This document shows positions 1-64,000 of a DNA stretch of 64,000 nucleotides, one piece after another. Below the pieces are notes generated by a model. The model searched no databases. It saw nothing but the letters and a program-made list of their open reading frames with translations, and was not told the origin of the DNA. This DNA is from Quadrisphaera sp. DSM 44207 (GTDB taxonomy: Bacteria > Actinomycetota > Actinomycetes > Actinomycetales > Quadrisphaeraceae). Position numbers and translations under genes: made by a program. Within the stretch, counting starts at the first letter, position 1. Each line of letters opens with the position of its first letter. The DNA is taken from positions 124,001 through 188,000 of the forward strand of contig NZ_FNKA01000001.1 of the NCBI RefSeq assembly GCF_900101335.1. Direction: 5' to 3'.

Positions 1-96
1 CTCTCGTCCTTCCCGCAAGCACGACGCGTGAGATCCCGGTGGCGCCGACCGGCCCGAGAGGGGCGGCCCACCGACGCGCGAGAGGAGCTGGGTCCG

Positions 97-1812
97 ATGG
101 CCAAGCCGTTCATCTCCCACGACGGCGCCGACGAGAACGGCGTGCGGGCCCAGGTGTGGGTCCAGGTCGGCACGGGCACGATCACCGCGGTCGAGCACCA
201 GGACGACGAGGCGAAGCAGAACGCCATGGTCGTGATCAGGAGCGACCACAGCGCGGTCAAGCGCCCCATCAAGGGGTGGGTGTCGAAGAAGGACCCGGTC
301 TACGAGGCGGTCGTGGCCGCCGCGGGCTCCGGCCGGGAGGTCGAGTACCGGATCGAGTCCCAGCGCAAGCAGGGCGTCGACCGCGCGACGCCGATCACGG
401 AGCTGCGCGCGGACACCGAGACCGCCGGCGCCACGACCATCTCGATCCTGGCGGGCCTCGACGGCGTCCTGACGCGCGAGGCCGTGACGAACCCCGCGGA
501 GGACCCGCAGGCCGGCGGGCGCATCCCCGCTCCTCGCGAGGGCGCGGCCGTGGAGGCCGGCGCGCAGGCGCAGACCTGGCCGATGTCGGTGGACCGCATG
601 CTCTCCGCCCTGGCCACGGCGCGCCGCACGGGCCTGCCGGGCGGCGTCGCGGACGCCGCGGCGGCGATGGCCCTCGCGGCCGGGGCGACGGCCCAGCAGG
701 TGCAGGAGGCCGGCTTCACGCCGCAGTCGCCGAGCGAGCAGGCGCCGCCGCGGCGGGCGCACGCCCAGGAGGCCGCCCCGCACATCCGGTTCAACAGCGA
801 CCACCGGGTCAACCTGGGCTCCTACGCCGTGCAGGCGGCGTTCAGCGCGGAGCAGGTGGCCGCCGAGATCCTCGCCGCCGCCGAGCAGCGCGTCTTCGAC
901 GCGCACAACGCCGCGGTGCGCTCCGGCGCGGTGACCGGCGAGCCCATGGTGGCGCCCGTGCCGGTGGACCTCTCCCAGGCCGCGGGCCTGGCCCGGGTGC
1001 TGCTGGCCCTCTCCGACCGCGTGCAGGTCGGCGCCTACGGCGGCGGCCTGCCCGACCGGATGGCCAACAGCCACACCCGGGCGCGCTTCCTCGTCTTCGA
1101 CGCGGTGCGCTCGCGCAACCCCGTCCCCTTCGGGCAGGGCCCGGCGGCGCGCCAGGCGTGGATGGACGCCGTGGTGACGGAGGGCGTCCAGCGCTTCCGC
1201 ACGCTCGCCGTGGTCTCCCAGGAGGTCGCCGACATCCCGCAGCCGGGCGAGAGCCGCCCGCAGCCGCAGGAGCGGCCCCGCCAGCGCGGGGGCGCCGTCC
1301 CCCCGGCCGCCGAGGGCGCGGACGGCGCTGCGAAGGGCGCGGACGTCGTCGACGCGGAGGTGGTGGAGCCCGCGGACGGCGGGTCGTCGTCGGCGGGGAA
1401 CGGCCCGGCCGGCTCGGGCGCCCCGGGGAGCACCGAGGGCGAGAGCACCGGCGGCACGGGCGGCGGCACGGGCGGCGGCACGGGCGGCGGCACGGGTCGC
1501 GTCGCGGGCGAGCGGCGCACCGCGCCGCGGCCTCCCGCGAAGGGCGAGGAGGGCTTCGAGGCGCCGGCGGCGCCGCTGGTCAAGCGCTTCGCGGCGCTGG
1601 CCAGCCGGGCGGGCTTCACCCCGAAGCCGCACGGCCCGGTCTCCGCGTACCTGTCCGACAAGTTCGGCGTGGACTCCGCGCGGCACGTGCACGGCCCGGC
1701 CCTCGAGGCGCTGGTCAGCTGGTACGAGCAGCGCGAGGACGGCGTGGCCGCCTTCCGCCGCCACGTCCTGGCGCTCGCCGCCGCGGACGGGTCCGAGCGC
1801 GCCAGCGCCTGA
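97..1812 (+). CDS. Hypothetical protein beside ssb (571 aa)
   Basis: I do not recognise the family. ATG at 97 is preceded by GAGGAG at about 83-88, and it begins MAKPFISHDG. Residues about 15-110 form a compact beta-rich block (AQVWVQVGTGTITAVEHQ) that could be an OB-like or nucleic-acid-binding fold, which is inference. A helical region follows at about 170-210, then a globular part at about 235-400. A low-complexity Gly/Thr/Ser/Glu linker covers about 400-490 and includes a tandem GGTG repeat encoded at 1450-1497. A helical C-terminal domain of about 75 residues ends the protein (KRFAALASRAGF...). No signal peptide or membrane segment is visible. The order globular domain, disordered linker, small helical domain resembles recombination mediators in layout only. 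The gene lies 219 bp upstream of ssb on the same strand and converges on the resection operon, so a role on DNA is plausible but unproven. Confidence 0.75.
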   Translation: MAKPFISHDGADENGVRAQVWVQVGTGTITAVEHQDDEAKQNAMVVIRSDHSAVKRPIKGWVSKKDPVYEAVVAAAGSGREVEYRIESQRKQGVDRATPITELRADTETAGATTISILAGLDGVLTREAVTNPAEDPQAGGRIPAPREGAAVEAGAQAQTWPMSVDRMLSALATARRTGLPGGVADAAAAMALAAGATAQQVQEAGFTPQSPSEQAPPRRAHAQEAAPHIRFNSDHRVNLGSYAVQAAFSAEQVAAEILAAAEQRVFDAHNAAVRSGAVTGEPMVAPVPVDLSQAAGLARVLLALSDRVQVGAYGGGLPDRMANSHTRARFLVFDAVRSRNPVPFGQGPAARQAWMDAVVTEGVQRFRTLAVVSQEVADIPQPGESRPQPQERPRQRGGAVPPAAEGADGAAKGADVVDAEVVEPADGGSSSAGNGPAGSGAPGSTEGESTGGTGGGTGGGTGGGTGRVAGERRTAPRPPAKGEEGFEAPAAPLVKRFAALASRAGFTPKPHGPVSAYLSDKFGVDSARHVHGPALEALVSWYEQREDGVAAFRRHVLALAAADGSERASA

Positions 1813-1819
1813 ACCCCGC

Positions 1820-1857
1820 CGCGAGGGCCGCCCGGCGTGCGCCGGGCGGCCCTCGCG
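1820..1857 (+). terminator. Rho-independent-type hairpin after the first gene
   Basis: A perfect 17-bp inverted repeat (CGCGAGGGCCGCCCGGC and its complement) surrounds a GTGC loop, starting 8 bp after the TGA at 1810-1812. No strong T-tract follows, as is common in high-GC actinobacteria. It separates this gene from the ssb promoter. Confidence 0.75.
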
Positions 1858-1943
1858 CATTCCCGGACACCTTCTCCCGGGCCCTTCCCGACGCCCTCTC
1901 CGAGCTCTTTCCGGCGCTTCGCGCGGGCCTTTCCGGAGCCGTT

Positions 1944-1980
1944 TCCGAGCGTTCGGACTGTCGGACCCGCTGCCTATCCT
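1944..1980 (+). promoter_or_regulatory. Candidate ssb promoter with an inverted repeat over the -35
   Basis: TTCGGA at 1952-1957 and TATCCT at 1975-1980 are separated by 17 bp, giving a predicted start near 1987 and a 5' leader of about 45 nt. A small perfect inverted repeat, TCCGA-GCGT-TCGGA (1944-1957), overlaps the -35 and could be an operator. It is not a consensus actinobacterial LexA box (CGAAC-N4-GTTCG). The element assignment comes from sequence inspection only. Confidence 0.4.
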
Positions 1981-2031
1981 GAGGATGTCGCGCACGAAAC
2001 GCGAGCATCCCGAGAAGAGAGCGACAGTCCG

Positions 2032-2529
2032 ATGTCCACTGCGATCACCCTGGTCGGCAACCTGGTCGACGACCCAGAACTCCGCTTCACCCCCAGCGGC
2101 GCCCCCGTGGCCACGTTCCGCCTCGCCGTCAACGAGCGCCGGCAGAACCCGCAGACGAAGGAGTGGGAGGACGCCGGAGCCTCCTTCTACCGCGTCAGCG
2201 GATGGCGTTCCATGGCCGAGAACGTCAGCGAGTCGCTGCGCCGCGGCACGCGCGTCATCGTCGTCGGCGACCTGATGATCCGGCAGTACGACAAGCAGGA
2301 CGGCAGGAAGGGCGTCAGCCCCGAGATCACCGCCCGCTCCGTGGGGCCGGACCTCTCGTTCGCCACCGCGGCCGTCACGAAGAAGGACCGCTCCGAGCAG
2401 CGCCCGGAGCAGGCCGAGCAGCGCGCGGGCGGCCGCGGGTCGGTCTCCCGCTCCAGCGGCCCGGCGGTCGAGGACCTGTGGTCCTCCGCCTCTGCACCGG
2501 CCGGCGCGGACGACCAGCCGCCGTACTGA
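2032..2529 (+). CDS. ssb: Single-stranded DNA-binding protein
   Basis: The protein (165 aa) binds ssDNA during replication and repair. The N-terminal OB fold spans about residues 1-115 and opens with MSTAITLVGNLVDDPELRF, the typical bacterial SSB start, followed by FRLAV and the VVGDL strand. The tail is disordered and rich in Q, G and S. The C-terminal tip reads GADDQPPY, whereas SSB partners normally recognise an acidic DDDIPF-type tip ending in Phe, so partner binding may be altered. ATG at 2032 is chosen because it starts the OB fold and follows a purine-rich GAGAAGAGAG about 10 nt upstream; the frame stays open further upstream but carries no SSB homology. It stands alone rather than between rpsF and rpsR, which suggests a second or specialised SSB. 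Its 3' end faces the sbcC end of the resection operon. Confidence 0.93.
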   Translation: MSTAITLVGNLVDDPELRFTPSGAPVATFRLAVNERRQNPQTKEWEDAGASFYRVSGWRSMAENVSESLRRGTRVIVVGDLMIRQYDKQDGRKGVSPEITARSVGPDLSFATAAVTKKDRSEQRPEQAEQRAGGRGSVSRSSGPAVEDLWSSASAPAGADDQPPY

Positions 2530-2569
2530 GCCGCCGCGGCCCGGCCTGACCGGAACGGACGACCTGATC

Positions 2570-2607
2570 GGAACGGGCCCTGCTCCTCGAGGAGCAGGGC
2601 CCGTTCC
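2570..2607. terminator. Bidirectional terminator between ssb and sbcC
   Basis: A perfect 38-bp palindrome (arms GGAACGGGCCCTGCTCCTC and complement, no unpaired loop) lies 40 bp after the ssb stop and 20 bp from the convergent sbcC stop. It can fold on both strands and serve both transcripts. Confidence 0.85.
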
Positions 2608-2627
2608 CGTGCGGGCGCGCCCGCCCG

Positions 2628-5138
2628 TCAGGCGGGGACGGCGAGGTCGGGCTCCCGGCGGTCGCGGCCTGGGTGGCGCTCCGGGTCGTGCTCCGGGTCG
2701 TCGTCGAGGACCACGGCGTCCAGGTCGGCCTCGGCGACGGCGCCGTACGCCGACGCCGGCACGACCGAGGAGCCCTGCTCGGGGTCGGGGACGACGTCGA
2801 GGACGAGGTCGACCGTGTCGGCGGCGTCCGAGGCGTGGCTGATGACGACGACCTGGCGGGCGGGCAGGTCGCGGATCGCGGCCATCATCGCCGTGCGGCG
2901 GCCGCGGTCCTGCGCGGTGAACGGCTCGTCCAGCCACAGCAGGCCTCCGCGCTGGCCGGCGTAGAGCTCCCCGAGGGCCACCCGCAGCGCCAGGGCGACG
3001 GCCGACTCCTCCCCGCCGGAGAGCCAGGCGACGGGGCGCTGGTGGCCGTGCTCGTCGGTGACGACGGCGGTGAAGTCCTCGTCGAGCTCGACGGCGACGA
3101 AGCGGCCGCCGGTCATGCGGGCGACGAAGTCGGTGGCGACCTCGGAGACCTCGGGCGCCAGGCGGGCGACGCGGTCCTTGCGGAACGCGTCGAGCGCCTC
3201 CCGCACGCTCGCGGTGCGCTCGAGCTCGGCGAGGGTCTGGACGCGCGCCTGCAGCTTCGCCTGCTCGGTGGCCAGCGCCTGCTCCACGTGCGCCAGCTGC
3301 TGCTCGGCGAGGCGGAAGGCACCCTCGGCGGCCAGCACGGCCCGCGAGGACTCCTGCGCCTGGGCGACGGCGGTGGCGGTGGCGGTCTCGACGCGCCGGC
3401 GCTCCTCGTCCGGCACCGCGGCCGCCGCCTGCGCGGCGGTGGCCGCGGCGGCGGCGCGCTCGGCCTCGGCGGCGGTGCTCGCGGCGCGCGCGGCCTGCTC
3501 GCGGGCGGGCGCCAGGCGGGCGGCGGCCTCGGCCGCGTTCTCGGCCCGCCGCAGCTCCGCCGCGGTGCGCTGCACCTCCTGCTCGACGTGCGCGGCGCGC
3601 CCGCTCGCCTCCTGCGCGGCGCGCTGGGCGGCCTCGGCCCGGGCGCGGCTGGCTCGCGCCTCCTCGGTCGCCGCGCGCGCCTCCGCGGCGGCCTCGGCGT
3701 CCTCGGCCCGGGCCCGCTCGGCGCGGTCCGCGGCGTGGCGGGCCTCCTGGTGCGCCTGCAGGCCCTCCTGGGCGCGACGGCGCAGCGCGGCAGCGGCGCC
3801 CGCGGCGGCCTCCTGGGCGGCCTTGGCGCGCCGGCCCTCCTCCGCGACGCGGTCGCGGGTGCGGCGCAGGGTCTCCAGCAGGGCGCCCGGGTCCGGCAGC
3901 GGCGTGGAGCACGTGGGGCACGCCGGGCTGGTGGCCGCCTCGAGCGTGCGCAGCGCCGCGCTCAGGCGCTGGTGCTCCCCGCGCAGGGCGCCCAGGGCGT
4001 CGGTGCGCTCGTCGGCCTCCCGCTGCGCGGTGACCGCCTGCTCCTCCAGGTCGCTCGGAAAGGCCGCCGCCCGCGCCCGAGCCTGCTCCGCCGCGGCGAC
4101 GGCCGCCTCGGCCGCGGAGCGGGCCCTGCTCGCCCGCTCGGCGGTGCGCGCGGCCCGGGCGGCGTCGCGCTCGGCGTCCGCGCCGGCCCGCCGCGCGCCC
4201 TCCCGGGCGTCCCGGTCGAGAGAGGCGGCCTGCTGGGCGGCTGCGGCGGCGGCGCGGGCGGCCTGGACCTCCTGCGGGCTGCCGCCGTGCGCCGCCTCCG
4301 CCAGCTGCTCGGCGGAGCGGGCGGACGTCGCGGCCCGCTCAGCGGCCAGGACCCGCTGGTGGTCGGCGGCCCGGGCGGTGTCGGCGGCGGCGCGGGCGGC
4401 CTCCAGGCGGCGGGCGAGCGCGTCGGCCTCCCCTCGCGCGGCGGCGAGGGTGGCCTCGTCGGCGCCCGCCCGCGCCCGGGCGGCGTCCAGGCGCTCCCAC
4501 TCCCCGGCCGCGGCCTGCTGGGCGGCGTCCACGGCGCGCCGGGCGGCGGCGACGTCCTCCGCGGAGCCGGGCAGGACGTCCAGGCGGCGCTTGACGGCCG
4601 TCTCCTCCTCGCGGGCGCTGCGCACCGCGGCGCTCATCCGGTCGATGCCGGCGAGGCGCTCGAACAGGCGCCGCCGCTCCGCCGGGCGGGCGCGCACCAG
4701 GGAGTCGAGCTCCTTCTGCCGGGTGACGAAGGCGGCGAGGAACCCCTCGGCGTCCAGGCCCCCGAGGCGGTCGACGACCCACGCCTCGGCGGCCTTGACC
4801 CGCCCGAAGGCCTGCTCGCGGCCCTCGACGCGGATCGCGGCGTACGTGGTGTCCTTGGCGCCCTTCAGGCCCCGCTCGACCTCCACGAGCTGCCCGTCGT
4901 GGCGGAAGCGCACGACCGCCCGCACCTCCCCCGTGGAGCCCTGCCGGCGCATGGCCTGCACCGGCACGCCGTCGGGGGTGACGCCGTACAGGGCCCACAG
5001 CGCCGCCACGAGGATCGAGGTCTTGCCGACGCCGTTGCCGCCGTTGAGGGCGGTGACCCCGCCGTCGGTCAGCGGCTCGACGACGGCGTGGCCGATCGAG
5101 CGGACGTTGACGACCTCGATGCTCTCGACGGTGATCAC
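2628..5138 (-). CDS. sbcC: SbcC/Rad50-type SMC-like ATPase
   Basis: This is the ATPase half of the SbcCD (Mre11-Rad50) complex, which processes DNA ends and hairpins. The 836 residues show Walker A GGNGVGKTS at 33-41, two long Ala/Arg/Glu-rich coiled-coil arms, a zinc hook CPTC at 407-410, an ABC signature LSGGEES at about 706-712 and Walker B/D-loop LWLDEPFTAQD nearby. Typical SbcC proteins exceed 1,000 residues, so the coiled coils here are short. GTG at 5138 is chosen because it overlaps the sbcD stop by 4 bp (GTGA) and starts directly at the ATPase head; the frame is open for about 800 bp upstream but that is the antisense shadow of sbcD. It is the last gene of the minus-strand recG-nurA-herA-sbcD-sbcC series. 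Confidence 0.93.
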   Translation of the reverse strand: MITVESIEVVNVRSIGHAVVEPLTDGGVTALNGGNGVGKTSILVAALWALYGVTPDGVPVQAMRRQGSTGEVRAVVRFRHDGQLVEVERGLKGAKDTTYAAIRVEGREQAFGRVKAAEAWVVDRLGGLDAEGFLAAFVTRQKELDSLVRARPAERRRLFERLAGIDRMSAAVRSAREEETAVKRRLDVLPGSAEDVAAARRAVDAAQQAAAGEWERLDAARARAGADEATLAAARGEADALARRLEAARAAADTARAADHQRVLAAERAATSARSAEQLAEAAHGGSPQEVQAARAAAAAAQQAASLDRDAREGARRAGADAERDAARAARTAERASRARSAAEAAVAAAEQARARAAAFPSDLEEQAVTAQREADERTDALGALRGEHQRLSAALRTLEAATSPACPTCSTPLPDPGALLETLRRTRDRVAEEGRRAKAAQEAAAGAAAALRRRAQEGLQAHQEARHAADRAERARAEDAEAAAEARAATEEARASRARAEAAQRAAQEASGRAAHVEQEVQRTAAELRRAENAAEAAARLAPAREQAARAASTAAEAERAAAAATAAQAAAAVPDEERRRVETATATAVAQAQESSRAVLAAEGAFRLAEQQLAHVEQALATEQAKLQARVQTLAELERTASVREALDAFRKDRVARLAPEVSEVATDFVARMTGGRFVAVELDEDFTAVVTDEHGHQRPVAWLSGGEESAVALALRVALGELYAGQRGGLLWLDEPFTAQDRGRRTAMMAAIRDLPARQVVVISHASDAADTVDLVLDVVPDPEQGSSVVPASAYGAVAEADLDAVVLDDDPEHDPERHPGRDRREPDLAVPA

Positions 5139-6496
5139 CAGGGCACCTCCTGGCCGGTCTGCGCGTCCACGAGCGGGGCGTCGGCGACCTCGAGCAGCTC
5201 GGGCGGCTCCAGATCGGCCGGTTCGGCCGCGCGGGGGGACGGCGCGGCGGGCTCGACCCGGGCAGTGGGCGCGGGGGCGGGTGCGGGGGCCGCGTACTCC
5301 CCGCTCGCGACGTCCAGGGAGGCGGCCCGCAGGTGCCGCTCGCCCTCGGCCACGACGACGGGGCGCAGCTCGGCCGGCAGCCCCACGGCCGCGGCGTACT
5401 CGCCGACCCAGCCGCCGTAGACGGCCGGCAGGTCGGCCGCCCCGGCCGTCGTCAGCGACGCGGACAGGCCCGAGACGGTGCGCTCGCCGTCGTCGGCGGG
5501 GGTCTCGGGACGGCGGAAGTCCGGCATCCACACCAGCGCCCGCTCGGCCAGGCGCGCCAGGGCCGGCTGGTCCACGCCCCGGCGCACGCTGGTGGAGCAG
5601 TTGAGCACCACCTGGCGCACGATCGCGTCGTCGAGGTCGACCGAGGCCAGGTGGGCGCGGATCGCCTCCTCCACCTGCGCGCCCGTGAGCCCGTGCGCGT
5701 CGACCACCGGCAGGTCGTGCTGGGCGCGCTGGCCGATGTAGCGGCGCTCGACGCTGATCCGCCCGTCGGCGCCGACCTCCAGGAGCAGCCACCCGCGGCC
5801 CCCGGCCGGGTCGGCGAAGCCGCGGCGGATCGCGGAGCCCGCGTACCAGACGCCCGGCATGATCTCGTCCATGCCGTGGTAGTGGCCGAGGACCTTCAGG
5901 GCGAAGCGGTCGTCGGCGAGCAGGTCCAGGCCGATCGGCTGCTCGCCCGGGGAGTCCACGCACCGGAAGACCTCGTGGCCGGGCAGCATCGCGGCGCCGT
6001 GGGAGGACAGCACGTTGACGGCGCCGTCGACCGGCTCGGGCAGCAGCCGCTCGGCCTGCGCGAGGCCGTAGTGGCTGAGCACGTGCACGGCCAGGCCGTC
6101 GGCCGGGTGCACCACGCGGTAGGCGTCGGTGACGAACTCGACGCCCCGCTCGGGGTCGTGCACGGCGGCGGTCGCCGGTGACTTGCCGCGCTCAGCGGAG
6201 GCGTCGTGGTTGCCAGTGTTGCCCACCACCGGCACGCCGGCGCGCGCGAACCGCTCCAGCTGCTGGCGGGCCCACACGATGTCGCCGACGGCGGGGTGAG
6301 AGCGGTGGAAGAGGTCACCCGTCTGCAGGACCAGGTCGACCTCGGCCTCGAGGGCGCCGGTGACGCGGTCGCGGAAGGCCTTGTAGCCGTCGACGACCCG
6401 CTGGTTGCGCCCGGAGGCCACGTGCACGCGGCAGCGCGCGGCGTAGCCGAGGTGGTCGTCCCCGAAGACGGCGATCCGCAGGGAAGGAGTGCTCAC
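5135..6496 (-). CDS. sbcD: SbcD/Mre11-type exonuclease subunit
   Basis: This is the metallophosphoesterase nuclease of the SbcCD complex (453 aa). The calcineurin-like metal motifs appear in order: GDDHLGY near residue 12, QTGDLFHRS, GNTGNHD, LSSHGA and GHYHGMD. The C-terminal 130 residues are rich in Pro, Ala and Glu and probably contain the SbcC-binding region. GTG at 6496 follows GAGGGG 6-7 nt upstream and starts exactly at the first phosphoesterase strand (STPSLRIAVFGDDH). The stop overlaps the sbcC start by 4 bp, so the two are translationally coupled. herA ends 118 bp upstream on the same strand. Confidence 0.93.
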   Translation of the reverse strand: MSTPSLRIAVFGDDHLGYAARCRVHVASGRNQRVVDGYKAFRDRVTGALEAEVDLVLQTGDLFHRSHPAVGDIVWARQQLERFARAGVPVVGNTGNHDASAERGKSPATAAVHDPERGVEFVTDAYRVVHPADGLAVHVLSHYGLAQAERLLPEPVDGAVNVLSSHGAAMLPGHEVFRCVDSPGEQPIGLDLLADDRFALKVLGHYHGMDEIMPGVWYAGSAIRRGFADPAGGRGWLLLEVGADGRISVERRYIGQRAQHDLPVVDAHGLTGAQVEEAIRAHLASVDLDDAIVRQVVLNCSTSVRRGVDQPALARLAERALVWMPDFRRPETPADDGERTVSGLSASLTTAGAADLPAVYGGWVGEYAAAVGLPAELRPVVVAEGERHLRAASLDVASGEYAAPAPAPAPTARVEPAAPSPRAAEPADLEPPELLEVADAPLVDAQTGQEVPW

Positions 6497-6614
6497 GCAG
6501 GGGCCCCTCGTGCTGGCTGGCGGACGGGTGCTCGGGCGAGTGCAGCGTAGGAGCGGGCGCGGACAGTCCCGCCCGCCGCCGGCACCCGCCCGAGGGCGGG
6601 TCGGAGCGGGCCGC

Positions 6615-9600
6615 TCAGAAGGGCGGCTCGTCGTCGATGCTGTCCAGCCCGCCGGTGAAGCCGGCGTCGGCGGACAGGCCCACGCCCGCGCCCGGGTCCA
6701 CCCCGCCGGTGGCCCGGTGGGCGCGCACCCGCTCGACCTCCTTGCGGAAGTCGGCGAGCCCGACCGGCGGCCGGCGGGGGGCGGCGACCGGCGCCGCGCC
6801 CCGCACCCCGGCACCCACCCCCGGCGCCCGCGCTCCCGAGCCCGCGCCCCGGCGGGCGGGCGTGCCGGAGAGCACTGGCAGGCCCAGGCTCATGCGCGTG
6901 GCCGTGATCCAGGACGCGTTGTCCTCGCGGAAGGCCTCGAAGTCGGTGTAGGCGGACAGGAACAGCGGCGCCTTGGTGAAGGACAGCGGGCTGACGGGCC
7001 CGGTGACCATGAACGGGTACACCTTCGGCTTCGTGGAGTCCGGCGGGGCGAACCCGCGGTAGAGCTTCAGGTGGTCGGGGTCGTCCAGGTGCTCGGCGAC
7101 CTTGGCGAGGTCCGCGCCGCCGAGCCCGTAGCCCATCACGCGCACGGCCAGCTGGTCCCAGATGTCGGGGTTGAGGCTGCGCGGGGTCTGCGTCACGTAC
7201 AGCCAGCCGATGCCGAACTTGCGGGTGTCGCGCGCGTAGCCGGCCAGGTCGCTGGAGAGGGCGCGCACCTCCTCCTCGGCGGTGGTGTGCACGGGCGGGG
7301 CGTAGCGCCACGCCTCGTCGAAGACCACCACGGTGTTCAGGGTCTCCCCCTCGCGGAAGGCGGCCTCCGAGGCCTCCTTGAGGGTGCGGCACGCCTTGCG
7401 CAGGATCGCCGCCTTCACGCTGTCCTGGTCGAGCACGCGCAGCGCCTCCAGCACGGCGCGCTGCTCCTCCCCCGCGAGCAGCGAGGAGACCCACGACACC
7501 TGCCCGCTGGTGCTCATGTCGAGCACCAGCAGCGGCGCCGGGGCACCCGCGCGCGAGGCCTTGTCGAAGACGTGCGCGATCGTGCCCCACATCGAGTGCC
7601 GCGCCCCGCCGCCGGGGTTGGTCGGCCCGAAGAGGTTGTGCAGGGGCTGGAACTGGCGGAAGACGTCGGCGAACCGGTCGCCGTCGGTGAGGACCTCCTC
7701 GATCGCCTCCCGCAGCCGCTGCTGGCGGTCCTCCGCGGCGTACACGCGCCCGAGCACGCTGAACGCCGTCAGCGACTGCAGCAGGGCCCGCAGCAGCGCC
7801 TCGGAGTCCTCGGTCTCCCAGTCCGGGCGCTTGCGCACGAGCTTCACGAGCTCGTCGACGAGGTAGCCGGCGGTCTCCGAGGACATCTTGGCGATCTCGG
7901 CGCAGAAGCGGGTCTTGGCCAGCAGCTCCCCGAGCAGCGGGGCGTCCTTCTCCAGCCGCAGGTCCTCGCTGACCCGCCGGACGACGACCTCGCGGCCCAT
8001 CTCCCGCGCCCACTCCTGCAAGGAGAAGGCCATGCCCGTCTCCGAGGCGAACTGGCCCTGCGGGTCGATGACGATGATGCCGTGGTCCTGGTGCCGCATC
8101 TGGCCGGCGAGGTAGTAGGCGGCCATCTGCGTGTTGTGGGTCGGGATCATGGACCTGCCAGCGAGGTACAGCCGGCTGGGCGAGTCCACGGTGATGCACC
8201 GCACGGGCACCGACGCCACGGGGCGGACGTCGACGACGTACCGGTGGGAGGTCTTCGCCGGGTTGTGGCGGCGCGCGCGCTCCCGGTGCGCCGATCTCTT
8301 GCGGGTGAGCCGGAACACCTCGTCGGCGGTGGTGAAGCTGATCCGCCACGTGGGCCCGCAGTCACGACCGGCGAGCGTGTCCTGCTCCTCCGTGACGGTC
8401 GGCCGGTACCCGAGGGAGCACACGAGCTCGTGGACGCCGTCGATCAACACCCGGTTGGTGTTGTCGAAGTGGACTGCGCCGGAGGCTGCCGACGTGCCGT
8501 CGCTGTCGAGCAGGCCCGCGAGGAGCGCTCGCCGCTGCTCCTCCGAGGCGCGGAGGTACTCCGCGGGCACGTGCTTGTTCCGCAGGACCCCCAGGCGCCG
8601 GAGCACCCCGGTCGTGGTCCGGACGGCGTAGCAGGCCGCGCACCTGGCGGGGGGCCGCGCGCCCTGCAGGACGACGCCGCAGACCGTGCACGAGCTGCTC
8701 GCGCGCGACGAGCGGCCCCGGCACCTGGCGCTGCAGGTCCTCGAGCAGTACTGCTGACGGTAGGCGCTGGGCCGGTAGGAGGCGCCGCACACGGCACACG
8801 TGCGCTCAGGCAGTGCTGAGGGCGCCAAGGCGTCGTCCCACGTGACGCTGTAGCCGTACGGGTCACCGCGCTGCTCCTCGACCCTGGACTCGGCGTCCCG
8901 CAGGTGCTGCACGACCTCCACGTCCGCCGTGGTGATGCCGGCTCCCGAGCTCCTGCCGTCGCCGAGCCAGATCCCGAGGTCGTAGGGGTCGAGGGGCAGG
9001 TCGGCGTCGGGCAGGGCCAGGGGCTGCGCCACCGGGACGGCGTGCTCGGCGTCGCCGCCGGCGGTGCGCAGCGTCGCGCGGATCTCCTCCGTGGTGACGA
9101 CCCGGCCCTCGCTGCGCCTGCGACGCTGGTCACCGACGGGGTTGGCGGCGTGCTCGGCGAGGACCTCGAGCAGCATGCGCCTGGGGTAGAGCTGGGCGGA
9201 GGCGGGGAGCCGCCGGACGACGGTGCGCGCCTCCAGGTCGACGGTGAGCGGGACCCGCAGCACCGCCATCCGCACACCGGTCCCGACGATCTTGCGGCGC
9301 AGAGCACCGTTGCGAGGCGGCACGCCGACGAGCCGGGCGACGTCCGGCATGGTGATCCACTCCGGCGCCTGCCCAGCGGCGTGCACCAGGCGTGGGGTGA
9401 GGGAGGGGTTGAAGACAGGGTTGGACGTCTTTCCGGCTCGCGCGGCGTCTGCCAGCGCCAGGAGCAGCTCCCGCCCCGCGAAGACGGGCAGCTCCCGGGT
9501 GCGCTGGAAGGACTGCGCTCGGTAGGAGAAGGCGTGGTCCTGGATGCGGACCCCGACGGCCCCGACCGCTCGGGCGCAGCTGGTCACGGCCGAGGACGAG

Positions 9601-10553
9601 GGGCCGAGCCCGGTCAAGGTGGCTACCTCGGCCAGCGTGATGGTCTCCTCGGGTGCGCTCGCCGAGGCCTGGGCGCGCAGGTGCGTCAGGATCGCCGGAG
9701 CGAGGAGGGGGCGCCGCGAGCGCCGGTGCTCCAGGCGGCGGGCGGCGCTGGCTGACAACCGGACCTGCGTGTCCTCGGTGAACCACAGGTGCTCGCCGTC
9801 GGCGACGATGCGGGACCCGTCGGAGAAGACGACCTCGTAGCAGTCGCGACCAGTCATCACGTCGTGCGCCGCGAGCACCGTGGTGGGCCGACCGCCTTCG
9901 TCGAAGACCGCGTCCCCGGCTCGCAGATCACCCATCCGCGTCCATCCGTCGGGCGTCGGGACGGGCGTGTCGACGTCGATGGCCTTCCCGCTCCCCGTGC
10001 TGCCGAAGACCGCGGCGTGGAACGCCCCGCGAGGACCGGAGAAGTCCCGGACGGACAGGGGCGCCCGTACGTCGGTGCCGTGCAGGTGGCCGAGGAAGTG
10101 CAGGTCCTCCTCCCCGGCCATGAGCTCGTCGACGACCTCGTTGGTCACGCGGCGCACGGCCGTGCCGGTGGGCGGGGACATGCGCAGCGACGGCCCGGAC
10201 TGGCGCCAGCTCCCGACGTCGCCCGCGTCGGCGTCCGCGCGCCGGTAGCAGGCCTGCAACCGGATCCCGGCGGCGCGCACGTCGCCGAGGTCCCCGGACA
10301 TGCCGGGGATGGACCCGCGGGTCTTGACCACCCCGCGCAGCAGGGGGTTGGTGTGCCACTGGTTGGTCGTGGTGACCTCGGTGACCACCCCGAGCGCGAG
10401 CTCCTCGCCCTCGGCGAGCGGCTGGGCCAGGCACAGCATCGACCCGACGAGCGGCTCGTGGGTGGCGCTGTCGAGCAGGTCGAGGGTGACCTCGTAGTTC
10501 GAGGAGGGGGAGCCGACGACGGCGACCTGCTCGGCGTTCTCGATCGGGTCCAC
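6615..10553 (-). CDS. herA: HerA-type DNA-translocating ATPase containing an intein
   Basis: The 1,312-codon frame encodes a 695-residue FtsK/HerA-superfamily ATPase plus a 617-residue intein. The first 190 residues hold the N-terminal HerA-like domain, ending in Walker A GSTGSGK. The intein is residues 191-807, and the extein resumes with TQMAAYYLAG, completing GSTGSGKT. Further ATPase motifs are VIDPQGQF, the Walker B VVVFDEAW and a sensor-like TQTPRSL. The tail is a Gly/Pro/Arg-rich linker with a short helix. HerA hexamers pump DNA for the NurA nuclease during end resection. GTG at 10553 has AAGGAG at 10564-10569. nurA lies 85 bp upstream and sbcD 118 bp downstream. The uninterrupted protein cannot bind ATP until the intein splices out. 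A conjugation ATPase is less likely because nurA and sbcCD flank it. Confidence 0.9.
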   Translation of the reverse strand: MDPIENAEQVAVVGSPSSNYEVTLDLLDSATHEPLVGSMLCLAQPLAEGEELALGVVTEVTTTNQWHTNPLLRGVVKTRGSIPGMSGDLGDVRAAGIRLQACYRRADADAGDVGSWRQSGPSLRMSPPTGTAVRRVTNEVVDELMAGEEDLHFLGHLHGTDVRAPLSVRDFSGPRGAFHAAVFGSTGSGKAIDVDTPVPTPDGWTRMGDLRAGDAVFDEGGRPTTVLAAHDVMTGRDCYEVVFSDGSRIVADGEHLWFTEDTQVRLSASAARRLEHRRSRRPLLAPAILTHLRAQASASAPEETITLAEVATLTGLGPSSSAVTSCARAVGAVGVRIQDHAFSYRAQSFQRTRELPVFAGRELLLALADAARAGKTSNPVFNPSLTPRLVHAAGQAPEWITMPDVARLVGVPPRNGALRRKIVGTGVRMAVLRVPLTVDLEARTVVRRLPASAQLYPRRMLLEVLAEHAANPVGDQRRRRSEGRVVTTEEIRATLRTAGGDAEHAVPVAQPLALPDADLPLDPYDLGIWLGDGRSSGAGITTADVEVVQHLRDAESRVEEQRGDPYGYSVTWDDALAPSALPERTCAVCGASYRPSAYRQQYCSRTCSARCRGRSSRASSSCTVCGVVLQGARPPARCAACYAVRTTTGVLRRLGVLRNKHVPAEYLRASEEQRRALLAGLLDSDGTSAASGAVHFDNTNRVLIDGVHELVCSLGYRPTVTEEQDTLAGRDCGPTWRISFTTADEVFRLTRKRSAHRERARRHNPAKTSHRYVVDVRPVASVPVRCITVDSPSRLYLAGRSMIPTHNTQMAAYYLAGQMRHQDHGIIVIDPQGQFASETGMAFSLQEWAREMGREVVVRRVSEDLRLEKDAPLLGELLAKTRFCAEIAKMSSETAGYLVDELVKLVRKRPDWETEDSEALLRALLQSLTAFSVLGRVYAAEDRQQRLREAIEEVLTDGDRFADVFRQFQPLHNLFGPTNPGGGARHSMWGTIAHVFDKASRAGAPAPLLVLDMSTSGQVSWVSSLLAGEEQRAVLEALRVLDQDSVKAAILRKACRTLKEASEAAFREGETLNTVVVFDEAWRYAPPVHTTAEEEVRALSSDLAGYARDTRKFGIGWLYVTQTPRSLNPDIWDQLAVRVMGYGLGGADLAKVAEHLDDPDHLKLYRGFAPPDSTKPKVYPFMVTGPVSPLSFTKAPLFLSAYTDFEAFREDNASWITATRMSLGLPVLSGTPARRGAGSGARAPGVGAGVRGAAPVAAPRRPPVGLADFRKEVERVRAHRATGGVDPGAGVGLSADAGFTGGLDSIDDEPPF
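8133..9983 (-). other. 617-aa intein in the HerA Walker A motif
   Basis: The insertion interrupts GSTGSGK|T between Lys190 and Thr808. It begins with Ala1 rather than Cys/Ser (AIDVDTPVPTPDGW), has block B ADGEHLWF with His65 and Trp67, block F VRCITVDS with Cys596, and ends IPTHN with Thr615-His616-Asn617, followed by extein Thr. Ala1 plus Trp/Cys/Thr at these places matches the WCT set of class 3 inteins, which start splicing from the block F Cys. Residues about 330-580 hold a LAGLIDADG endonuclease: first motif LGIWLGDG, second LLAGLLDSDG. Between them are cysteine pairs resembling two zinc ribbons (CAVCG...CSRTC and CTVCG...CAAC). A long stretch at about 85-320, with two helix-turn-helix-like segments (ITLAEVATLTGL, ITMPDVARLVGV), precedes the endonuclease. 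Boundaries are read directly; class and activity are inferred. Confidence 0.9.
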
Positions 10554-10638
10554 GCGCGGTGCGCTCCTTCGGGGTCGTCGGGCCGGGCCTGGGTCGAGGG
10601 TCGGGTCGGCGTCGCTCCAGAGTCTGCTCCAGACCCGG

Positions 10639-11886
10639 TCAGCCCGGTGGCGCCTCGGGCCGGTTCGCGGGCGGGCGGGCGGAGGTGCGGGCGGGGCTCG
10701 GTGTCACGCGCGTGCGGTACGAGCGGGCCAGCCACATCAGATAGTCCTCGGACCCGTCGGGCAGGTTCGCCAGCAGGGCCTCGTTGAGCGCCTCGGCGCC
10801 GGTGGAGACGGCCTTGGCGGCGAGGTCGACGGCGTACTGGGCGAAGGGCTCCTGCAGGTGCGGCCCGGGCGTCTCCGCCGACAGCAGGGCGGCGATGCGC
10901 CGCACCTCCGCGAGCGCGCCGCCGTCGTCGCCGTCCCGCGCGTCGGCGAGGGGCTCGCTGACGCGGGCCTCGACCTTGAGGATCGTCTCCGCCGTGGTGG
11001 GCCGCAGGTAGGTGACGACGACCTCGTCGGCGGCCGCCGCCCGGCGCAGCGGCGCGACGGCCTCGTCGAGCCGGTCGGCGACGGCGCGCACGTGCGGCGT
11101 GGCGTCGTCGCGGGCGCTGACGTGGACGTCGGCGAGCTCGTCGGCGGGGCGGGGGCGCAGCATCTCCCCGGGCCCGAGGACCTGGGCGGCGACGAACCGG
11201 TCGCCGCCGGGCAGGTCGAGGCCGTGGGCGCGCAGGTAGCGCTCGGAGAAGGCGGTGGAGGAGTCCGCCTTCGGCAGGGCGACGACCTCGCCGGGCGCGG
11301 TGCGCCGGTCGGGGTCGGCGAGGGCCGCGAGCGCGTCGACGACCTCGTCGGTGACCAGGTCGGCCGCGGCCTGCGCGACGGCGGGCGAGCGGGCGGACAG
11401 CGCGGTGGACAGCGCGATCACCGGCGTGCCGTGGGAGCCGTCGAGCAGGCGCAGGTCGTGCTGCAGGGAGGCGATCAGGCACAGCTCGAGGCCGGCCATG
11501 GCCGCCGCGAGCAGCCTGTCGTTGTCGGACTCGTGGGTGCGCACCGCCGCCCAGTGCCGCTGCCCGAGCGGCAGGTGGGCGGCGGAGGTCATGCCCTCCG
11601 CGGAGGCGGCGACGGCGACCATGAGGTCGGCGGCGTACAGGTGCTCGCGCACGGAGCCGCCGTCGACGGCGGCGATGCTCGCGCTGGGGAGCACCGCGGC
11701 GCTGCGGGAGAGGAAGGGCTCGATCTCCCCGGCCTGCAGCAGCCGCTGGCGCAGGGGGGCGCGGCGGCTGGCCACGGGCGCCAGCAGCCGGTGCGCCTCG
11801 CGCGCGAGGGGCTCGGCCTGGGCGATGAGGTCCTGCAGCATCGCGGCCGTCAGGGGCGGGCGGGGCCCGACCGGCAGCTCGCTCAC
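10639..11886 (-). CDS. nurA: NurA-type 5'-3' nuclease
   Basis: The protein (415 aa) matches the NurA domain, the nuclease partner of HerA. Visible features are the first metal-binding strand SIAAVDGGSVREHLYAADL with Asp75, a second acidic strand RLLDGSHGTPVIAL near residue 145, and a C-terminal FAQYAVDLAAKA helix. NurA degrades DNA ends when driven by the HerA translocase. GTG at 11886 overlaps the recG stop by 4 bp (GTGA), which fixes the start. The last 25 residues are Pro/Arg-rich and disordered. The herA start is 85 bp downstream. The assignment rests on these motifs plus the adjacency to herA; bacterial NurA homologues are divergent, so some uncertainty remains. Confidence 0.85.
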   Translation of the reverse strand: MSELPVGPRPPLTAAMLQDLIAQAEPLAREAHRLLAPVASRRAPLRQRLLQAGEIEPFLSRSAAVLPSASIAAVDGGSVREHLYAADLMVAVAASAEGMTSAAHLPLGQRHWAAVRTHESDNDRLLAAAMAGLELCLIASLQHDLRLLDGSHGTPVIALSTALSARSPAVAQAAADLVTDEVVDALAALADPDRRTAPGEVVALPKADSSTAFSERYLRAHGLDLPGGDRFVAAQVLGPGEMLRPRPADELADVHVSARDDATPHVRAVADRLDEAVAPLRRAAAADEVVVTYLRPTTAETILKVEARVSEPLADARDGDDGGALAEVRRIAALLSAETPGPHLQEPFAQYAVDLAAKAVSTGAEALNEALLANLPDGSEDYLMWLARSYRTRVTPSPARTSARPPANRPEAPPG

Positions 11887-14585
11887 GACTTCGCCAGCCA
11901 GGCGGCGAGCTCCGGGCCCAGGGCGGTGTGGACCTCCGCGCGCAGCCCGGGCCGGCGCGCCAGGGTCGGATCGGCGTCCAGCAGGGCGGTCGCCTCCTCC
12001 CGGGCGGTGAGGACGAGGGGGAGGTCGCGGCGCAGGTCGGCCACGCGCAGGTCGCTCTCGCCGGACTGGCGGGCGCCGAAGACGGAGCCGGCGCCGCGCA
12101 GGTCCAGGTCGACCTCGGAGAGGTGGAAGCCGTCGGTGGACCCCACGAGGGCGTGCATGCGCGCGACCGCGTCGGCCGAGCCGGCGCGGCCGGTCAGGAC
12201 GCACGTGGAGGCGTGGCGGCCGCGGCCGACGCGCCCGCGGATCTGGTGCAGCTGCGCGATGCCGAAGCGGGGCGCGTCGAGGACGACCATGACGGTGGCG
12301 TTGGGCACGTCGACGCCGACCTCGATCACGGTGGTCGCCACGAGCACGTCCAGCTCGCCGACGGCGAAGGCGGCCATGGTGGCCTCGCGCTCGGTGCGGT
12401 CCTGGCGCCCGTGCACCAGGCCGACGCGCAGGCCGGCCAGGGCGCCGTGCTGCAGGGCCTCGTGGGCCTCGGTCGCCGACTGCGCGGCGATCTTCTCGTT
12501 GTCCTCCACCAGGGAGGCGACGACGTACGCCTGCCGCCCGGCCCCGACCTGCTCGCGCACGAGCCGCCAGGGCCCGGCGTCGGCGTCGTCCAGGTCGAGG
12601 GTCTCGGGCAGCCAGGAGGTGGCGATGGGAGTGCGGCCGGGCGGCAGCTCGTCGAGGACGGAGACGTCGAGGTCGCCGAAGACGGTCAGGGCGGCGGTGC
12701 GCGGGATCGGCGTGGCGGTCATGACGAGCGTGTCCGGCACGCCGGAGCGGCCCTTGGCGCGCAGGGTGGCGCGCTGCTCGACGCCGAAGCGGTGCTGCTC
12801 GTCGACGACGACGACGCCGAGGTCGGCGAAGTCCACGCCCTGCGTCAGCAGCGCGTGGGTGCCGACGACGAGGTCGGTGCTGCCGTCGGCCAGGCCGGCG
12901 AGGATGCGTCGCCGGTCCGCGGCCTTGGTCTTGCTGGCTAGCAGCTCGACGACGAGGGGGCGCCCGTCGGGGTGCTGCACGGCCAGCAGCCGGCTCGCCA
13001 GCTCCCGGTGCAGCTGGGTGGCGAGGATCTCCGTGGGCGCCATGAGCGCGCCCTGGTAGCCGCCCTCGACCGCGGCGAGCAGCACCGTCGCGGCGACGAG
13101 GGTCTTGCCCGAGCCGACGTCGCCCTGCAGCAGGCGGTGCATGGGGTGGGGCCGGGTCAGGTCCGCGGTGATCTGCGCGAGCGCGCGCTGCTGGGCGCCG
13201 GTGAGGGCGAAGGGCAGCTGGGCGAGCAGCTGGCCGGTCAGGGCGCCGCTGGGGCGGTGGGCGACGCCGGTCTCGGCGGCGGTCGCGTGCCGGCGCAGGC
13301 CCAGGGCCAGCTGCATGCGCAGCAGCTCGTCGAAGGCGAGGCGCTCGCGGGCGCGCCCGGCCGCCTCGACGCTGTCGGGCCGGTGCACCTGCTGGTAGGC
13401 CTCCCGGCGCGCCAGCAGGTCGTGGCGCTCGCGGACGTCGCCGGGCAGGGGGTCGGCGAGGTCGCCGAGGCGGCGCGCGGCCTCCATGGCAGCCCCGTGC
13501 AGGTCCCACGTGCTCACCTGCGCCTTGGCGGACTGCGGGTAGACGGGCACGACGAGCGCGGTGTCGCCGCCGAGGCGGTCCATGACGGGGTTGGTCATCT
13601 GCACCTGCCCGCGCCCGCCGCGGCCGGTCCACAGGTCGACCCTGCCCCACAGGGAGACCTCGTCGCCGACGCGGAAGCGGTGCGGGATCCACGGGGCCTG
13701 GAAGAACGTGACCTCCAGGGTGCCCGTGCCGTCCGCGACGGCGACCCGCACCAGGCGGCGGGTGCGGTCGTACTGCCCGATCCGGGAGATGGTGGCGATC
13801 AGGCCGGCGTCCGTGCCGACGAGGTCGCGCAGGCCCCGCACCGGCGTGGCGGTGGAGCGGTCGAGGTAGCGGCGGGGGACGAGCATCAGCAGGTCGTAGA
13901 CGCTGCGCACGCCGGTCTCGGCGAGGCGGGCGGCCAGGGACGGCGTCCTGCCGCGGGCGCGCTGGGCGCGCACGGCGTGCAGCTCCTGCACGGGCACCCC
14001 GCGCAGGCCGTCGATGGTGCCGTCGTAGTCGAAGGGCGCGTAGCGGGCCGCGGCGGCGGCGCGCACGTCGGGGTGGACGAGCAGGCCGTGGGCCTCGGCG
14101 AAGGCGATCACGTCCTCGACGCGGTCCAGGGACGCGCGCCAGCACTGCGCGGCGCCGTCCCAGGTGGCCGCGGTGCGCCGCTTGACGTCGTCCTGCAGCG
14201 CGGCGGTGTGCTCGAAGCGCACCTCCACCCGTTCGCCGGCGAGGACGACGTCCGGCACGGGCTCGCTGTCGGCGGCCTCGCGCAGCGCCGCGCGGGCGGC
14301 CTCGTCGATCTCGGGCCGCTGGCCCGTCAGGGCGCCGCGCAGGGCCAGGGCGCAGCGGCGGGTGAGCGGGAAGCGCCAGGCGCCGGTGCTCGTCCACGCG
14401 GCCCCGGGCAGGTCGCGCAGGCGCTCGCGCAGCGGGTGGAACGCGGGGGCGCTGACCAGCACGCCGCCGTCCTCCAGGGCGACGACCACGCGCTCGAGCG
14501 TCGCCTCGGGCGGCGCCTCGGCCGGTGCCTCGGCCGGCGGCGCGCTACCGCGCGTGCGGGGGTCGAACAGCGCTCCCTGGCTCAC
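11883..14585 (-). CDS. recG: ATP-dependent DNA helicase RecG with N-terminal extension
   Basis: RecG remodels stalled forks and Holliday junctions. The protein has 900 residues, while actinobacterial RecG is usually about 700-750. The first 200 residues are extra: two segments (FHPLRERLRDLPGAAWTSTG and FEHTAALQDDVKRRTAATWD) resemble HARP-type annealing-helicase modules by their spaced hydrophobics and W-x(n)-W pattern, which is inference. The normal RecG follows: wedge/OB domain (about 255-345, VRGLRDLVGT), Walker A GDVGSGKT, DEQH box in VVVVDEQHRFG, TATPIPRT, and the QIRGRVGRG helicase motif VI. GTG at 14585 follows GGGAGGGGA and begins SQGALFDP. It heads the minus-strand repair series and overlaps nurA by 4 bp. 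Confidence 0.92.
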   Translation of the reverse strand: MSQGALFDPRTRGSAPPAEAPAEAPPEATLERVVVALEDGGVLVSAPAFHPLRERLRDLPGAAWTSTGAWRFPLTRRCALALRGALTGQRPEIDEAARAALREAADSEPVPDVVLAGERVEVRFEHTAALQDDVKRRTAATWDGAAQCWRASLDRVEDVIAFAEAHGLLVHPDVRAAAAARYAPFDYDGTIDGLRGVPVQELHAVRAQRARGRTPSLAARLAETGVRSVYDLLMLVPRRYLDRSTATPVRGLRDLVGTDAGLIATISRIGQYDRTRRLVRVAVADGTGTLEVTFFQAPWIPHRFRVGDEVSLWGRVDLWTGRGGRGQVQMTNPVMDRLGGDTALVVPVYPQSAKAQVSTWDLHGAAMEAARRLGDLADPLPGDVRERHDLLARREAYQQVHRPDSVEAAGRARERLAFDELLRMQLALGLRRHATAAETGVAHRPSGALTGQLLAQLPFALTGAQQRALAQITADLTRPHPMHRLLQGDVGSGKTLVAATVLLAAVEGGYQGALMAPTEILATQLHRELASRLLAVQHPDGRPLVVELLASKTKAADRRRILAGLADGSTDLVVGTHALLTQGVDFADLGVVVVDEQHRFGVEQRATLRAKGRSGVPDTLVMTATPIPRTAALTVFGDLDVSVLDELPPGRTPIATSWLPETLDLDDADAGPWRLVREQVGAGRQAYVVASLVEDNEKIAAQSATEAHEALQHGALAGLRVGLVHGRQDRTEREATMAAFAVGELDVLVATTVIEVGVDVPNATVMVVLDAPRFGIAQLHQIRGRVGRGRHASTCVLTGRAGSADAVARMHALVGSTDGFHLSEVDLDLRGAGSVFGARQSGESDLRVADLRRDLPLVLTAREEATALLDADPTLARRPGLRAEVHTALGPELAAWLAKS

Positions 14586-14807
14586 CCGCTCCCCTCCCCG
14601 CGACAGCGACCGGCTCGTGGGCGCACACGCTACGAGGCTCCTCCGACAGCGCCGTCCCCGGAGGGCGAGCGGGCGCGCTCCGGAGCCGGCGAGCACCTGG
14701 AGGACGAGCACGCGGGCGACGAGCGCCAGGGCAAGGGGCGGCTCCGCGTCGGCGGTGAGCGCGGGAACGGGGGCAGTGGAGCCGGCTCGACGCCCGTCCG
14801 GGAGGTG

Positions 14808-14880
14808 CTCCCGCACTTGGACTCGAACCAAGAACCTGCCGGTTAACAGCCGGCTGCTCTGCCAATTGAGCTATGCGGGA
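14808..14880 (-). tRNA. tRNA-Asn (anticodon GTT)
   Basis: Read on the minus strand, 73 nt fold into a cloverleaf: acceptor TCCCGCA/TGCGGGA, D-arm GCTCAATTGGCAGAGC, anticodon stem CCGGC around CTGTTAA (GTT), and a T-arm with GGTTCGAGTCC. The discriminator is G and CCA is not encoded. Confidence 0.97.
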
Positions 14881-15034
14881 TCGCGCGCCTGCGCGGCGAC
14901 GCGGTGCCGCCAGACTAGCAGCCGCCCCTCGACGCTCCGCGCACGTGCGTGGGCGCGTCGGATCGGGGTAGGTCGCGCGAGCCGGTCCACCGGGGCCGGC
15001 GCTGCGGACGATCTGCACGAGCACAGGAGGCACC

Positions 15035-15271
15035 ATGGCCACGGGAGAGACCGGCTTCACCGACGTCGAGTTCGACCTGATCTCGGTGCAGTACCACTCC
15101 CTGAAGGCGGGGCACGACTACGGCCAGTACGTGCGCGACGCCGAGAACGCGGGCCGCGACGACATCGCCAGCTTCTTCCGCGAGGTGATGCAGCAGGACT
15201 CGGAGCGCGCGCACCGCTGCCACCAGTACCTCGGCGAGATCATGAGCGCCAAGGGCGGGCAGCCGGGCTGA
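15035..15271 (+). CDS. Small conserved helical (ferritin-like) protein, 78 aa
   Basis: This is a small all-helical protein beginning MATGETGFTDVEFDLISVQYHSL. Two helices (SVQYHSLKAGHDYGQYVRDAENAG and DIASFFREVMQQDSERAHRCHQYL in outline) carry spaced Tyr, Glu, Asp and His. I recall similar small proteins of this DVxFDLVSVLYHALQ type with a ferritin-like hairpin, but no function is established. ATG at 15035 has an ideal AGGAGG at 15024-15029. It has no partner gene; tRNA-Asn is upstream on the other strand. Confidence 0.8.
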   Translation: MATGETGFTDVEFDLISVQYHSLKAGHDYGQYVRDAENAGRDDIASFFREVMQQDSERAHRCHQYLGEIMSAKGGQPG

Positions 15272-15296
15272 CGCAGCCCGCAGTGTTCCCGAGGTC

Positions 15297-15346
15297 CGTC
15301 GCCCCGGCAGCGCCCGCCCGCCAGGGTCGGCGCCGCCGGGGCGACG
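15297..15346. terminator. Stem-loop between convergent genes
   Basis: Perfect 12-bp arms (CGTCGCCCCGGC and complement) with a 26-nt loop lie between the 78-aa gene and the convergent epimerase gene. It probably terminates one or both. Confidence 0.55.
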
Positions 15347-15370
15347 CCGCGTCCGGGCCCGGCGGGGGCG

Positions 15371-16372
15371 TCAGCGCACCCGGTGGGTCTCGACGAGGTG
15401 GTCCATGACGGCGTCCAGGTGCTCGTCGACACGCTGGCGGGCCGGGTCCTGGTCGAACCAGTCGACGATCTCCCGCGCTCCCCGCTCGAAGGGGACCGTG
15501 GCGACGAAGTCCGGGACGACGCTGCGCACCTTGGTGTTGTCGAAGACCATCGAGTGCGCCTTGTCCCCGAGCAGGCCGGCGCCCCACTCGGCGTCCGCGG
15601 CGGCGACGGCGTCCGAGGGCACGTGCACGATCCGCGGCTGCACGCCCAGGGCCGCCGCGAGCGCGTGCGCGATCTGGTCCCACGTCAGCACGTCGTCACC
15701 GGTGATGTGGAAGGCCTCCCCCAGCGTGCGGGGGGAGGCCAGCAGCGGCACGAAGCCGCGCGCGAAGTCGGTGTGGTGCGTGAGGGTCCACAGCGAGGTG
15801 CCGTCGCCGTGGACGACGACCTCCCTGCCGGCGCGCATGCGCGCCGGCACCGTCCACCCGCCGTCGAAGGGGACCAGGGTGCGGTCGTAGGTGTGCGAGG
15901 GCCGCACGATCGTGGCCGGGAAGCCGGTGTCGCGGTAGGCGTCGACGAGCAGCTGCTCGCAGGCGATCTTGTCGCGGGAGTACTGCCAGAACGGGTTGCG
16001 CAGCGGCGTCGACTCCGTCACCGGGATCCGCGACGGCGGCGTCTGGTACGCCGAGGCGGAGCTGATGAAGACGTACTGGCCGGTGCGGCCGCGGAAGAGG
16101 TCGAGGTCGGCCCGGACGTGGTCGGGGGTGAAGGCGACCCAGTCGACGACGGCGTCGAACTCGGCGTCGCCCAGCGCCTCGCGCACGGACGCCGGGTCGC
16201 GCACGTCGGCGCGGTGCGGCGTGGCGCCCTGCGGCAGCGGCCGGGTGGTCGACTCCCCGCGGTTGAGCACGTGCAGGTCGAGGCCGCGCTCCACCGCCAG
16301 GGCCGAGCAGGCCGAGCTGATGATGCCGCTGCCGCCGATGAAGAGGACCGTCAGCGCTCCCACGCCCGGCAC
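15371..16372 (-). CDS. NAD-dependent epimerase/dehydratase (extended SDR)
   Basis: A 333-aa extended short-chain dehydrogenase/reductase acting on an unknown, probably sugar-like substrate. The N-terminal Rossmann motif is FIGGSGIISSACS (GGxGxI form), an acidic DVRDPASV segment follows, the catalytic serine region is VFISSASAYQ, and the active-site pair YSRDK matches YxxxK. The C-terminal half carries the substrate-binding region (LTHHTDFARGFVPLL, FHITGDDVLTWDQI), typical of plant-CSP41-like or isoflavone-reductase-like epimerases. GTG at 16372 is the longest start; GTG at 16363 is an alternative that begins closer to the first strand. No operon partner is visible. Confidence 0.85.
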   Translation of the reverse strand: MPGVGALTVLFIGGSGIISSACSALAVERGLDLHVLNRGESTTRPLPQGATPHRADVRDPASVREALGDAEFDAVVDWVAFTPDHVRADLDLFRGRTGQYVFISSASAYQTPPSRIPVTESTPLRNPFWQYSRDKIACEQLLVDAYRDTGFPATIVRPSHTYDRTLVPFDGGWTVPARMRAGREVVVHGDGTSLWTLTHHTDFARGFVPLLASPRTLGEAFHITGDDVLTWDQIAHALAAALGVQPRIVHVPSDAVAAADAEWGAGLLGDKAHSMVFDNTKVRSVVPDFVATVPFERGAREIVDWFDQDPARQRVDEHLDAVMDHLVETHRVR

Positions 16373-16414
16373 CCTAGGGGCGGGAGGCGGCGGCAGCCCG
16401 TCGGAGCGGGCGCG

Positions 16415-18664
16415 TCACCTCGGCGCCAGCGGGACGTCGGGCAGCGGGCGGCCGAGGAGGAAGCCCTGGGCGCGGGGGCAGCCGTGCTCGCGCAGGAAGT
16501 CCCACTGCGCCTGCGTCTCGACGCCCTCGGCGGTGACCTCGAGGTCGAGCTCGGCGGCCATGCTCAGGATCGCGCGGACGATGCTGGCCGCCCGCGGGTC
16601 GGTGGGCAGGGCGGTGATGAACGTGCGGTCGATCTTCACCCCGGCCAGGGGCATGTCGGCCAGGTAGCTGAAGGAGGAGTAGCCGGTGCCGAAGTCGTCG
16701 AGGACCAGGTGCACCCCGGCTCCGGTCAGCTCCCCCAGGGCGGCTGCGGTCGCGTCGGCGTGCAGCACCTGGGTCTCGGTGATCTCCAGCTCCAGGCGGT
16801 CGGCCGGCAGCCCCACCTCCTCCAGCACGTGCAGGACGCCGTTGGCGTAGCCGGGGTGGCGCAGCTCGACGGCGCTGACGTTGACCGCGACCCGGGAGCT
16901 TGCGGCGGAGGCGGGCCACCGCGTCGCCGCCTGGCAGGCCTGGTGCAGCACGGAGCGGCCCAGGCGCGTGATCAGGCCGCTGTCCTCGGCGGTCGCGATG
17001 AAGTCCTCCGCGGCCGCCGGCCGCCCGTCCGGCGGCGTCCACCGCGCCAGTGCCTCGGCGGCGACGACGCGGCGGTCCGGCAGCGCCACGATCGGCTGGA
17101 ACACCACCGCGACCTCGTCGCGGTCCACGGAGCGGCGCAGGGCGCTCTCCCGGGTCTGCACGGTGATCGCGTCCGCGTGCATCTGCGCGTCGAAGGGCAC
17201 GTGCCGGCCGCGCCCTCCGGCCTTCGCGCGGTGCAGGGCGACGTCCGCGCGGTGCAGCGCCTCCTCGACCGTGACCGTCGGCGAGGACGTCAGCGTGGAC
17301 GTCGGGACGAACGTCAGCGCGGACGCCAGCGCGGACGTCGCGGAGGCGTCCAGGGAGGTGCTGCCGATGCTCGCGCTCACGTGCACCGCCCCGGCCGGGG
17401 TCTCGACGGGTGCGTCCAGGGCGGCCAGCACGCGGGCGGCGGCGGCGCTGATCTCGTCGGGGCCGTGCGCGTCGTCGAGCAGGATCGCGAACTCGTCGCC
17501 CCCGAGCCGGGCGACGGTGTCGCCCGTGCGGGTCGCAGAGCGCATCCGCTGCGCGACCTCCACGAGCACGGCGTCGCCGGCGCGGTGCCCGAGGCTGTCG
17601 TTGATCTGCTTGAACCGGTCCAGGTCCACGAACAGCAGCGCGCCGCCGCGCGACCGCGCGCCGTCCTCGCCCTGCGACGGTGAGCGCCGCGCCAGCGCCT
17701 GGCTCAGGCGGTCGGTGAGCAGGGTCCGGTTCGCCAGCCGGGTCAGCGGGTCGGCCAGCGCCGCCTGCCGGTGCGCCTCGGCGTCGGCCTGGCGCTGGCT
17801 GACCGCGGCTCCCAGCAGCACCCCGAGCAGGGTGAGGGTGACCAGGCCGAACTGCAGCACGAAGCCGCCCTGGCCGGCCACGTCCCCGCCGGTGAGGGCG
17901 ACGGCGCCGACGTTGGTGACGAGCACCGCCACCGTCGCGGGCACGAACCCGCCGCGCAGCGCGATCCAGATCAGCGGCACGTAGACGAGGTAGCTGTAGT
18001 CCAGGGAGGCGCCGCTGCCCGCGAACGCGATCCACACCGCCACGGCCAGCAGGAGCACCTGCGCGGCCTGCTCCACGTGGCTCACCGGCCCCGACGCCCT
18101 CGCCGACAGGTCCGGACGGGCGTCCGCGGCGCGCGGCCAGCGCCGGGCCGCGACCAGCAGCACCGGCGCGAGCATGCCCACACCGGTCGCCGACCCGGCC
18201 CAGTACCCCGCCAGCCCCGTGAAGACGTCGGTGGGCTCCACCACGCCGGCGCCGGTGAGGAACCACAGCTGCACCACGGCCATCGGCAGGGGCGCCGCCA
18301 GGCACATCACCACCACGAACCACGTGACGTCCCGCAGGGTCGGCAGCCGGGGGTCCACCCACAGCCGGCGGGTCAGCAGCGCCGCGCCCGCCGTGTAGCC
18401 GCCCGCCGTTACCACGGCCAGGGTCGCGACCTGCCACCAGGACAGCCCGGCCGGCACGACCAGCGCCCACTGGACGACGGTCGCCAGCACGAGCGCCGGA
18501 GCCCACCGCAACCCCAGGAGGAGGAGCAGCACGACGTCCAGCGCCGCCGGCGGGAACCACAGCGACACCCCGGGAGCGACCTGCAGGTGCGAGGCGACCC
18601 AGGCCAGGCCCGTCCACGCGGCCAGGTACAGCACCAGGACGAGGGCTGCTCCGCGTCGGGACAC
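16415..18664 (-). CDS. MASE1-GGDEF-EAL cyclic-di-GMP enzyme
   Basis: A 749-aa membrane protein that makes and/or degrades c-di-GMP. Residues 1-290 form about eight hydrophobic helices of MASE1 type (LWFPPAALDVVLLLLLGLRW). The GGDEF domain starts at DPLTRLANRTLL, has the intact active site LGGDEF and a VDLDRFKQINDSLGH strand, so cyclase activity is plausible. The EAL domain has AEALARW, the LEITETQ glutamate, DDFGTGYSS, KIDRTFI and AEGVET, the residues needed for Mg2+-dependent hydrolysis. GTG at 18664 opens SRRGAALVLVLYLAAW. A PilZ protein at 43.9 kb is a possible distant effector. The gene is monocistronic, 41 bp from the epimerase start on the same strand. Confidence 0.92.
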   Translation of the reverse strand: MSRRGAALVLVLYLAAWTGLAWVASHLQVAPGVSLWFPPAALDVVLLLLLGLRWAPALVLATVVQWALVVPAGLSWWQVATLAVVTAGGYTAGAALLTRRLWVDPRLPTLRDVTWFVVVMCLAAPLPMAVVQLWFLTGAGVVEPTDVFTGLAGYWAGSATGVGMLAPVLLVAARRWPRAADARPDLSARASGPVSHVEQAAQVLLLAVAVWIAFAGSGASLDYSYLVYVPLIWIALRGGFVPATVAVLVTNVGAVALTGGDVAGQGGFVLQFGLVTLTLLGVLLGAAVSQRQADAEAHRQAALADPLTRLANRTLLTDRLSQALARRSPSQGEDGARSRGGALLFVDLDRFKQINDSLGHRAGDAVLVEVAQRMRSATRTGDTVARLGGDEFAILLDDAHGPDEISAAAARVLAALDAPVETPAGAVHVSASIGSTSLDASATSALASALTFVPTSTLTSSPTVTVEEALHRADVALHRAKAGGRGRHVPFDAQMHADAITVQTRESALRRSVDRDEVAVVFQPIVALPDRRVVAAEALARWTPPDGRPAAAEDFIATAEDSGLITRLGRSVLHQACQAATRWPASAASSRVAVNVSAVELRHPGYANGVLHVLEEVGLPADRLELEITETQVLHADATAAALGELTGAGVHLVLDDFGTGYSSFSYLADMPLAGVKIDRTFITALPTDPRAASIVRAILSMAAELDLEVTAEGVETQAQWDFLREHGCPRAQGFLLGRPLPDVPLAPR

Positions 18665-18784
18665 GACTGGTCATGGGACCACAACTGGGCTCCACGCGCA
18701 GTGCCGCGCGAGTGACCCGGGCACGTCCCACCCCACGCCGGGCCGACCGGCGCGGCGGTGGCACACTCGCAGGCCGAACGCTTC

Positions 18785-18858
18785 GGGGCGGTAGCTCAGC
18801 CGGTCAGAGCAGGGGACTCATAATCCCCGGGTCGTGGGTTCGAGCCCCACCCGCCCCA
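18785..18858 (+). tRNA. tRNA with CAT anticodon (tRNA-Met, or tRNA-Ile2)
   Basis: A 74-nt cloverleaf with acceptor GGGGCGG/CCGCCCC, D-arm GCTCAGCCGGTCAGAGC, anticodon stem GGGGA/TCCCC around CTCATAA, and T-arm GTGGGTTCGAGCCCCAC; discriminator A, no encoded CCA. A CAU anticodon can be elongator Met or lysidine-modified Ile; this cannot be decided by eye. The AT-richer island begins directly after its 3' end. Confidence 0.95.
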
Positions 18859-21050
18859 CCGCGCGTGATACTACTTGGATTGATGCTAGTCGCCGGGTGT
18901 TTAATAGGGGCACAGTGACCTCGCTGAACGAGGACTGCAGTACGCCAGAGTTCACGGTGGTAGTCAAAGTTCCACGGATATGCCTGACCGATTGTCAGGA
19001 GTGGCCTGATCCGGTAAATGCTTGCTCCGTGCCCAGGGCTGCTCCGGTGATTAGCACCGCCACGAAATCCCGCTTCGTCGAAGACCGCTTGAAGGTCACA
19101 CCTGGAGTTTGCATTGACGAACAGCCTCATCAGTTATCTCGACTACAAGCTTGGCCTTCCTCTTGTAGGGCCCGAGCGAAGTCGCACTTTAACGCCCCAC
19201 CTTGATGCTTACCGCGCATGGACCTGCATCGAGTGGTCGGGCGCCATTCGGCGAGCACGCAACATTGTTGTGAAAGCGCTCAAAACTGCGTTTAGGGAGC
19301 AGGCTGAGGGTGCGTACGTTGATCCGGTCGAGGCGGGCCAGCGCCTTTCAATTGCTCGGGACCATATTGGTCAAGCTATCTGTCGAGCCATCGGCGGCTG
19401 CAATAGTGGGCAAGTTTTGTTGCGTCTTCGTAGCATACCTCCTGAGGTTTGGGCTGGCGGCGCCGTGGCTCCTCAAGCCTGGGACCACACCCGCGCACGT
19501 GCCGAGGCAGCAGTTTTACGCTGGACCGATCCGCATTCCTCTCGCGAACCCACTGCTCCAGCGCTCCTTCTCGCTGCAGCTCTGGGGCTCCATGACCGAA
19601 ACATCATGGTTCTCGCTGGACGGACCGCGGTACATACACGCCTGCGCATCGTTGACGGCATCCCTCAGGATGAGAGTTCGCTTGACGAAGAAAGTGCTTT
19701 GTTCCTCTTCGACAGGCGGGCCGCTGGCGCGGATTTCTCGATCAGTCCTTTCACTGGTATCCGTACCTTTACCCTTAGTGCTCACGGCGGTACACCTGAC
19801 GTAAGTGTTCCGAAACATGGGATGCTCACATCACAATGGGAAGACCCTAGCAATCCAGTGTTCGCAGAAGACGCATACTCAGCGATCCGCTTTATTTTTC
19901 GCGCCTGCCCATTTCTCGTAGAAGCCTGGCCCGCCATGCCGGAATTTAGATCTACCGGAGGCAGCTTCGCAGGCATAACAGCAGCGCAGAGCAATGACAT
20001 GGAGGATGTCCTAGCGCTGATGTTAGCGTTACGAGTGGCGCATATTGCATACTCTCGACTCGCCTCTTCACCTGATCCCTTTTTTACTTTAAACCTCTTA
20101 CACCACTATGGCCTGATAGGCGAGGTGGAAACCACTTTTCGTGCCGCTGAAGAGTCCGAGAGAGCGGATACTGATAGCCAACTAGGTCGCCGACTGAATT
20201 CAGCCACCGACTACACTGGACGCCTATTCGATGTAGCGCGATGGTCCAACAGGTGCGATCACCCCGCGCCGCTTGTACCCATGGGGGATTACTACGCCAT
20301 CAACATGAGCGCCACTTTCGATAGGCTGGTTGAACTCATGTCTTCTGTCTTGCCGAATGGAGATCCGGGAGCCTTGCGAGGGCGTTCATTCGAAGACGAA
20401 GTTCAGACGGCGATTGAAGGTGTTACTGAGGTTCCTGACAGCATGAAGCGGTGCCGGCGACTTCAGATCAAGCGGCAAGATAACTCCTTCGTAACGGATA
20501 TCGACGCCGTGGCTCCTATCGAAGGCGGGGCACTTCTCGTAGATGCAAAAAGTTATAGATGGAGCGCGCGGTACACCCACTACGATCATGCGGCAGTTCG
20601 CGAGGTGGCTAGCAAGGTCGCGCGTAATGCAGACGTCTGGGCCGGCAAAGTCGCGGAGCTCGCCGCCACCCGCCGCTTTAAAAATTGTGACTTCTCTGGA
20701 TGGGGCGACTTGGTGCCTGTCGTATGCGTTCCTCAGGCTCCCCATCTGAAGTGGGAGCTAGCCACCCGATTAGCTGACGAACATTTGTCGATACCGCTCA
20801 TCGTAACGCCTGTTGAGTTGAAAAATTGGCTTGCCACACGGACTACACCTGCTGCTTTCAGCGATGTGTACAGTTGGAGGACCGGAAGAGGAGCCGTGCA
20901 GCAGTAGCAAGCCGAGTTGGCGTGCATACTGCTCGACTTGCAGGCCGATCAGCGGCCATCCGCAAGCCATAACTGGCGCGAGGTACTGATGCAGCAAGTT
21001 CGCTGCGGCTATCGGACGACGAGCGTTCCTATTTGCTGCAGCTACCCAAA
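18859..21050. other. AT-richer accessory island abutting the CAT tRNA
   Basis: Base composition changes abruptly from about 75% G+C to clearly lower values immediately after the tRNA 3' end and recovers near 21.05-21.1 kb. A/T is common at third codon positions of the one long gene inside, unlike every neighbour. This is a typical horizontally acquired segment at a tRNA gene. I see no integrase, and I do not find the tRNA 3' end repeated downstream, so an att site cannot be shown. The first 255 bp (18859-19113) contain no convincing gene. Confidence 0.7.
19114..20907 (+). CDS. Orphan protein with PD-(D/E)XK-like C-terminal domain (597 aa)
   Basis: I do not recognise the protein as a whole. 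TTG at 19114 with GGAG 7 nt upstream is the first usable start. Residues about 1-420 are mostly alpha-helical with no motif I can name. Residues about 423-560 look like a PD-(D/E)XK nuclease: Glu427/Glu429 in GRSFEDEVQ, Asp462 and Asp464 in VTDIDAV, then Asp477-Ala-Lys479 in LLVDAKSY. That gives the D-x(12)-D-x-K spacing of Mrr/Holliday-resolvase-like enzymes. Later motifs such as LVPVVCVPQ fit the following strand. No signal peptide or membrane helices are seen. Codon use is AT-richer than its neighbours, which indicates transfer. A phage- or plasmid-defence role is possible but is inference from fold, composition and location. Confidence 0.75.
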   Translation: MTNSLISYLDYKLGLPLVGPERSRTLTPHLDAYRAWTCIEWSGAIRRARNIVVKALKTAFREQAEGAYVDPVEAGQRLSIARDHIGQAICRAIGGCNSGQVLLRLRSIPPEVWAGGAVAPQAWDHTRARAEAAVLRWTDPHSSREPTAPALLLAAALGLHDRNIMVLAGRTAVHTRLRIVDGIPQDESSLDEESALFLFDRRAAGADFSISPFTGIRTFTLSAHGGTPDVSVPKHGMLTSQWEDPSNPVFAEDAYSAIRFIFRACPFLVEAWPAMPEFRSTGGSFAGITAAQSNDMEDVLALMLALRVAHIAYSRLASSPDPFFTLNLLHHYGLIGEVETTFRAAEESERADTDSQLGRRLNSATDYTGRLFDVARWSNRCDHPAPLVPMGDYYAINMSATFDRLVELMSSVLPNGDPGALRGRSFEDEVQTAIEGVTEVPDSMKRCRRLQIKRQDNSFVTDIDAVAPIEGGALLVDAKSYRWSARYTHYDHAAVREVASKVARNADVWAGKVAELAATRRFKNCDFSGWGDLVPVVCVPQAPHLKWELATRLADEHLSIPLIVTPVELKNWLATRTTPAAFSDVYSWRTGRGAVQQ

Positions 21051-21735
21051 TCACGACCCAGCGGCGCCCGCAGGCACCCCGCCCAGAGCGCCTGCGCTCG
21101 GTCCTGACCTACGCTGGCGAGTCCCTGCCAAACGTGCCGGCCCTCGCCTACGTCTTGGGTTGGCAAGCAGGCTTGTCGGCCCGGAACACGATGGTGTCCG
21201 CGGCCCTTCACGCGATCTGCCAACTGGCGCCGTAGGAGCGAAGTCGGATGCGCCTGACACTCCCTGCGCCCGCCCGCCACGAACGCTTCGTCGGCTAAAA
21301 GCTTATGGCCGCCGAGGTGGTGACTTGGCTGTGGACGAGCGCAGCCTCCTGCTATTCACGCTCATCGTGATCCAGGCTGCAGCGGGAGTCTGGACCCGCC
21401 GGTTCACGGGAGAGCTGGGGCCGTCGCCGCTGCAGTGGCTCGCCGCCGAGCAGGTCCGCCGGGCACGCCAACTCCTGGAGGACATCTGTCCGTCGATCGA
21501 GCAGGTCGCCCCGCGGAGCGGGTTGGGGACGGGCCTTCCTGCCCGGGGCACCCCTGCTGGCTCGGTCCCGTGGGCGGCGAGACCCGTGAGGAGCCCTCCG
21601 ATCGTCGACGCGGACGCCGATGGAGATCCGACCCGGAGCACATGACGAGCGCGGGCTCGGTCTGATCGCCGATCGTCGCCCGCTCGAGCTCGCTCTGGGG
21701 ACGGACGCGTGGTGGCACCGCGGCAGCATCCCGGT
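20908..21735. other. Gene-poor scar with decayed coding fragments
   Basis: No intact gene is convincing here. G+C rises again at about 21.05 kb. A forward segment at about 21070-21235 reads as a protein-like stretch (GESLPNVPALAYVLGWQAGL) ending in TAG at 21233 but has no proper start. An AraC-type helix-turn-helix remnant lies at 21388-21534. The region looks like a boundary where the island met older sequence. Confidence 0.5.
21388..21534 (+). pseudogene. Remnant of an AraC/GlxA-family regulator HTH domain
   Basis: The frame reads VWTRRFTGELGPSPLQWLAAE and continues into a RARQLLEDICPSIEQVAPRSGLGTG-like pattern. This matches the second helix-turn-helix of GlxA/AraC regulators (RxFxxxxGxSPxxWLxxxRxxRAxxLLE...VAxxSGFGT). 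The upstream regulator domain and the downstream LRxHF helix are missing or out of frame, so this is a fragment. Confidence 0.55.
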
Positions 21736-21966
21736 GTGAAGCTCAGCGTGAGCCTGTCCGAGGAGGACGTGGCCATCCTCGACGAGTACGCCCGCACCGC
21801 CGGCCTGCCTTCACGCTCGGCGGCGCTGCAGCAGGCCGTGCGCCGGCTCCGCCACGTCGACCTGGAGCAGGACTACGCCGCGGCCTTCGCCGAGTGGAGC
21901 GCTTCCGGAGAGCGCGCGGCCTGGGAGGCAGCTGCTGGAGACGGGCTGGACGATGCGGCGCGGTGA
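21736..21966 (+). CDS. MazE-like ribbon-helix-helix antitoxin
   Basis: A 76-aa protein starting [20 protein letters not shown], the usual start of actinobacterial MazE/RHH antitoxins. The ribbon-helix-helix occupies residues 1-45 ([14 protein letters not shown]). The acidic, Trp-containing tail ([18 protein letters not shown]) is the expected toxin-binding segment. GTG at 21736 is chosen for its family-like N-terminus; in-frame GTG codons at 21709 and 21712 would add nine or eight residues. It overlaps the toxin gene by 14 bp. Such pairs usually repress their own promoter through the RHH domain. Confidence 0.85.
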
Positions 21967-22300
21967 CGTGCGCCTGGTCGACCTCGAGCCCGCGCGCGGC
22001 AGCGAGGCCGACGAGCGCCGACCGGCGGTGGTGGTCAGCAACGACGACGCCAACGCCGCGGCCGCCCGCTTCGGGAGAGGGGTCGTGACCGTCGTGCCGC
22101 TGACGAGCAGCACCGCACGCGTGTGGCCCTTCCAAGTGCTCCTGAGCGCTGAGGACACCGGCCTGGACCAGGACTCCAAGGCTCAGGCCGAGCAGGTGCG
22201 CTCGGTGGCCGTGGAGCGCGTCGGAGCTCCCCTGGCGCGCTTGAGCAGCCGGTCCATGGCCGCCGTGGACGAGGCGCTGCGCCTGCACGCGGACCTCTGA
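21953..22300 (+). CDS. MazF/PemK-type mRNA interferase toxin
   Basis: A 115-aa PemK/MazF-fold ribosome-independent endoribonuclease. It shows the N-terminal [18 protein letters not shown] strand, the [12 protein letters not shown] motif, VVPLTSST, and [11 protein letters not shown], the usual order in MazF. The conserved Arg (RRPAVVV) and Thr (PLTSS) believed to form the active site are present. ATG at 21953 lies inside the antitoxin gene, a typical antitoxin-first overlapping pair. G+C and codon use match the chromosome, unlike the island upstream. Confidence 0.92.
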
Positions 22301-22511
22301 GGCCGGATCGACGCCGTCGACGACCCGCGTCGGCACCCCTCCGGCATCGGCGACCTCGCCCGATCGAGATCCAAGCCCTTCACACCGCCGCTACCGCTGC
22401 GGCAAGATCACCACGTCCGACATGTCCCGAACTCGGATCGGGCTCCCCGAGCTGCGTGGTGGGTCGTGTGACAGGCTCGCTCGGATCCGTCCGTCCGTCG
22501 AGGGAACACCG

Positions 22512-22934
22512 ATGTGGAACGGGAAGGTGATCATGTTCTCTGCAGTGAACAGCAGCTTTCGTCGGGTCGCCGTAGCAGCGCTAGCGGGGTTCGGCCTGGG
22601 CATGGCCGGCCTGGCCACGGCCGCTCCGGCGTCTGCTATGAGCGCGACCGACTGCACCCTCTACTTCGACAGGCTGTGCCTGTACACGGGGACCGGTTTC
22701 AGCGGAGGTGGTCTCGTGCTCACCGAGATCGGAGGGGCTAGGAGCAGCTGCAGAGCGCTGCCTGGGCGGATGAACGACCAGACGTCGTCGATCATCAACA
22801 ACAGCGGACGCAGCATCACCTTCTTCGCGAGGGGCGACTGCACGGATGCCGTCTGGGCGTTGGGGCCGGGCCAGTCCGTGGCAGAGCTCCCCGCCTTCGC
22901 CAACAAGACGATATCGGCCGTCATCGTCCGCTGA
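22512..22934 (+). CDS. Secreted peptidase-inhibitor I36-like protein
   Basis: A 140-aa secreted protein. The signal peptide has RR at about 18-19, a hydrophobic core VAVAALAGFGLGMAGLA and cleavage near APASA. The mature part has CTLYFDRLCLYTGTGFSGG, the NDQTSSIINNSGRS motif and a late CTD cysteine, as in small secreted I36/beta-gamma-crystallin-like proteins of actinomycetes, some of which inhibit metalloproteases. ATG at 22512 follows GAGGGA with 7-nt spacing; ATG at 22533 with GGAAGG upstream is an alternative. No protease gene is adjacent. Confidence 0.8.
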   Translation: MWNGKVIMFSAVNSSFRRVAVAALAGFGLGMAGLATAAPASAMSATDCTLYFDRLCLYTGTGFSGGGLVLTEIGGARSSCRALPGRMNDQTSSIINNSGRSITFFARGDCTDAVWALGPGQSVAELPAFANKTISAVIVR

Positions 22935-23047
22935 CGGCGACGAACCGGTTGGTGACGCCGCCCGTCAGCCGGCTCCCGTCGTCACCTCCGACGGCGGGAG
23001 CGGGCGGCGCGATGGCGCGTCTCCCATGCGCGCTCGACAGTGGAGCC

Positions 23048-23986
23048 ATGGGGTCGGCGCGGTCCGAGGACGGCGGAGGGCTGCTCCGCTACCTGGCCTC
23101 GCTGTTCCCTCCCTCACCGGCGCCCGGCACCCCCGGGGACCCGGGCCTGTTCGGTCCGGGGTCGCAGGCCTGGCGGATCGCCCGCGAGCGGGCGCTGCTG
23201 GCCGCGGGCCCGGCGGCGCTGCTGATGCAGCTGGCGCATCCCCTGGTCAGCGCCGGCGTCACCGAGCACAGCGCCTTCTCCGCCGATCCGCTGCACCGGT
23301 TGCGCGCGACCCTGGACGCCACCGTCACGGTGGTCTTCGGCGACCGCGACCAGGCGCGGGCCGCGGCGGCCCGGGTGGGGCGGCGGCACCGGCCGGTCAC
23401 CGGACGCACCACGGCCGCGGTCGGGACCTTCCCGCAGGGCACGCCCTACCGCGCGAACGACCCCGCCCTGGCGCTGTGGGTGCACGCCGCCCTGCTGTGG
23501 TCCGCCCTGGAGCTCGTCGACGGCTTCGTCACCCGCCTGCGGCCCGGGGAGCGCACGGCGTACGTGCGCGAGATGGCGCAGTTCGGACGGCTGTTCGGCG
23601 TGCCTGAGGAGGTGCAGCTGCGCGCCTGGGACGACCTCGACGCCTACGTGCGCGCCATGGTCGACGGCGGAACGGTGGCGGTGGGTCCGCAGGCCCGCGC
23701 GCTGGCGCAGGAGATCCTCACCGGCGCCAGCGCGGGGCTCCGGCCGCCGCTGGACGCCGTGGTGCGCGCCGCGGCCAGGGTGCTCGCCGCCGGGCTGCTG
23801 CCGCCGCGGCTGCGGGCCGCCTACGGCCTGGCCTGGGGCCGGCGGGAGCGGGGCGCCTTCGCCGCCGTCCGCCTGGCCACGAGGCTCGCCCTGCCCCTGG
23901 TCCCGCCGCACCTGCGGTACTGGCCCCACCACGAGGTCGCCCGGCGCCGCCTCCGGGACGGCTCACCGCGGCCCGAGGAGCCGTGA
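23048..23986 (+). CDS. MpaB-family oxygenase (DUF2236)
   Basis: A 312-aa member of the oxygenase MpaB family, named after the rubber-oxygenase/mycophenolate enzymes that bind haem. It has the AWRIARERALLAAGPAALLMQLAHP start, the VFGDRDQA segment, RRHRPVTG with the conserved His, RANDPALALWVHAAL and a C-terminal helical region. No signal peptide. ATG at 23048 is preceded only by a closely spaced GGAG; in-frame ATG 23012 is an alternative. The TGA stop forms the apex of a terminator hairpin. Confidence 0.85.
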   Translation: MGSARSEDGGGLLRYLASLFPPSPAPGTPGDPGLFGPGSQAWRIARERALLAAGPAALLMQLAHPLVSAGVTEHSAFSADPLHRLRATLDATVTVVFGDRDQARAAAARVGRRHRPVTGRTTAAVGTFPQGTPYRANDPALALWVHAALLWSALELVDGFVTRLRPGERTAYVREMAQFGRLFGVPEEVQLRAWDDLDAYVRAMVDGGTVAVGPQARALAQEILTGASAGLRPPLDAVVRAAARVLAAGLLPPRLRAAYGLAWGRRERGAFAAVRLATRLALPLVPPHLRYWPHHEVARRRLRDGSPRPEEP

Positions 23987-24001
23987 CGGCTCCTCGGGCC
24001 G
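23969..24001. terminator. Terminator hairpin with the mpaB stop codon as its loop
   Basis: Perfect 15-bp arms (CGGCCCGAGGAGCCG and complement) flank TGA at 23984-23986, the stop codon of the MpaB gene. The convergent alcohol dehydrogenase gene ends 14 bp beyond, so the hairpin can serve both strands. Confidence 0.85.
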
Positions 24002-24014
24002 AGGCGAAGCCGGG

Positions 24015-25040
24015 TCAGGGGACGAGGATGGCGCGGCCGCGCACGCGGCCGGCCCCGAGGTCCTCGATCGCCCGGGCGAAGTCGTCGAGGGGGTACTGCA
24101 CGGTGTGCAGGGTGACCTTCTGCTGCGCGGCGAGCGCCATGAGGGCGACCAGGTCCGGATAGGAGCCGACGAGGTTGCCGATGATGTTGATCTCGCTGGA
24201 GATCAGGTCGATGGTCGGCACGTCGATGTTCTCCCCGTAGCCGACGACGTGGTAGTCACCGGCCCGCCGGGTCATCCGCAGGCCCTCGCTGGTCGAGCCG
24301 CCCTCGCCGACGAAGTCGATGACCTGCTCGGCGCCGGCCCCGCCGGTGAGCTGCAGGACCTGCTCGACGTGGTCGCCGTCGGCGACGACGCCGTGGTGCG
24401 CGCCGATGTCGAGCGCGAGCTTGACCGCGTCGGCGTTGCGGTCGACGACGACGATCTCCGCCGGGGAGAGCGCGGCCATCACCTGGATGCCGATGTGCCC
24501 GAGCCCGCCGGCGCCGATGAGCACCGCCCGGTCGCCCGGGTGCAGGCGGCGGGCCGCCTTCGCCACCGCGTGGTACGCCGTCAGCCCGGCGTCGGCCAGC
24601 GCGGCGACGTCCGCGGGCTCGAGGGAGTCGTCGATGCGCACCACGCTGCGCGCGGAGGTCTTCAGCAGCTCGGCGTACCCGCCGTCGGTGTCGATGCCCG
24701 GGAACTTCGAGCTCTCGCAGTGCACGTCGTCCCCGGAGCGGCACGCGCGGCACAGCCCGCAGGTGATCAGGGGGTGCAGGATGACCTTGTCGCCCTCGGC
24801 GACGTTGGTCACCGCGCTGCCGACCGCCTCGACCCAGCCGGCGTTCTCGTGCCCGATCGTGTACGGCAGGGCGACGCCGGACTTCTCCGCCCACTGCCCC
24901 TCGAGGATGTGCAGATCGGTGCGGCACACGCCGGCGCCGCCGATCCTGACGACGACGTCGTGCGGGCCGGTGATCTGCGGGGCCGGCACGTCGTCCATCT
25001 GCAGCGGGGAGTGGTAGTCGACGACGCGGACGGCCTTCAT
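24015..25040 (-). CDS. NAD(P)-dependent zinc alcohol dehydrogenase
   Basis: A 341-aa medium-chain dehydrogenase oxidising an alcohol, probably a short-chain one. Catalytic Zn ligands appear in GVCRTDLH and GHENAGWVE. The structural zinc cysteines are CGLCRACRSGDDVHC. The Rossmann motif is GAGGLGHIG, with an acidic VVVDRN strand that favours NAD. ATG at 25040 shares 4 bp (ATGA) with the DUF59 stop and has GAAGGGA upstream. Close relatives sit in propane/methyl-ketone monooxygenase (mim/prm) clusters with the same two neighbours, which suggests 2-propanol or a similar substrate here, an inference. Confidence 0.92.
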   Translation of the reverse strand: MKAVRVVDYHSPLQMDDVPAPQITGPHDVVVRIGGAGVCRTDLHILEGQWAEKSGVALPYTIGHENAGWVEAVGSAVTNVAEGDKVILHPLITCGLCRACRSGDDVHCESSKFPGIDTDGGYAELLKTSARSVVRIDDSLEPADVAALADAGLTAYHAVAKAARRLHPGDRAVLIGAGGLGHIGIQVMAALSPAEIVVVDRNADAVKLALDIGAHHGVVADGDHVEQVLQLTGGAGAEQVIDFVGEGGSTSEGLRMTRRAGDYHVVGYGENIDVPTIDLISSEINIIGNLVGSYPDLVALMALAAQQKVTLHTVQYPLDDFARAIEDLGAGRVRGRAILVP

Positions 25041-25867
25041 CGGTGTCCCTTCGAGACGGCGAGCGGGAGGAGCGGGCGGTCGCGGCCGTCGTCGTCGGTG
25101 CGGGGCACCTGGTCGGCCTTCGAGCCGGGGTAGCGGGTGGTCAGCAGGCCGCGGCAGAAGTGGGCGTTGCCGTCGACGGAGACGCGCACCGACCGGGCCC
25201 GGCGCAGCCACAGGGCGGCGTGCTCGCGGTCGGGGCGCCGTCCGTCGTGCTCGACCAGCACCGGGGCGTCGGGGCCGACGGGCAGGCCGAGGGCGGCGCG
25301 GCGACGCAGCAGCCCCTCGGTGGTCGCCTCCGCGGCCGGCAGGTCGCCGAGGGTGAGCCCGTGGACGTCCTCGAGCGTCGGGTCGGCGCGCAGCAGGGCC
25401 GTGACGGCCCGGTCGACCGCCGCGAGGTGCGCCTTGCGGCGGAAGGTCGCGCGCAGCTCGTCGAGGGAGTCCTCGGCCTCGGACCCGAAGGTGCCGCGGT
25501 AGCCGACCCCGGCGGCGAGCCCGCGGTTGATCAGGTCCGAGTCGTGGTGGTCGTCGAGCTCGACGACCACGCGCTCGACGCCGGGGACGGCGGCCACCGC
25601 CTCCTGGGCGTCGGAGGCCATCAGCCAGGCGAAGTTGGGCGAGCAGAAGGACGTCGGCAGGCGCAGGTGCACCTCGACGGCGGCTCCGGAGCCGGCCGCT
25701 GAGCCGGCCTCGAGCACGGCGACGGAGCGGACGAAGCCCACGTCGGTGATCGGCTCGTCGAGCTCGGGGTCGACCACGGTGGCGAGCGCGGCGCGGACCT
25801 CGGCGTGCAGGTGCTCGCGGACGTCGGCGCGGACGTCGGCGCCGCGCCCGGTCAGGACGGCGGTCAT
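25037..25867 (-). CDS. DUF59 (MIP18/PaaD-like) metal-sulfur cluster protein
   Basis: A 276-aa protein with an N-terminal DUF59 domain (AALATVVDPELDEPITDVGFV, then LRLPTSFCSPNFAWLMASD with a conserved Cys) and a C-terminal region I cannot name. DUF59 proteins help assemble Fe-S or other metal centres. In mim/prm loci this gene type is needed with the monooxygenase or its partners. It lies between the amidohydrolase (9 bp gap) and the ADH (4-bp overlap), one transcript. ATG at 25867. Confidence 0.88.
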   Translation of the reverse strand: MTAVLTGRGADVRADVREHLHAEVRAALATVVDPELDEPITDVGFVRSVAVLEAGSAAGSGAAVEVHLRLPTSFCSPNFAWLMASDAQEAVAAVPGVERVVVELDDHHDSDLINRGLAAGVGYRGTFGSEAEDSLDELRATFRRKAHLAAVDRAVTALLRADPTLEDVHGLTLGDLPAAEATTEGLLRRRAALGLPVGPDAPVLVEHDGRRPDREHAALWLRRARSVRVSVDGNAHFCRGLLTTRYPGSKADQVPRTDDDGRDRPLLPLAVSKGHR

Positions 25868-25876
25868 CGGCGCGCC

Positions 25877-26920
25877 TCAGACCGTCGCGAGGTCGGCGGC
25901 GCCGGGCTGGCGCGGGCCCGTGGCGGTCTCGTCCGCGTCGGGCAGCTGCAGCTCGGCCGGGACCGGCAGGTCGTACAGCTTCGCGGCGTTCAGGCTCAGC
26001 ACCTTCTTCTTCACCGCGGTGGACAGCGGGGCGTACTCGGCCATGTCCTCGGGGATCTGGAAGTCGACGAACCGCTCGACCAGCCACTTCGGCGTCCACA
26101 GCGCGTAGTCGCTGGAGAAGAGGATCCGGTCCTCGCCCAGCCAGTAGACGAGCTCGCCGATGATCTGCGCGAAGTAGCGCGGCCGGGTGTGGATGAACGG
26201 CATCGCCACGGCCAGGCCCGCGTGCACGTTGGGCTCCTGCGTGGCGATCCAGCAGAAGTCCTCCAGCCGCGGCAGGCCGCAGTGCTCGACGACGAAGGTC
26301 AGGTCCGTGAAGTCGGTGGCCGCGTGGTCGACGTCGGCGACGTCGAAGGCGTCGCGGTCCAGCGGGCGGATCGTCGGGCCCTTGTGGACGTGGATGTTCT
26401 TGATGCCGAGCTCGCGGCAGGCCTCGAAGTAGCGGTAGGCCATCGGGTCGGTGAGCTTCCACCCGCGGGAGTCCCCGTGCCAGTCGGCGGTGTAGAGCTT
26501 CACGCCCTTCAGCCCGAAGCGCTCGGCGTCGCGGCGCAGCCGCTCCAGACCCTCCTCCCCGTCGCGGGGGTCCCAGTAGTGGTTGTACGTCAGCTCGTCG
26601 GGGTGGGCCTGGGCGAGCGCGAACGCCTCCTCGGTCTGGCCGAAGCCCGAGCGGTAGAACTCCGCGAGCCGGGCCGGCTGGAAGATCGCGTGGTCGACGA
26701 TGCCGTCGGCGAACACGTCGCGCAGCAGCCGCTCGCCGCCCTGGTAGAGGTAGTCCTCGTACGTCCACACCTCGGCCTCGGGGCTGAGGTTGCGGTGGTA
26801 GTCGTAGAAGCAGTCGATGAACTGCTTCCCGTGGATGCTGCGCTGGTTCTCCGGTCGCGCGTCCCACAGCGCGATGTGGGCGTCCACGACGTAGTAGCTC
26901 TCGCCGTCCTTGGTGTACAT
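25877..26920 (-). CDS. Amidohydrolase-family protein
   Basis: A 347-aa TIM-barrel amidohydrolase (amidohydrolase_2 type). Visible motifs: VVDAHIALWDA, where the usual HxH is reduced to a single His; LKGVKLYTADW with a Lys; NIHVHKG; VVEHCG; and the terminal FSSDYALW Asp. The HxH change may alter metal binding and is shared, as far as I recall, by the homologues in propane-monooxygenase clusters. ATG at 26920 lies 199 bp from the divergent activator gene. It is first in the amidohydrolase-DUF59-ADH operon. Substrate unknown. Confidence 0.88.
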   Translation of the reverse strand: MYTKDGESYYVVDAHIALWDARPENQRSIHGKQFIDCFYDYHRNLSPEAEVWTYEDYLYQGGERLLRDVFADGIVDHAIFQPARLAEFYRSGFGQTEEAFALAQAHPDELTYNHYWDPRDGEEGLERLRRDAERFGLKGVKLYTADWHGDSRGWKLTDPMAYRYFEACRELGIKNIHVHKGPTIRPLDRDAFDVADVDHAATDFTDLTFVVEHCGLPRLEDFCWIATQEPNVHAGLAVAMPFIHTRPRYFAQIIGELVYWLGEDRILFSSDYALWTPKWLVERFVDFQIPEDMAEYAPLSTAVKKKVLSLNAAKLYDLPVPAELQLPDADETATGPRQPGAADLATV

Positions 26921-27007
26921 CCCGGCCTCCGTCGGCTGGTGGGGTGGCGGTTCCGCTCCTGGCCGGGAACGCTAACCAGGCCCTCGCCGGCGGCACAGGC
27001 GCTCGCT

Positions 27008-27022
27008 GTCTCACTCTGAGAC
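27008..27022. promoter_or_regulatory. Candidate operator GTCTCA-N3-TGAGAC
   Basis: A perfect 6+6 inverted repeat with a 3-bp spacer lies in the 199-bp divergent region, 88 bp from the amidohydrolase start and about 98 bp from the activator start. It is a likely binding site for the adjacent Fis-type activator. Assignment is by position and symmetry only. Confidence 0.55.
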
Positions 27023-27119
27023 GCCGCTCGCGTACGCTCGGCGGGTCGCACGTCGCCGCAGACGTGCGTGCCGTCGCCACGGCGGGCGCGTGGCAGCGCC
27101 TCGGCCGAGGAGGTGTCGA

Positions 27120-28607
27120 GTGGACCCGCGCCGGGAGGACCCGCGCCGCGAGGACCCGGGCGCGCCGCGGCAGGCTCTGCGCGCCGGCCGCTCCGCGGCG
27201 CTGCGGCTGCGGGCGTCGTGGCACCGCAGCCAGGACTACGGCCTGACGCCGGACGGGATGGCGCCCGCGTTCACCGGGTCCCTGGACACCGGGTCGCTGC
27301 TGTACGAGTGCGCGCACCGGGTGCTGGCCGACCTGCAGTCGACCATCGCCGGCGAGCCGGTCAGCCTCCTGGTGGCCGACTCCGACGGGCTGGTCCTCGC
27401 CCGGCTGGGCGAGGACCGCGGCATCCGGCGGTCGCTGGACTCGGTGCACCTCGCGCCCGGCTTCTACTACACCGAGCGCAACGCCGGCACCAACGGCCTC
27501 GGGCTGTCCCTGGCCGACCGAGCGCCCTCCCTGGTGCGCGCGGCCGAGCACTACTGCACCGCGCTGCGCGGCTACACCTGCGCGGCGGCCCCCGTGCTGG
27601 ACCCGGTCAGCGGTGACCTGGCGGGCAGCATCAACCTCACCACGTGGTCGGAGTCCTCCTCCGAGCTCCTCCTCGGCCTGGCGCAGACGGCGGCGAGCGC
27701 CACCAGCGCGCTCATGCTCGCCCGCTCCGGCGGGCGGACGCTGCGCCCGGCGCCCCGCGGGGAGGTCGTGCGCGTCCTCGCCGGGCGCCCGGCCGGCGAG
27801 GACGGCGATCCCTGCACCTCGCCTCGGTGGCGCGCCGCGGTGGCCGACGCCGCCGCCGCCGCCGGGCAGGTGCTCGCGGTCGTCGGCGAGCCGGGAGCGG
27901 GCAGGTCCACGCTCGCCGCCTCCGCCGCCCGGCGCGCCGCGCCGCGCCAGCGGCTCCTGCACGCGCGCACCCCCGCGACCGGCGGCGTCGCCGCCTGGCT
28001 GGACCTGTGGATCCCCGAGCTGCACGACGCCGGCACCTGCGTCGTCGTCTCCGGGCTGCAGCACCTGCCGGCGTGGGCGGCCGGGGAGCTGGCGCAGGTG
28101 CTGACCGGCGTGCGCCGCACCGGCCGGCCCCAGCCGTTCGTGCTCGCCGCCTCCGACTACGCGGCGCTGCCCGCGCCGCTCGCCCGCCTCGTCGACGCCG
28201 TCGTCGAGGCACCGCCGCTGCGGCACCGGACCGAGGACGTCCTGCCGCTCGCGGGGTGGTTCGCCCGCCAGGAGCGCCACCGCGCGATCCCGGTGACCCC
28301 GCGCGCCGCCCGCGCCCTGACCGCGTGCTCGTGGCCGGGCAACGTCGCGCAGCTGCGCCGCGTGGTGCGCGACGCCGTCGCCCGCGCCGACGTCGTCGAC
28401 GTCCAGCACCTGGCGCCCGAGGTCCTCGACGGCGGCACCCGCCCCCTCAGCCGGCTGGAGCGGCTGGAGCGGGACGAGATCGTGCGCTGCCTGACGGAGC
28501 CCTCCACCACGATCACGCGCGTCGCCGAGGAGCTCGGCATCGGGCGCGCGACCCTGTACCGCAAGATCGCCCAGTACAAGATCGCGGTGCCGCCCCGGTC
28601 GACCTGA
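27120..28607 (+). CDS. GAF/AAA/Fis-type transcriptional activator (MimR/AcoR-like)
   Basis: A 495-aa regulator. The N-terminal GAF-type sensor covers about 65-200 (SLLVADSDGLVLARLGEDR, ERNAGTNGLG). A degenerate AAA+ domain follows with GEPGAGRST in place of a canonical Walker A and no GAFTGA loop, so sigma-54 activation is unlikely. A C-terminal Fis-type HTH is clear (TRVAEELGIGRATLYRKI). This layout matches actinobacterial activators of alcohol and propane-oxidation genes. GTG at 27120 has AGGAGG at 27108-27113. Divergent from the amidohydrolase operon, which is its probable target via the inverted repeat at 27008-27022. Confidence 0.9.
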   Translation: MDPRREDPRREDPGAPRQALRAGRSAALRLRASWHRSQDYGLTPDGMAPAFTGSLDTGSLLYECAHRVLADLQSTIAGEPVSLLVADSDGLVLARLGEDRGIRRSLDSVHLAPGFYYTERNAGTNGLGLSLADRAPSLVRAAEHYCTALRGYTCAAAPVLDPVSGDLAGSINLTTWSESSSELLLGLAQTAASATSALMLARSGGRTLRPAPRGEVVRVLAGRPAGEDGDPCTSPRWRAAVADAAAAAGQVLAVVGEPGAGRSTLAASAARRAAPRQRLLHARTPATGGVAAWLDLWIPELHDAGTCVVVSGLQHLPAWAAGELAQVLTGVRRTGRPQPFVLAASDYAALPAPLARLVDAVVEAPPLRHRTEDVLPLAGWFARQERHRAIPVTPRAARALTACSWPGNVAQLRRVVRDAVARADVVDVQHLAPEVLDGGTRPLSRLERLERDEIVRCLTEPSTTITRVAEELGIGRATLYRKIAQYKIAVPPRST

Positions 28608-28614
28608 CGACGGG

Positions 28615-29463
28615 TCAGCTGCCGGTGTCGGCGCTGGCGTCGAAGTCGGTGCTGGCGCTGAGCTCGCGCCACGCCTCCAGCTCGGCGCGCTGCGCGTCGA
28701 GGACGCCGGTCAACGCCGTCAGCGCGTCGGTGCCCAGCAGGAGCAGCGACGGCGGCTGCGGGGAGGCCACCGCGGTGATGATGGCCTGCGCCGCCTTGGC
28801 GGGGTCCCCCGGCTGGGTGCCGTGGACGGTGTCGTTCTCCTTGCGCCGCGGGCCCGCGGTCTGCGCGTAGTCGGCGATCGGCCGGGGCGAGCGGGGCAGG
28901 GAGCGGCCGGCGAAGTCGGTGCGGAACCCGCCGGGCTCGACCACCACGACGGCGATCCCCAGCGGCGCCAGCTCCGCGCGCAGCGAGCCCGACAGGCCCT
29001 CCAGCGCCGCCTTGCTCGCGGCGTAGTAGCCCGAGCCGGGCGGGCAGATCCGCGCGCCGATGGAGGAGATGTTGACGATCGCCCCGCTGCGCCGCTCCCG
29101 CATGCCCGGCAGCACGGCCTTGGTCAGCGCGACCGCGCCGAAGAAGTTCGTCGCGAACAGCCGCTGGACGTCGGCGTCCTCGCCCTCCTCCACGGCGGCG
29201 CGGTAGCCGTACCCGGCGTTGTTGACCAGGACGTCGACGCCGCCGAAGCGCTCCTGCGCCGAGCGCACCGCCGCGCTCACCTGCGCCGGGTCGGTCACGT
29301 CGAGGGCCACGGGCAGGGCCGTGTCGGGGTGCGCCTGCGCGAGGTCGGCCACCGCCGCGGCGTCGCGGGCGGTGACGACCGCGCGCTCGCCGCGGGCGAG
29401 GACGGCCTCGGCCAGGGAGCGGCCGAGGCCGGTGGAGCAGCCGGTGATGAGCCAGGTCGACAT
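28615..29463 (-). CDS. Short-chain dehydrogenase/reductase
   Basis: A 282-aa classical SDR. Cofactor motif TGCSTGLGRSLA (TGxxxGxG), NNAGYGY, catalytic Ser in NISSIGA and YAASK (YxxxK). The acidic DVTDPAQ and Arg (VTARD) suggest NADP preference. ATG at 29463 follows AAGGA with good spacing. Substrate unknown. The stop is 7 bp from the convergent activator stop. Confidence 0.92.
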   Translation of the reverse strand: MSTWLITGCSTGLGRSLAEAVLARGERAVVTARDAAAVADLAQAHPDTALPVALDVTDPAQVSAAVRSAQERFGGVDVLVNNAGYGYRAAVEEGEDADVQRLFATNFFGAVALTKAVLPGMRERRSGAIVNISSIGARICPPGSGYYAASKAALEGLSGSLRAELAPLGIAVVVVEPGGFRTDFAGRSLPRSPRPIADYAQTAGPRRKENDTVHGTQPGDPAKAAQAIITAVASPQPPSLLLLGTDALTALTGVLDAQRAELEAWRELSASTDFDASADTGS

Positions 29464-29637
29464 GTCGTCCTTCCCTGCCCCCAGCGGGGCGTGTCGTGGT
29501 CCAGCGGTGCGGTACCCCGTCCGCCCGCTCCTGCCACCCGCTCCTGCCACCCGGTCGGCGCCGGCCGTGCCGTCGAGGACGCGTTGCCCCCGCAGACCCG
29601 GTGTGGGACGTTGAGGACGAGCCCGGGAGGAGGGCTC

Positions 29638-29679
29638 CCGGACGAGGGGTGCCGTACCCGGTGCGCGACGAGACGGCCC
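29638..29679 (+). promoter_or_regulatory. Guanidine-III (ykkC-III) riboswitch
   Basis: The segment reads CCGGACGAGGGGTGCCGTAC, then CCGGTGCGCGACGAGACGGC. It closely follows the ykkC-III consensus as I recall it, with P1 CCGG/CCGG, the two conserved GACGAG-type strands, and a pseudoknot GCCGT (29651-29655) with ACGGC (29673-29677). The Shine-Dalgarno GGAGAGG starts at 29680, directly after the pseudoknot, so guanidinium binding can control translation of the exporter gene 12 bp later. Confidence 0.92.
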
Positions 29680-29691
29680 GGAGAGGTCGTC

Positions 29692-30006
29692 GTGTCCTGG
29701 TTCGTCCTGGTGGTCTCCGGCGTGCTGGAGGCGGTGTGGGCCACCGCCCTGGACAGGTCCGCCGGGTTCAGCCGCCTCGGTGCGACGGCGGTGTTCCTCT
29801 CCGCCCTGGTCCTGAGCATGGCGGGGCTGGCGTACGCGATGCGCGAGCTGCCCGTGGGCACCGCCTACGCGGTGTGGGTGGGGATCGGCGCGGTGCTCAC
29901 CATCGGGTACGCGATCGCCACGGGGCAGGAGCCGGTGTCGGCGCTGAAGGTCCTCTTCCTCGTCATGATCGTCGGCGGTGTGGTCGGGCTCAAGCTCGTC
30001 CACTGA
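29692..30006 (+). CDS. gdx: SMR-family guanidinium exporter (Gdx/SugE)
   Basis: A 104-aa four-helix small multidrug resistance protein. The essential Glu lies in VVSGVLEAVWATAL, and the Gdx-type pattern WFVLVVSGVLEAVWA and LPVGTAYAVWVGIGAVLT is present. Gdx members exchange guanidinium for protons as dual-topology dimers. GTG at 29692 follows GGAGAGG with 5-nt spacing and yields the typical SMR N-terminus; the frame is open upstream but covers the riboswitch. Control by the guanidine-III riboswitch supports Gdx over a drug-exporting Qac function. Confidence 0.93.
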   Translation: MSWFVLVVSGVLEAVWATALDRSAGFSRLGATAVFLSALVLSMAGLAYAMRELPVGTAYAVWVGIGAVLTIGYAIATGQEPVSALKVLFLVMIVGGVVGLKLVH

Positions 30007-30047
30007 GAGCGGGCCCGGCTCGCTGTGCTCCGTGGCACACTCGAGGG

Positions 30048-30293
30048 GTGAGCCCTCGCGCAGTGCCCGGCCGACGCGTCCTCCCGACGAGCCCGTTCAA
30101 GGCTCCCGCGGTGGAGCAGGTGGTCTACGCCGTCGGCGACTGGGTCACCAGCGACCGCCACGGCCTGGGCCGGGTGATCAGCGTCGAGGCCGCGCACGAC
30201 GACGTCCCGGCCAGGGTGCTGGTGGACTACCGCGGCGGCAACGTGCGCTGGCTGACCAGCCCGGGCACCACCCTGACCGGGCTGGCCGACTGA
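30048..30293 (+). CDS. Small Tudor/CarD-like beta-barrel protein
   Basis: An 81-aa protein. The C-terminal 55 residues follow the pattern VYAVGDWVTSDRHGLGRVIS, VLVDYRGGNVRWL and TLTGL, like CarD N-terminal or UvrD C-terminal Tudor-like domains that bind RNA polymerase. The first 20 residues are basic and probably disordered. GTG at 30048 has GAGGG directly upstream; GTG at 30111 would give just the barrel. It lies 41 bp after gdx. Confidence 0.7.
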   Translation: MSPRAVPGRRVLPTSPFKAPAVEQVVYAVGDWVTSDRHGLGRVISVEAAHDDVPARVLVDYRGGNVRWLTSPGTTLTGLAD

Positions 30294-30336
30294 GCAGGCT
30301 CCTGCTGGCTGAGCCGACCGAGCAGGCCCTCGCGGC

Positions 30337-31065
30337 TCAGGCGTAGCGGGCGACGAAGTTCGCCAGCACCCGCCCCGGCTCGGTGACCACCGCGGGCGTC
30401 AGGCGCCCGACGAGCTCCTCGACCTGGCTCGGCGGGAAGTAGCCGGCGTGCTGGTAGACGCGCACCCGCGTGAGGATGCCGGGCACGTCGAGCTCGGGGT
30501 GGAACTGCGTGGCGTACACGTTGCGGCCCACCCGGAACATCTGCACCGGGCAGGCCGGTGACGTCGCCAGCAGCACGGCGCTGCGCGGCAGCACCCGGCA
30601 CGCCTCCTTGTGCCCGACGAAGGCGTCGAAGACCTCCGGCACGCCGTCCAGCAGCGGGTCGGCGCGCCCCTCGGGGGTCAGCCGGATCGCGGTGCAGGAG
30701 ATCGGCTCGGCGTAGGTGGTGTCGATGACGCCGCCCTGGTGCACGCCCAGGGTCCCGATGCCGTAGCAGGCCCCCAGGAAGGGCAGGTCGCGGGCGACGA
30801 CCTCGTCGAGCACCCGCGACAGCTCGGCCTCGACCCGGCGCTGCACCGCGGACTTCGTCTCCGGCGGGTCGCTGGAGTTGAACGGGCCGCCCCCGACGAT
30901 GACGCCCGCGTAGTCGTCGAGGTCGAGGTCGGGCAGCGGGGCCGCCTCCATGCGGATGCGGCGCAGCTCGTGCTCGGCGAGGCCGGTGGCCCTCAGGATC
31001 GCGGCGTGCTCCTCGTCCGCGGCGACGTCCTCGGCCCGCGAGGCCAGCAGCAGGAACGGCCTCAC
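30337..31065 (-). CDS. Class I glutamine amidotransferase-like protein
   Basis: A 242-aa GMP-synthase-like glutamine amidotransferase. It shows the catalytic Cys in FLGACYGIG, the His-Glu pair in YATQFHPELD, and the oxyanion GGGPFNSSD. It has no fused synthetase, so it may hydrolyse a gamma-glutamyl compound or act with an unlinked partner. GTG at 31065. No operon partner is clear. Confidence 0.88.
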   Translation of the reverse strand: MRPFLLLASRAEDVAADEEHAAILRATGLAEHELRRIRMEAAPLPDLDLDDYAGVIVGGGPFNSSDPPETKSAVQRRVEAELSRVLDEVVARDLPFLGACYGIGTLGVHQGGVIDTTYAEPISCTAIRLTPEGRADPLLDGVPEVFDAFVGHKEACRVLPRSAVLLATSPACPVQMFRVGRNVYATQFHPELDVPGILTRVRVYQHAGYFPPSQVEELVGRLTPAVVTEPGRVLANFVARYA

Positions 31066-31116
31066 CCGGCCGATGCTACGTCGAGCGGCCGCGACGGCGT
31101 GCGCCCGGGCAGCGGC

Positions 31117-31344
31117 TCAGCCCCCGTCGGTCAGCGCGAGGTCGACGCCCACGGCGAGCACCGCGAGGAGCGCCAGCAGCAGCAGCACGAGCCCCAGCGG
31201 GTGCCGCCGGTGCTCCTGCACCCGCGAGCGCAGCCGGTGCCCTCGCGCGGGGAGCGCGATGCCCGCGGCACCCGCGGCACCTCGGACGGCGGGCACCGGG
31301 CCGCCGCTGCGGGCCGCGGTCGGGTCGGGCTGGTCCTCGGGCAC
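31117..31344 (-). CDS. Small membrane protein, hypothetical
   Basis: A 75-aa frame. The first 45 residues are Arg/Pro-rich and probably cytoplasmic. Residues about 50-68 (LGLVLLLLALLAVLAVGV) form one transmembrane helix. GTG at 31344; GGAGGG lies too far upstream (about 16 nt) to be a strong SD. Plausible small gene, no homologue recognised. Confidence 0.45.
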   Translation of the reverse strand: MPEDQPDPTAARSGGPVPAVRGAAGAAGIALPARGHRLRSRVQEHRRHPLGLVLLLLALLAVLAVGVDLALTDGG

Positions 31345-31448
31345 CGCGGCAGGATGGGACCCTCCGGCCGGCCGCCGCTACGGGCGCGGGGCCGGTGCCC
31401 GCCGTCCGGGCGCCCCGGACCACCCGGACGGAGGCACAGCCTTCCAGG

Positions 31449-32264
31449 GTGGACGTCCTGGCGCGCAACAACGTGCGGCTGACCGGCCGCCGCGGCGGCG
31501 CGCCGGTGGTCTTCGCGCACGGGTTCGGCTGCGACCAGGGCGTGTGGCGCGCGGTCGCCCCGGCGTTCGAGGACGAGCACCGCGTCGTCCTGCTCGACCT
31601 CGTCGGCGCGGGAGGCTCGGACCTGTCCGCGTACGACCCCGGCCGCCACGGCCGCCTGGAGGGGTACGCCGAGGACGTCCTGGAGGTCCTCGACGCCCTC
31701 GACCTCGGCCCGGTCGTCTTCGTCGGGCACTCCGTCAGCGCCATGATCGGGGTGCTGGCCTCCGCCGTCCGCCCGGAGCGGTTCTCCTCGCTCGTGCTGC
31801 TGTGCCCCAGCCCCTGCTACGTCGACGACGACGGCTACCGCGGCGGCTTCGCGCAGGCCGAGATCGACGAGCTGCTGCAGACGCTGGACGACACCTACCT
31901 CGGCTGGTCCGCGCACATCGCCCCGGTGATCATGGGCCATCCGGAGCGGCCCGAGCTGGCCGGGGAGCTGACGAGCAGCTTCTGCCGCACCGACCCCGCG
32001 ATCGCCCGGCGCTTCGCGCGCACCACCTTCCTCTCCGACAACCGCGCCGACCTGGAGCGCGTGCGCACCCCCTCCCTGGTGCTGCAGTGCCGCGAGGACG
32101 TCATCGCTCCTCCGGAGGTCGGGCGCTACGTCCACGAGCACCTGGCCGGCAGCGAGCTGGTGGTCCTCGACGCCACCGGGCACTGCCCCAACCTCAGCGC
32201 TCCCGAGCAGGTCGTCGCCACCGTCCGCCGGTACCTGGGCGAGCGGGCGCACCGGGCCGGGTGA
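31449..32264 (+). CDS. RsbQ-like alpha/beta hydrolase
   Basis: A 271-aa alpha/beta hydrolase of the RsbQ type. It has oxyanion HGFGCDQ, nucleophile elbow GHSVSAM, Asp in CREDVIAP and His in ATGHCPNLSAP. RsbQ-specific patterns are VFAHGFGCDQGVWR, VGAGGSDLSAYD, YLGWS and TFLSDNR. In Bacillus RsbQ works with the PAS-phosphatase RsbP in energy-stress signalling. The next gene starts 5 bp later and is a PAS-PP2C protein, matching that pair. GTG at 31449 begins DVLARNNVRL, the family start; weak SD. Confidence 0.92.
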   Translation: MDVLARNNVRLTGRRGGAPVVFAHGFGCDQGVWRAVAPAFEDEHRVVLLDLVGAGGSDLSAYDPGRHGRLEGYAEDVLEVLDALDLGPVVFVGHSVSAMIGVLASAVRPERFSSLVLLCPSPCYVDDDGYRGGFAQAEIDELLQTLDDTYLGWSAHIAPVIMGHPERPELAGELTSSFCRTDPAIARRFARTTFLSDNRADLERVRTPSLVLQCREDVIAPPEVGRYVHEHLAGSELVVLDATGHCPNLSAPEQVVATVRRYLGERAHRAG

Positions 32265-32268
32265 GCCC

Positions 32269-34236
32269 GTGGTCCCGGACGACGCGCCGGACGACGTGCG
32301 GGACGGGGCGCGGGACGGGGCGCGGGACGGGGCGTGGGACGGTGCGCCCGTCGGCCTGGCGCGCCTGCGCCTGGACGGCACCGTCGAGCGGGCCAACCGC
32401 ACGCTGCTGGGGTGGGCCGGGCGCGAGCGCGCCGACGTGGAGGGCCGCGTGCGCCTGGGCGAGCTGCTGTCGGTGGGCGGGCGGATCTACTGGGAGACCC
32501 ACCTGGCGCCGCTGCTGCACGTCGAGGGCCGCCTGGACGAGGTCGCCCTGGAGCTGAGGACCCGCCGCGGGCGCTGGCCCGTGCTCCTCAGCGCCCTCGT
32601 CGCGCCGGTGGAGGGCGGTGGCCCGGCCGCGGTGCACGTGGCCGTCAGCGGCGCCCGCGAGCGCCTGCGCTACGAGCGCGAGCTGCTCGGCGCCCGCACC
32701 GCCGCCGAGCGGGCCGCCGCCCGGGTGCGCGCGCTGCAGGAGGTCACCGCCGCCCTCTCCGGCGCGGTCGGGGTCGCCGCGGTCGCCGACGCGCTGCTGT
32801 CGGCCGCCACCGGCCCGCTCGGGGCCCGCCGCGCGGCCCTGTGGCTGCCCGGCCCGGACGGGGGGCTGCGCCCGGCCGGCACCGCGGGACCGGCGGCGCC
32901 CGGCGCACTCGCCCAGCCGGCCCCGGCCGGCGGCCTGCTCGGCGCGCGCGCGCAGGCGGGCCCGGACGGCGTCGTCGTCCCCCTACACGGCCACCGGGGC
33001 CCGCAGGGGGTGCTCGTGCTCACCGCCCGCGAGGACGCGGGAGCGGACCCGCCCGACCTCGACGTGCTCACCACCGTCGGCCAGCAGGGCGGCGTGGCGT
33101 GGGACCGCGCGCGGCAGTACGAGGAGCGCGCGGCGATCGCCTCGCAGCTGCAGCGCTCCCTGCTGGCCGTTGACCCGCCGTCCGACCCCCGCGTCGCGCT
33201 CGCCGCCTTCTACCAGGCCGGCGTGGAGGTCCTCGAGGTCGGCGGCGACTGGTACGACGTCTTCACCTCCGGCGAGGGGGTGCTCTCGGTGGTGGTCGGG
33301 GACGTCGTCGGCCGCGGCCTCGGCGCCGCCGTGGCCATGGGGCGCCTGCGCAGCGCCGTGCGCGCCGTCGCCGGCCCCAGCGTCGGCCCGGCGCGGCTGA
33401 TCTCCTCCCTGGACCGCTTCGTCGAGCAGGTGCCGGGTGCGGCCATGGCGACGCTGGCGCACGCCCAGCTGGACCTCGCCGACGGGCGCGTGCGCTACGC
33501 CTGCGCCGGGCACCCGCCGCCGCTGGTGGTGCCCGCGCACGGGGAGCCGCGGTTCCTGTGGGGCGGGCGCTCCACCCCCCTCGGCGCGCACCTGCGCCCG
33601 CGCGCGCGGCCGGAGGCCGACGACCGGCTGCGGCCCGGGGACCTGCTGCTGCTGTGCACCGACGGCCTCGTCGAGCGCCGCGACCGGCCGCTCGACGACG
33701 GCCTGGAGGCCCTGCGCGCCGCGGCGGGGCAGGTGCGCGGGCAGCCGCTGGAGCGGGCCGCGCGGACGCTGACGGCGGCGCTGCTGCACGACGGCGCGGG
33801 CCGCGACGACGTGTGCGTGCTGCTCGTGTCGTGGCGGGGGACGGCGTTCGAGCGCCACCTGTCAGCCGACCTGGCCGGCCTGTCGGCGCTCCGCCGCTCC
33901 TTCGGCGCGTGGCTGCGCGAGCGCGGCGCGGACGCGGGCACGTGCGCCGACCTGGTCCTGGCCGTCTCCGAGGCGGTCGCCAACGCCGCCGAGCACGGCT
34001 GCGGCGGCCGCGGCGAGGAGCGGGTGCTGCTGCGGGCCCACCTGCAGGAGGGCGGGCCCGGCGGCGCCGACGTCGTCGTCGTCGTGGAGGACCGGGGCCG
34101 GTGGCGGCCGCCGAGGACGCCCACCGATCGCGGGAGGGGTCTGTCGATCATGCGCGCGGTGGTGGACGATCTCTCCGTGAGCGCGGAGGAGGGGACGACG
34201 GTGGTGCTGCGCCGTCGTCTGCGCTCGGAGGGGTGA
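32269..34236 (+). CDS. RsbP-like PAS-GAF-PP2C phosphatase fused to an HATPase domain
   Basis: A 655-aa signalling protein. In order: an acidic/Arg repeat start, PAS (about 27-135, LARLRLDGTVERANRTLLGW), a coiled segment, GAF (about 165-280), PP2C/SpoIIE phosphatase (about 295-515; GGDWYDVF, VVGDVVGRGLGAA, CAGHPPP, CTDGLVERR, RDDVCVLLV) and a GHKL kinase-type domain (about 520-655; VSEAVANAAEHG, GRGLSIMRAV). One polypeptide therefore has an RsbP-type phosphatase and an RsbW-like anti-sigma/kinase domain. It probably senses stress through PAS/GAF and the RsbQ partner and acts on the STAS protein encoded next. GTG at 32269 is 5 bp after rsbQ; the stop overlaps the next ATG by 1 bp. Confidence 0.92.
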   Translation: MVPDDAPDDVRDGARDGARDGAWDGAPVGLARLRLDGTVERANRTLLGWAGRERADVEGRVRLGELLSVGGRIYWETHLAPLLHVEGRLDEVALELRTRRGRWPVLLSALVAPVEGGGPAAVHVAVSGARERLRYERELLGARTAAERAAARVRALQEVTAALSGAVGVAAVADALLSAATGPLGARRAALWLPGPDGGLRPAGTAGPAAPGALAQPAPAGGLLGARAQAGPDGVVVPLHGHRGPQGVLVLTAREDAGADPPDLDVLTTVGQQGGVAWDRARQYEERAAIASQLQRSLLAVDPPSDPRVALAAFYQAGVEVLEVGGDWYDVFTSGEGVLSVVVGDVVGRGLGAAVAMGRLRSAVRAVAGPSVGPARLISSLDRFVEQVPGAAMATLAHAQLDLADGRVRYACAGHPPPLVVPAHGEPRFLWGGRSTPLGAHLRPRARPEADDRLRPGDLLLLCTDGLVERRDRPLDDGLEALRAAAGQVRGQPLERAARTLTAALLHDGAGRDDVCVLLVSWRGTAFERHLSADLAGLSALRRSFGAWLRERGADAGTCADLVLAVSEAVANAAEHGCGGRGEERVLLRAHLQEGGPGGADVVVVVEDRGRWRPPRTPTDRGRGLSIMRAVVDDLSVSAEEGTTVVLRRRLRSEG

Positions 34237-34604
34237 TGAGGCTGGAGGCGCTCCCCGAGCGCCGGAACGGCGTCCGGGTGCTGCGGGCGCACGGCGAGCT
34301 GGACGTCACCGCCGCCCCGGCCGTGCTGCCCGGGGTCCCGGACCTGGTCGCGGACGCCGCGGCCGTGGTCCTGGACCTGTCCGCGCTGAGCTTCTTCGAC
34401 AGCGCCGGGGTGCGCCTGGTCGACCAGCTCTCGCGCGAGTGCACCCGCAGCCGGGCGCCGTTCCGCGTCGTGGCGCCGCCGCGCACCCCGAGCCGGCGGG
34501 TGCTGGAGCTGGTGGGCCTGGACGCGCTCGCCGACGACGACCTGCCCGCGGCGCTGCGCGCGGTCGGGGGCGCGGTCGGGAGCGGGGGCGCGGGCGGGGC
34601 GTGA
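34236..34604 (+). CDS. STAS-domain anti-sigma factor antagonist
   Basis: A 122-aa STAS protein of the SpoIIAA/RsbV type. It has ARGEL-like strand VLRAHGELDVT, and the phosphorylation motif LSFFDSAGVRLVDQL with the conserved Ser. When dephosphorylated such proteins sequester the kinase/anti-sigma partner. ATG at 34236 overlaps the phosphatase TGA (TGATG). The Gly-rich tail of about 15 residues is probably disordered. Confidence 0.92.
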   Translation: MRLEALPERRNGVRVLRAHGELDVTAAPAVLPGVPDLVADAAAVVLDLSALSFFDSAGVRLVDQLSRECTRSRAPFRVVAPPRTPSRRVLELVGLDALADDDLPAALRAVGGAVGSGGAGGA

Positions 34605-34669
34605 GGTCGCGCGGGCTGGGTACACCTGCGGTGCGGGCCGCCGGGGCGCGCCGAGCGCAGGAGGGCGTC

Positions 34670-35095
34670 GTGCAGGTCCGATCCAGCGAGGACCCGGGAG
34701 CCGGGACCGGAGCCTCGGGCACCCCGGTGCGGGGCCGCTTCCCCGCTGTTCCCTCCTCGGTGCGCCTGGCCCGCGTGCTGGTGCGCGAGGTGCTGGAGCG
34801 CCACGGCGTGCAGGAGGACCTCGTGCCCCCCGCCGAGCTGCTCACCTCCGAGCTGGTGACGAACGCCGTGCGCTACGGCGGCGCCGGCGCCCTGTCCGTG
34901 CGGATCGCCGTGACGGCGTCGGAGGTGACGGTCAGCGTCTCGGACGCCTCGCGCACGCGCCCCGCGGTCGGCCCGCCGCGCGAGGACGGCGGGCGCGGGC
35001 TGCAGATCGTCGACACCCTCGCCACCGCGTGGGGCAGCGAGCCCGCCCCGGACGGCAAGACCGTCTGGTTCCAGCTCTACCGCACCGCCGGCTGA
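34670..35095 (+). CDS. RsbW-like ATP-binding anti-sigma/kinase protein
   Basis: A 141-aa GHKL ATPase of the actinobacterial RsbW type. Motifs: SELVTNAVRYG (N box), VSDASRTRPAVG (G1 region with Asp) and GGRGLQIVDTLATAWG (G2). It probably phosphorylates a STAS antagonist and/or binds a sigma factor; no sigma gene is adjacent. GTG at 34670 has AGGAGG at 34659-34664. It is separated from the STAS gene by 65 bp and completes the partner-switch cluster. Confidence 0.9.
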   Translation: MQVRSSEDPGAGTGASGTPVRGRFPAVPSSVRLARVLVREVLERHGVQEDLVPPAELLTSELVTNAVRYGGAGALSVRIAVTASEVTVSVSDASRTRPAVGPPREDGGRGLQIVDTLATAWGSEPAPDGKTVWFQLYRTAG

Positions 35096-35489
35096 CGCCG
35101 CACCGCCGGCCCGCGCCGGCGCCGCTCAGGCGCGGGCCGCCCACACCTCGAGCGGGACGGGCTGGGGGACGCGGACGGGCGCGAGCAGGGCCGGGTCGCC
35201 GGCCGCGGCGCCGAGCACGACCTCGAGGTCGCGCAGCGCGAGCTCCTCCGCCGGCTCCGGCGGGTGCTCGCACGGCGCGTCGGCGCCCGGGGTCGACAGC
35301 TCCTGGTCCAGCACGGGGTGGAGTCTGTCGAGGCGCCCGGGCCGGCGCCAGCCGGCTGCTCCGCTCGGCGGGCGCCTGGACCGAGCGGAGCGGGGCGGCG
35401 ACCGTGGGCGCGCCGTCCGCGCGTCGTGGCAAGATCAGCGCCCAAGCGGCGCCGCTGGGGCGCTGCGCTGAGCGCTCGGGAGGCACGCC
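35096..35489. other. Intergenic region before cstA, with one weak small ORF
   Basis: Nearly 400 bp between the HATPase and cstA. A minus-strand frame at 35126-35314 (62 codons, GTG start) encodes a protein-like sequence ending VRVPQPVPLEVWAARA, with no good SD; it may be a real small gene. Beyond it I see no motif except the cstA SD. Confidence 0.4.
35126..35314 (-). CDS. Possible small protein, 62 aa
   Basis: GTG at 35314, stop at 35126. The product has balanced composition (EELALRDLEVVLGAAAGDPA) unlike the Arg/Gly-rich shadows elsewhere. It converges on the HATPase gene 30 bp away. No Shine-Dalgarno and no family recognised. Confidence 0.35.
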   Translation of the reverse strand: MLDQELSTPGADAPCEHPPEPAEELALRDLEVVLGAAAGDPALLAPVRVPQPVPLEVWAARA

Positions 35490-37769
35490 GTGGCGTCGAC
35501 CACCGCAGAACACCCCGGCTCGCGACCCGCGCGGCCCCCGGGTCCGGCGCGGCGACGGGCCACCCCGCTGTCCGTGCTGGTCTGGGTCGGCGTCGCCCTG
35601 CTCGGCGCCGCCTCCTGGACGGTGCTCGCCATCGCCCGCGGCGAGACCGTCTCGGCGCTGTGGATGCTGTTCGCCGCGCTGTCCTCCTACGCGATCGCCT
35701 ACCGCTTCTACGCGCGGTTCATCGCCACCCGGGTGCTGCGCGTGGACGACACCCGCGCCACCCCGGCGGAGCGGCTGCAGAACGGCACCGACTACGAGGT
35801 GACCGACCGGCGGGTGCTCTTCGGCCACCACTTCGCCGCGATCGCGGGCGCCGGCCCGCTGGTCGGCCCGGTGCTCGCCGCCCAGATGGGCTACCTGCCC
35901 GGAACGATCTGGATCGTCGTCGGCGTGATCCTCGCCGGCGCCGTCCAGGACATGACGGTGATGTTCTTCTCCCTGCGCCGCAACGGCAAGAGCCTGGGCC
36001 AGATGGTGCGCGAGGAGATCGGCGTCGTCGGCGGCGTCGCCGCGCTCGTCGCCGTCTTCGCCATCATGATCATCATCCTGGCGGTGCTCGCGCTGGTCGT
36101 CGTCAACGCGCTCGCAGAGTCGCCGTGGGGCGTCTTCTCCATCGCGCTGACCATCCCGATCGCCCTCTTCCTCGGCGTCTACCTGCGCTACCTGCGCCCC
36201 GGGCGGGTGCTGGAGGCCACCGGCATCGGCGTCGTGCTGCTGCTGCTCGCCATCGTCGGCGGCGGCTACGTCGAGCAGCTGGGGCTGGCGCAGTCCCTGA
36301 CCCTCTCCCGCGAGGCGCTCGTGCTCGCGCTCGTCGTCTACGGCTTCGTCGCCTCCGTGCTGCCGGTGTGGCTGTTGCTGACCCCCCGCGACTACCTGTC
36401 GACGTTCATGAAGATCGGCGTCATCGTCCTGCTCGCGCTCGCCCTGCTGATCGCCCAGCCGGTGCTCGCGAACCAGGCCGTGACCTCCTTCGCGCTGGAG
36501 GGCGACGGGCCGGTCTTCGCCGGGTCGCTGTTCCCGTTCCTGTTCATCACCATCGCCTGCGGCGCCCTGTCGGGCTTCCACGCCCTGATCTCCTCCGGCA
36601 CCACCCCGAAGATGATCGCCAAGGAGAGCCAGGTCCGGCTCATCGGCTACGGCGGCATGCTCATGGAGTCCTTCGTCGCCATCAGCGCCCTGATCGCCGC
36701 CTCGGTGATCGACCAGGGCCTGTACTTCGCGATCAACTCCCCCGCCGGCGCGACGGGCGGCACGCCGGAGACGGCGTCCGCGTTCGTCACCGGCCTCGGG
36801 TTCGCCACCCCGCCCGAGGCGCTCGCCGCCGCTGCCGCGGCCATCCAGGAACCGACCCTGATCTCGCGCACGGGCGGCGCCCCGACGCTGGCGCTGGGCA
36901 TCTCGCAGATCTTCTCCTCCGCGTTCGGCGGGGGCCTGCAGGCCTTCTGGTACCACTTCGCGATCATGTTCGAGGCGCTGTTCATCCTCACCGCGGTGGA
37001 CGCCGGCACCCGCGTCGGCCGGTTCATGCTCCAGGACACCGTCGGCAACGTGTGGAAGCGGTTCGGCGACCTGTCGTGGCGGCCGGCGAACCTCCTCGCC
37101 AGCGCCGTCGTGGTCGGCCTGTGGGGCTACTTCCTCTACGTCGGCGTCACCGACCCGCTCGGCGGGATCAACCAGCTCTTCCCGCTCTTCGGCATCGCGA
37201 ACCAGCTGCTCGCGGCCATCGCCCTGACGCTGGTGACGACGCTGATGGTCAAGCACGGGAAGCTGCGCTGGGTGTGGGTGCCCGGCGTCCCGCTGCTGTG
37301 GGACCTGACCACCACGCTGACCGCGAGCTACCAGAAGGTCTTCAGCGACGTCCCGGCGATCGGCTACTTCGCGCAGCGCGCGCGCTACGCGGACGCCCTC
37401 GCCGCCGGGGAGGTGCTCGCCCCCGCGCAGGACGCCACGCAGATGGAGCAGATCGTCCGCAACTCCACGGTCAACGGGATCCTGCAGGCGACCTTCGCGC
37501 TGCTGGTGATCGTGGTCGTCGCCAACGCGCTGGTGGTCGTCCTGAGGGCGCTGCGCTCCGGCGGCTCGCTGCCGACCACCGAGGTGCCGCACACCCCGTC
37601 GCGCCTCGTCGAGCCCTCGGGCCTGTTCCCCACGCCCGAGGAGAGGCGGGCGATGGCCGAGCACGCGGCGCTCGTCGGGGCAGGGGCCGGCTCCGGCGGC
37701 CACGGGCCGCACGGCGCGGACCGCGGTCGCGGCACCTGGACCCCGGACGACGACGTGGAGCGACGGTGA
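35490..37769 (+). CDS. cstA: Carbon starvation protein CstA (pyruvate/peptide transporter)
   Basis: A 759-aa inner-membrane transporter with about 16-18 hydrophobic helices. The CstA signature runs NGTDYEVTDRRVLFGHHFAA then AGPLVGPVLAAQMGYLPG and GALSGFHALISSGTTPK. Members take up pyruvate or peptides when carbon is limiting. The last 90 residues are cytoplasmic and disordered. GTG at 35490 follows GGGAGG. The stop overlaps the ybdD start by 4 bp, the usual cstA-ybdD pair. Confidence 0.95.
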   Translation: MASTTAEHPGSRPARPPGPARRRATPLSVLVWVGVALLGAASWTVLAIARGETVSALWMLFAALSSYAIAYRFYARFIATRVLRVDDTRATPAERLQNGTDYEVTDRRVLFGHHFAAIAGAGPLVGPVLAAQMGYLPGTIWIVVGVILAGAVQDMTVMFFSLRRNGKSLGQMVREEIGVVGGVAALVAVFAIMIIILAVLALVVVNALAESPWGVFSIALTIPIALFLGVYLRYLRPGRVLEATGIGVVLLLLAIVGGGYVEQLGLAQSLTLSREALVLALVVYGFVASVLPVWLLLTPRDYLSTFMKIGVIVLLALALLIAQPVLANQAVTSFALEGDGPVFAGSLFPFLFITIACGALSGFHALISSGTTPKMIAKESQVRLIGYGGMLMESFVAISALIAASVIDQGLYFAINSPAGATGGTPETASAFVTGLGFATPPEALAAAAAAIQEPTLISRTGGAPTLALGISQIFSSAFGGGLQAFWYHFAIMFEALFILTAVDAGTRVGRFMLQDTVGNVWKRFGDLSWRPANLLASAVVVGLWGYFLYVGVTDPLGGINQLFPLFGIANQLLAAIALTLVTTLMVKHGKLRWVWVPGVPLLWDLTTTLTASYQKVFSDVPAIGYFAQRARYADALAAGEVLAPAQDATQMEQIVRNSTVNGILQATFALLVIVVVANALVVVLRALRSGGSLPTTEVPHTPSRLVEPSGLFPTPEERRAMAEHAALVGAGAGSGGHGPHGADRGRGTWTPDDDVERR

Positions 37770-37984
37770 CCGCGCTCACGCCGGGCAGCTCCTCCGCGCC
37801 GGGCCCGCTGCGGCGGGCCTGGCGCGGGGTGCGCTGGTACCTGCGCGAGTTCACCGGGGAGGCCCGGTGGGACGACTACGTGCGCGAGTGCGCCGCGCAC
37901 GGGCACGCACCGGTCAGCCGGCGGGAGTTCGAGCGCCGCCGGGCGGACGCGGCGGAGTCCGCGCCGATGAACCGCTGCTGCTGA
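37766..37984 (+). CDS. YbdD/YjiX family protein (DUF466), CstA partner
   Basis: A 72-aa protein ending in the family RCC tail (PMNRCC). It has WYLREFTGEARWDDYVRECA and VSRREFERRR, the YbdD pattern. It is needed for CstA/BtsT transport in enterobacteria, as I recall. GTG at 37766 overlaps the cstA stop (GTGA). Confidence 0.9.
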   Translation: MTALTPGSSSAPGPLRRAWRGVRWYLREFTGEARWDDYVRECAAHGHAPVSRREFERRRADAAESAPMNRCC

Positions 37985-38069
37985 CCCACCGGCGGCCCGC
38001 TCGCACGACGCGCCGGGCCGCTCAGCCCCCTCCTCCGATGATCACGGCCGGGTTCCTGACAGCTGGGGC

Positions 38070-40010
38070 TCAGGCGCCGTGCCAGTCGATGCGCATCTGC
38101 TGGCGGCGGGCGGCGAGGGCGAACAGCTCGGCGTAGGCGCGCTGCGCGGCCTCGGCGTCGCCCGCACCCTCCAGGCGCTGGGCCCGGCCGCGCAGCTCGG
38201 CCTCCCGGCGCAGCAGGTCGCGGTCCATCGCCCCGCGCAGGAGGTCGACCGCCAGCCGCCCGACCGCGTCGGCGCCGTCGACCGGCAGCGGCGCGACGGC
38301 GAGCGCCTCCACGAGGGGGCGCACGGCCTCCGCCGCGGTCTCGTGCACGGTCTCGGCCCACCCCGCCCCGGCGGCGACCCCGGCGGCGACCCCTCCGGCG
38401 GCGCGCACGGCGTCGTGGACGGCGCGGTGCACCGGGGCGGCGAAGGCGTCCGCGCCGAGGGCGTCGAACTCCCCCGGCACGGCGCCGGGGGCCTGCAGCA
38501 CCACCTGCAGCAGCTGCCACTCCGCCAGGAGCACCGGATCGCGCGGCGGCCCCTGCGGCGCGGACCGCTGCGGCGCCCGGGCGCCACCGTCCGCCGCACC
38601 GCTCGCCGGACCGGTGCCGTGGCCTCGGCCACCGGCCGCAGCGCCCGGGCGGCCGGGCGTGGAGCCCGAGGCGGGACGCCGTCCGGACGACGCCACGGCG
38701 CGCAGCACGGTCTCGACGTCCATGCCGAGCCACCCGGCGAGCTGGCGGGCGTACTCCGGGCGCAGCGAGCGGTCCTTGATGCCGGCGACGACGGGCGCGG
38801 CGGCCCGCAGCGCGGACACGCGCCCCTCGGCGGTGCCGAGGTCGAACTGCGCCAGGCGGGAGCGGATGGCGAACTCGAACAGCGGGCGGCGGGAGGTGAC
38901 GAGGGCGCGCACGGCGTCGTCCCCCTGGCGCTGGCGCAGCTCGCACGGGTCCAGGCCGTCGGGCCCGACGGCGATGAACGTCTGCGCGACGAAGCGCTGG
39001 TCCTCCTCGAACGCCCGCAGCGCGGCCTTCTGCCCGGCCTCGTCGCCGTCGAAGGTGAACACCACCTCCCCGGCCCGGGCGTCGTCGTCCGCCATCACGC
39101 GCCGGACCACGGCGATGTGCTCGGAGCCGAACGCGGTGCCGCAGGTGGCGACGGCGGTGCCGATGCCCGCCAGGTGGCAGGCCATGACGTCGGTGTAGCC
39201 CTCGACGACGACGACCTGGCGGCGGCGGGCGACCTCGCGCTTGGCCAGGTCGAGGCCGTAGAGCACCTGGGACTTGCGGTACAGCGGCGTCTCGGGGGTG
39301 TTGAGGTACTTCGGGCCCTGGTCGTCCTCGGTCAGCTTGCGCGCGCCGAAGCCGATGGTGGCGCCGGTGGTGTCGCGGATCGGCCACACCAGCCGCCCGC
39401 GGAACCGGTCGTAGGGCCCCCGCCCGCTGCTGCCGGTGCTGGCCAGGCCACCGGTGAGGATCTCCTCGTCGGTGAAGCCGCGCCCGCGCAGGTGCTTGGT
39501 GAGGGCGTCCCACCCGGACGGCGCGTACCCGACGCCGAAGGTCGCCGCCGCGGCGCGGTCGAAGCCGCGCTCGACGAGGAAGCGCCGGCCCTCCTCCGCC
39601 TCGGGGGCGAACAGCTGCTCGGCGTAGAAGTCCGCGGCGGTGCGGTGGGCCTCCAGCAGCCGCTGGCGGCGCCCGACGTCCTGGCGCGGGCGCCCGGGGG
39701 CGCCGTCCTCGTAGCGCAGCTGGTGGCCGATGCGGGCCGCGAGCCGCTCGACGGCCTCGACGAAGGTCAGGGCGTCGACCTTCTGCACGAAGGCGATGAC
39801 GTCCCCGCCCTCGCCGCACCCGAAGCAGTGGTACATGCCCACGCCCGGGCGCACGTGGAAGGACGGGGAGCGCTCCTCGTGGAAGGGGCACAGGCCCTTC
39901 AGGGAGCCGACGCCGGCGCTCTTGAGGGTGACGTGCTCGCCGACGACCTCGTCGATCCGGGTGCGCTCGCGGACGAGGTCGACGTCCTCGCGCCGGATCC
40001 TGCCCGCCAC
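38070..40010 (-). CDS. dnaG: DNA primase
   Basis: A 646-aa DnaG synthesising replication primers. Zinc-binding domain CPFHEE...CFGCGEGG (CHC2), then the TOPRIM catalytic core with [15 protein letters not shown], and TFDGDEAG. A Gly/Pro-rich linker (about 445-500) precedes the C-terminal helicase-binding domain. GTG at 40010 begins [16 protein letters not shown], the normal DnaG start; no strong SD, but it is 9 bp after the dgt stop, so coupling is likely. Operon dusB-dgt-dnaG. Confidence 0.96.
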
Positions 40011-40019
40011 GCCGGGAGT

Positions 40020-41405
40020 CTAGGTCGCCGCGCCGGCGGCGCCGGACGCGGTGGAGCTCCTGGGGACGGCGCGCGAGGGCGGCACCGCCGCGCCGCCCGC
40101 CGCGCCGCCCGCCGCCCGCGGGGCCCGCGCGGCTCGCGGCCGCTGCCGGAGGGCGGCGTGCATCGCCAGCGCGCTGGCGTCGGTGAGCGAGGCGACCTGG
40201 TCGGCGACCGCGCGCAGGCGGGCGCCGTCGTCGCCGGCCTCGCGCCAGTCGCTCGCGAACGGCGGCTCGAGGCGCTCGGGGCGCTCGAGCAGGGCGTGCA
40301 CGAGGTCCTGCACCACCGCGCGCTGCTCGGCGTAGACGGGCACGCGGTCGCGGTCGGTGAGCACGAAGACGGCGGCGACGCCCTTGAGGGCCGCGACCTC
40401 GACGGCGGTGGCGCGCGGGAGGACGAGGTCGGCGGCGTAGCGGGTCAGCGGCCCGGGGCCGGTGCGCTCGCGGGTGGCGGCCTGCACGGCGCCGCAGAAG
40501 CGGCCGATGAGCTGGCTGGTCATGTCCTTCAGCGCCGCCAGCGCCGGGCGGCTGCCGTCGAAGCCGGGCACCCAGTAGGGCGCGGCGAGCAGCGCGTCGA
40601 GCGCGGCCTCGACCTCCCCCTCCTGCGCGTCCGGCAGGTACAGCCCGTGCACCGCCTGCGCGACGAGGGCGCGCGGCTCGGCCGCGGCGAGCGCGGCGAG
40701 GTCGAGGCGCTCGGCCACGACGGCGTCCTCGACGTCGTGGACGCTGTAGGCGATGTCGTCGGCGAGGTCCATCGCCTGCGCCTCCACGCAGCGCCGGCGC
40801 TCGGGCGCACCGGAGCGCAGCCAGGCGAAGGCCTCGGCGTCCTCGGCGTAGAAGCCGAACTTCGGGCTCGCGGGCCCGCGCGGGTCCTCCCCCGCTCCCC
40901 ACGGGTACTTCGTCGCGGCGTCCAGGCTGGCGCGGGTGAGGTTCAGCCCGGCGGGGCGCCCGGTGGCCGCGTCGACGACCTTCGGCTCCAGGCGCGTGAG
41001 CAGCCGCAGGGTCTGCGCGTTGCCCTCGAACCCGCCGACGGCCGCGGTGACCTCGGCGAGGGCGGACTCCCCGTTGTGCCCGAACGGCGGGTGGCCGAGG
41101 TCGTGCGCGAGGCAGGCGGCGTCGACGACGTCGGGGTCGCAGCCGAGCGCGCCGCCGAGCTCGCGGCCGACCTGGGCGACCTCGAGGCTGTGCGTGAGGC
41201 GGGTGCGGGCGAAGTCGTCGCTGCCCGGCCCGACGACCTGGGTCTTGGCGCCCAGGCGGCGCAGCGCCGAGGAGTGCAGCACGCGCGCGCGGTCGCGCGC
41301 GAAGTCCCCGCGCGCGGAGCTCTTGGGGGGCTCGGGCACCCAGCGCGCGCGGTCGTGCGCCGCGTAGCCGTCCGCTCCCCCGAGCAGGTGCGCGTGGCGG
41401 GCCAC
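40020..41405 (-). CDS. dgt: Deoxyguanosinetriphosphate triphosphohydrolase-like protein
   Basis: A 461-aa HD-domain dNTPase. HD motifs: [30 protein letters not shown] and later [14 protein letters not shown]-like [16 protein letters not shown]. It hydrolyses dGTP to deoxyguanosine and triphosphate. A low-complexity Ala/Gly/Arg segment closes the C-terminus. GTG at 41405 is 1 bp after the dusB stop. TAG stop, then dnaG 9 bp later; this order is conserved in actinobacteria. Confidence 0.95.
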
Positions 41406-41406
41406 G

Positions 41407-42579
41407 TCAGCCGCCGCTGGTGGACGCCGTGGCCAGCTCCGCGTCGCGGACGACGCCCAGCGCCGTCCCGGTCAGCTCCCGGTCGTCGAGCCAGCCCTCC
41501 GGCAGGGTGACCCGCGCGGTGCCGCTGGTGCGCCCCCGGGGACCCTCGGCGGCGTCCCCCGGGTGCGGCTGGTCGAGGTCGAGGCCGGCGAGCAGCTCGT
41601 CGAGCGCGGCCAGGGAGTCGACGAGGCCGAGCCGGGAGCGCACGCTGCCGCCGACGACGTAGCCCTTCAGGTACCAGGCGACGTGCTTGCGGATCTCGCG
41701 GCAGCCGCGCAGCTCGTCGCCGAAGTGCTCCACGAGCAGCTCCGCGTGGCGGCGCAGCGTGGCGGCGACCGTGCGCAGCCCCGGGCGCACGCGCTCGGGG
41801 CGCCCGGCCAGCGCGGCGGCGAGGTCGGCGAACAGCCACGGGCGGCCGAGGCAGCCGCGGCCGACGACGACGCCGTCGCACCCGGTCTGCCCGACCATCG
41901 CCACGGCGTCCTCGGCGCGCCAGACGTCGCCGTTGCCGAGCACCGGGATGGAGGTCACGGCCTCCTTCAGGCGCGCGATGGCGCTCCAGTCGGCCGTGCC
42001 CGCGTAGTAGTCGGCGGCCGTGCGCGCGTGCAGGGCGACCGCGGCGGCGCCCTCGGCCTCGGCGACCCGGCCGGCGTCGAGGTAGGTCAGGTGCTCGGCG
42101 TCCACGCCCTTGCGCATCTTCACGGTCACGGGCACCCCGGCGGGGGCGGCGGCGGTGACGGCGGCGCGCACGACGGCACCGAACAGGGACGTCTTCCACG
42201 GCAGCGCCGCTCCCCCGCCGCGACGGGTGACCTTGGGCACGGGACAGCCGAAGTTGAGGTCGACGTGGTCGGCGAGGTCCTCCTCGACGAGCATGCGCAC
42301 CGCGGCGCCGACGGTGGCGGGGTCGACGCCGTACAGCTGCACGCTGCGCGGGCTGGCGCCCGGCTCGTGCTGGACCAGGCGCAGGGACTCCGCGGTGCGC
42401 TCGACGAGGGCGCGGGAGGTGACCATCTCGCTGACGTACACCCCGGCGCCGTGCTCGCGGCACAGGGAGCGGAAGGGCGCGTTCGTCACCCCCGCCATCG
42501 GGGCGAGGACCACCGGGGTGTCGACGACGTGGGGTCCGATCCGCAGCGGAGGGAGCACGGGCGCGGCGAGGACGGGCAC
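41407..42579 (-). CDS. dusB: tRNA-dihydrouridine synthase
   Basis: A 390-aa FMN-dependent enzyme that reduces uridine in tRNA D-loops. TIM barrel with LAPMAGVTNAPFR, DLNFGCPVPKVTRRGGG (catalytic Cys in NFGCP), VKMRKG, LHART, and NGDVWRAEDA, VVVGRGCLGRPWLF. GTG at 42579; the frame is open upstream but without homology. Head of dusB-dgt-dnaG. The divergent protease gene begins 156 bp away. Confidence 0.94.
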   Translation of the reverse strand: MPVLAAPVLPPLRIGPHVVDTPVVLAPMAGVTNAPFRSLCREHGAGVYVSEMVTSRALVERTAESLRLVQHEPGASPRSVQLYGVDPATVGAAVRMLVEEDLADHVDLNFGCPVPKVTRRGGGAALPWKTSLFGAVVRAAVTAAAPAGVPVTVKMRKGVDAEHLTYLDAGRVAEAEGAAAVALHARTAADYYAGTADWSAIARLKEAVTSIPVLGNGDVWRAEDAVAMVGQTGCDGVVVGRGCLGRPWLFADLAAALAGRPERVRPGLRTVAATLRRHAELLVEHFGDELRGCREIRKHVAWYLKGYVVGGSVRSRLGLVDSLAALDELLAGLDLDQPHPGDAAEGPRGRTSGTARVTLPEGWLDDRELTGTALGVVRDAELATASTSGG

Positions 42580-42735
42580 CCCTGCAGTGTCCCACCCGGG
42601 GGCGACAGCCCGCGTGTCCGCGGCGTGCGGGCTCGGCGCGCCCGCGGTGCAGCGGATGCGCGCCGGGCGGCGTCTGGAGCGGTGGGACGCCCGCGCACCG
42701 GGCGAGGGCGCCCAGCAGCTGCACCGGGAGGCCCC

Positions 42736-43872
42736 GTGCTCCGCCGTCCGCACGCACCCGCCCGCACCGCCGCGGCGGCGCTGGCCACCGCCTCGACGCT
42801 CGTCCTCGGGCTGCTCGCCCCCGCCGGCGCGGCGCCCACCGCACCGGCGTCCGACCGCTCCTCCTCCGCGCCGTCGCAGGCCGCCGCTGCGACCGCGGTG
42901 CCGGAGGGCCTGCACCCGCTGGTGCCGGGGCACAACTACCTCGACGCGCAGCGCATCGACATCGTCTTCGCCGCCTCCGGCGCACCCGAGGGCGCGGACT
43001 GGACCGGCTACGCCCGCCAGCTGCTCACCTGGGACGGCCCGGTGCCGCTGGGGCCGGACGGGCAGCCGGCCGGGCCGGGCGAGGAGGTGTGGGACCTCAC
43101 GTGGGGGCCCTTCGCGCTGGAGCCCCTGCGCTCGCGCAAGGACCTGTTCAACGTCTGGTACGTCGAGGAGCCCCCGCCCGCCGTCGAGGGCTGGGACCGC
43201 CCCTGGGGCGCCGTCGGCGGCGCCTTCCCGGTGGACCTGCCGCACCGGCTCGAGGTCACCCTGGCCTGGAACTGGTCGGGCTCGACGCAGGCAGCGGCGC
43301 AGGTGCCGATGTTCACCCCGCCGCAGACCCCCGCCGCCGGGGCGGACGTCTTCGACGGGGTGATCCTCGGGATGAGCGGTGAGGCGATGGACGCCGCGCG
43401 GGACGACGGGGTGCTGGCGCACGAGCTCGGCCACGCGCTGTTCGCCCTGCCGGACAAGTACAGCTTCGACCGCTGGGGCTACGACGGGCCGCCCACGAGG
43501 TCGTACTACCCGGTGTGCGCGGCGGACCAGGCGCAGGCCGAGGAGTTCTTCGGCGACCTGGTCGGCACCGTGGACCCCTTCTTCCAGGAGTGGGTGGCGG
43601 CCTACGCGCAGCACGGCATCCCCCTGGGCGCGGATCTGGAGGCCTGGTACCGCGAGCAGGTCGTCGTCGACTACGTCCCCGACGGCTGCTTCGGGCCGGC
43701 CGGCACCGCCAGGCGCTCCTCGCGCGGCGGCATCATGCACGACACCCAGGTGGTCTTCGACGCGGTCGAGCGGCGCTGGGCCGAGCAGGTGCTCGACGCG
43801 TGGTCCGGGGCTCCCGCCCCGTGCGCGCCGGCCCCGCTGGCCGCCGCTCCGCTGGCCGCCGCTCCGCGGTGA
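42736..43872 (+). CDS. Secreted M64-like zinc metalloprotease
   Basis: A 378-aa exported protein. Signal peptide with RRPHAPAR then a hydrophobic core and cleavage near GAAP. A conserved strand RIDIVFAASGAPEG opens the domain, as DIVFLGDG does in M64 IgA-peptidase-like enzymes, and the zinc site is VLAHELGHALFALPDKYS (HExxH, with a following Asp/Tyr like LADEY). The Pro/Ala tail is low-complexity. GTG at 42736 follows GGGAGG with 5-nt spacing. Substrate unknown; monocistronic. Confidence 0.8.
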   Translation: MLRRPHAPARTAAAALATASTLVLGLLAPAGAAPTAPASDRSSSAPSQAAAATAVPEGLHPLVPGHNYLDAQRIDIVFAASGAPEGADWTGYARQLLTWDGPVPLGPDGQPAGPGEEVWDLTWGPFALEPLRSRKDLFNVWYVEEPPPAVEGWDRPWGAVGGAFPVDLPHRLEVTLAWNWSGSTQAAAQVPMFTPPQTPAAGADVFDGVILGMSGEAMDAARDDGVLAHELGHALFALPDKYSFDRWGYDGPPTRSYYPVCAADQAQAEEFFGDLVGTVDPFFQEWVAAYAQHGIPLGADLEAWYREQVVVDYVPDGCFGPAGTARRSSRGGIMHDTQVVFDAVERRWAEQVLDAWSGAPAPCAPAPLAAAPLAAAPR

Positions 43873-43888
43873 GCGCTCGGCGGGCCCG

Positions 43889-44512
43889 TCAGCGGCCGGG
43901 GCGGCCGGACAGGTCGGAGAACACCGCGCGCTCGATGCGCTCGGCGTCCTCGTCGGTGAGGTCGACGAAGCGGATGGCGACCTCCCCGCGGGCGGCGTCC
44001 ACGCGCACCACCTCCGCGCGGGCGGAGACGGTCTCGGCGTCGGAGACCGCCACCTCCACCTCGAGCCGGTCGGCGGCGCCGATGGCCTCCGCGGGCAGCT
44101 CCAGGCGGGCGCCGGCCCGCGAGAGGTCGACGGTGAGCGCCGCGTAGGCGGTGCCGGCGGCGCGCACGGACGCCGAGCGGACGGTCTCGGCGCGCGGGGC
44201 CGTGCGGCGGTGCTCGTGGGCGATGGCCAGCACCCCGGTCAGGCTGACGGAAGTGCCGCGCACGTCGGCCTCGGCGATGGCCTCGATGACGCTGACCGCG
44301 CCGTCCTCGGACTCCAGCCGGGCCCACACCCGCTGACCGGAGACCGCGGCGACGTCCGAGGGCGCGAGCGCGACGCTGGCGGTGACGACGAGGCCGGCCG
44401 GTCCGGCGTCCCACATGGCCAGCGTGCCGGTGGTGCCGGCCCCGGAGCGGACGGGCAGCAGCACCACGCTGCTGCCGATGACCGGCGCGGGCGCGCTCTG
44501 CGTGGTGACCAT
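43889..44512 (-). CDS. PilZ-domain protein
   Basis: A 207-aa protein with an N-terminal YcgR-like barrel (about 10-95) and a C-terminal PilZ domain: RSASVRAAG in place of the usual RxxxR, DLSRAGARLE matching DxSxxG, and the end GEVAIRFVDLTDEDAERIERAVF. It probably binds cyclic di-GMP, though the RxxxR is weak. ATG at 44512 has AGGAG 7 nt upstream. Confidence 0.85.
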   Translation of the reverse strand: MVTTQSAPAPVIGSSVVLLPVRSGAGTTGTLAMWDAGPAGLVVTASVALAPSDVAAVSGQRVWARLESEDGAVSVIEAIAEADVRGTSVSLTGVLAIAHEHRRTAPRAETVRSASVRAAGTAYAALTVDLSRAGARLELPAEAIGAADRLEVEVAVSDAETVSARAEVVRVDAARGEVAIRFVDLTDEDAERIERAVFSDLSGRPGR

Positions 44513-44635
44513 GCTGCTGCTCCTGTCGGGTGCGGACGGGCTCGGGCGACCGTAACCGCCCGGGTCCGTCCGCGTGCCCGTTTCGCGCAGGCCGCGCCTC
44601 CTGCACCCGCGGCCGTCCTGCGTCCCCGCGCGCCG

Positions 44636-44713
44636 CTCACCACACGTCGCGCACCACGCGCCGCTCACCGCGCGCCGCTCACCACACGTCGCTCACCGCG
44701 CGCCGCTCACCGC
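44636..44713. repeat. Short imperfect direct repeats (CGCCGCTCACCRC type)
   Basis: About six imperfect units of CGCCGCTCACC joined to CACACGTCG or GCG run up to the left palindromic repeat. Units are too short and irregular for a CRISPR array. Together with 44513-44635 this is a gene-free stretch upstream of the PilZ gene. Confidence 0.75.
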
Positions 44714-44784
44714 GTGAGCACGGGGGCGCCCAGTGCCCGTAGGACGAGCACTGGGCGCCCCCGTGCTCATCGGCGATGGGCACG
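44714..44784. repeat. Left palindromic inverted repeat flanking a DUF559-type gene
   Basis: A 58-bp element (GTGAGCACGGGGGCGCCCAG...CATC) that is itself a near-perfect hairpin, with 14 extra bases CGGCGATGGGCACG. The 58-bp part recurs identically at 45928-45985, and the 14-bp part recurs inverted at 45914-45927. Together the two copies form about 70-bp inverted repeats around one gene. Confidence 0.9.
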
Positions 44785-44936
44785 GTTCCACCCGGTGCCG
44801 CTGGAGCGGGCCCCAGCGGCCCCCGCACGGCTGGTCGGCGACCACGTGCCGCTCACAGGCCGGTCCCGCTCCCCCGCCGTCCACAGGCCGGCCGCGGGGC
44901 GCCCGCCGCACCGCGCGGTCGCTCCAGAGTGCTGTC

Positions 44937-45884
44937 GTGCCCCGACGCGTCCCCGTGGACCTCGCCGCCCTCGCCGTCCTGCTCGCTCCGGGCCGGTCGG
45001 TGGCCACGCACCGGCAGCTGCGGGAGGCCGGCGTCCCGGCGTCCACGATCACCCGCCGGATCCGTCGCGAGGGGCCGTGGCAGCGCGTGCTCCCCGGTGT
45101 CGTCGCCGGTCACCGGGGCGTCCTGACGCGCACCGAACGCCGGCTGGCGGCGATCCAGTACGCCGGGAGGGGTGGCGCGCTCACCGGACGCGACGCCCTG
45201 GAGGTGCACGGCGTGCGCGTCCGCCTCGACCGCCCGGACGACCGGGTGCACGTGCTCGTGCCGCACCCGTGCCAGCGCTCGTCCCACGGGTTCGCCCTCG
45301 TCACCCGCAGCCGGCGTCCGCTGGACGCCGTGCTGGTGCGGGGGCTGGCGTGCGTCCCGGTCGCCCGAGCCGTCATCGACGCGGCCCGGCGCACCGAGGA
45401 CCTCGCCGACGTGCGCGAGCTCGTCGCGGCCGCCGTCCAGCAGCGGCGGTGCACGGTGGCCCAGCTGGCCGAGGAGGTGCGGCTGGCCGCCCGGCAGCGC
45501 AGCGCGCTGAGCCGAGAGGCGCTGGCCGAGGTGGCCGCGGGCGTGCGGTCCGGGGCCGAGGCGCGGCTGCGGGAGGTCTTCGCGGCGGGCGGCGTGCCGG
45601 CCCCGCGGTGGAACGTCCCGATCCGGTCTGCGGACGGTGAGGTGATCGCCGTCGCGGACGCCTACTGGCACGAGCTGCGGGCCGTCGTCGAGCTGGACTC
45701 CGTGGAGTGGCACGCGAGCCCCGCGGCGTACCGGTCGACGCAGCGGCGGCAGAGGGCGCTCGTGGCCCACGGCGAGCGCGTCCTGGCACTGGCTCCCCGC
45801 GACGTCCACGACGACCCGGCCGGTGTCTGCCGGGAGGTCATGGCCTCCCTGCGCGTCTGCGTCGAGGCACGACGAGCGCGCTGA
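44937..45884 (+). CDS. AbiEi-like HTH / DUF559-type endonuclease-like protein
   Basis: A 315-aa protein. The N-terminal half resembles AbiEi-type winged HTH proteins (GRSVATHRQLREAGVPASTI), followed by GALTGRDALEVHGVR and VPVARAVIDAAR. The C-terminal part has IAVADAYWHELRAVVELDS, then a basic QRRQRALVAHGERV helix, like DUF559/Vsr-type PD-(D/E)XK domains. Actinobacteria carry many such solitary genes of unknown role. GTG at 44937 has a possible -10 CAGAGT 6 nt upstream and no SD, so the mRNA may be leaderless. Flanked by the 70-bp inverted repeats. Confidence 0.8.
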   Translation: MPRRVPVDLAALAVLLAPGRSVATHRQLREAGVPASTITRRIRREGPWQRVLPGVVAGHRGVLTRTERRLAAIQYAGRGGALTGRDALEVHGVRVRLDRPDDRVHVLVPHPCQRSSHGFALVTRSRRPLDAVLVRGLACVPVARAVIDAARRTEDLADVRELVAAAVQQRRCTVAQLAEEVRLAARQRSALSREALAEVAAGVRSGAEARLREVFAAGGVPAPRWNVPIRSADGEVIAVADAYWHELRAVVELDSVEWHASPAAYRSTQRRQRALVAHGERVLALAPRDVHDDPAGVCREVMASLRVCVEARRAR

Positions 45885-45913
45885 CCCGGCGCGAGCGCCG
45901 GACTGGGCGCGAT

Positions 45914-45985
45914 CGTGCCCATCGCCGGTGAGCACGGGGGCGCCCAGTGCCCGTAGGACGAGCACTGGGCGCCCCCGTGCTCATC
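45914..45985. repeat. Right palindromic inverted repeat
   Basis: Partner of the element at 44714-44784: CGTGCCCATCGCCG followed by the same 58-bp hairpin. It begins 29 bp after the DUF559-type gene and can act as its terminator and as that of the convergent glyS. Confidence 0.9.
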
Positions 45986-46028
45986 AGCCGGGCGGGCGGG
46001 GCGATCAGTGCAGGCGGCGGCGTGCGGC

Positions 46029-47435
<1,407 letters not shown>

Positions 47436-47496
47436 GGGTTCCCTCTCCGGCTGGGGTGTCGGCGGACGGGCAAGGCTACCCGCGGGCCCGGCGGCT

Positions 47497-47534
47497 TTGA
47501 CACGAGCCCGCCCAGCACGAGAATGGTTGTCGTG
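47497..47534 (+). promoter_or_regulatory. znuA promoter with overlapping Zur-like box
   Basis: -35 TTGACA at 47497-47502 and -10 GAGAAT at 47519-47524 (16-bp spacer) place the transcript start near 47531-47532, at the GTG start codon. CACGAGAATGGTTGTCGTG (47516-47534) is a 19-bp imperfect palindrome, 7 of 9 pairs, resembling the GAAAATGATTTTC type of Zur/Fur box. It covers the -10 and start, so Zur bound here would block transcription. Confidence 0.65.
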
Positions 47535-48560
47535 AACTGCAGGCTCGTCGGCGCCCCGGTGCTCGCCACCGCCTTCCTGGTCCTCGCCGCGTGCGCGGGC
47601 TGCACCGGCGGGTCCGCGCAGACGTCGGCGGCCACCGGGAACGGCAGCAACGGCGCGGACGGCGGCGACGGCAGGGACGGCGCGGACGCCGGCGTGCAGG
47701 TGCTCGCGTCCTTCTACCCGCTGCAGTTCGTCGCCGAGCGCGTCGGCGGCGATCGCGCGGCGGTGACGAACCTGACCCCGCCGGGGGCGGAGGCGCACGA
47801 CCTCGAGCTCGCCCCCTCCGACGTCGCCGCGGTCGGCGAGGCCGACCTCGTGCTGCACCTGGGCGGGTTCCAGCCCGCCGTGGACGACGCGGTGGAGACG
47901 ACCGGCGCCGGCAACAGCATGGACGTCGCGGAGGCCGCCGACCTCAGCCTCGCCGGCGGCGAGGGCGCCCACGCGGAGGAGCACGCCGAGGAGGAGCACG
48001 CCGAGGAGGAGCACGCCGAGGAGGCCGCAGGAGCCGAGGCGCCCGACCCGCACTTCTGGCTGGACCCGCTGCGCCTGGCCGCGGTGGGGGACGCCGTCGC
48101 CGCGCGGCTGGCGCAGGTCGACCCCGAGGGCGCCGCCGCGTACGAGCAGGGCGCGGCGCAGCTGCGCCAGGACCTGCAGGCGCTCGACGCGGAGGTCGAG
48201 CAGGGCCTGAGCAGCTGCACCGACCGCACGCTCGTCACCAGCCACGAGGCGTTCGCCTACCTCGCCGACCGCTACGACCTGGAGCAGGTGGGCATCAGCG
48301 GCCTGTCCGCCGAGGACGAGCCCACCGCGGCCCAGATGGCCGAGGTCACCGACTTCGTGCGCGTCCACGGGGTGAGCACGATCTACGTCGAGACCCTCGT
48401 GGCGCCCGAGCTGGCCGAGACCGTCGCCGCGGAGACCGGCGCGAGCACCGCCGTCCTGGACCCGCTGGAGGGCCTGACCGAGGACGCCGCCGGGGAGGAC
48501 TACCTGGCGGTGATGCGCGCCAACCTCGAGGTGCTGCGCGCAGGGCAGTCGTGCGCGTGA
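47532..48560 (+). CDS. znuA: Zinc ABC transporter substrate-binding lipoprotein
   Basis: A 342-aa ZnuA/AdcA-type solute-binding protein. Lipobox LVLAAC with Cys21; the TroA fold starts at [19 protein letters not shown], with metal-binding His in [16 protein letters not shown], and SHEAFAY, Glu/Asp in the last block. A His/Glu-rich loop ([17 protein letters not shown]) is typical of zinc-specific members. GTG at 47532 is chosen because the -10 lies 7 bp upstream, implying a leaderless transcript; ATG at 47523 would lie in the operator. First gene of znuA-znuC-znuB-zur. Confidence 0.92.
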
Positions 48561-49432
48561 GCGCGGCCCCGCACCTGCGGCGCCCGCCGTCCGCCGCGGC
48601 GGACGCCGCCGTGCTGTCCTACCGGCGCTGCAGCCTCGGCTACCGGGGCGTCCCCGTGGTGCGCGACGTCGACCTGCAGGTGCGCCCGCGCGACTGCCTG
48701 GCGCTGCTGGGCCCGAACGGCTCCGGCAAGACCACGCTCGTGCGCGGCGCCCTGGGCCTGGCCGAGGTGCTCTCCGGGGAGCTGGAGGTGCTCGGCACGG
48801 GGGTGGCGCACCTGCGCCGGCGCGCGGCGCTCGGGTACGTGCCGCAGCGGCACACCGTCGCGGCGTCCGTGCCCGTCACCGTCGCCGAGGTGGTGGCGGT
48901 CGGGCGGCTGCCCCGCACCGGCCCGCTGCGCCGCCTGACCCCCGCCGCCCGGCGCCGGGACCGCCTGGCGGTCTCCGGGGCCCTGGAGGCGGTGGGCCTG
49001 GCCGACCGCGCGCGCAGCAGCGTGGCGCAGCTGTCGGGCGGGCAGCAGCGGCGCGTCCTCATCGCCCGCGCGCTGGCGGCCGAGCCGGAGGTGCTCCTGC
49101 TCGACGAGCCCACCGCGGGCGTCGACGAGGAGAACCAGCACGCCCTCGTGGAGGTGCTCGCCGAGCTGTCCTCCGCCGGCACGACCATGGTGATCGTCAC
49201 GCACGAGCTGGCGGCCGTGCGCGGGCTCGTCGACCGGGCGGTCCGCCTCGTCGACGGCAGGGTCGTCGAGGACCGCCGCCTGCCCGCGGAGCCGGGGGCC
49301 GCGGGCCGGCGCGCGCACCCGACGCACCCGGACGAGGACCACCCGGCGGACCACCACGACCACGAGGACCACGGCAGCGGCCCGCGCGGGCGCCGCCGCT
49401 CCTTCCTCACCGGCCCGGCCATGGAGCGCTGA
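48557..49432 (+). CDS. znuC: Zinc ABC transporter ATP-binding protein
   Basis: A 291-aa ABC ATPase. Walker [12 protein letters not shown]-loop VPQRHTV, signature LSGGQQRR, Walker [13 protein letters not shown], switch His in VTHEL. The tail [20 protein letters not shown] is His/Asp-rich and may sense or buffer zinc. GTG at 48557 overlaps the znuA stop (GTGA); GTG at 48551 is an alternative. Confidence 0.92.
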
Positions 49433-49433
49433 G

Positions 49434-50363
49434 GTGGAGGTCCTCGACTACGACTTCATGCGCCGCGCGCTGCTCGCGGCGGCCATGGTCGGCCTCGCCG
49501 CACCGGTGGTCGGCGCGTTCCTGGTCCAGCGGGGCCTGTCCCTGGTCGGGGACGGGCTGGGCCACATGGCGCTCGCGGGCGTGGCGGCGGGCCTGCTGAC
49601 GGGCGCGGCGCCGGTGTGGACGGCGCTGGTCGCCGCGGCGGGCGCGGCCGTCGTCCTGGAGGCCGTGCGCGCCCGCGGGCGCACGAGCGGTGACGTCGCC
49701 CTGGCGATCATCTTCTACGGCGGCATCGCCGGCGGGGTGGTGCTCGTCAGCCAGGCGCCGTCCGGCAGCCCCGCCGTCCTGTCCAACTACCTCTTCGGCG
49801 CCATCACGACGACCTCCCCCGCGGACGTGCGCACCTTCGGCGTCCTCGCCGCGGTCCTGCTCGCGGCCGTGCTGGTGCTGCGGCCGTGGCTGTTCGCCGT
49901 CAGCAACGACGAGGAGTACGCCCGCGCCGTGGGCCTGCCCGCCCTGGGCGTCAACACGGCGCTGGCGGTGATGACGGCCGTCACGGTCGTGCTGTCCATG
50001 CGCACCGTGGGCCTGCTGCTCGTCAGCGCGCTCATGGTCGTCCCGGTCGCCACGGCGCAGCGGGTCTGCCGCGGGTTCACCGCCACCCTCGCCGCGGCGT
50101 GCGCGATCGGCCTGGCGTGCAGCCTGACCGGGGTGACGGCGTCCTACTACGCCGACACGCCCTCGGGCGGCACGATCGTGCTGCTGGCGCTCGCCGCCTT
50201 CCTCGCGGTGGCGCTCGCCGCGGCGGTGGCGCCCCCGCTGCGGCGGCGCTCGGCGGCGGCGCGGGCGGTCACGGCAGCGGGCACGGCAGCGGGCACGGCA
50301 GCGGGCACGGCAGCGGGCACGGCAGCGGGCACGGCAGCGGGCACGGGAGGAGCGGGAGCGTGA
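49434..50363 (+). CDS. znuB: Zinc ABC transporter permease
   Basis: A 309-aa ABC-3 family permease with about eight hydrophobic helices. Family motifs: LVQRGLSLVGDGLGHMALAGVA, DVALAIIFYGGIAGGV, YLFGAI and ALMVVPVATAQ. The last 30 residues are a sixfold Thr-Ala-Ala-Gly repeat from a DNA minisatellite and probably dispensable. GTG at 49434, 1 bp after znuC; overlaps zur by 4 bp. Confidence 0.93.
   Translation: MEVLDYDFMRRALLAAAMVGLAAPVVGAFLVQRGLSLVGDGLGHMALAGVAAGLLTGAAPVWTALVAAAGAAVVLEAVRARGRTSGDVALAIIFYGGIAGGVVLVSQAPSGSPAVLSNYLFGAITTTSPADVRTFGVLAAVLLAAVLVLRPWLFAVSNDEEYARAVGLPALGVNTALAVMTAVTVVLSMRTVGLLLVSALMVVPVATAQRVCRGFTATLAAACAIGLACSLTGVTASYYADTPSGGTIVLLALAAFLAVALAAAVAPPLRRRSAAARAVTAAGTAAGTAAGTAAGTAAGTAAGTGGAGA
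50271..50342 (+). repeat. 12-bp minisatellite in the znuB 3' end
   Basis: Six perfect head-to-tail copies of ACGGCAGCGGGC, in frame, coding for TAAG units. Copy number is likely to vary between strains. Confidence 0.95.
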
Positions 50364-50797
50364 GCGAGCAGGTGGAGGAGCGGGACGGGCGCCCGGCGTC
50401 GGGACGGCGCCGGGCGGGGCGCCAGCGCGCCGCCGTCCAGGAGCTGCTGGGCGCCGGCTCCTCCTTCCGCAGCGCGCAGGAGATCTACGCCGACCTGCGC
50501 GAGCGCGGCAACCCCATCGGCCTGGCGACCGTCTACCGGGCGCTGCAGGCGATGGTCGAGGACGGCGAGGTGGACGTGCTGCGCAGCAGCGACGACGCCG
50601 AGGCCGTCTACCGCCGGTGCAGCCGGGGACACCACCACCACCTGGTGTGCCGGCGCTGCGGGCGCACGGTGGAGGTCGAGGACCAGGCCGTGGAGCGCTG
50701 GGCGGGCGCGGTGGCGCACGAGCACGGGTTCACGGACGTCGCGCACCAGGTGGAGGTCTTCGGCACCTGCGCCCAGTGCGCCGCACCCTCCTCGTGA
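50360..50797 (+). CDS. zur: Zur, zinc-responsive Fur-family repressor
   Basis: A 145-aa Fur-family regulator. Winged HTH in the first 80 residues (SAQEIYADLRERGNPIGLATVYRAL), then regulatory metal ligands HHHHLVCRRCGRTVEVED and the second Cys pair CAQC. Being the last gene of znuACB identifies it as Zur rather than Fur. Translation is coupled to znuB (GTGA). It probably represses this operon through the box at 47516-47534. Confidence 0.93.
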   Translation: MSEQVEERDGRPASGRRRAGRQRAAVQELLGAGSSFRSAQEIYADLRERGNPIGLATVYRALQAMVEDGEVDVLRSSDDAEAVYRRCSRGHHHHLVCRRCGRTVEVEDQAVERWAGAVAHEHGFTDVAHQVEVFGTCAQCAAPSS

Positions 50798-50834
50798 TCA
50801 TGCAGGTCCGGTCGACCGGACCTGCATGATCACG
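50793..50834. terminator. Bidirectional terminator containing two stop codons
   Basis: A perfect 42-bp palindrome centred on GGTCGACC. The zur TGA (50795-50797) lies in one arm and the uppS TGA (50832-50830, minus strand) in the other, so both convergent genes end inside the hairpin. Confidence 0.9.
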
Positions 50835-51666
50835 ACGGGGTGGGGGGAGCCGCCCGGTCGACCGCTCCCCCGTACCGGCGGTCGCGCCGGGCGTACAGCT
50901 CGACCGCGCGCCACAGGGTGCGCCGGTCGACGTCCGGCCACAGGTCGTCGAGGAAGACCAGCTCGGCGTAGGCGGACTGCCAGAGCAGGAAGTTGGAGGT
51001 CCGCTGCTCCCCGGACGTGCGCAGGAACAGGTCGACGTCCGGCAGGTCGGGCTCGTCGAGGTGGCGCGCGATGGTGCGCTCGTCGATCCGGGCCGGGTCC
51101 AGCCGGCCCGCGGCGACCTCGGCGCCGATGGCGCGCACGGCGTCGGCGATCTCCGCGCGCCCGCCGTAGTTCACGCACATCGTCAGGGTGCAGGTGGTGT
51201 TGGCCGCGGTGAGCCGCTCGGCCTCCTCCAGCTCGGCGACCACGCTGCGCCACAGCCGCGGACGGCGCCCGGCCCACCGCACCCGCACGCCCCAGGCGTG
51301 CATCTGGTCGCGGCGGCGGCGGATGACGTCGCGGTTGAAGCCCATGAGGAAGCGCACCTCCTCGGGCGAGCGCTTCCAGTTCTCGGTGGAGAAGGCGTAG
51401 GCGGACACGTGCCTCACGCCGACCTCGATGGCGCCGGCGACGACGTCGAGCAGCGCCGCCTCCCCCGCCTCGTGCCCGGCGGTGCGCGGCAGGCCACGGG
51501 CGTTGGCCCAGCGGCCGTTGCCGTCCATGACGATGGCGACGTGGCCCGGCACGAGCTCGGGCGGCAGCTGCGGCGGGCGGGCGCCGCTGGGGTGCGGCGG
51601 GGGCGCGAGCACCTCGCGGGCAGCGGGGGCGCCCGCTCGGTCGCCGCCGCGGCGCAGGCCCCTCAC
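50830..51666 (-). CDS. uppS: Isoprenyl transferase (undecaprenyl-diphosphate synthase)
   Basis: A 278-aa cis-prenyltransferase making polyprenyl diphosphate carriers for cell-wall synthesis. Motifs: [19 protein letters not shown] (catalytic Asp), [27 protein letters not shown], and [19 protein letters not shown] with the conserved Glu later. The first 35 residues are an extra Arg/Pro-rich tail. GTG at 51666 overlaps the recO stop. Confidence 0.95.
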
Positions 51667-52394
51667 GCGCGCTCGACCATGCGCAGGGAGCGCACGCCCC
51701 GCTCCAGGTGCCACTGCAGGTAGGCGGCGACCAGCCCGCTGCCCTCGCGGTGGTGGCGCGGGTCGGCGGCGTCGGCGTGCTCCCAGTCGCCCGAGAGCAG
51801 GGCCGAGAGCAGCACGAACGTCGCCGGGTCGGGCGCCGAGGAGCCCGGCGGGCGGCACTGCGGGCACACGGCGCCGCCGGCCGCGACGGCGAACGCGCGG
51901 TGCGGGCCCGGGGCGCCGCAGCGGGCGCAGTCGCGCAGGCTCACGGCCCACCCGGCGACCGCCATGGAGCGCAGCAGGTACGCGTCGAGCACCAGCGACG
52001 CCTCGTGGCCGCCGGCCGCCAGGGTGCGCAGGGCGCCCACGAGCAGCAGGAACTGCTGCGTCGCGGGCTCGCGCTCGACCTCGGTCAGCCGCTCCGCCGT
52101 CTCGGCCATGGCGGCCGCGGCGGTGTAGCGCGGGTAGTCGGCCGCGAGCGCGCTGCCGTAGGGGCCCAGCACCTCCGCCTGCGTGACGACGTCGAGGGAG
52201 CGGCCGGCGTGCAGCTGGACGTCGACGAGCATGAACGGCTCCAGCCGCGCGCCGAACTTGCTCCTGGTGCGGCGCACGCCCTTGGCCACGGCGCGCACCC
52301 GCCCGTGGTGGCGCGTGAGCAGCGTGACGATGCGGTCGGCCTCGCCGAGCTTCTGGGTGCGCAGGACGACGGCTTCGTCGCGGTACAGGCGCAC
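51663..52394 (-). CDS. recO: DNA repair protein RecO
   Basis: A 243-aa RecO: N-terminal OB fold ([41 protein letters not shown]), helical middle, and the zinc cysteines CARCG...CPQC. It loads RecA onto SSB-coated DNA in the RecFOR pathway. GTG at 52394 is chosen because it begins the family start and has a -10 like CACAAT 6 nt upstream (52406-52401), implying a leaderless message; the frame is open 30 codons further but without homology. Confidence 0.92.
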
Positions 52395-52540
52395 AGGGCG
52401 ATTGTGCTGCACCGGTCGGACAGTCCTGGCCGGCCCGCGGTCCCGCCGGCTGCGGCCGATCACGGCCGGACGACCGGTCATCATGGGGCAGCGCGCACGA
52501 GGCGGGCGTGGGGAGAACGATCACGGGGTAGACGTCGGGC

Positions 52541-53728
52541 ATGGCTCTCCCCCGGGTCCTCGTCCTCGTCCTCGCCGGCGGCGCCGGTGGCCGCCTGGAG
52601 CTGCTCACCGACCACCGCGCCAAGCCCGCCGTCCCCTTCGCCGGCGTCTACCGGCTGATCGACTTCCCCCTCAGCAGCTGCCAGCACAGCCAGCTCGCCG
52701 ACGTGTGGATCTCGGTGCAGTTCCAACCCGCGTCGCTCTCGGAGCACCTGGCCAACGGCCGCCCGTGGGACCTCGACCGCACCACCGGCGGCCTGATGAC
52801 CCTGCCGCCCTACCTGGGCACCGAGCGCGGCGGCTGGAACTCCGGCACGGCGGACTCGCTGTGGCGCCACGCGGACCTCGTGCGCTCCTACGGCGCCGAC
52901 GCCCTCGTCGTCCTCAGCGCGGACGCCGTCTACCGGTGCGACTACCGCCAGGTCGTCGAGGAGCACCTGGACACCGGTGCCGAGGTGACGATGGTGACCA
53001 CCGAGGTCGCCGCGGACGACGCCTCGCGCTACGGCGTCGTCGAGGTCGGGGACGACGGGCGCGTGCGCGACTACGCGTACAAGCCCGAGCGGCCGCGGAC
53101 GACGACCGCGACCACCGAGGTGTTCGTCTTCGACCCGCAGCCCGCGCTGGACCGCCTCGAGGAGCTGGCGGCCGACGCCGGCGAGGAGGGTCTGGAGGAC
53201 CTGGGCACGCAGCTGCTGCCCGCCCAGGTGCGCGACGGGCGGGCCCGGGCCCGCGCCCTGGGCGGTCACTGGCGCGACGTCGGCACCGTCGAGGCGTACT
53301 GGCAGGCGCACCAGGAGCTCCTGGCCGACGACCCGCCGCTGGACCTCGACGACCCCGCCCGGCCGGTGCGCACCCGCGGCGGCGGGCACAGCGCCGCGCG
53401 CGTGCTGCGCGGCGCGCAGGTGGAGCAGAGCCTGCTCGCCGGCGGCACGCGGGTGGCCGGCACCGTGGTCGGCTCCGTGCTCTCCCCCGGCGTCGTGGTC
53501 GAGGAGGGCGCCGTGGTGACCGGCTCGGTGCTCCTGCCCGGCGTGCGGGTGCGCTCCGGGGCGACCGTCACCCGCGCCGTCCTCGACGACGGCGCGAGCG
53601 CGGGCCGCGGCGCCGTGGTCGGCGGCGAGGACGGCGACGTCACCCTGGTCGGGCGCTCGGCGGTCGTGGCCGACGGCGCCCGGGTGGCGCCCGGCGCCCG
53701 CGTGCCCGACCCGGACCAGGAGCGCTGA
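52541..53728 (+). CDS. GlgC-like glucose-1-phosphate adenylyltransferase
   Basis: A 395-aa sugar-phosphate nucleotidyltransferase. Signature [37 protein letters not shown] (shown in part) matches Glg[10 protein letters not shown] and [11 protein letters not shown] give the nucleotide and sugar sites; C-terminal left-handed beta helix of hexapeptide repeats. It probably makes ADP-glucose, but the start residues differ from canonical GlgC, so a relative is possible. ATG at 52541, weak SD. Divergent from recO. Confidence 0.88.
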
Positions 53729-53777
53729 CCCCGGCCCCCAGCCCGCAGGTGCACGATCGCCGCGGTGGGGCGGGCAG

Positions 53778-55645
<1,868 letters not shown>

Positions 55646-55856
55646 CCCCACCGGGTCGCACCAGCGGGCGCGCCGGCAGGGACGGGGACGGACCACCACC
55701 GGGCTGGTCAGACCGCCGGACACCGGGCCTGACCGGTCAGGGCGAGGACGCGGCGGTCCACGGCCAGCTCGACGGCCTCGTGGGCGACGTCAGCACGGAG
55801 GCGCTGGACACCAACGGCACCAGCACGACGCCGCGGCCTGACGCCACCGGGACGGC
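55646..55856. other. Gene-free stretch between leuA leader and era
   Basis: About 210 bp. It contains the upstream promoter region of leuA and a stretch (about 55740-55855) that reads plausibly in more than one frame but has no start or SD that I can support. GGTCAGACC and TGACCGGTCA small palindromes are seen at 55706-55740. Confidence 0.4.
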
Positions 55857-56780
55857 TCAGAAGCCCAGGCGGGCCAGCTGGCGCGGGTCGCGCTGCCAGT
55901 CCTTGGCGACCTTCACGCGCAGGTCCAGGTGCACGCGCGTGCCGAGCAGCCGCTCGATGCTGGCGCGGGCGGTCGTGCCGACCTCGCGCAGCCGGGACCC
56001 GCCGCGGCCGATGACGATGCCCTTCTGGCTGTCGCGCTCGACGTAGAGCACCACGTGCACGTCCAGCAGCGGCTCCTGGTGCGGGCCGCGGTCCTCGCGC
56101 GGGGCCATCTCCTCCACGACGACCGCCAGGGAGTGCGGCAGCTCGTCGCGCACGCCCTCCAGCGCGGCCTCGCGCACCAGCTCGGCGACCATGACGGCCT
56201 CCGGCTCGTCGGTCAGCTCCCCCGCCGGGTACAGCGGCGGCCCCTCGGGCAGGTGGGAGACGAGGACGTCGGCGACGACGTCGACCTGGAAGCCGTCGAG
56301 GGCGGAGACCGGGACGACGTCCGCCCACTCGCGGCCCTGCCCGGTCAGGCCGGTGACCTCCACGAGCCGCTCGGCCAGGCGCGCCCGGTCGACGGCGTCG
56401 GCCTTGGTGACCACCGCCACCACCGGGGTGCGGCGCAGCTCGGCCAGCTGGTCGGCGATGAAGCGGTCCCCGGGCCCGGCCCTCTCGTCCGCGGGCAGGC
56501 AGAACGCGACGACGTCGACCTCGGCGAGGGTGGCCATCACCAGGTCGTTCAGCCGCTGGCCCAGCAGCGTGCGCGGGCGGTGCAGGCCGGGGGTGTCGAC
56601 GAGCACCAGCTGCGCGTCGGGGCGGTGGACGACGCCGCGCACCGTGTGCCGCGTGGTCTGCGGGCGCGAGGAGGTGATGGCCACCTTCTCGCCGACGAGC
56701 GCGTTGGTCAGGGTCGACTTGCCGGCGTTGGGCCGCCCCACGAGGCACGCGAAGCCGGAGCGGTGGGGCGCCGTCGTCAC
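55857..56780 (-). CDS. era: GTPase Era
   Basis: A 307-aa GTPase needed for 30S ribosome assembly. G domains: GRPNAGKSTLTN (G1), DTPGLHRP (G3), TKAD (G4) and VSAL (G5); then the KH domain with IVIGRGGSRLREVG. GTG at 56780 overlaps the CorC-like stop by 4 bp. Last of phoH-ybeY-corC-era. Confidence 0.96.
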   Translation of the reverse strand: MTTAPHRSGFACLVGRPNAGKSTLTNALVGEKVAITSSRPQTTRHTVRGVVHRPDAQLVLVDTPGLHRPRTLLGQRLNDLVMATLAEVDVVAFCLPADERAGPGDRFIADQLAELRRTPVVAVVTKADAVDRARLAERLVEVTGLTGQGREWADVVPVSALDGFQVDVVADVLVSHLPEGPPLYPAGELTDEPEAVMVAELVREAALEGVRDELPHSLAVVVEEMAPREDRGPHQEPLLDVHVVLYVERDSQKGIVIGRGGSRLREVGTTARASIERLLGTRVHLDLRVKVAKDWQRDPRQLARLGF

Positions 56781-58111
56781 GAGGCGGCCTCGCGCGCGGG
56801 CACGGCGCCGATCGCGCCGTCCTCCGCCGGGGCCGAGTGCGCCTCCTCGTCGGCGCGCCGGGCGAGCACGGTGGTGATCCGGTGGCCGTCGACCGCCTCC
56901 GCGGTCAGCTCGAGGCCGGCGACGCGCACACGGGCGCCCTCGTCGGGCACCGTGCCGAGGACCTTGGCGAGCAGCCCGCCGACGGAGTCCACCTCGTCGT
57001 CCTCGACGTCGATGCCGAACAGCTCGCCCAGCTCGTCGATGGGCAGCCGGGCGTTGACGCGGAAGGCGCCGTCACCGAGCGGCACGACCTCCGGCGGCTC
57101 GCGGTCGTACTCGTCCGCGATCTCGCCGACGATCTCCTCGAGCAGGTCCTCGAGCGTGACCAGCCCCGCCACGCCGCCGTACTCGTCGACGACGACGGCC
57201 AGGTGCAGGGAGTCGTGCTGCATCTCGCGCAGCAGCGTGTCGACCTGCTTGGTCTCGGGCACGAACACCGCCGGCCGGGCCAGGTCGCCGGCCCGGGTCG
57301 CGCCGCCGCGCCGGTCCAGCAGCGCGCGGGCGACGTCCTTGAAGAACAGGACGCCCACGACGTCGTCGACCGACTCGCCCACCACGGGCACGCGCGAGCG
57401 GCCCGAGGACAGGAACGTCGTCATGGCCTCGCGCAGGCTCGCCCGTGCGGGCAGGGTCACCATGTCGGTGCGCGGGGACATCACCTCGCGCACCAGGGTG
57501 TCCCCCAGCTCGAACACCGAGTGGATCATCTGCCGCTCGCCGGCCTCGATGATCGAGGACTCGCTCGCGCGGTCGACCAGCTCCCGCAGCTCGCCCTCGC
57601 TGGCGAACGGCCCGTCGCGGTAGCCCTTGCCCGGGGTGATGGCGTTGCCGACCAGCACGAGCAGGCGGGCGATCGGCCCGAGCAGCCTGGCGAGCAGCCG
57701 CAGCCGCGGCGCGGCCCGCAGCGCGACGCCCTCGGCGTGCTGGCGCCCGACCGTGCGCGGGCTGACCCCGAGCAGCACGAACGAGACGACGCCCATGACG
57801 ACGACGGCGATGAGCAGGCCGGCCCACCAGCTGTCGGTGAGGGCCTCGGCGGCGACGGCCACGCACACCGCGGCGGCGGTCTCCGCCGTCACGCGCGCCA
57901 GCGTGGAGACCGACAGCGCCTGGGAGGGGTCGGTGACGAGGTCCTGGACGGCGCTCGCGCCGCGGCGCCCCTCGGCGACCAGGCGGGCGGCCTCGGCGCG
58001 GGTGAGGCGGCCGACGGCGGCCTCGGCGGCGGCCAGGGTGGCGGCCACGACGACGAGGACGGCCGCCGCCACGAGCAGCCAGACGGCGAGGGCGGGCGAG
58101 ACGTCGGTCAC
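56777..58111 (-). CDS. CNNM/CorC-family hemolysin-like membrane protein
   Basis: A 444-aa protein with an N-terminal DUF21 membrane domain (about 1-140; three to four helices), a CBS pair ([42 protein letters not shown]) and a C-terminal CorC/HlyC domain ([17 protein letters not shown]). Members influence Mg2+/Co2+ transport. GTG at 58111 overlaps the ybeY stop. Confidence 0.93.
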
Positions 58112-58563
58112 GAGCGGCGCGCGAGGAAGGTGGCGAGCAGCCGGCGCTGCAGGTCGAACATCTCCCTCTCCTCCCCCGGATCGGCGTGGTCGTACCCCAG
58201 CAGGTGCAGGATCCCGTGGGTCGTCAGCAGCAGCAGCTCCTCCTCGACCGGGTGGCCGGCCTCGGCGGCCTGCTCGGCGGCGACCTCGGGGCACAGGACG
58301 ACGTCGCCGAGCAGCCCGGGCGGGCTGGTCGCGTCGTCCCCGCCGGGGCGCAGCTCGTCCATGGGGAAGCTGAGGACGTCGGTGGGGCCCGGCTCGTCCA
58401 TCCACTGCTCGTGCAGCGCGCTCATGGCGGCGGGGTCGACGACGAGCAGCGACAGCTCGGCCTGCGGGTGCACGCGCATCTCGTCGAGCACCCAGCGGGC
58501 GCAGTCGGCCAGGGCGCGCTCGTCGACGCCGGCCCCGGACTCGTTGACGACCTCGACGCTCAC
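58108..58563 (-). CDS. ybeY: rRNA maturation endoribonuclease YbeY
   Basis: A 151-aa metalloprotein for 16S rRNA 3' maturation and quality control. The zinc site [15 protein letters not shown] matches HGxLHLxGYDH. [11 protein letters not shown] is the family motif. GTG at 58563 overlaps the phoH stop. Confidence 0.96.
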
Positions 58564-59645
58564 CGCCGGCCCCGCGCGGACCCGGCCGCCTCGGCCGGGG
58601 GACGGGCGGACTCCCACCGCCCGTAGGCGTCGACGATGTCGCTGACCAGCCGGTGCCGGACGACGTCCGTGCTGGTCAGCGTCGAGAAGTTCACGTCCTC
58701 CACGCCGTCGAGGATGTCCTGGACGACGCGCAGGCCCGAGGCGGTGCCGCTGGGCAGGTCCACCTGGGTGACGTCGCCCGTGACCACCATCTTCGAGCCG
58801 AAGCCGAGGCGGGTGAGGAACATCTTCATCTGCTCGGCGGAGGTGTTCTGCGCCTCGTCGAGGATGATGAACGCGTCGTTGAGGGTGCGCCCGCGCATGT
58901 ACGCCAGCGGCGCGACCTCGATGGTGCCCGAGGCCATCAGCCGCGGGATGGAGTCGGGGTCGACCATGTCGTGCAGCGCGTCGTACAGCGGCCGCAGGTA
59001 CGGGTCGATCTTGTCCGTGAGGCTGCCGGGCAGGAACCCCAGCCGCTCCCCCGCCTCCACCGCGGGCCGGGTGAGGATGATGCGGGTGACCTGCTTGGCC
59101 TGCAGGGCCTGCACGGCCTTCGCCATCGCCAGGTAGGTCTTGCCGGTGCCGGCCGGGCCGATGCCGAAGACGATCGTGTGCTGGTCGATGGCCTCGACGT
59201 AGCGCTTCTGCCCCACGGTCTTGGGGCGGATGCTGCGCCCGCGCCCGGAGAGCACGTTCATCGTCAGCACGTCGGCGGGCCGCTCGACGGTCTGCTGGCG
59301 CAGCATGCCGATCGAGCGCTCGACGGCGTCGGGGCTCAGCGCCTGCCCGGCGCCGAGGACGACGAGCATCTCGTCGACGAGCCGCTCCACGAGCGCGATG
59401 TCGCCCGGCTGCCCGGTCAGGGTGATCTCGTTGCCCCGCACGTGGACGTCGACGCGGGGGAAGGAGCGCTCGACGACCCGCAGCAGCTCGTCCCGGGTGC
59501 CGAGGACGGCGACCATCGGGACGTCGGGGGGCACGACGATCCGGTGATGGACCCCGGCGCGGGCCTCGCCGGCGCGGGCGGCGAGCCGCCCGTCGGGCGC
59601 GGAGGTCGGAGGAGAGGACGGGAACTGCGACGGCTGGTCGGCCAT
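58560..59645 (-). CDS. phoH: PhoH-like ATPase
   Basis: A 361-aa P-loop protein: KH-like N-terminal part, then [19 protein letters not shown] (Walker A), [15 protein letters not shown], and [11 protein letters not shown] (Walker B). Genetic linkage with YbeY suggests RNA metabolism. ATG at 59645. 84 bp separates it from the HIT gene. Confidence 0.95.
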
Positions 59646-59729
59646 GGGACGGGCGGACGCCCTGGGCTCCTGGTGGTCGGGCCCCGGGGGCGGAGCCGCT
59701 CGGTCCCCATGGTACTGCGAGGGGACAGG

Positions 59730-60101
59730 TCAGCCCGGCGGCCACCGCAGGGGCCGCCCGCCGAGCACGTGGGCGTGCACGTGGAAGACGGACTGCCCCG
59801 CCTGCGGGCCGGTGTTCCACACCAGCCGGTACTGGTGGTCGCACTCGGCCGCGCCGACGGCGTCGGCCGCCGCGACGACCTCGGCGAGCAGCGAGGGGTC
59901 GGCGGCCGCGAGCGCCGCGGCGTCCCGGTGGTGGTCGACGGGGACGACGAGGACGTGCACGGGCGCCTGCGGGTCGATGTCGCGGAAGGCCACGACGCGC
60001 TCGGTGCGCGAGACGACGTCGACCGGCACCTCCCCCGCGACGAGGCGGCAGAAGAGGCACTCGGGGTCCCGGGCGCGGTCGGGAGCGGCGTCGCTGGGCA
60101 C
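59730..60101 (-). CDS. HIT-family (histidine triad) nucleotide-binding protein
   Basis: A 123-aa HIT protein, probably a purine nucleoside phosphoramidase. [12 protein letters not shown] start with Cys pair and the triad [14 protein letters not shown] at 60101 has no SD, but TAGCCT lies 7 nt upstream, a good -10 for a leaderless message. In most actinobacteria rsmE lies near here; it is absent in this window. Confidence 0.92.
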
Positions 60102-60209
60102 CCGCCGCAGGCTAGTGCGCCCCGCCCGGGCGCGCCGCCCCCGCGGCGGGGCCGCGCGCGGGTAGAACGGAGCCGCAGGACGCCGGCCGCCTGCGGAGCT
60201 GGAGGGACC

Positions 60210-61235
60210 ATGACCAGGACGAGCGGACGCGCGGGAGGTGCGGCCGCAGCGCGCGCCGCGGTCCTCACCACGGGGCTGGCCGCGGGGCTGGCCGCGGGAC
60301 TGGCCGCGGGACTGGCCGCGGGACTGGCCGCGGGGCTGGCGGAGTGCGGCCAGGGCCAGGACCTCGCGACGGCTCCGGCCGCCGGCACGCCCGCCGCGTC
60401 GAGCGGTCCGGCCGCCGACAGCGCCGAGAGCTCCGCCAGCGCCGCGAGCTCCGGCGACACCGCGAGCTCCGGCGGCACCGCGAGCCCCAGCAGCGCCGGG
60501 AGCGGCGGCACGAGGACCGTGCCCGTCTACTGGATCGGGGAGACCGGCCTCGGCCCGCGCCTGTACCGGGAGTTCCGCGAGGTGGAGACGACCGGGTCGG
60601 ACGCGGCCGCGGCCGTGGCGCTCATGACGCGCGGGGAGCCGCTCGACCCGGACCTCGCGAGCCCGTGGAGCCCGGCCACCCGCGTCGATGTCACCGAGCG
60701 CGACGGCGGCCTGGTCGTCGACCTGTCGGCCGACGCCCTGGCCGAGGGCACCGGCTCCGCGCCCGCCGAGCTCGCCGTCCAGCAGCTCGTGTGGACGGCG
60801 ACCGCCGCCGCCGGGCGGGACGTGCCCGTGACGGTCGTCGTGGACGGTGCGCCCGCCGACGCCTGGGGCGGCGTCCGGCTCGGCGAGCCGGTCCAGCGGG
60901 CTCCGCAGGCGCAGGTGCAGGCCCCGGTGTGGGTCACGGCGCCGCAGGAGGGGGACCACCTGCCCGCCGGGCCCGTCGCGATCACCGGGGTGAGCACCGC
61001 GGTCGAGGGCACGGTGCTGTGGGAGGTCTCCGACGCCGCGGGCGCCGTCCTGGGCGACGGGTACGCCACGGGCGGGGCGAACGGCGCGTACGGGGAGTTC
61101 TCCGTGCAGCTGGAGCTGCCGGCGGGGGCGTGCGCGCCGTGCACGCTGACCGCGTGGGCGCCGGACGACTCCGGCGGCGAGGGCGGCCTCGGCGCGCGCC
61201 CGTTCGCGGACACGAAGCGGTTCTGGATCGGGTGA
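60210..61235 (+). CDS. GerMN and Gmad2-domain secreted protein
   Basis: A 341-aa exported protein. N-terminal signal with an unusual Gly-Leu-Ala-Ala repeat ending LAEC, a possible but atypical lipobox (Glu at -1). A Ser/Gly-rich linker follows, then GerMN (about 110-225; TVPVYWIGETGLGPRLYREF) and Gmad2 (about 235-340; VTAPQEGDHLPAGPVAITG). These domains occur in spore-germination and LpqB-type lipoproteins. ATG at 60210 after GGAGGGA. Confidence 0.88.
   Translation: MTRTSGRAGGAAAARAAVLTTGLAAGLAAGLAAGLAAGLAAGLAECGQGQDLATAPAAGTPAASSGPAADSAESSASAASSGDTASSGGTASPSSAGSGGTRTVPVYWIGETGLGPRLYREFREVETTGSDAAAAVALMTRGEPLDPDLASPWSPATRVDVTERDGGLVVDLSADALAEGTGSAPAELAVQQLVWTATAAAGRDVPVTVVVDGAPADAWGGVRLGEPVQRAPQAQVQAPVWVTAPQEGDHLPAGPVAITGVSTAVEGTVLWEVSDAAGAVLGDGYATGGANGAYGEFSVQLELPAGACAPCTLTAWAPDDSGGEGGLGARPFADTKRFWIG
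60273..60332 (+). repeat. 12-bp tandem repeats in the signal peptide
   Basis: Five near-identical copies of GGGCTGGCCGCG, coding for GLAA, form the hydrophobic core of the signal peptide; a sixth partial copy follows. Length changes would alter signal-peptide function. Confidence 0.9.
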
Positions 61236-61249
61236 CGCCCCGACGCGAG

Positions 61250-61286
61250 CGCGCCCGCGCCGTCCTGGCAGGACGGCGCGGGCGCG
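61250..61286. terminator. Terminator after the GerMN gene
   Basis: Perfect 17-bp arms (CGCGCCCGCGCCGTCCT and complement) with a GGC loop, 15 bp after the stop. The convergent membrane-protein gene ends 19 bp beyond. Confidence 0.88.
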
Positions 61287-61304
61287 GGAGTGCGGAGGGG
61301 TCTC

Positions 61305-61949
61305 TCAGTGGACGGTGACCGTGTCGTTCTCGACGTCCTTCTTGCGCGGCCACATCTTGGCGCCGAGCAGACCGCCCAGGGCCGAGGCGACGATGGTCGC
61401 ACCCAGGCCCAGCGCGGCCGCGCCGCCGGCCGTGCGAGCGGTCTCGGCCGCCTGCGCCGGGTCGACGTCCACGCCCTGGGCCGCCTGGCCCACCTGCTGG
61501 AGGTTGACGACCTCGGTGGCCGCGCTGGCGAGGGAGCCGAACAGGGCGCCGCCACCGAGCAGGGTCAGCAGCAGGATGGCGACCACGCCGAGGGCCCACA
61601 CGAGGATCCCGTGCAGCAGGCCGTCGTCCGCGCCGCGCCACATCGCGGTGGCCCCGGCGGTCAGGCCGCCGAGGAAGAAGGCGAGCAGGCCGATGATGCC
61701 GGTGACGATGCCGCCGCCGCCGCCCTCGCCGGGCGCCAGGTCCAGCCAGCCCAGCGCCAGGGCGATGAGCTCGAGCACAAGGAAGGTGGGCAGGACGACG
61801 ATGAGGCCGGCCCACACCGGGCCCCAGCGCACGCGGTCGCGGCGCTCGGCCTCCACCGTCACGTTCGTCCCGGTCGTGGGGCCGACCCCGGAGTCGGCCA
61901 GAGGCTGAGCCCCGGGTCGTGCGCCGCTGGGCGCGTTGTTCCTGGCCAT
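61305..61949 (-). CDS. Four-helix membrane protein, hypothetical
   Basis: A 214-aa protein. About 40 hydrophilic residues, then helices at about 45-68, 80-102, 112-135 and 178-198, Gly-rich, and a basic/acidic tail. It looks like the actinobacterial DUF/YrzE-type membrane proteins but I cannot name it. ATG at 61949 after GAGAGGA. Confidence 0.8.
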   Translation of the reverse strand: MARNNAPSGARPGAQPLADSGVGPTTGTNVTVEAERRDRVRWGPVWAGLIVVLPTFLVLELIALALGWLDLAPGEGGGGGIVTGIIGLLAFFLGGLTAGATAMWRGADDGLLHGILVWALGVVAILLLTLLGGGALFGSLASAATEVVNLQQVGQAAQGVDVDPAQAAETARTAGGAAALGLGATIVASALGGLLGAKMWPRKKDVENDTVTVH

Positions 61950-62303
61950 GTCGTGGTTCCTCTCTCGATGACGTGTCGTGCAGCGCTGCCCCGGATCGAC
62001 GGGGCCGGCCCGCCCGGGCCCGGTCGGGCCGCACGAGACCCGCGAGCGGGTCCTCGGCGCGACCGGGGTGGGAGGCCGCTGTTCCGACGGGCGCGTGGAC
62101 CCGGTGGACGGGAGCCTGGACGGCTCCCCCAGGCTGTCTGTTCAACCTGGTCAGCGCTGCGCACGGTCGTCCTACCCCGATGCCGCCGGAGCATGCACGC
62201 CCGGATGCCCGGAGCTGATCTCACAGCGGGCCCACAGCCTCCGCACCGCAGCCCTCCGGGCTCCGCGCCCGCGATCGACGTCGACCGGCCGCCGACGACC
62301 GCG
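61950..62303. other. Gene-free stretch between the membrane protein and dnaJ
   Basis: About 350 bp. Besides the SD of the membrane gene, and small G+C hairpins (GGGCCGGCCC), I see no convincing gene or RNA. rsmE, usually found after dnaJ, is not here. Confidence 0.5.
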
Positions 62304-63410
62304 TCACCGGCCGGCGAAGCGGTCCTTCAGGCGGGAGAAGACGCCCTGCTGCGCGGGCGCGAACCCCCCGTCGGGCCGCTCGTCGCCGCGCAGGCGGGCG
62401 AGCTCGCGCAGCAGCCGCTCCTGCTCGTCGTCCAGGCGGGTGGGGACCTTCACGTCGACGTGCACGTGCAGGTCGCCGCGGCCGCCGGAGCGCAGGTGCG
62501 TGACGCCGAGGCCCCGCAGGGTGAGCACCTCCCCGGGCTGGGTGCCCGGGCGGACCTCCACGTCCCGGGTCCCGTCGAGGGTCTCCAGGGGGATCGTGGC
62601 GCCCAGCGCGGCGGCCGTCATGGGCACGGCGAGGCTGCAGTGCAGGTCGTCGCCGCGGCGGGTGAACAGCTCGTGCGGGCGCTGGACGACCTCGACGTAC
62701 AGGTCGCCCGCGGGCCCGCCGCCCGGGCCGACCTCGCCCTGGCCGGCGAGCTGGATGCGGGTGCCGGTGTCCACGCCCGCGGGCACGCGGATGGTCAGGG
62801 TGCGCCGGCTGCGCACCCTGCCCTCCCCGGCGCACTCCGCGCACGGGCTCGGGATGACGGTGCCGTAGCCGCCGCACGTGGGGCACGGGGACGTCGTGAG
62901 CACCTGGCCCAGCAGCGAGCGGGCCGTGCGCTGCACCTGCCCGCGGCCGCCGCAGACGTCGCAGGTGCGCTCGGAGGTGCCCGGCTCGGCGCAGCTGCCG
63001 TCGCAGCGGGGGCAGGTGACGGCCGTGTCGACCGCCAGCTCCCGCTCGCTGCCGAAGACGGCCTCGCGCAGGTCGACCTCGAGGCGGATCAGCGCGTCCT
63101 GGCCCGGCTGGGCGCGGGAGACCGGCCCGCGCCCGCCGCCCGCACCGCCGAAGAAGGTCTCGAAGATGTCGCTGAAGCCGAAGCCCTGGCCGAAGCCGGC
63201 GCCGGGGCCCCCGGAGCCGCCCATGTCGTAGGCGCGGCGCTTGTCGGGGTTGGCGAGCACCTCGTAGGCGGCGGAGACCTCCTTGAACCGCTCGCCGGCG
63301 CTGGGGTTGACGTCCGGGTGCAGCTGGCGCGCCAGCTTGCGGTACGCCTTCTTGATGTCCTCGGTGCTGGCGTCGCGGGGGACGCCGAGCGCCGCGTAGT
63401 GGTCGGTCAC
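62304..63410 (-). CDS. dnaJ: Chaperone protein DnaJ
   Basis: A 368-aa Hsp40. J domain with [19 protein letters not shown] and HPD, Gly/Phe-rich linker, four CxxCxGxG-type zinc repeats ([32 protein letters not shown]), then the C-terminal substrate domain. The HPD and zinc sites show a full DnaJ. GTG at 63410; follows hrcA by 67 bp, the HrcA-regulated DnaJ2 of actinobacteria. Confidence 0.95.
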
Positions 63411-63477
63411 GGGCGCGAGTCGCTCCTGACGGGGGCCGGGGTCGCTGGGGCGGGTGCGGGGCGGGGCGGGGCGGCGG

Positions 63478-64000
63478 TCACTGGGCGAGGACCCTGCTCA
63501 GGTACCGCGCCACGGCGCGCACCGCGGCGATGGTGGTCGGGTAGTCCATGCGGGTCGGGCCCAGGATGCCGAGGCGGGCGACCGCGTCGCCGCCCGAGCC
63601 GTACCCGCTGCTGACCACGGACGCGTCGGTCAGGCCGGAGTGGAGGATCTCGCGGCCGATGCGCACCGAGACGCCGCTGGCCGGGTCGTCGGCCATCTCC
63701 GAGAGCAGGCGCAGGAGCACCACCTGCTCCTCGATGGCCTCCAGCACCACCCCCAGGGACGCCGAGAAGCTGCTCTCGCGGGCGAGGTTCGCCGTCCCCG
63801 CCATGACGATGCGGTCCTCGCGGCTGGCCTGCACCGCCGAGCGCAGCGCCTCCAGCACGGCCGCCACCGCTCCGGCGTCCTCCGGGCGCAGGCCCGCGGT
63901 CGCGCCCGGCAGCACCGCGCCGACGTCCTCGAGCCGCCGCCCGGCGGTGGCGGTGTTGAGCCGGCCGCGCAGCTCGGTGACGAGCTCGGTGCCCACCTCG
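63478..64000 (-). CDS. hrcA: Heat-inducible transcription repressor HrcA (3' part only)
   Basis: The C-terminal 174 codons of HrcA; the gene continues past the window edge. Visible GAF-like and dimer regions: [50 protein letters not shown], the typical HrcA end. HrcA represses dnaJ/groE by binding CIRCE, which would lie upstream outside the window. Confidence 0.93.

Follow-up and report, generated by a model that had tools for sequence, protein, structure and literature searches.

In Quadrisphaera sp. DSM 44207, the Walker A motif of a HerA-family ATPase is split between Lys190 and Thr808 by a 617-residue insert that is very probably a class 3 intein, and a mobile one, carrying a LAGLIDADG endonuclease. 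The ATPase gene lies amid NurA-, Mre11- and Rad50-like genes. The window, i.e. the whole stretch of DNA that was analysed, covers 64,000 nt (assembly GCF_900101335.1, contig NZ_FNKA01000001.1, positions 124,001-188,000, forward strand). Within it, the precursor is encoded by a single open frame without internal stop (Table 1), in which the motif GSTGSGK/T is interrupted. A sequence-only reading of this DNA had placed the split at 8133-9983, starting with Ala and ending with THN before Thr, and the ORF translation agrees exactly: GSTGSGK runs up to residue 190, the intein begins with Ala191 (its residue 1), and THN ends at residue 807, followed by Thr808. When the insert is removed, the P-loop is restored and aligns across residues 190/808, gapless at the site, with seven of seven aligned intein-free homologues.

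No earlier report of HerA as an intein host was found in the literature. The type of intein and the insertion spot are both already known, as mycobacteriophage TerL1-a inteins lie between the same Lys and Thr, in what is termed a classic P-loop insertion (PMC5050341). What is new is therefore the host rather than the kind of intein, together with the finding of an orthologous intein in one Kineococcus genome and an empty site in three others. With this case, the ATPases known to carry a class 3 intein in the P-loop include HerA, a motor associated with DNA-end resection, and related bacteria provide alleles with and without the insert. The locus thereby offers a natural system for asking whether host ATPases are gated by their P-loop inteins under stress, and how class 3 inteins pass between P-loop ATPases that are unrelated to one another, whether phage, plasmid, or chromosomal.

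Table 1. Features of the herA-type locus, in window coordinates
Feature	Position	Strand	Details
RecG gene, upstream	11883..14585	-	start picked by inspection; ~200 additional N-terminal residues
NurA-like gene, upstream	10639..11886	-	VDGG and DGSH motifs; start picked by inspection
herA-type precursor gene	6615..10553	-	1312 aa; GTG start at 10553
N-extein	9984..10553	-	190 aa; ends with P-loop GSTGSGK
Class 3 intein	8133..9983	-	617 aa; Ala1 to Thr-His-Asn617
Splicing domain, N-terminal part	9699..9983	-	residues 1-95; blocks A and B; Asp62, His65, Trp67, Cys48
Cys48 codon	9840..9842	-	position of the redox-switch partner Cys48 in M. smegmatis DnaBi1
Trp67 codon (B:12, WCT set)	9783..9785	-	Trp in 99/99 rows
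Extra region	9099..9698	-	residues 96-295; predicted helical, confidence mostly low
LAGLIDADG (DOD) homing endonuclease	8259..9098	-	residues 296-575; Asp342 and Asp495 kept
Four cysteine pairs, likely zinc ribbon (Cys396-Cys451)	8631..8798	-	between the two LAGLIDADG motifs
Splicing domain, C-terminal part	8133..8258	-	residues 576-617; blocks F and G
Cys596 codon (F:4), predicted initiating nucleophile	8196..8198	-	Cys in 99/99 rows
Thr615 codon (G:5)	8139..8141	-	Thr in 98/99 rows
C-extein	6618..8132	-	505 aa; first residue is the Walker A Thr (+1)
Mre11-like gene, downstream	5135..6496	-	start picked by inspection
Rad50-like gene, downstream	2628..5138	-	start picked by inspection

Class 3 splicing domain

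The insert carries the marks of class 3, namely Ala1, His65, Trp67, Cys596, Thr615, His616, Asn617, and Thr+1 (Thr808). The three residues named beforehand as the WCT set (Trp67, Cys596, and Thr615) are at the positions given for them and align with 98 other class 3 rows, chosen by similarity to the HerA intein, and with 6rix and 6bs8. In the resulting 99-row alignment, His65 and the terminal Asn are also present in every row, and position 48 is Cys in 91. The proposed class also holds in comparisons with structures: the best phmmer matches among PDB sequences are class 3 DnaB inteins (6rix, 6riy, and 6bs8; E 3.9e-31, 2e-30, and 2.3e-29, respectively). The predicted model has mean pLDDT values per block of 96-98 at residues 1-70 and 95-98 at residues 581-617, and its splicing domain shows the HINT fold of solved class 3 inteins, superimposing on that of the class 3 M. 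smegmatis intein 6bs8_C over 125/125 residues (Z 23.1, rmsd 1.2 A, 52% identity). Additionally, all 24 Foldseek matches in the PDB at E <= 0.001 are titled as inteins or intein endonucleases.

The Pfam model Intein_splicing (PF14890) misses both the HerA intein and a class 3 mini-intein that is present in the DnaB P-loop of the same genome; its matches in the genome are both within a second DnaB intein.

HerA-family host and neighbouring genes

The exteins are 73.8-76.6% identical to three Kineococcus HerA proteins. The DUF87 model (HerA central domain) matches the precursor at residues 154-190, within the N-extein, at 18.0 bits, which is under the cut-off of 23.2, as expected for a split domain; two intein-free homologues exceed this cut-off (33.0 and 28.3 bits). 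A profile of host homologues finds seven PDB sequences at E <= 0.01, the best being HerA 4d2i (E 5.1e-16); five are titled as HerA or DUF87/HerA domain, and two as DNA helicase and ATP-binding protein. None of the NCBIfam HerA equivalogs (helicase_HerA, HerA_Thermprot, and HerA_antiphage) scores above 32.8 bits, where their cut-offs are 800-970; the HerA_Thermprot stretch lies at precursor residues 1039-1139. The HerA host proposed from the sequence alone thus stands at the level of the family: as judged by sequence, the host is a member of the HerA family (HerA/FtsK superfamily) and not an orthologue of the named NCBIfam equivalogs, as its scores are far under their cut-offs.

The herA-type gene is adjoined by the Mre11-like and Rad50-like genes, and the order NurA-like, HerA, Mre11-like, Rad50-like is similar to that of an archaeal operon for resection (PMC4351679, PMC7776575). 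The Mre11-like product matches Metallophos (2.1e-9) and Mre11_Halo (E 8.8e-15, below the equivalog cut-off), and the Rad50-like product matches a Rad50 model (E 1e-30, also below the equivalog cut-off). The NurA-like protein has no HMM match and no telling PDB match, and its name therefore rests on motifs and position; its relatives adjoin HerA in locus L006 and on a Euzebya plasmid. The RecG gene product is matched by RecG model NF008168 over residues 206-888 (755 bits, cut-off 718).

The gene order argues for a role in end resection, and yet there is a real possibility, somewhat short of an even chance, that the host is not a chromosomal helicase for end resection and instead serves as the HerA-family motor in an accessory or plasmid-borne defence or DNA-processing system. 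Six of eight plasmid records with a homologue are actinobacterial (four of the records were inspected), PADLOC mads_8 is matched by a Kineococcus HerA (E 1.3e-10) and mads_3 by the Rad50-like protein of the window (E 5.3e-34), and the low equivalog scores point the same way. In such a system the intein would be unrelated to resection. This alternative concerns the host only and is compatible with the insert being a class 3 intein.

Filled and empty sites in relatives

Among the four HerA-bearing Kineococcus genomes found, one (G748) carries an intein orthologous to this one, inserted at the same codon, and the site is empty in the other three. The two HerA inteins are identical at 34/37 residues of blocks F/G, and both keep Cys48. 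As assembled, the reading frame of the G748 copy shifts within the endonuclease; unless this is an assembly error, no full-length HerA would be made there. HerA was not found in any of the 12 other genomes of the Quadrisphaera family, suggesting that it is dispensable in that family.

Proposed splicing and its consequences for HerA

Class 3 inteins are described as using Cys(F:4) (PMC5222942). By the biochemistry of this class, Cys596 would attack the bond between Lys190 and Ala1, giving a branched intermediate at block F; the N-extein would then move to Thr+1, and Asn617 would cyclise, remaking GSTGSGKT. The precursor would be inactive as an ATPase before splicing, so that HerA activity would require it. 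That splicing would gate HerA, and tie ATPase activation and end resection to itself, is a sound inference, given the split Walker A motif, the loss of ATPase activity in the S. islandicus HerA Walker A mutant K154R (PMC4351679), and the RadA P-loop intein, which is said in PMC6195587 to disrupt ATPase function. The endonuclease would copy the intein gene into empty herA alleles, and the common P-loop may have allowed its relatives into ATPases as unlike as FtsK, terminase, and DnaB. The intein would be mainly a selfish element, which the host can tolerate since it splices itself out, and a role in regulation, if there is one, would be secondary.

One such role, compatible with the insert being an intein and adding regulation as proposed for DnaBi1 and DnaB, is a conditional switch in which Cys48-Cys596 oxidation, or zinc on Cys596, slows splicing, so that cell stress would govern, through the intein, both HerA and the processing of DNA ends. 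Cys48, Asp62, His65, and Trp67 are numbered identically in the HerA intein and DnaBi1, and Cys48 is shared by both HerA inteins. DnaBi1 is reported to form a Cys48-Cys118 disulfide under H2O2 and to bind zinc on Cys118, Val119, and Tyr128 (PMC6195587, PMC7360933), and Tyr606 is at the position of the last of these. However, seven of seven DnaBi1 Cys48 mutants lost splicing (PMC6195587) and Cys48 is common among class 3 rows, so splicing by itself may explain why it is conserved; furthermore, the empty site in three of four Kineococcus genomes argues against a needed switch. Such a switch is unlikely. Its fuller form is decidedly improbable: HerA splicing would be a redox- and zinc-sensitive checkpoint, at which oxidative stress locks Cys596-Cys48, precursor with a split Walker A builds up, and NurA/HerA/Mre11/Rad50 processing waits for reduction. 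With the class 3 mini-intein of DnaB in the same genome, one chemistry could pause both replication and end processing.

It is very unlikely that the intein is degenerate, with splicing lost and HerA a dead gene. The frame change in the Kineococcus copy, the apparent dispensability of HerA in the family, and the known inactive class 3 relative Arth_1007 (PMC3196547) would be consistent with decay, but in the window copy the catalytic residues are all intact, as are the two Asp of the endonuclease, and dN/dS between the two intein-bearing genes is 0.22 in blocks F/G and 0.34 and 0.39 in the exteins (own NG86 script, few codons). Splicing by a class 1 or class 2 route is hardly credible: residue 1 is Ala, hence neither Ser, Thr, nor Cys, which excludes class 1, and although class 2 inteins (with KlbA given as the sole known case in PMC3196547) also have no residue-1 nucleophile, the WCT set is complete and the closest homology is to class 3 inteins.

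Endonuclease, extra region, and related inteins

The insert looks mobile from its sequence, since its LAGLIDADG endonuclease keeps both Asp residues. Pfam LAGLIDADG_3 (PF14528) matches at 24.5 bits (cut-off 22.5), there are two LAGLIDADG motifs with catalytic Asp, and the whole predicted model matches PI-SceI with Z 26.6. The putative zinc-ribbon cysteines are almost invariant across a 33-row alignment and are missing in the intein (L096) of an FtsK/SpoIIIE-type ATPase on Rhodococcus sp. RDE2 plasmid pRDE01. This plasmid intein is the nearest full-length relative and architecture, aligning with 546/617 residues, including the extra region, at 38-49% identity. The extra region is matched over its length by the plasmid intein and the second HerA intein, weakly by L100, and in part by a few DnaB inteins. 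The plasmid host has a Pfam FtsK_SpoIIIE match and belongs to the wider HerA/FtsK superfamily, and its insertion is at the P-loop (GGRTGSGK/S). It is, however, of FtsK type rather than HerA, and residue 1 of its intein is Met.

Trees were built solely from relatives of the HerA intein bearing class 3 marks. The HerA inteins branch apart from the DnaB rows, and the careful tree groups the HerA intein with inteins of plasmids and viruses (93/90, with a bootstrap that had not settled); a placement with the DnaB inteins is not rejected by the AU test (p 0.156). The mycobacterial DnaB P-loop inteins (M. smegmatis DnaBi1, 6bs8/6own; M. chimaera MchDnaB-1, 6rix) share with it Cys48, Asp62, His65, Trp67, the block F Cys, and THN, but their host is DnaB, their +1 residue is Ser, and DnaBi1, a mini-intein, has no endonuclease. 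The host of the TerL1-a inteins, compared here by their published description, differs in being a phage packaging ATPase (PMC5050341). Similarly, the B. vietnamiensis IcmO intein is of class 3, but as described in PMC5222942 it is a mini-intein with Cys+1, and the native flanks given there (Ser-Leu-Gly-Phe / Cys-Ile) hold no P-loop Lys/Thr site.

A class 3 intein splits the Walker A motif of a HerA-family ATPase

The HerA-family gene carries an in-frame insert (Table), such that its Walker A motif starts with GSTGSGK at precursor residues 184-190 and is completed by Thr808. These coordinates and residue numbers, first given by the sequence-only reading, proved correct when checked on the open frame and the insert sequence. 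The insert carries Ala1, Trp67, Cys596 and Thr615, in addition to His65, His616, Asn617 and Thr+1, and class 3 inteins are defined by Trp B:12, Cys F:4 and Thr G:5 (PMC5222942, in part). In a phmmer search with the insert as query, five PDB sequences matched at E <= 0.01, every one an intein, and the best three were mycobacterial DnaB class 3 inteins (6rix, 3.9e-31; 6riy, 2e-30; 6bs8, 2.3e-29). The earlier class 3 assignment is thus supported both by the Trp, Cys and Thr set and by the nearest PDB sequences. The matches were confined to intein residues 2-81 and 584-617, with none in the middle. Speaking against an intein, the general Intein_splicing model of Pfam found neither this one nor the DnaB class 3 intein of the same genome.

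An AlphaFold model of the intein (33-row alignment) has a mean pLDDT of 76, with block means of 96-98 at residues 1-70 and 95-98 at residues 581-617. In VIA-align, its match to 6bs8_C had a Z of 23.1, with 125 residues at an rmsd of 1.2 A, and that to PI-SceI, a complete endonuclease-bearing intein, a Z of 26.6. All 24 Foldseek matches at E <= 0.001 were titled intein or intein endonuclease. Four cysteine pairs lie between the two LAGLIDADG motifs. GC3 is 0.935 in the intein, compared to 0.984 and 0.992 in the exteins.

Table. Features of the HerA-intein precursor (positions in the window unless stated otherwise)
Feature	Location	Strand	Description
HerA-family precursor gene	6615-10553	-	single open frame, 1312 codons
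Intein	8133-9983	-	617 residues between precursor residues 190 and 808
Extra region	intein residues 96-295	-	helical, mostly poorly modelled
LAGLIDADG endonuclease	intein residues 296-575	-	two motifs with Asp342 and Asp495; PF14528, 24.5 bits (cut-off 22.5)

The host ATPase and its neighbours

The sequence-only reading had named the host HerA, and membership of that family held up. The split precursor scores 18.0 with DUF87, under the cut-off of 23.2, which two insert-free homologues exceed (33.0 and 28.3). A profile of seven homologues matched seven PDB sequences at E <= 0.01, the best being HerA 4d2i (5.1e-16); five carry HerA or DUF87/HerA domain in their titles, and the other two DNA helicase and ATP-binding protein. 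With the named NCBIfam HerA equivalogs, scores reached at most 32.8 bits against cut-offs of 800-970, and we therefore regard the host as a member of the HerA family of ATPases rather than as an archaeal HerA orthologue. An AlphaFold model of HerA (4-row alignment) had a mean pLDDT of 33 and was not used.

The herA-type gene has Mre11-like (E 8.8e-15), Rad50-like (E 1e-30) and recG neighbours. Motifs and position suggest that another neighbour is NurA-like, although a NurA profile search gave no convincing match. Three plasmid proteins divergent to herA were also considered as NurA and were dropped because they are 16-19% identical and lack both the VDGG and DGSH motifs. The Rad50-like protein (2628-5138) matches PADLOC mads_3 (E 5.3e-34) and a Kineococcus HerA (L013) matches mads_8 (E 1.3e-10), making a link to a defence system possible. 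RecG (11883-14585) has approximately 200 extra N-terminal residues, and a tRNA-Asn gene (14807-14880) lies near its gene. Positions 18001-22000, adjoined by a tRNA-Met gene at 18785, have a GC content of 0.63-0.65 versus 0.72-0.80 in other 2-kb steps and are possibly an island.

Filled and empty herA alleles

The sequence-only reading had made its claim depend on whether intein-free homologues align across residues 190/808. Seven homologues (three from Kineococcus and four from actinobacterial plasmids) show no gap at this Lys190/Thr808 joint when aligned, and in three more distant ones (L117, L151 and L124) the P-loop is unbroken by motif. With HerA profiles, this HerA was found in 5/396 genomes of the order (E <= 1e-15): the site is filled in the window's genome and in G748, the second carrier, and empty in G042, G057 and G755. 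We infer that the latter three and G748 are Kineococcus. Four of the 12 genomes of G057's family have HerA, one of them filled, and it was not found in any of the 12 further genomes in the family to which the window belongs. Across the phylum, 2/396 genomes were positive (E <= 1e-12), and a Kineococcus HerA query matched none of 50,697 phage records. Large actinobacterial plasmids carry homologues (L120, L121, L122 and L123) that are 33-36% identical to L013; in Rhodococcus, Corynebacterium and Dietzia plasmids, about 2 kb downstream of HerA, there is a hypothetical protein of 442-449 aa, succeeded by an SMC- or AAA-family ATPase.

The G748 intein (L152) sits at the same herA codon and is 54% identical to the window intein at residues 1-504 (276/508 columns) and 68% at residues 502-617 (79/116), with 34/37 identical positions in blocks F and G. 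It retains Ala1, Cys48, Asp62, His65, Trp67, the block F Cys, THN and Thr+1. Between the two genes, dN/dS, computed over few codons with an in-house NG86 script, was 0.22 in F/G, 0.39 in A/B, 0.60 in the extra region, 0.45 and 0.62 in the endonuclease halves, and 0.34 and 0.39 in the exteins. The L152 reading frame shifts inside the endonuclease, at about G748:C1:4649064-4649086. Either faulty assembly or a genuine lesion could account for this; in the latter case, the G748 gene would give no full HerA.

Relatives and origin of the intein

Intein matches occur in 100/345 genomes of the class (E <= 1e-8), and 9/13 genomes of the window's family, its own included, match at E <= 1e-5. Relatives with both intein ends numbered 98, drawn from 73 class-genome places, the genome's own DnaB, viral contigs, phages and plasmids, after removal of L044 and L049 (a single intein end) and L003 (a duplicate of L002). 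By flanking letters, 69 lie in DnaB-type P-loops, a label assigned by script and checked with Pfam for one, and 29 lie elsewhere. The latter hosts include terminases (per phage or plasmid annotation), a plasmid FtsK (L096), AAA_10 ATPases (L098 and L100), a Helicase_C_2 protein (L097) and a dCTP deaminase (L070), among others. Class 3-marked inteins of L070, L078 and L080 sit at RLEGK|SSLGRLG; the L070 host, a dCTP deaminase by Pfam, is no ATPase, though GK|SS resembles a P-loop. Across all 99 rows, window included, Trp, Cys(F:4), His65 and Asn are invariant, Thr(G:5) is present in 98, His(G:6) in 97 and Ala1 in 88, with the ends of two distant rows (L099 and L100) extrapolated from BLAST and possibly misplaced.

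When matches to the window intein are ranked on summed BLAST bits, L096 (381), from an FtsK/SpoIIIE-type ATPase on Rhodococcus sp. RDE2 plasmid pRDE01, comes first, followed by L015 (367). L096 also spans the whole extra region at 38% identity, L100 does so at 26%, and two DnaB inteins cover it partly. In a 54-row tree, which excluded five long-branch rows and 41/69 DnaB rows and in which the bootstrap had not settled, the two HerA inteins group with L096, L112 and L047 (plasmid FtsK, other plasmid and viral-contig inteins) at 93/90, and pair with each other in 88% of bootstraps but with an SH-aLRT of just 41. In a tree of 70 rows covering the endonuclease region, a branch at 99 separates the DnaB rows from the others, which include the window; the highest identity of the window intein in this region is to a DnaB row (53%). 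The placement of the HerA inteins among non-DnaB rows is unstable. For instance, L097, a plasmid helicase intein, adjoins the window in a 99-row quick tree (84) and lies elsewhere in the 54-row tree.

The DnaB of the same genome (L002, G000:C1:1273740-1276991) has a P-loop class 3 mini-intein of 169 aa with the full signature. Descent of the HerA intein from it was set aside on the 93/90 grouping and the split at 99, although the AU test on the 54-row tree did not formally reject a placement of the HerA with the DnaB inteins (p 0.156). Further along, this DnaB contains another intein, which has a LAGLIDADG domain; M. smegmatis DnaB likewise has two inteins.

Because Lys|Thr is a classic P-loop insertion site (PMC5050341, in part) and a class 3-type intein was already in the public record in another HerA/FtsK-superfamily motor (L096), the HerA intein belongs to a known kind and is new in its host. 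Literature searches confined to open-access papers gave no account of a HerA intein, passages of PMC8987985, PMC2718504, PMC2743648, PMC7776575 and PMC7824862 included, and do not establish absence from print.

Splicing, HerA activity and mobility

By analogy with the class 3 route (PMC5222942, PMC3196547 and PMC6195587, each in part), Cys596 would attack the Lys190-Ala1 bond, the N-extein would be handed to Thr808, and Asn617 would cyclise, restoring GSTGSGKT. Before splicing, 617 residues separate the Walker A Lys from its Thr. The K154R mutant of S. islandicus HerA has lost ATPase activity, and of six mutants just D176E retains the essential function (PMC4351679, in part). Therefore, by analogy, HerA activity should be conditional on splicing. 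Among bacteria, however, D. radiodurans and T. thermophilus can reportedly do without HerA and NurA (PMC7776575, in part), and the gene is patchy here, so failed splicing need not kill the host. Because the intein has an endonuclease and both filled and empty alleles occur, we favour its being a mobile element first.

Regulation of splicing in the HerA intein seems unlikely. In DnaBi1, the M. smegmatis DnaB P-loop class 3 intein, two things block splicing: a disulfide between Cys48 and Cys118, and zinc bound to Cys118, Val119 and Tyr128 (PMC6195587 and PMC7360933, both in part). Cys48, Cys596 and Tyr606 of the HerA intein occupy the positions of these two cysteines and this tyrosine. Although Cys48 is termed non-conserved in the DnaBi1 paper (PMC6195587, in part), it was found in 91/99 of the class 3 rows compared. 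No tested Cys48 mutant of DnaBi1 spliced, and thus this conservation may reflect splicing only.
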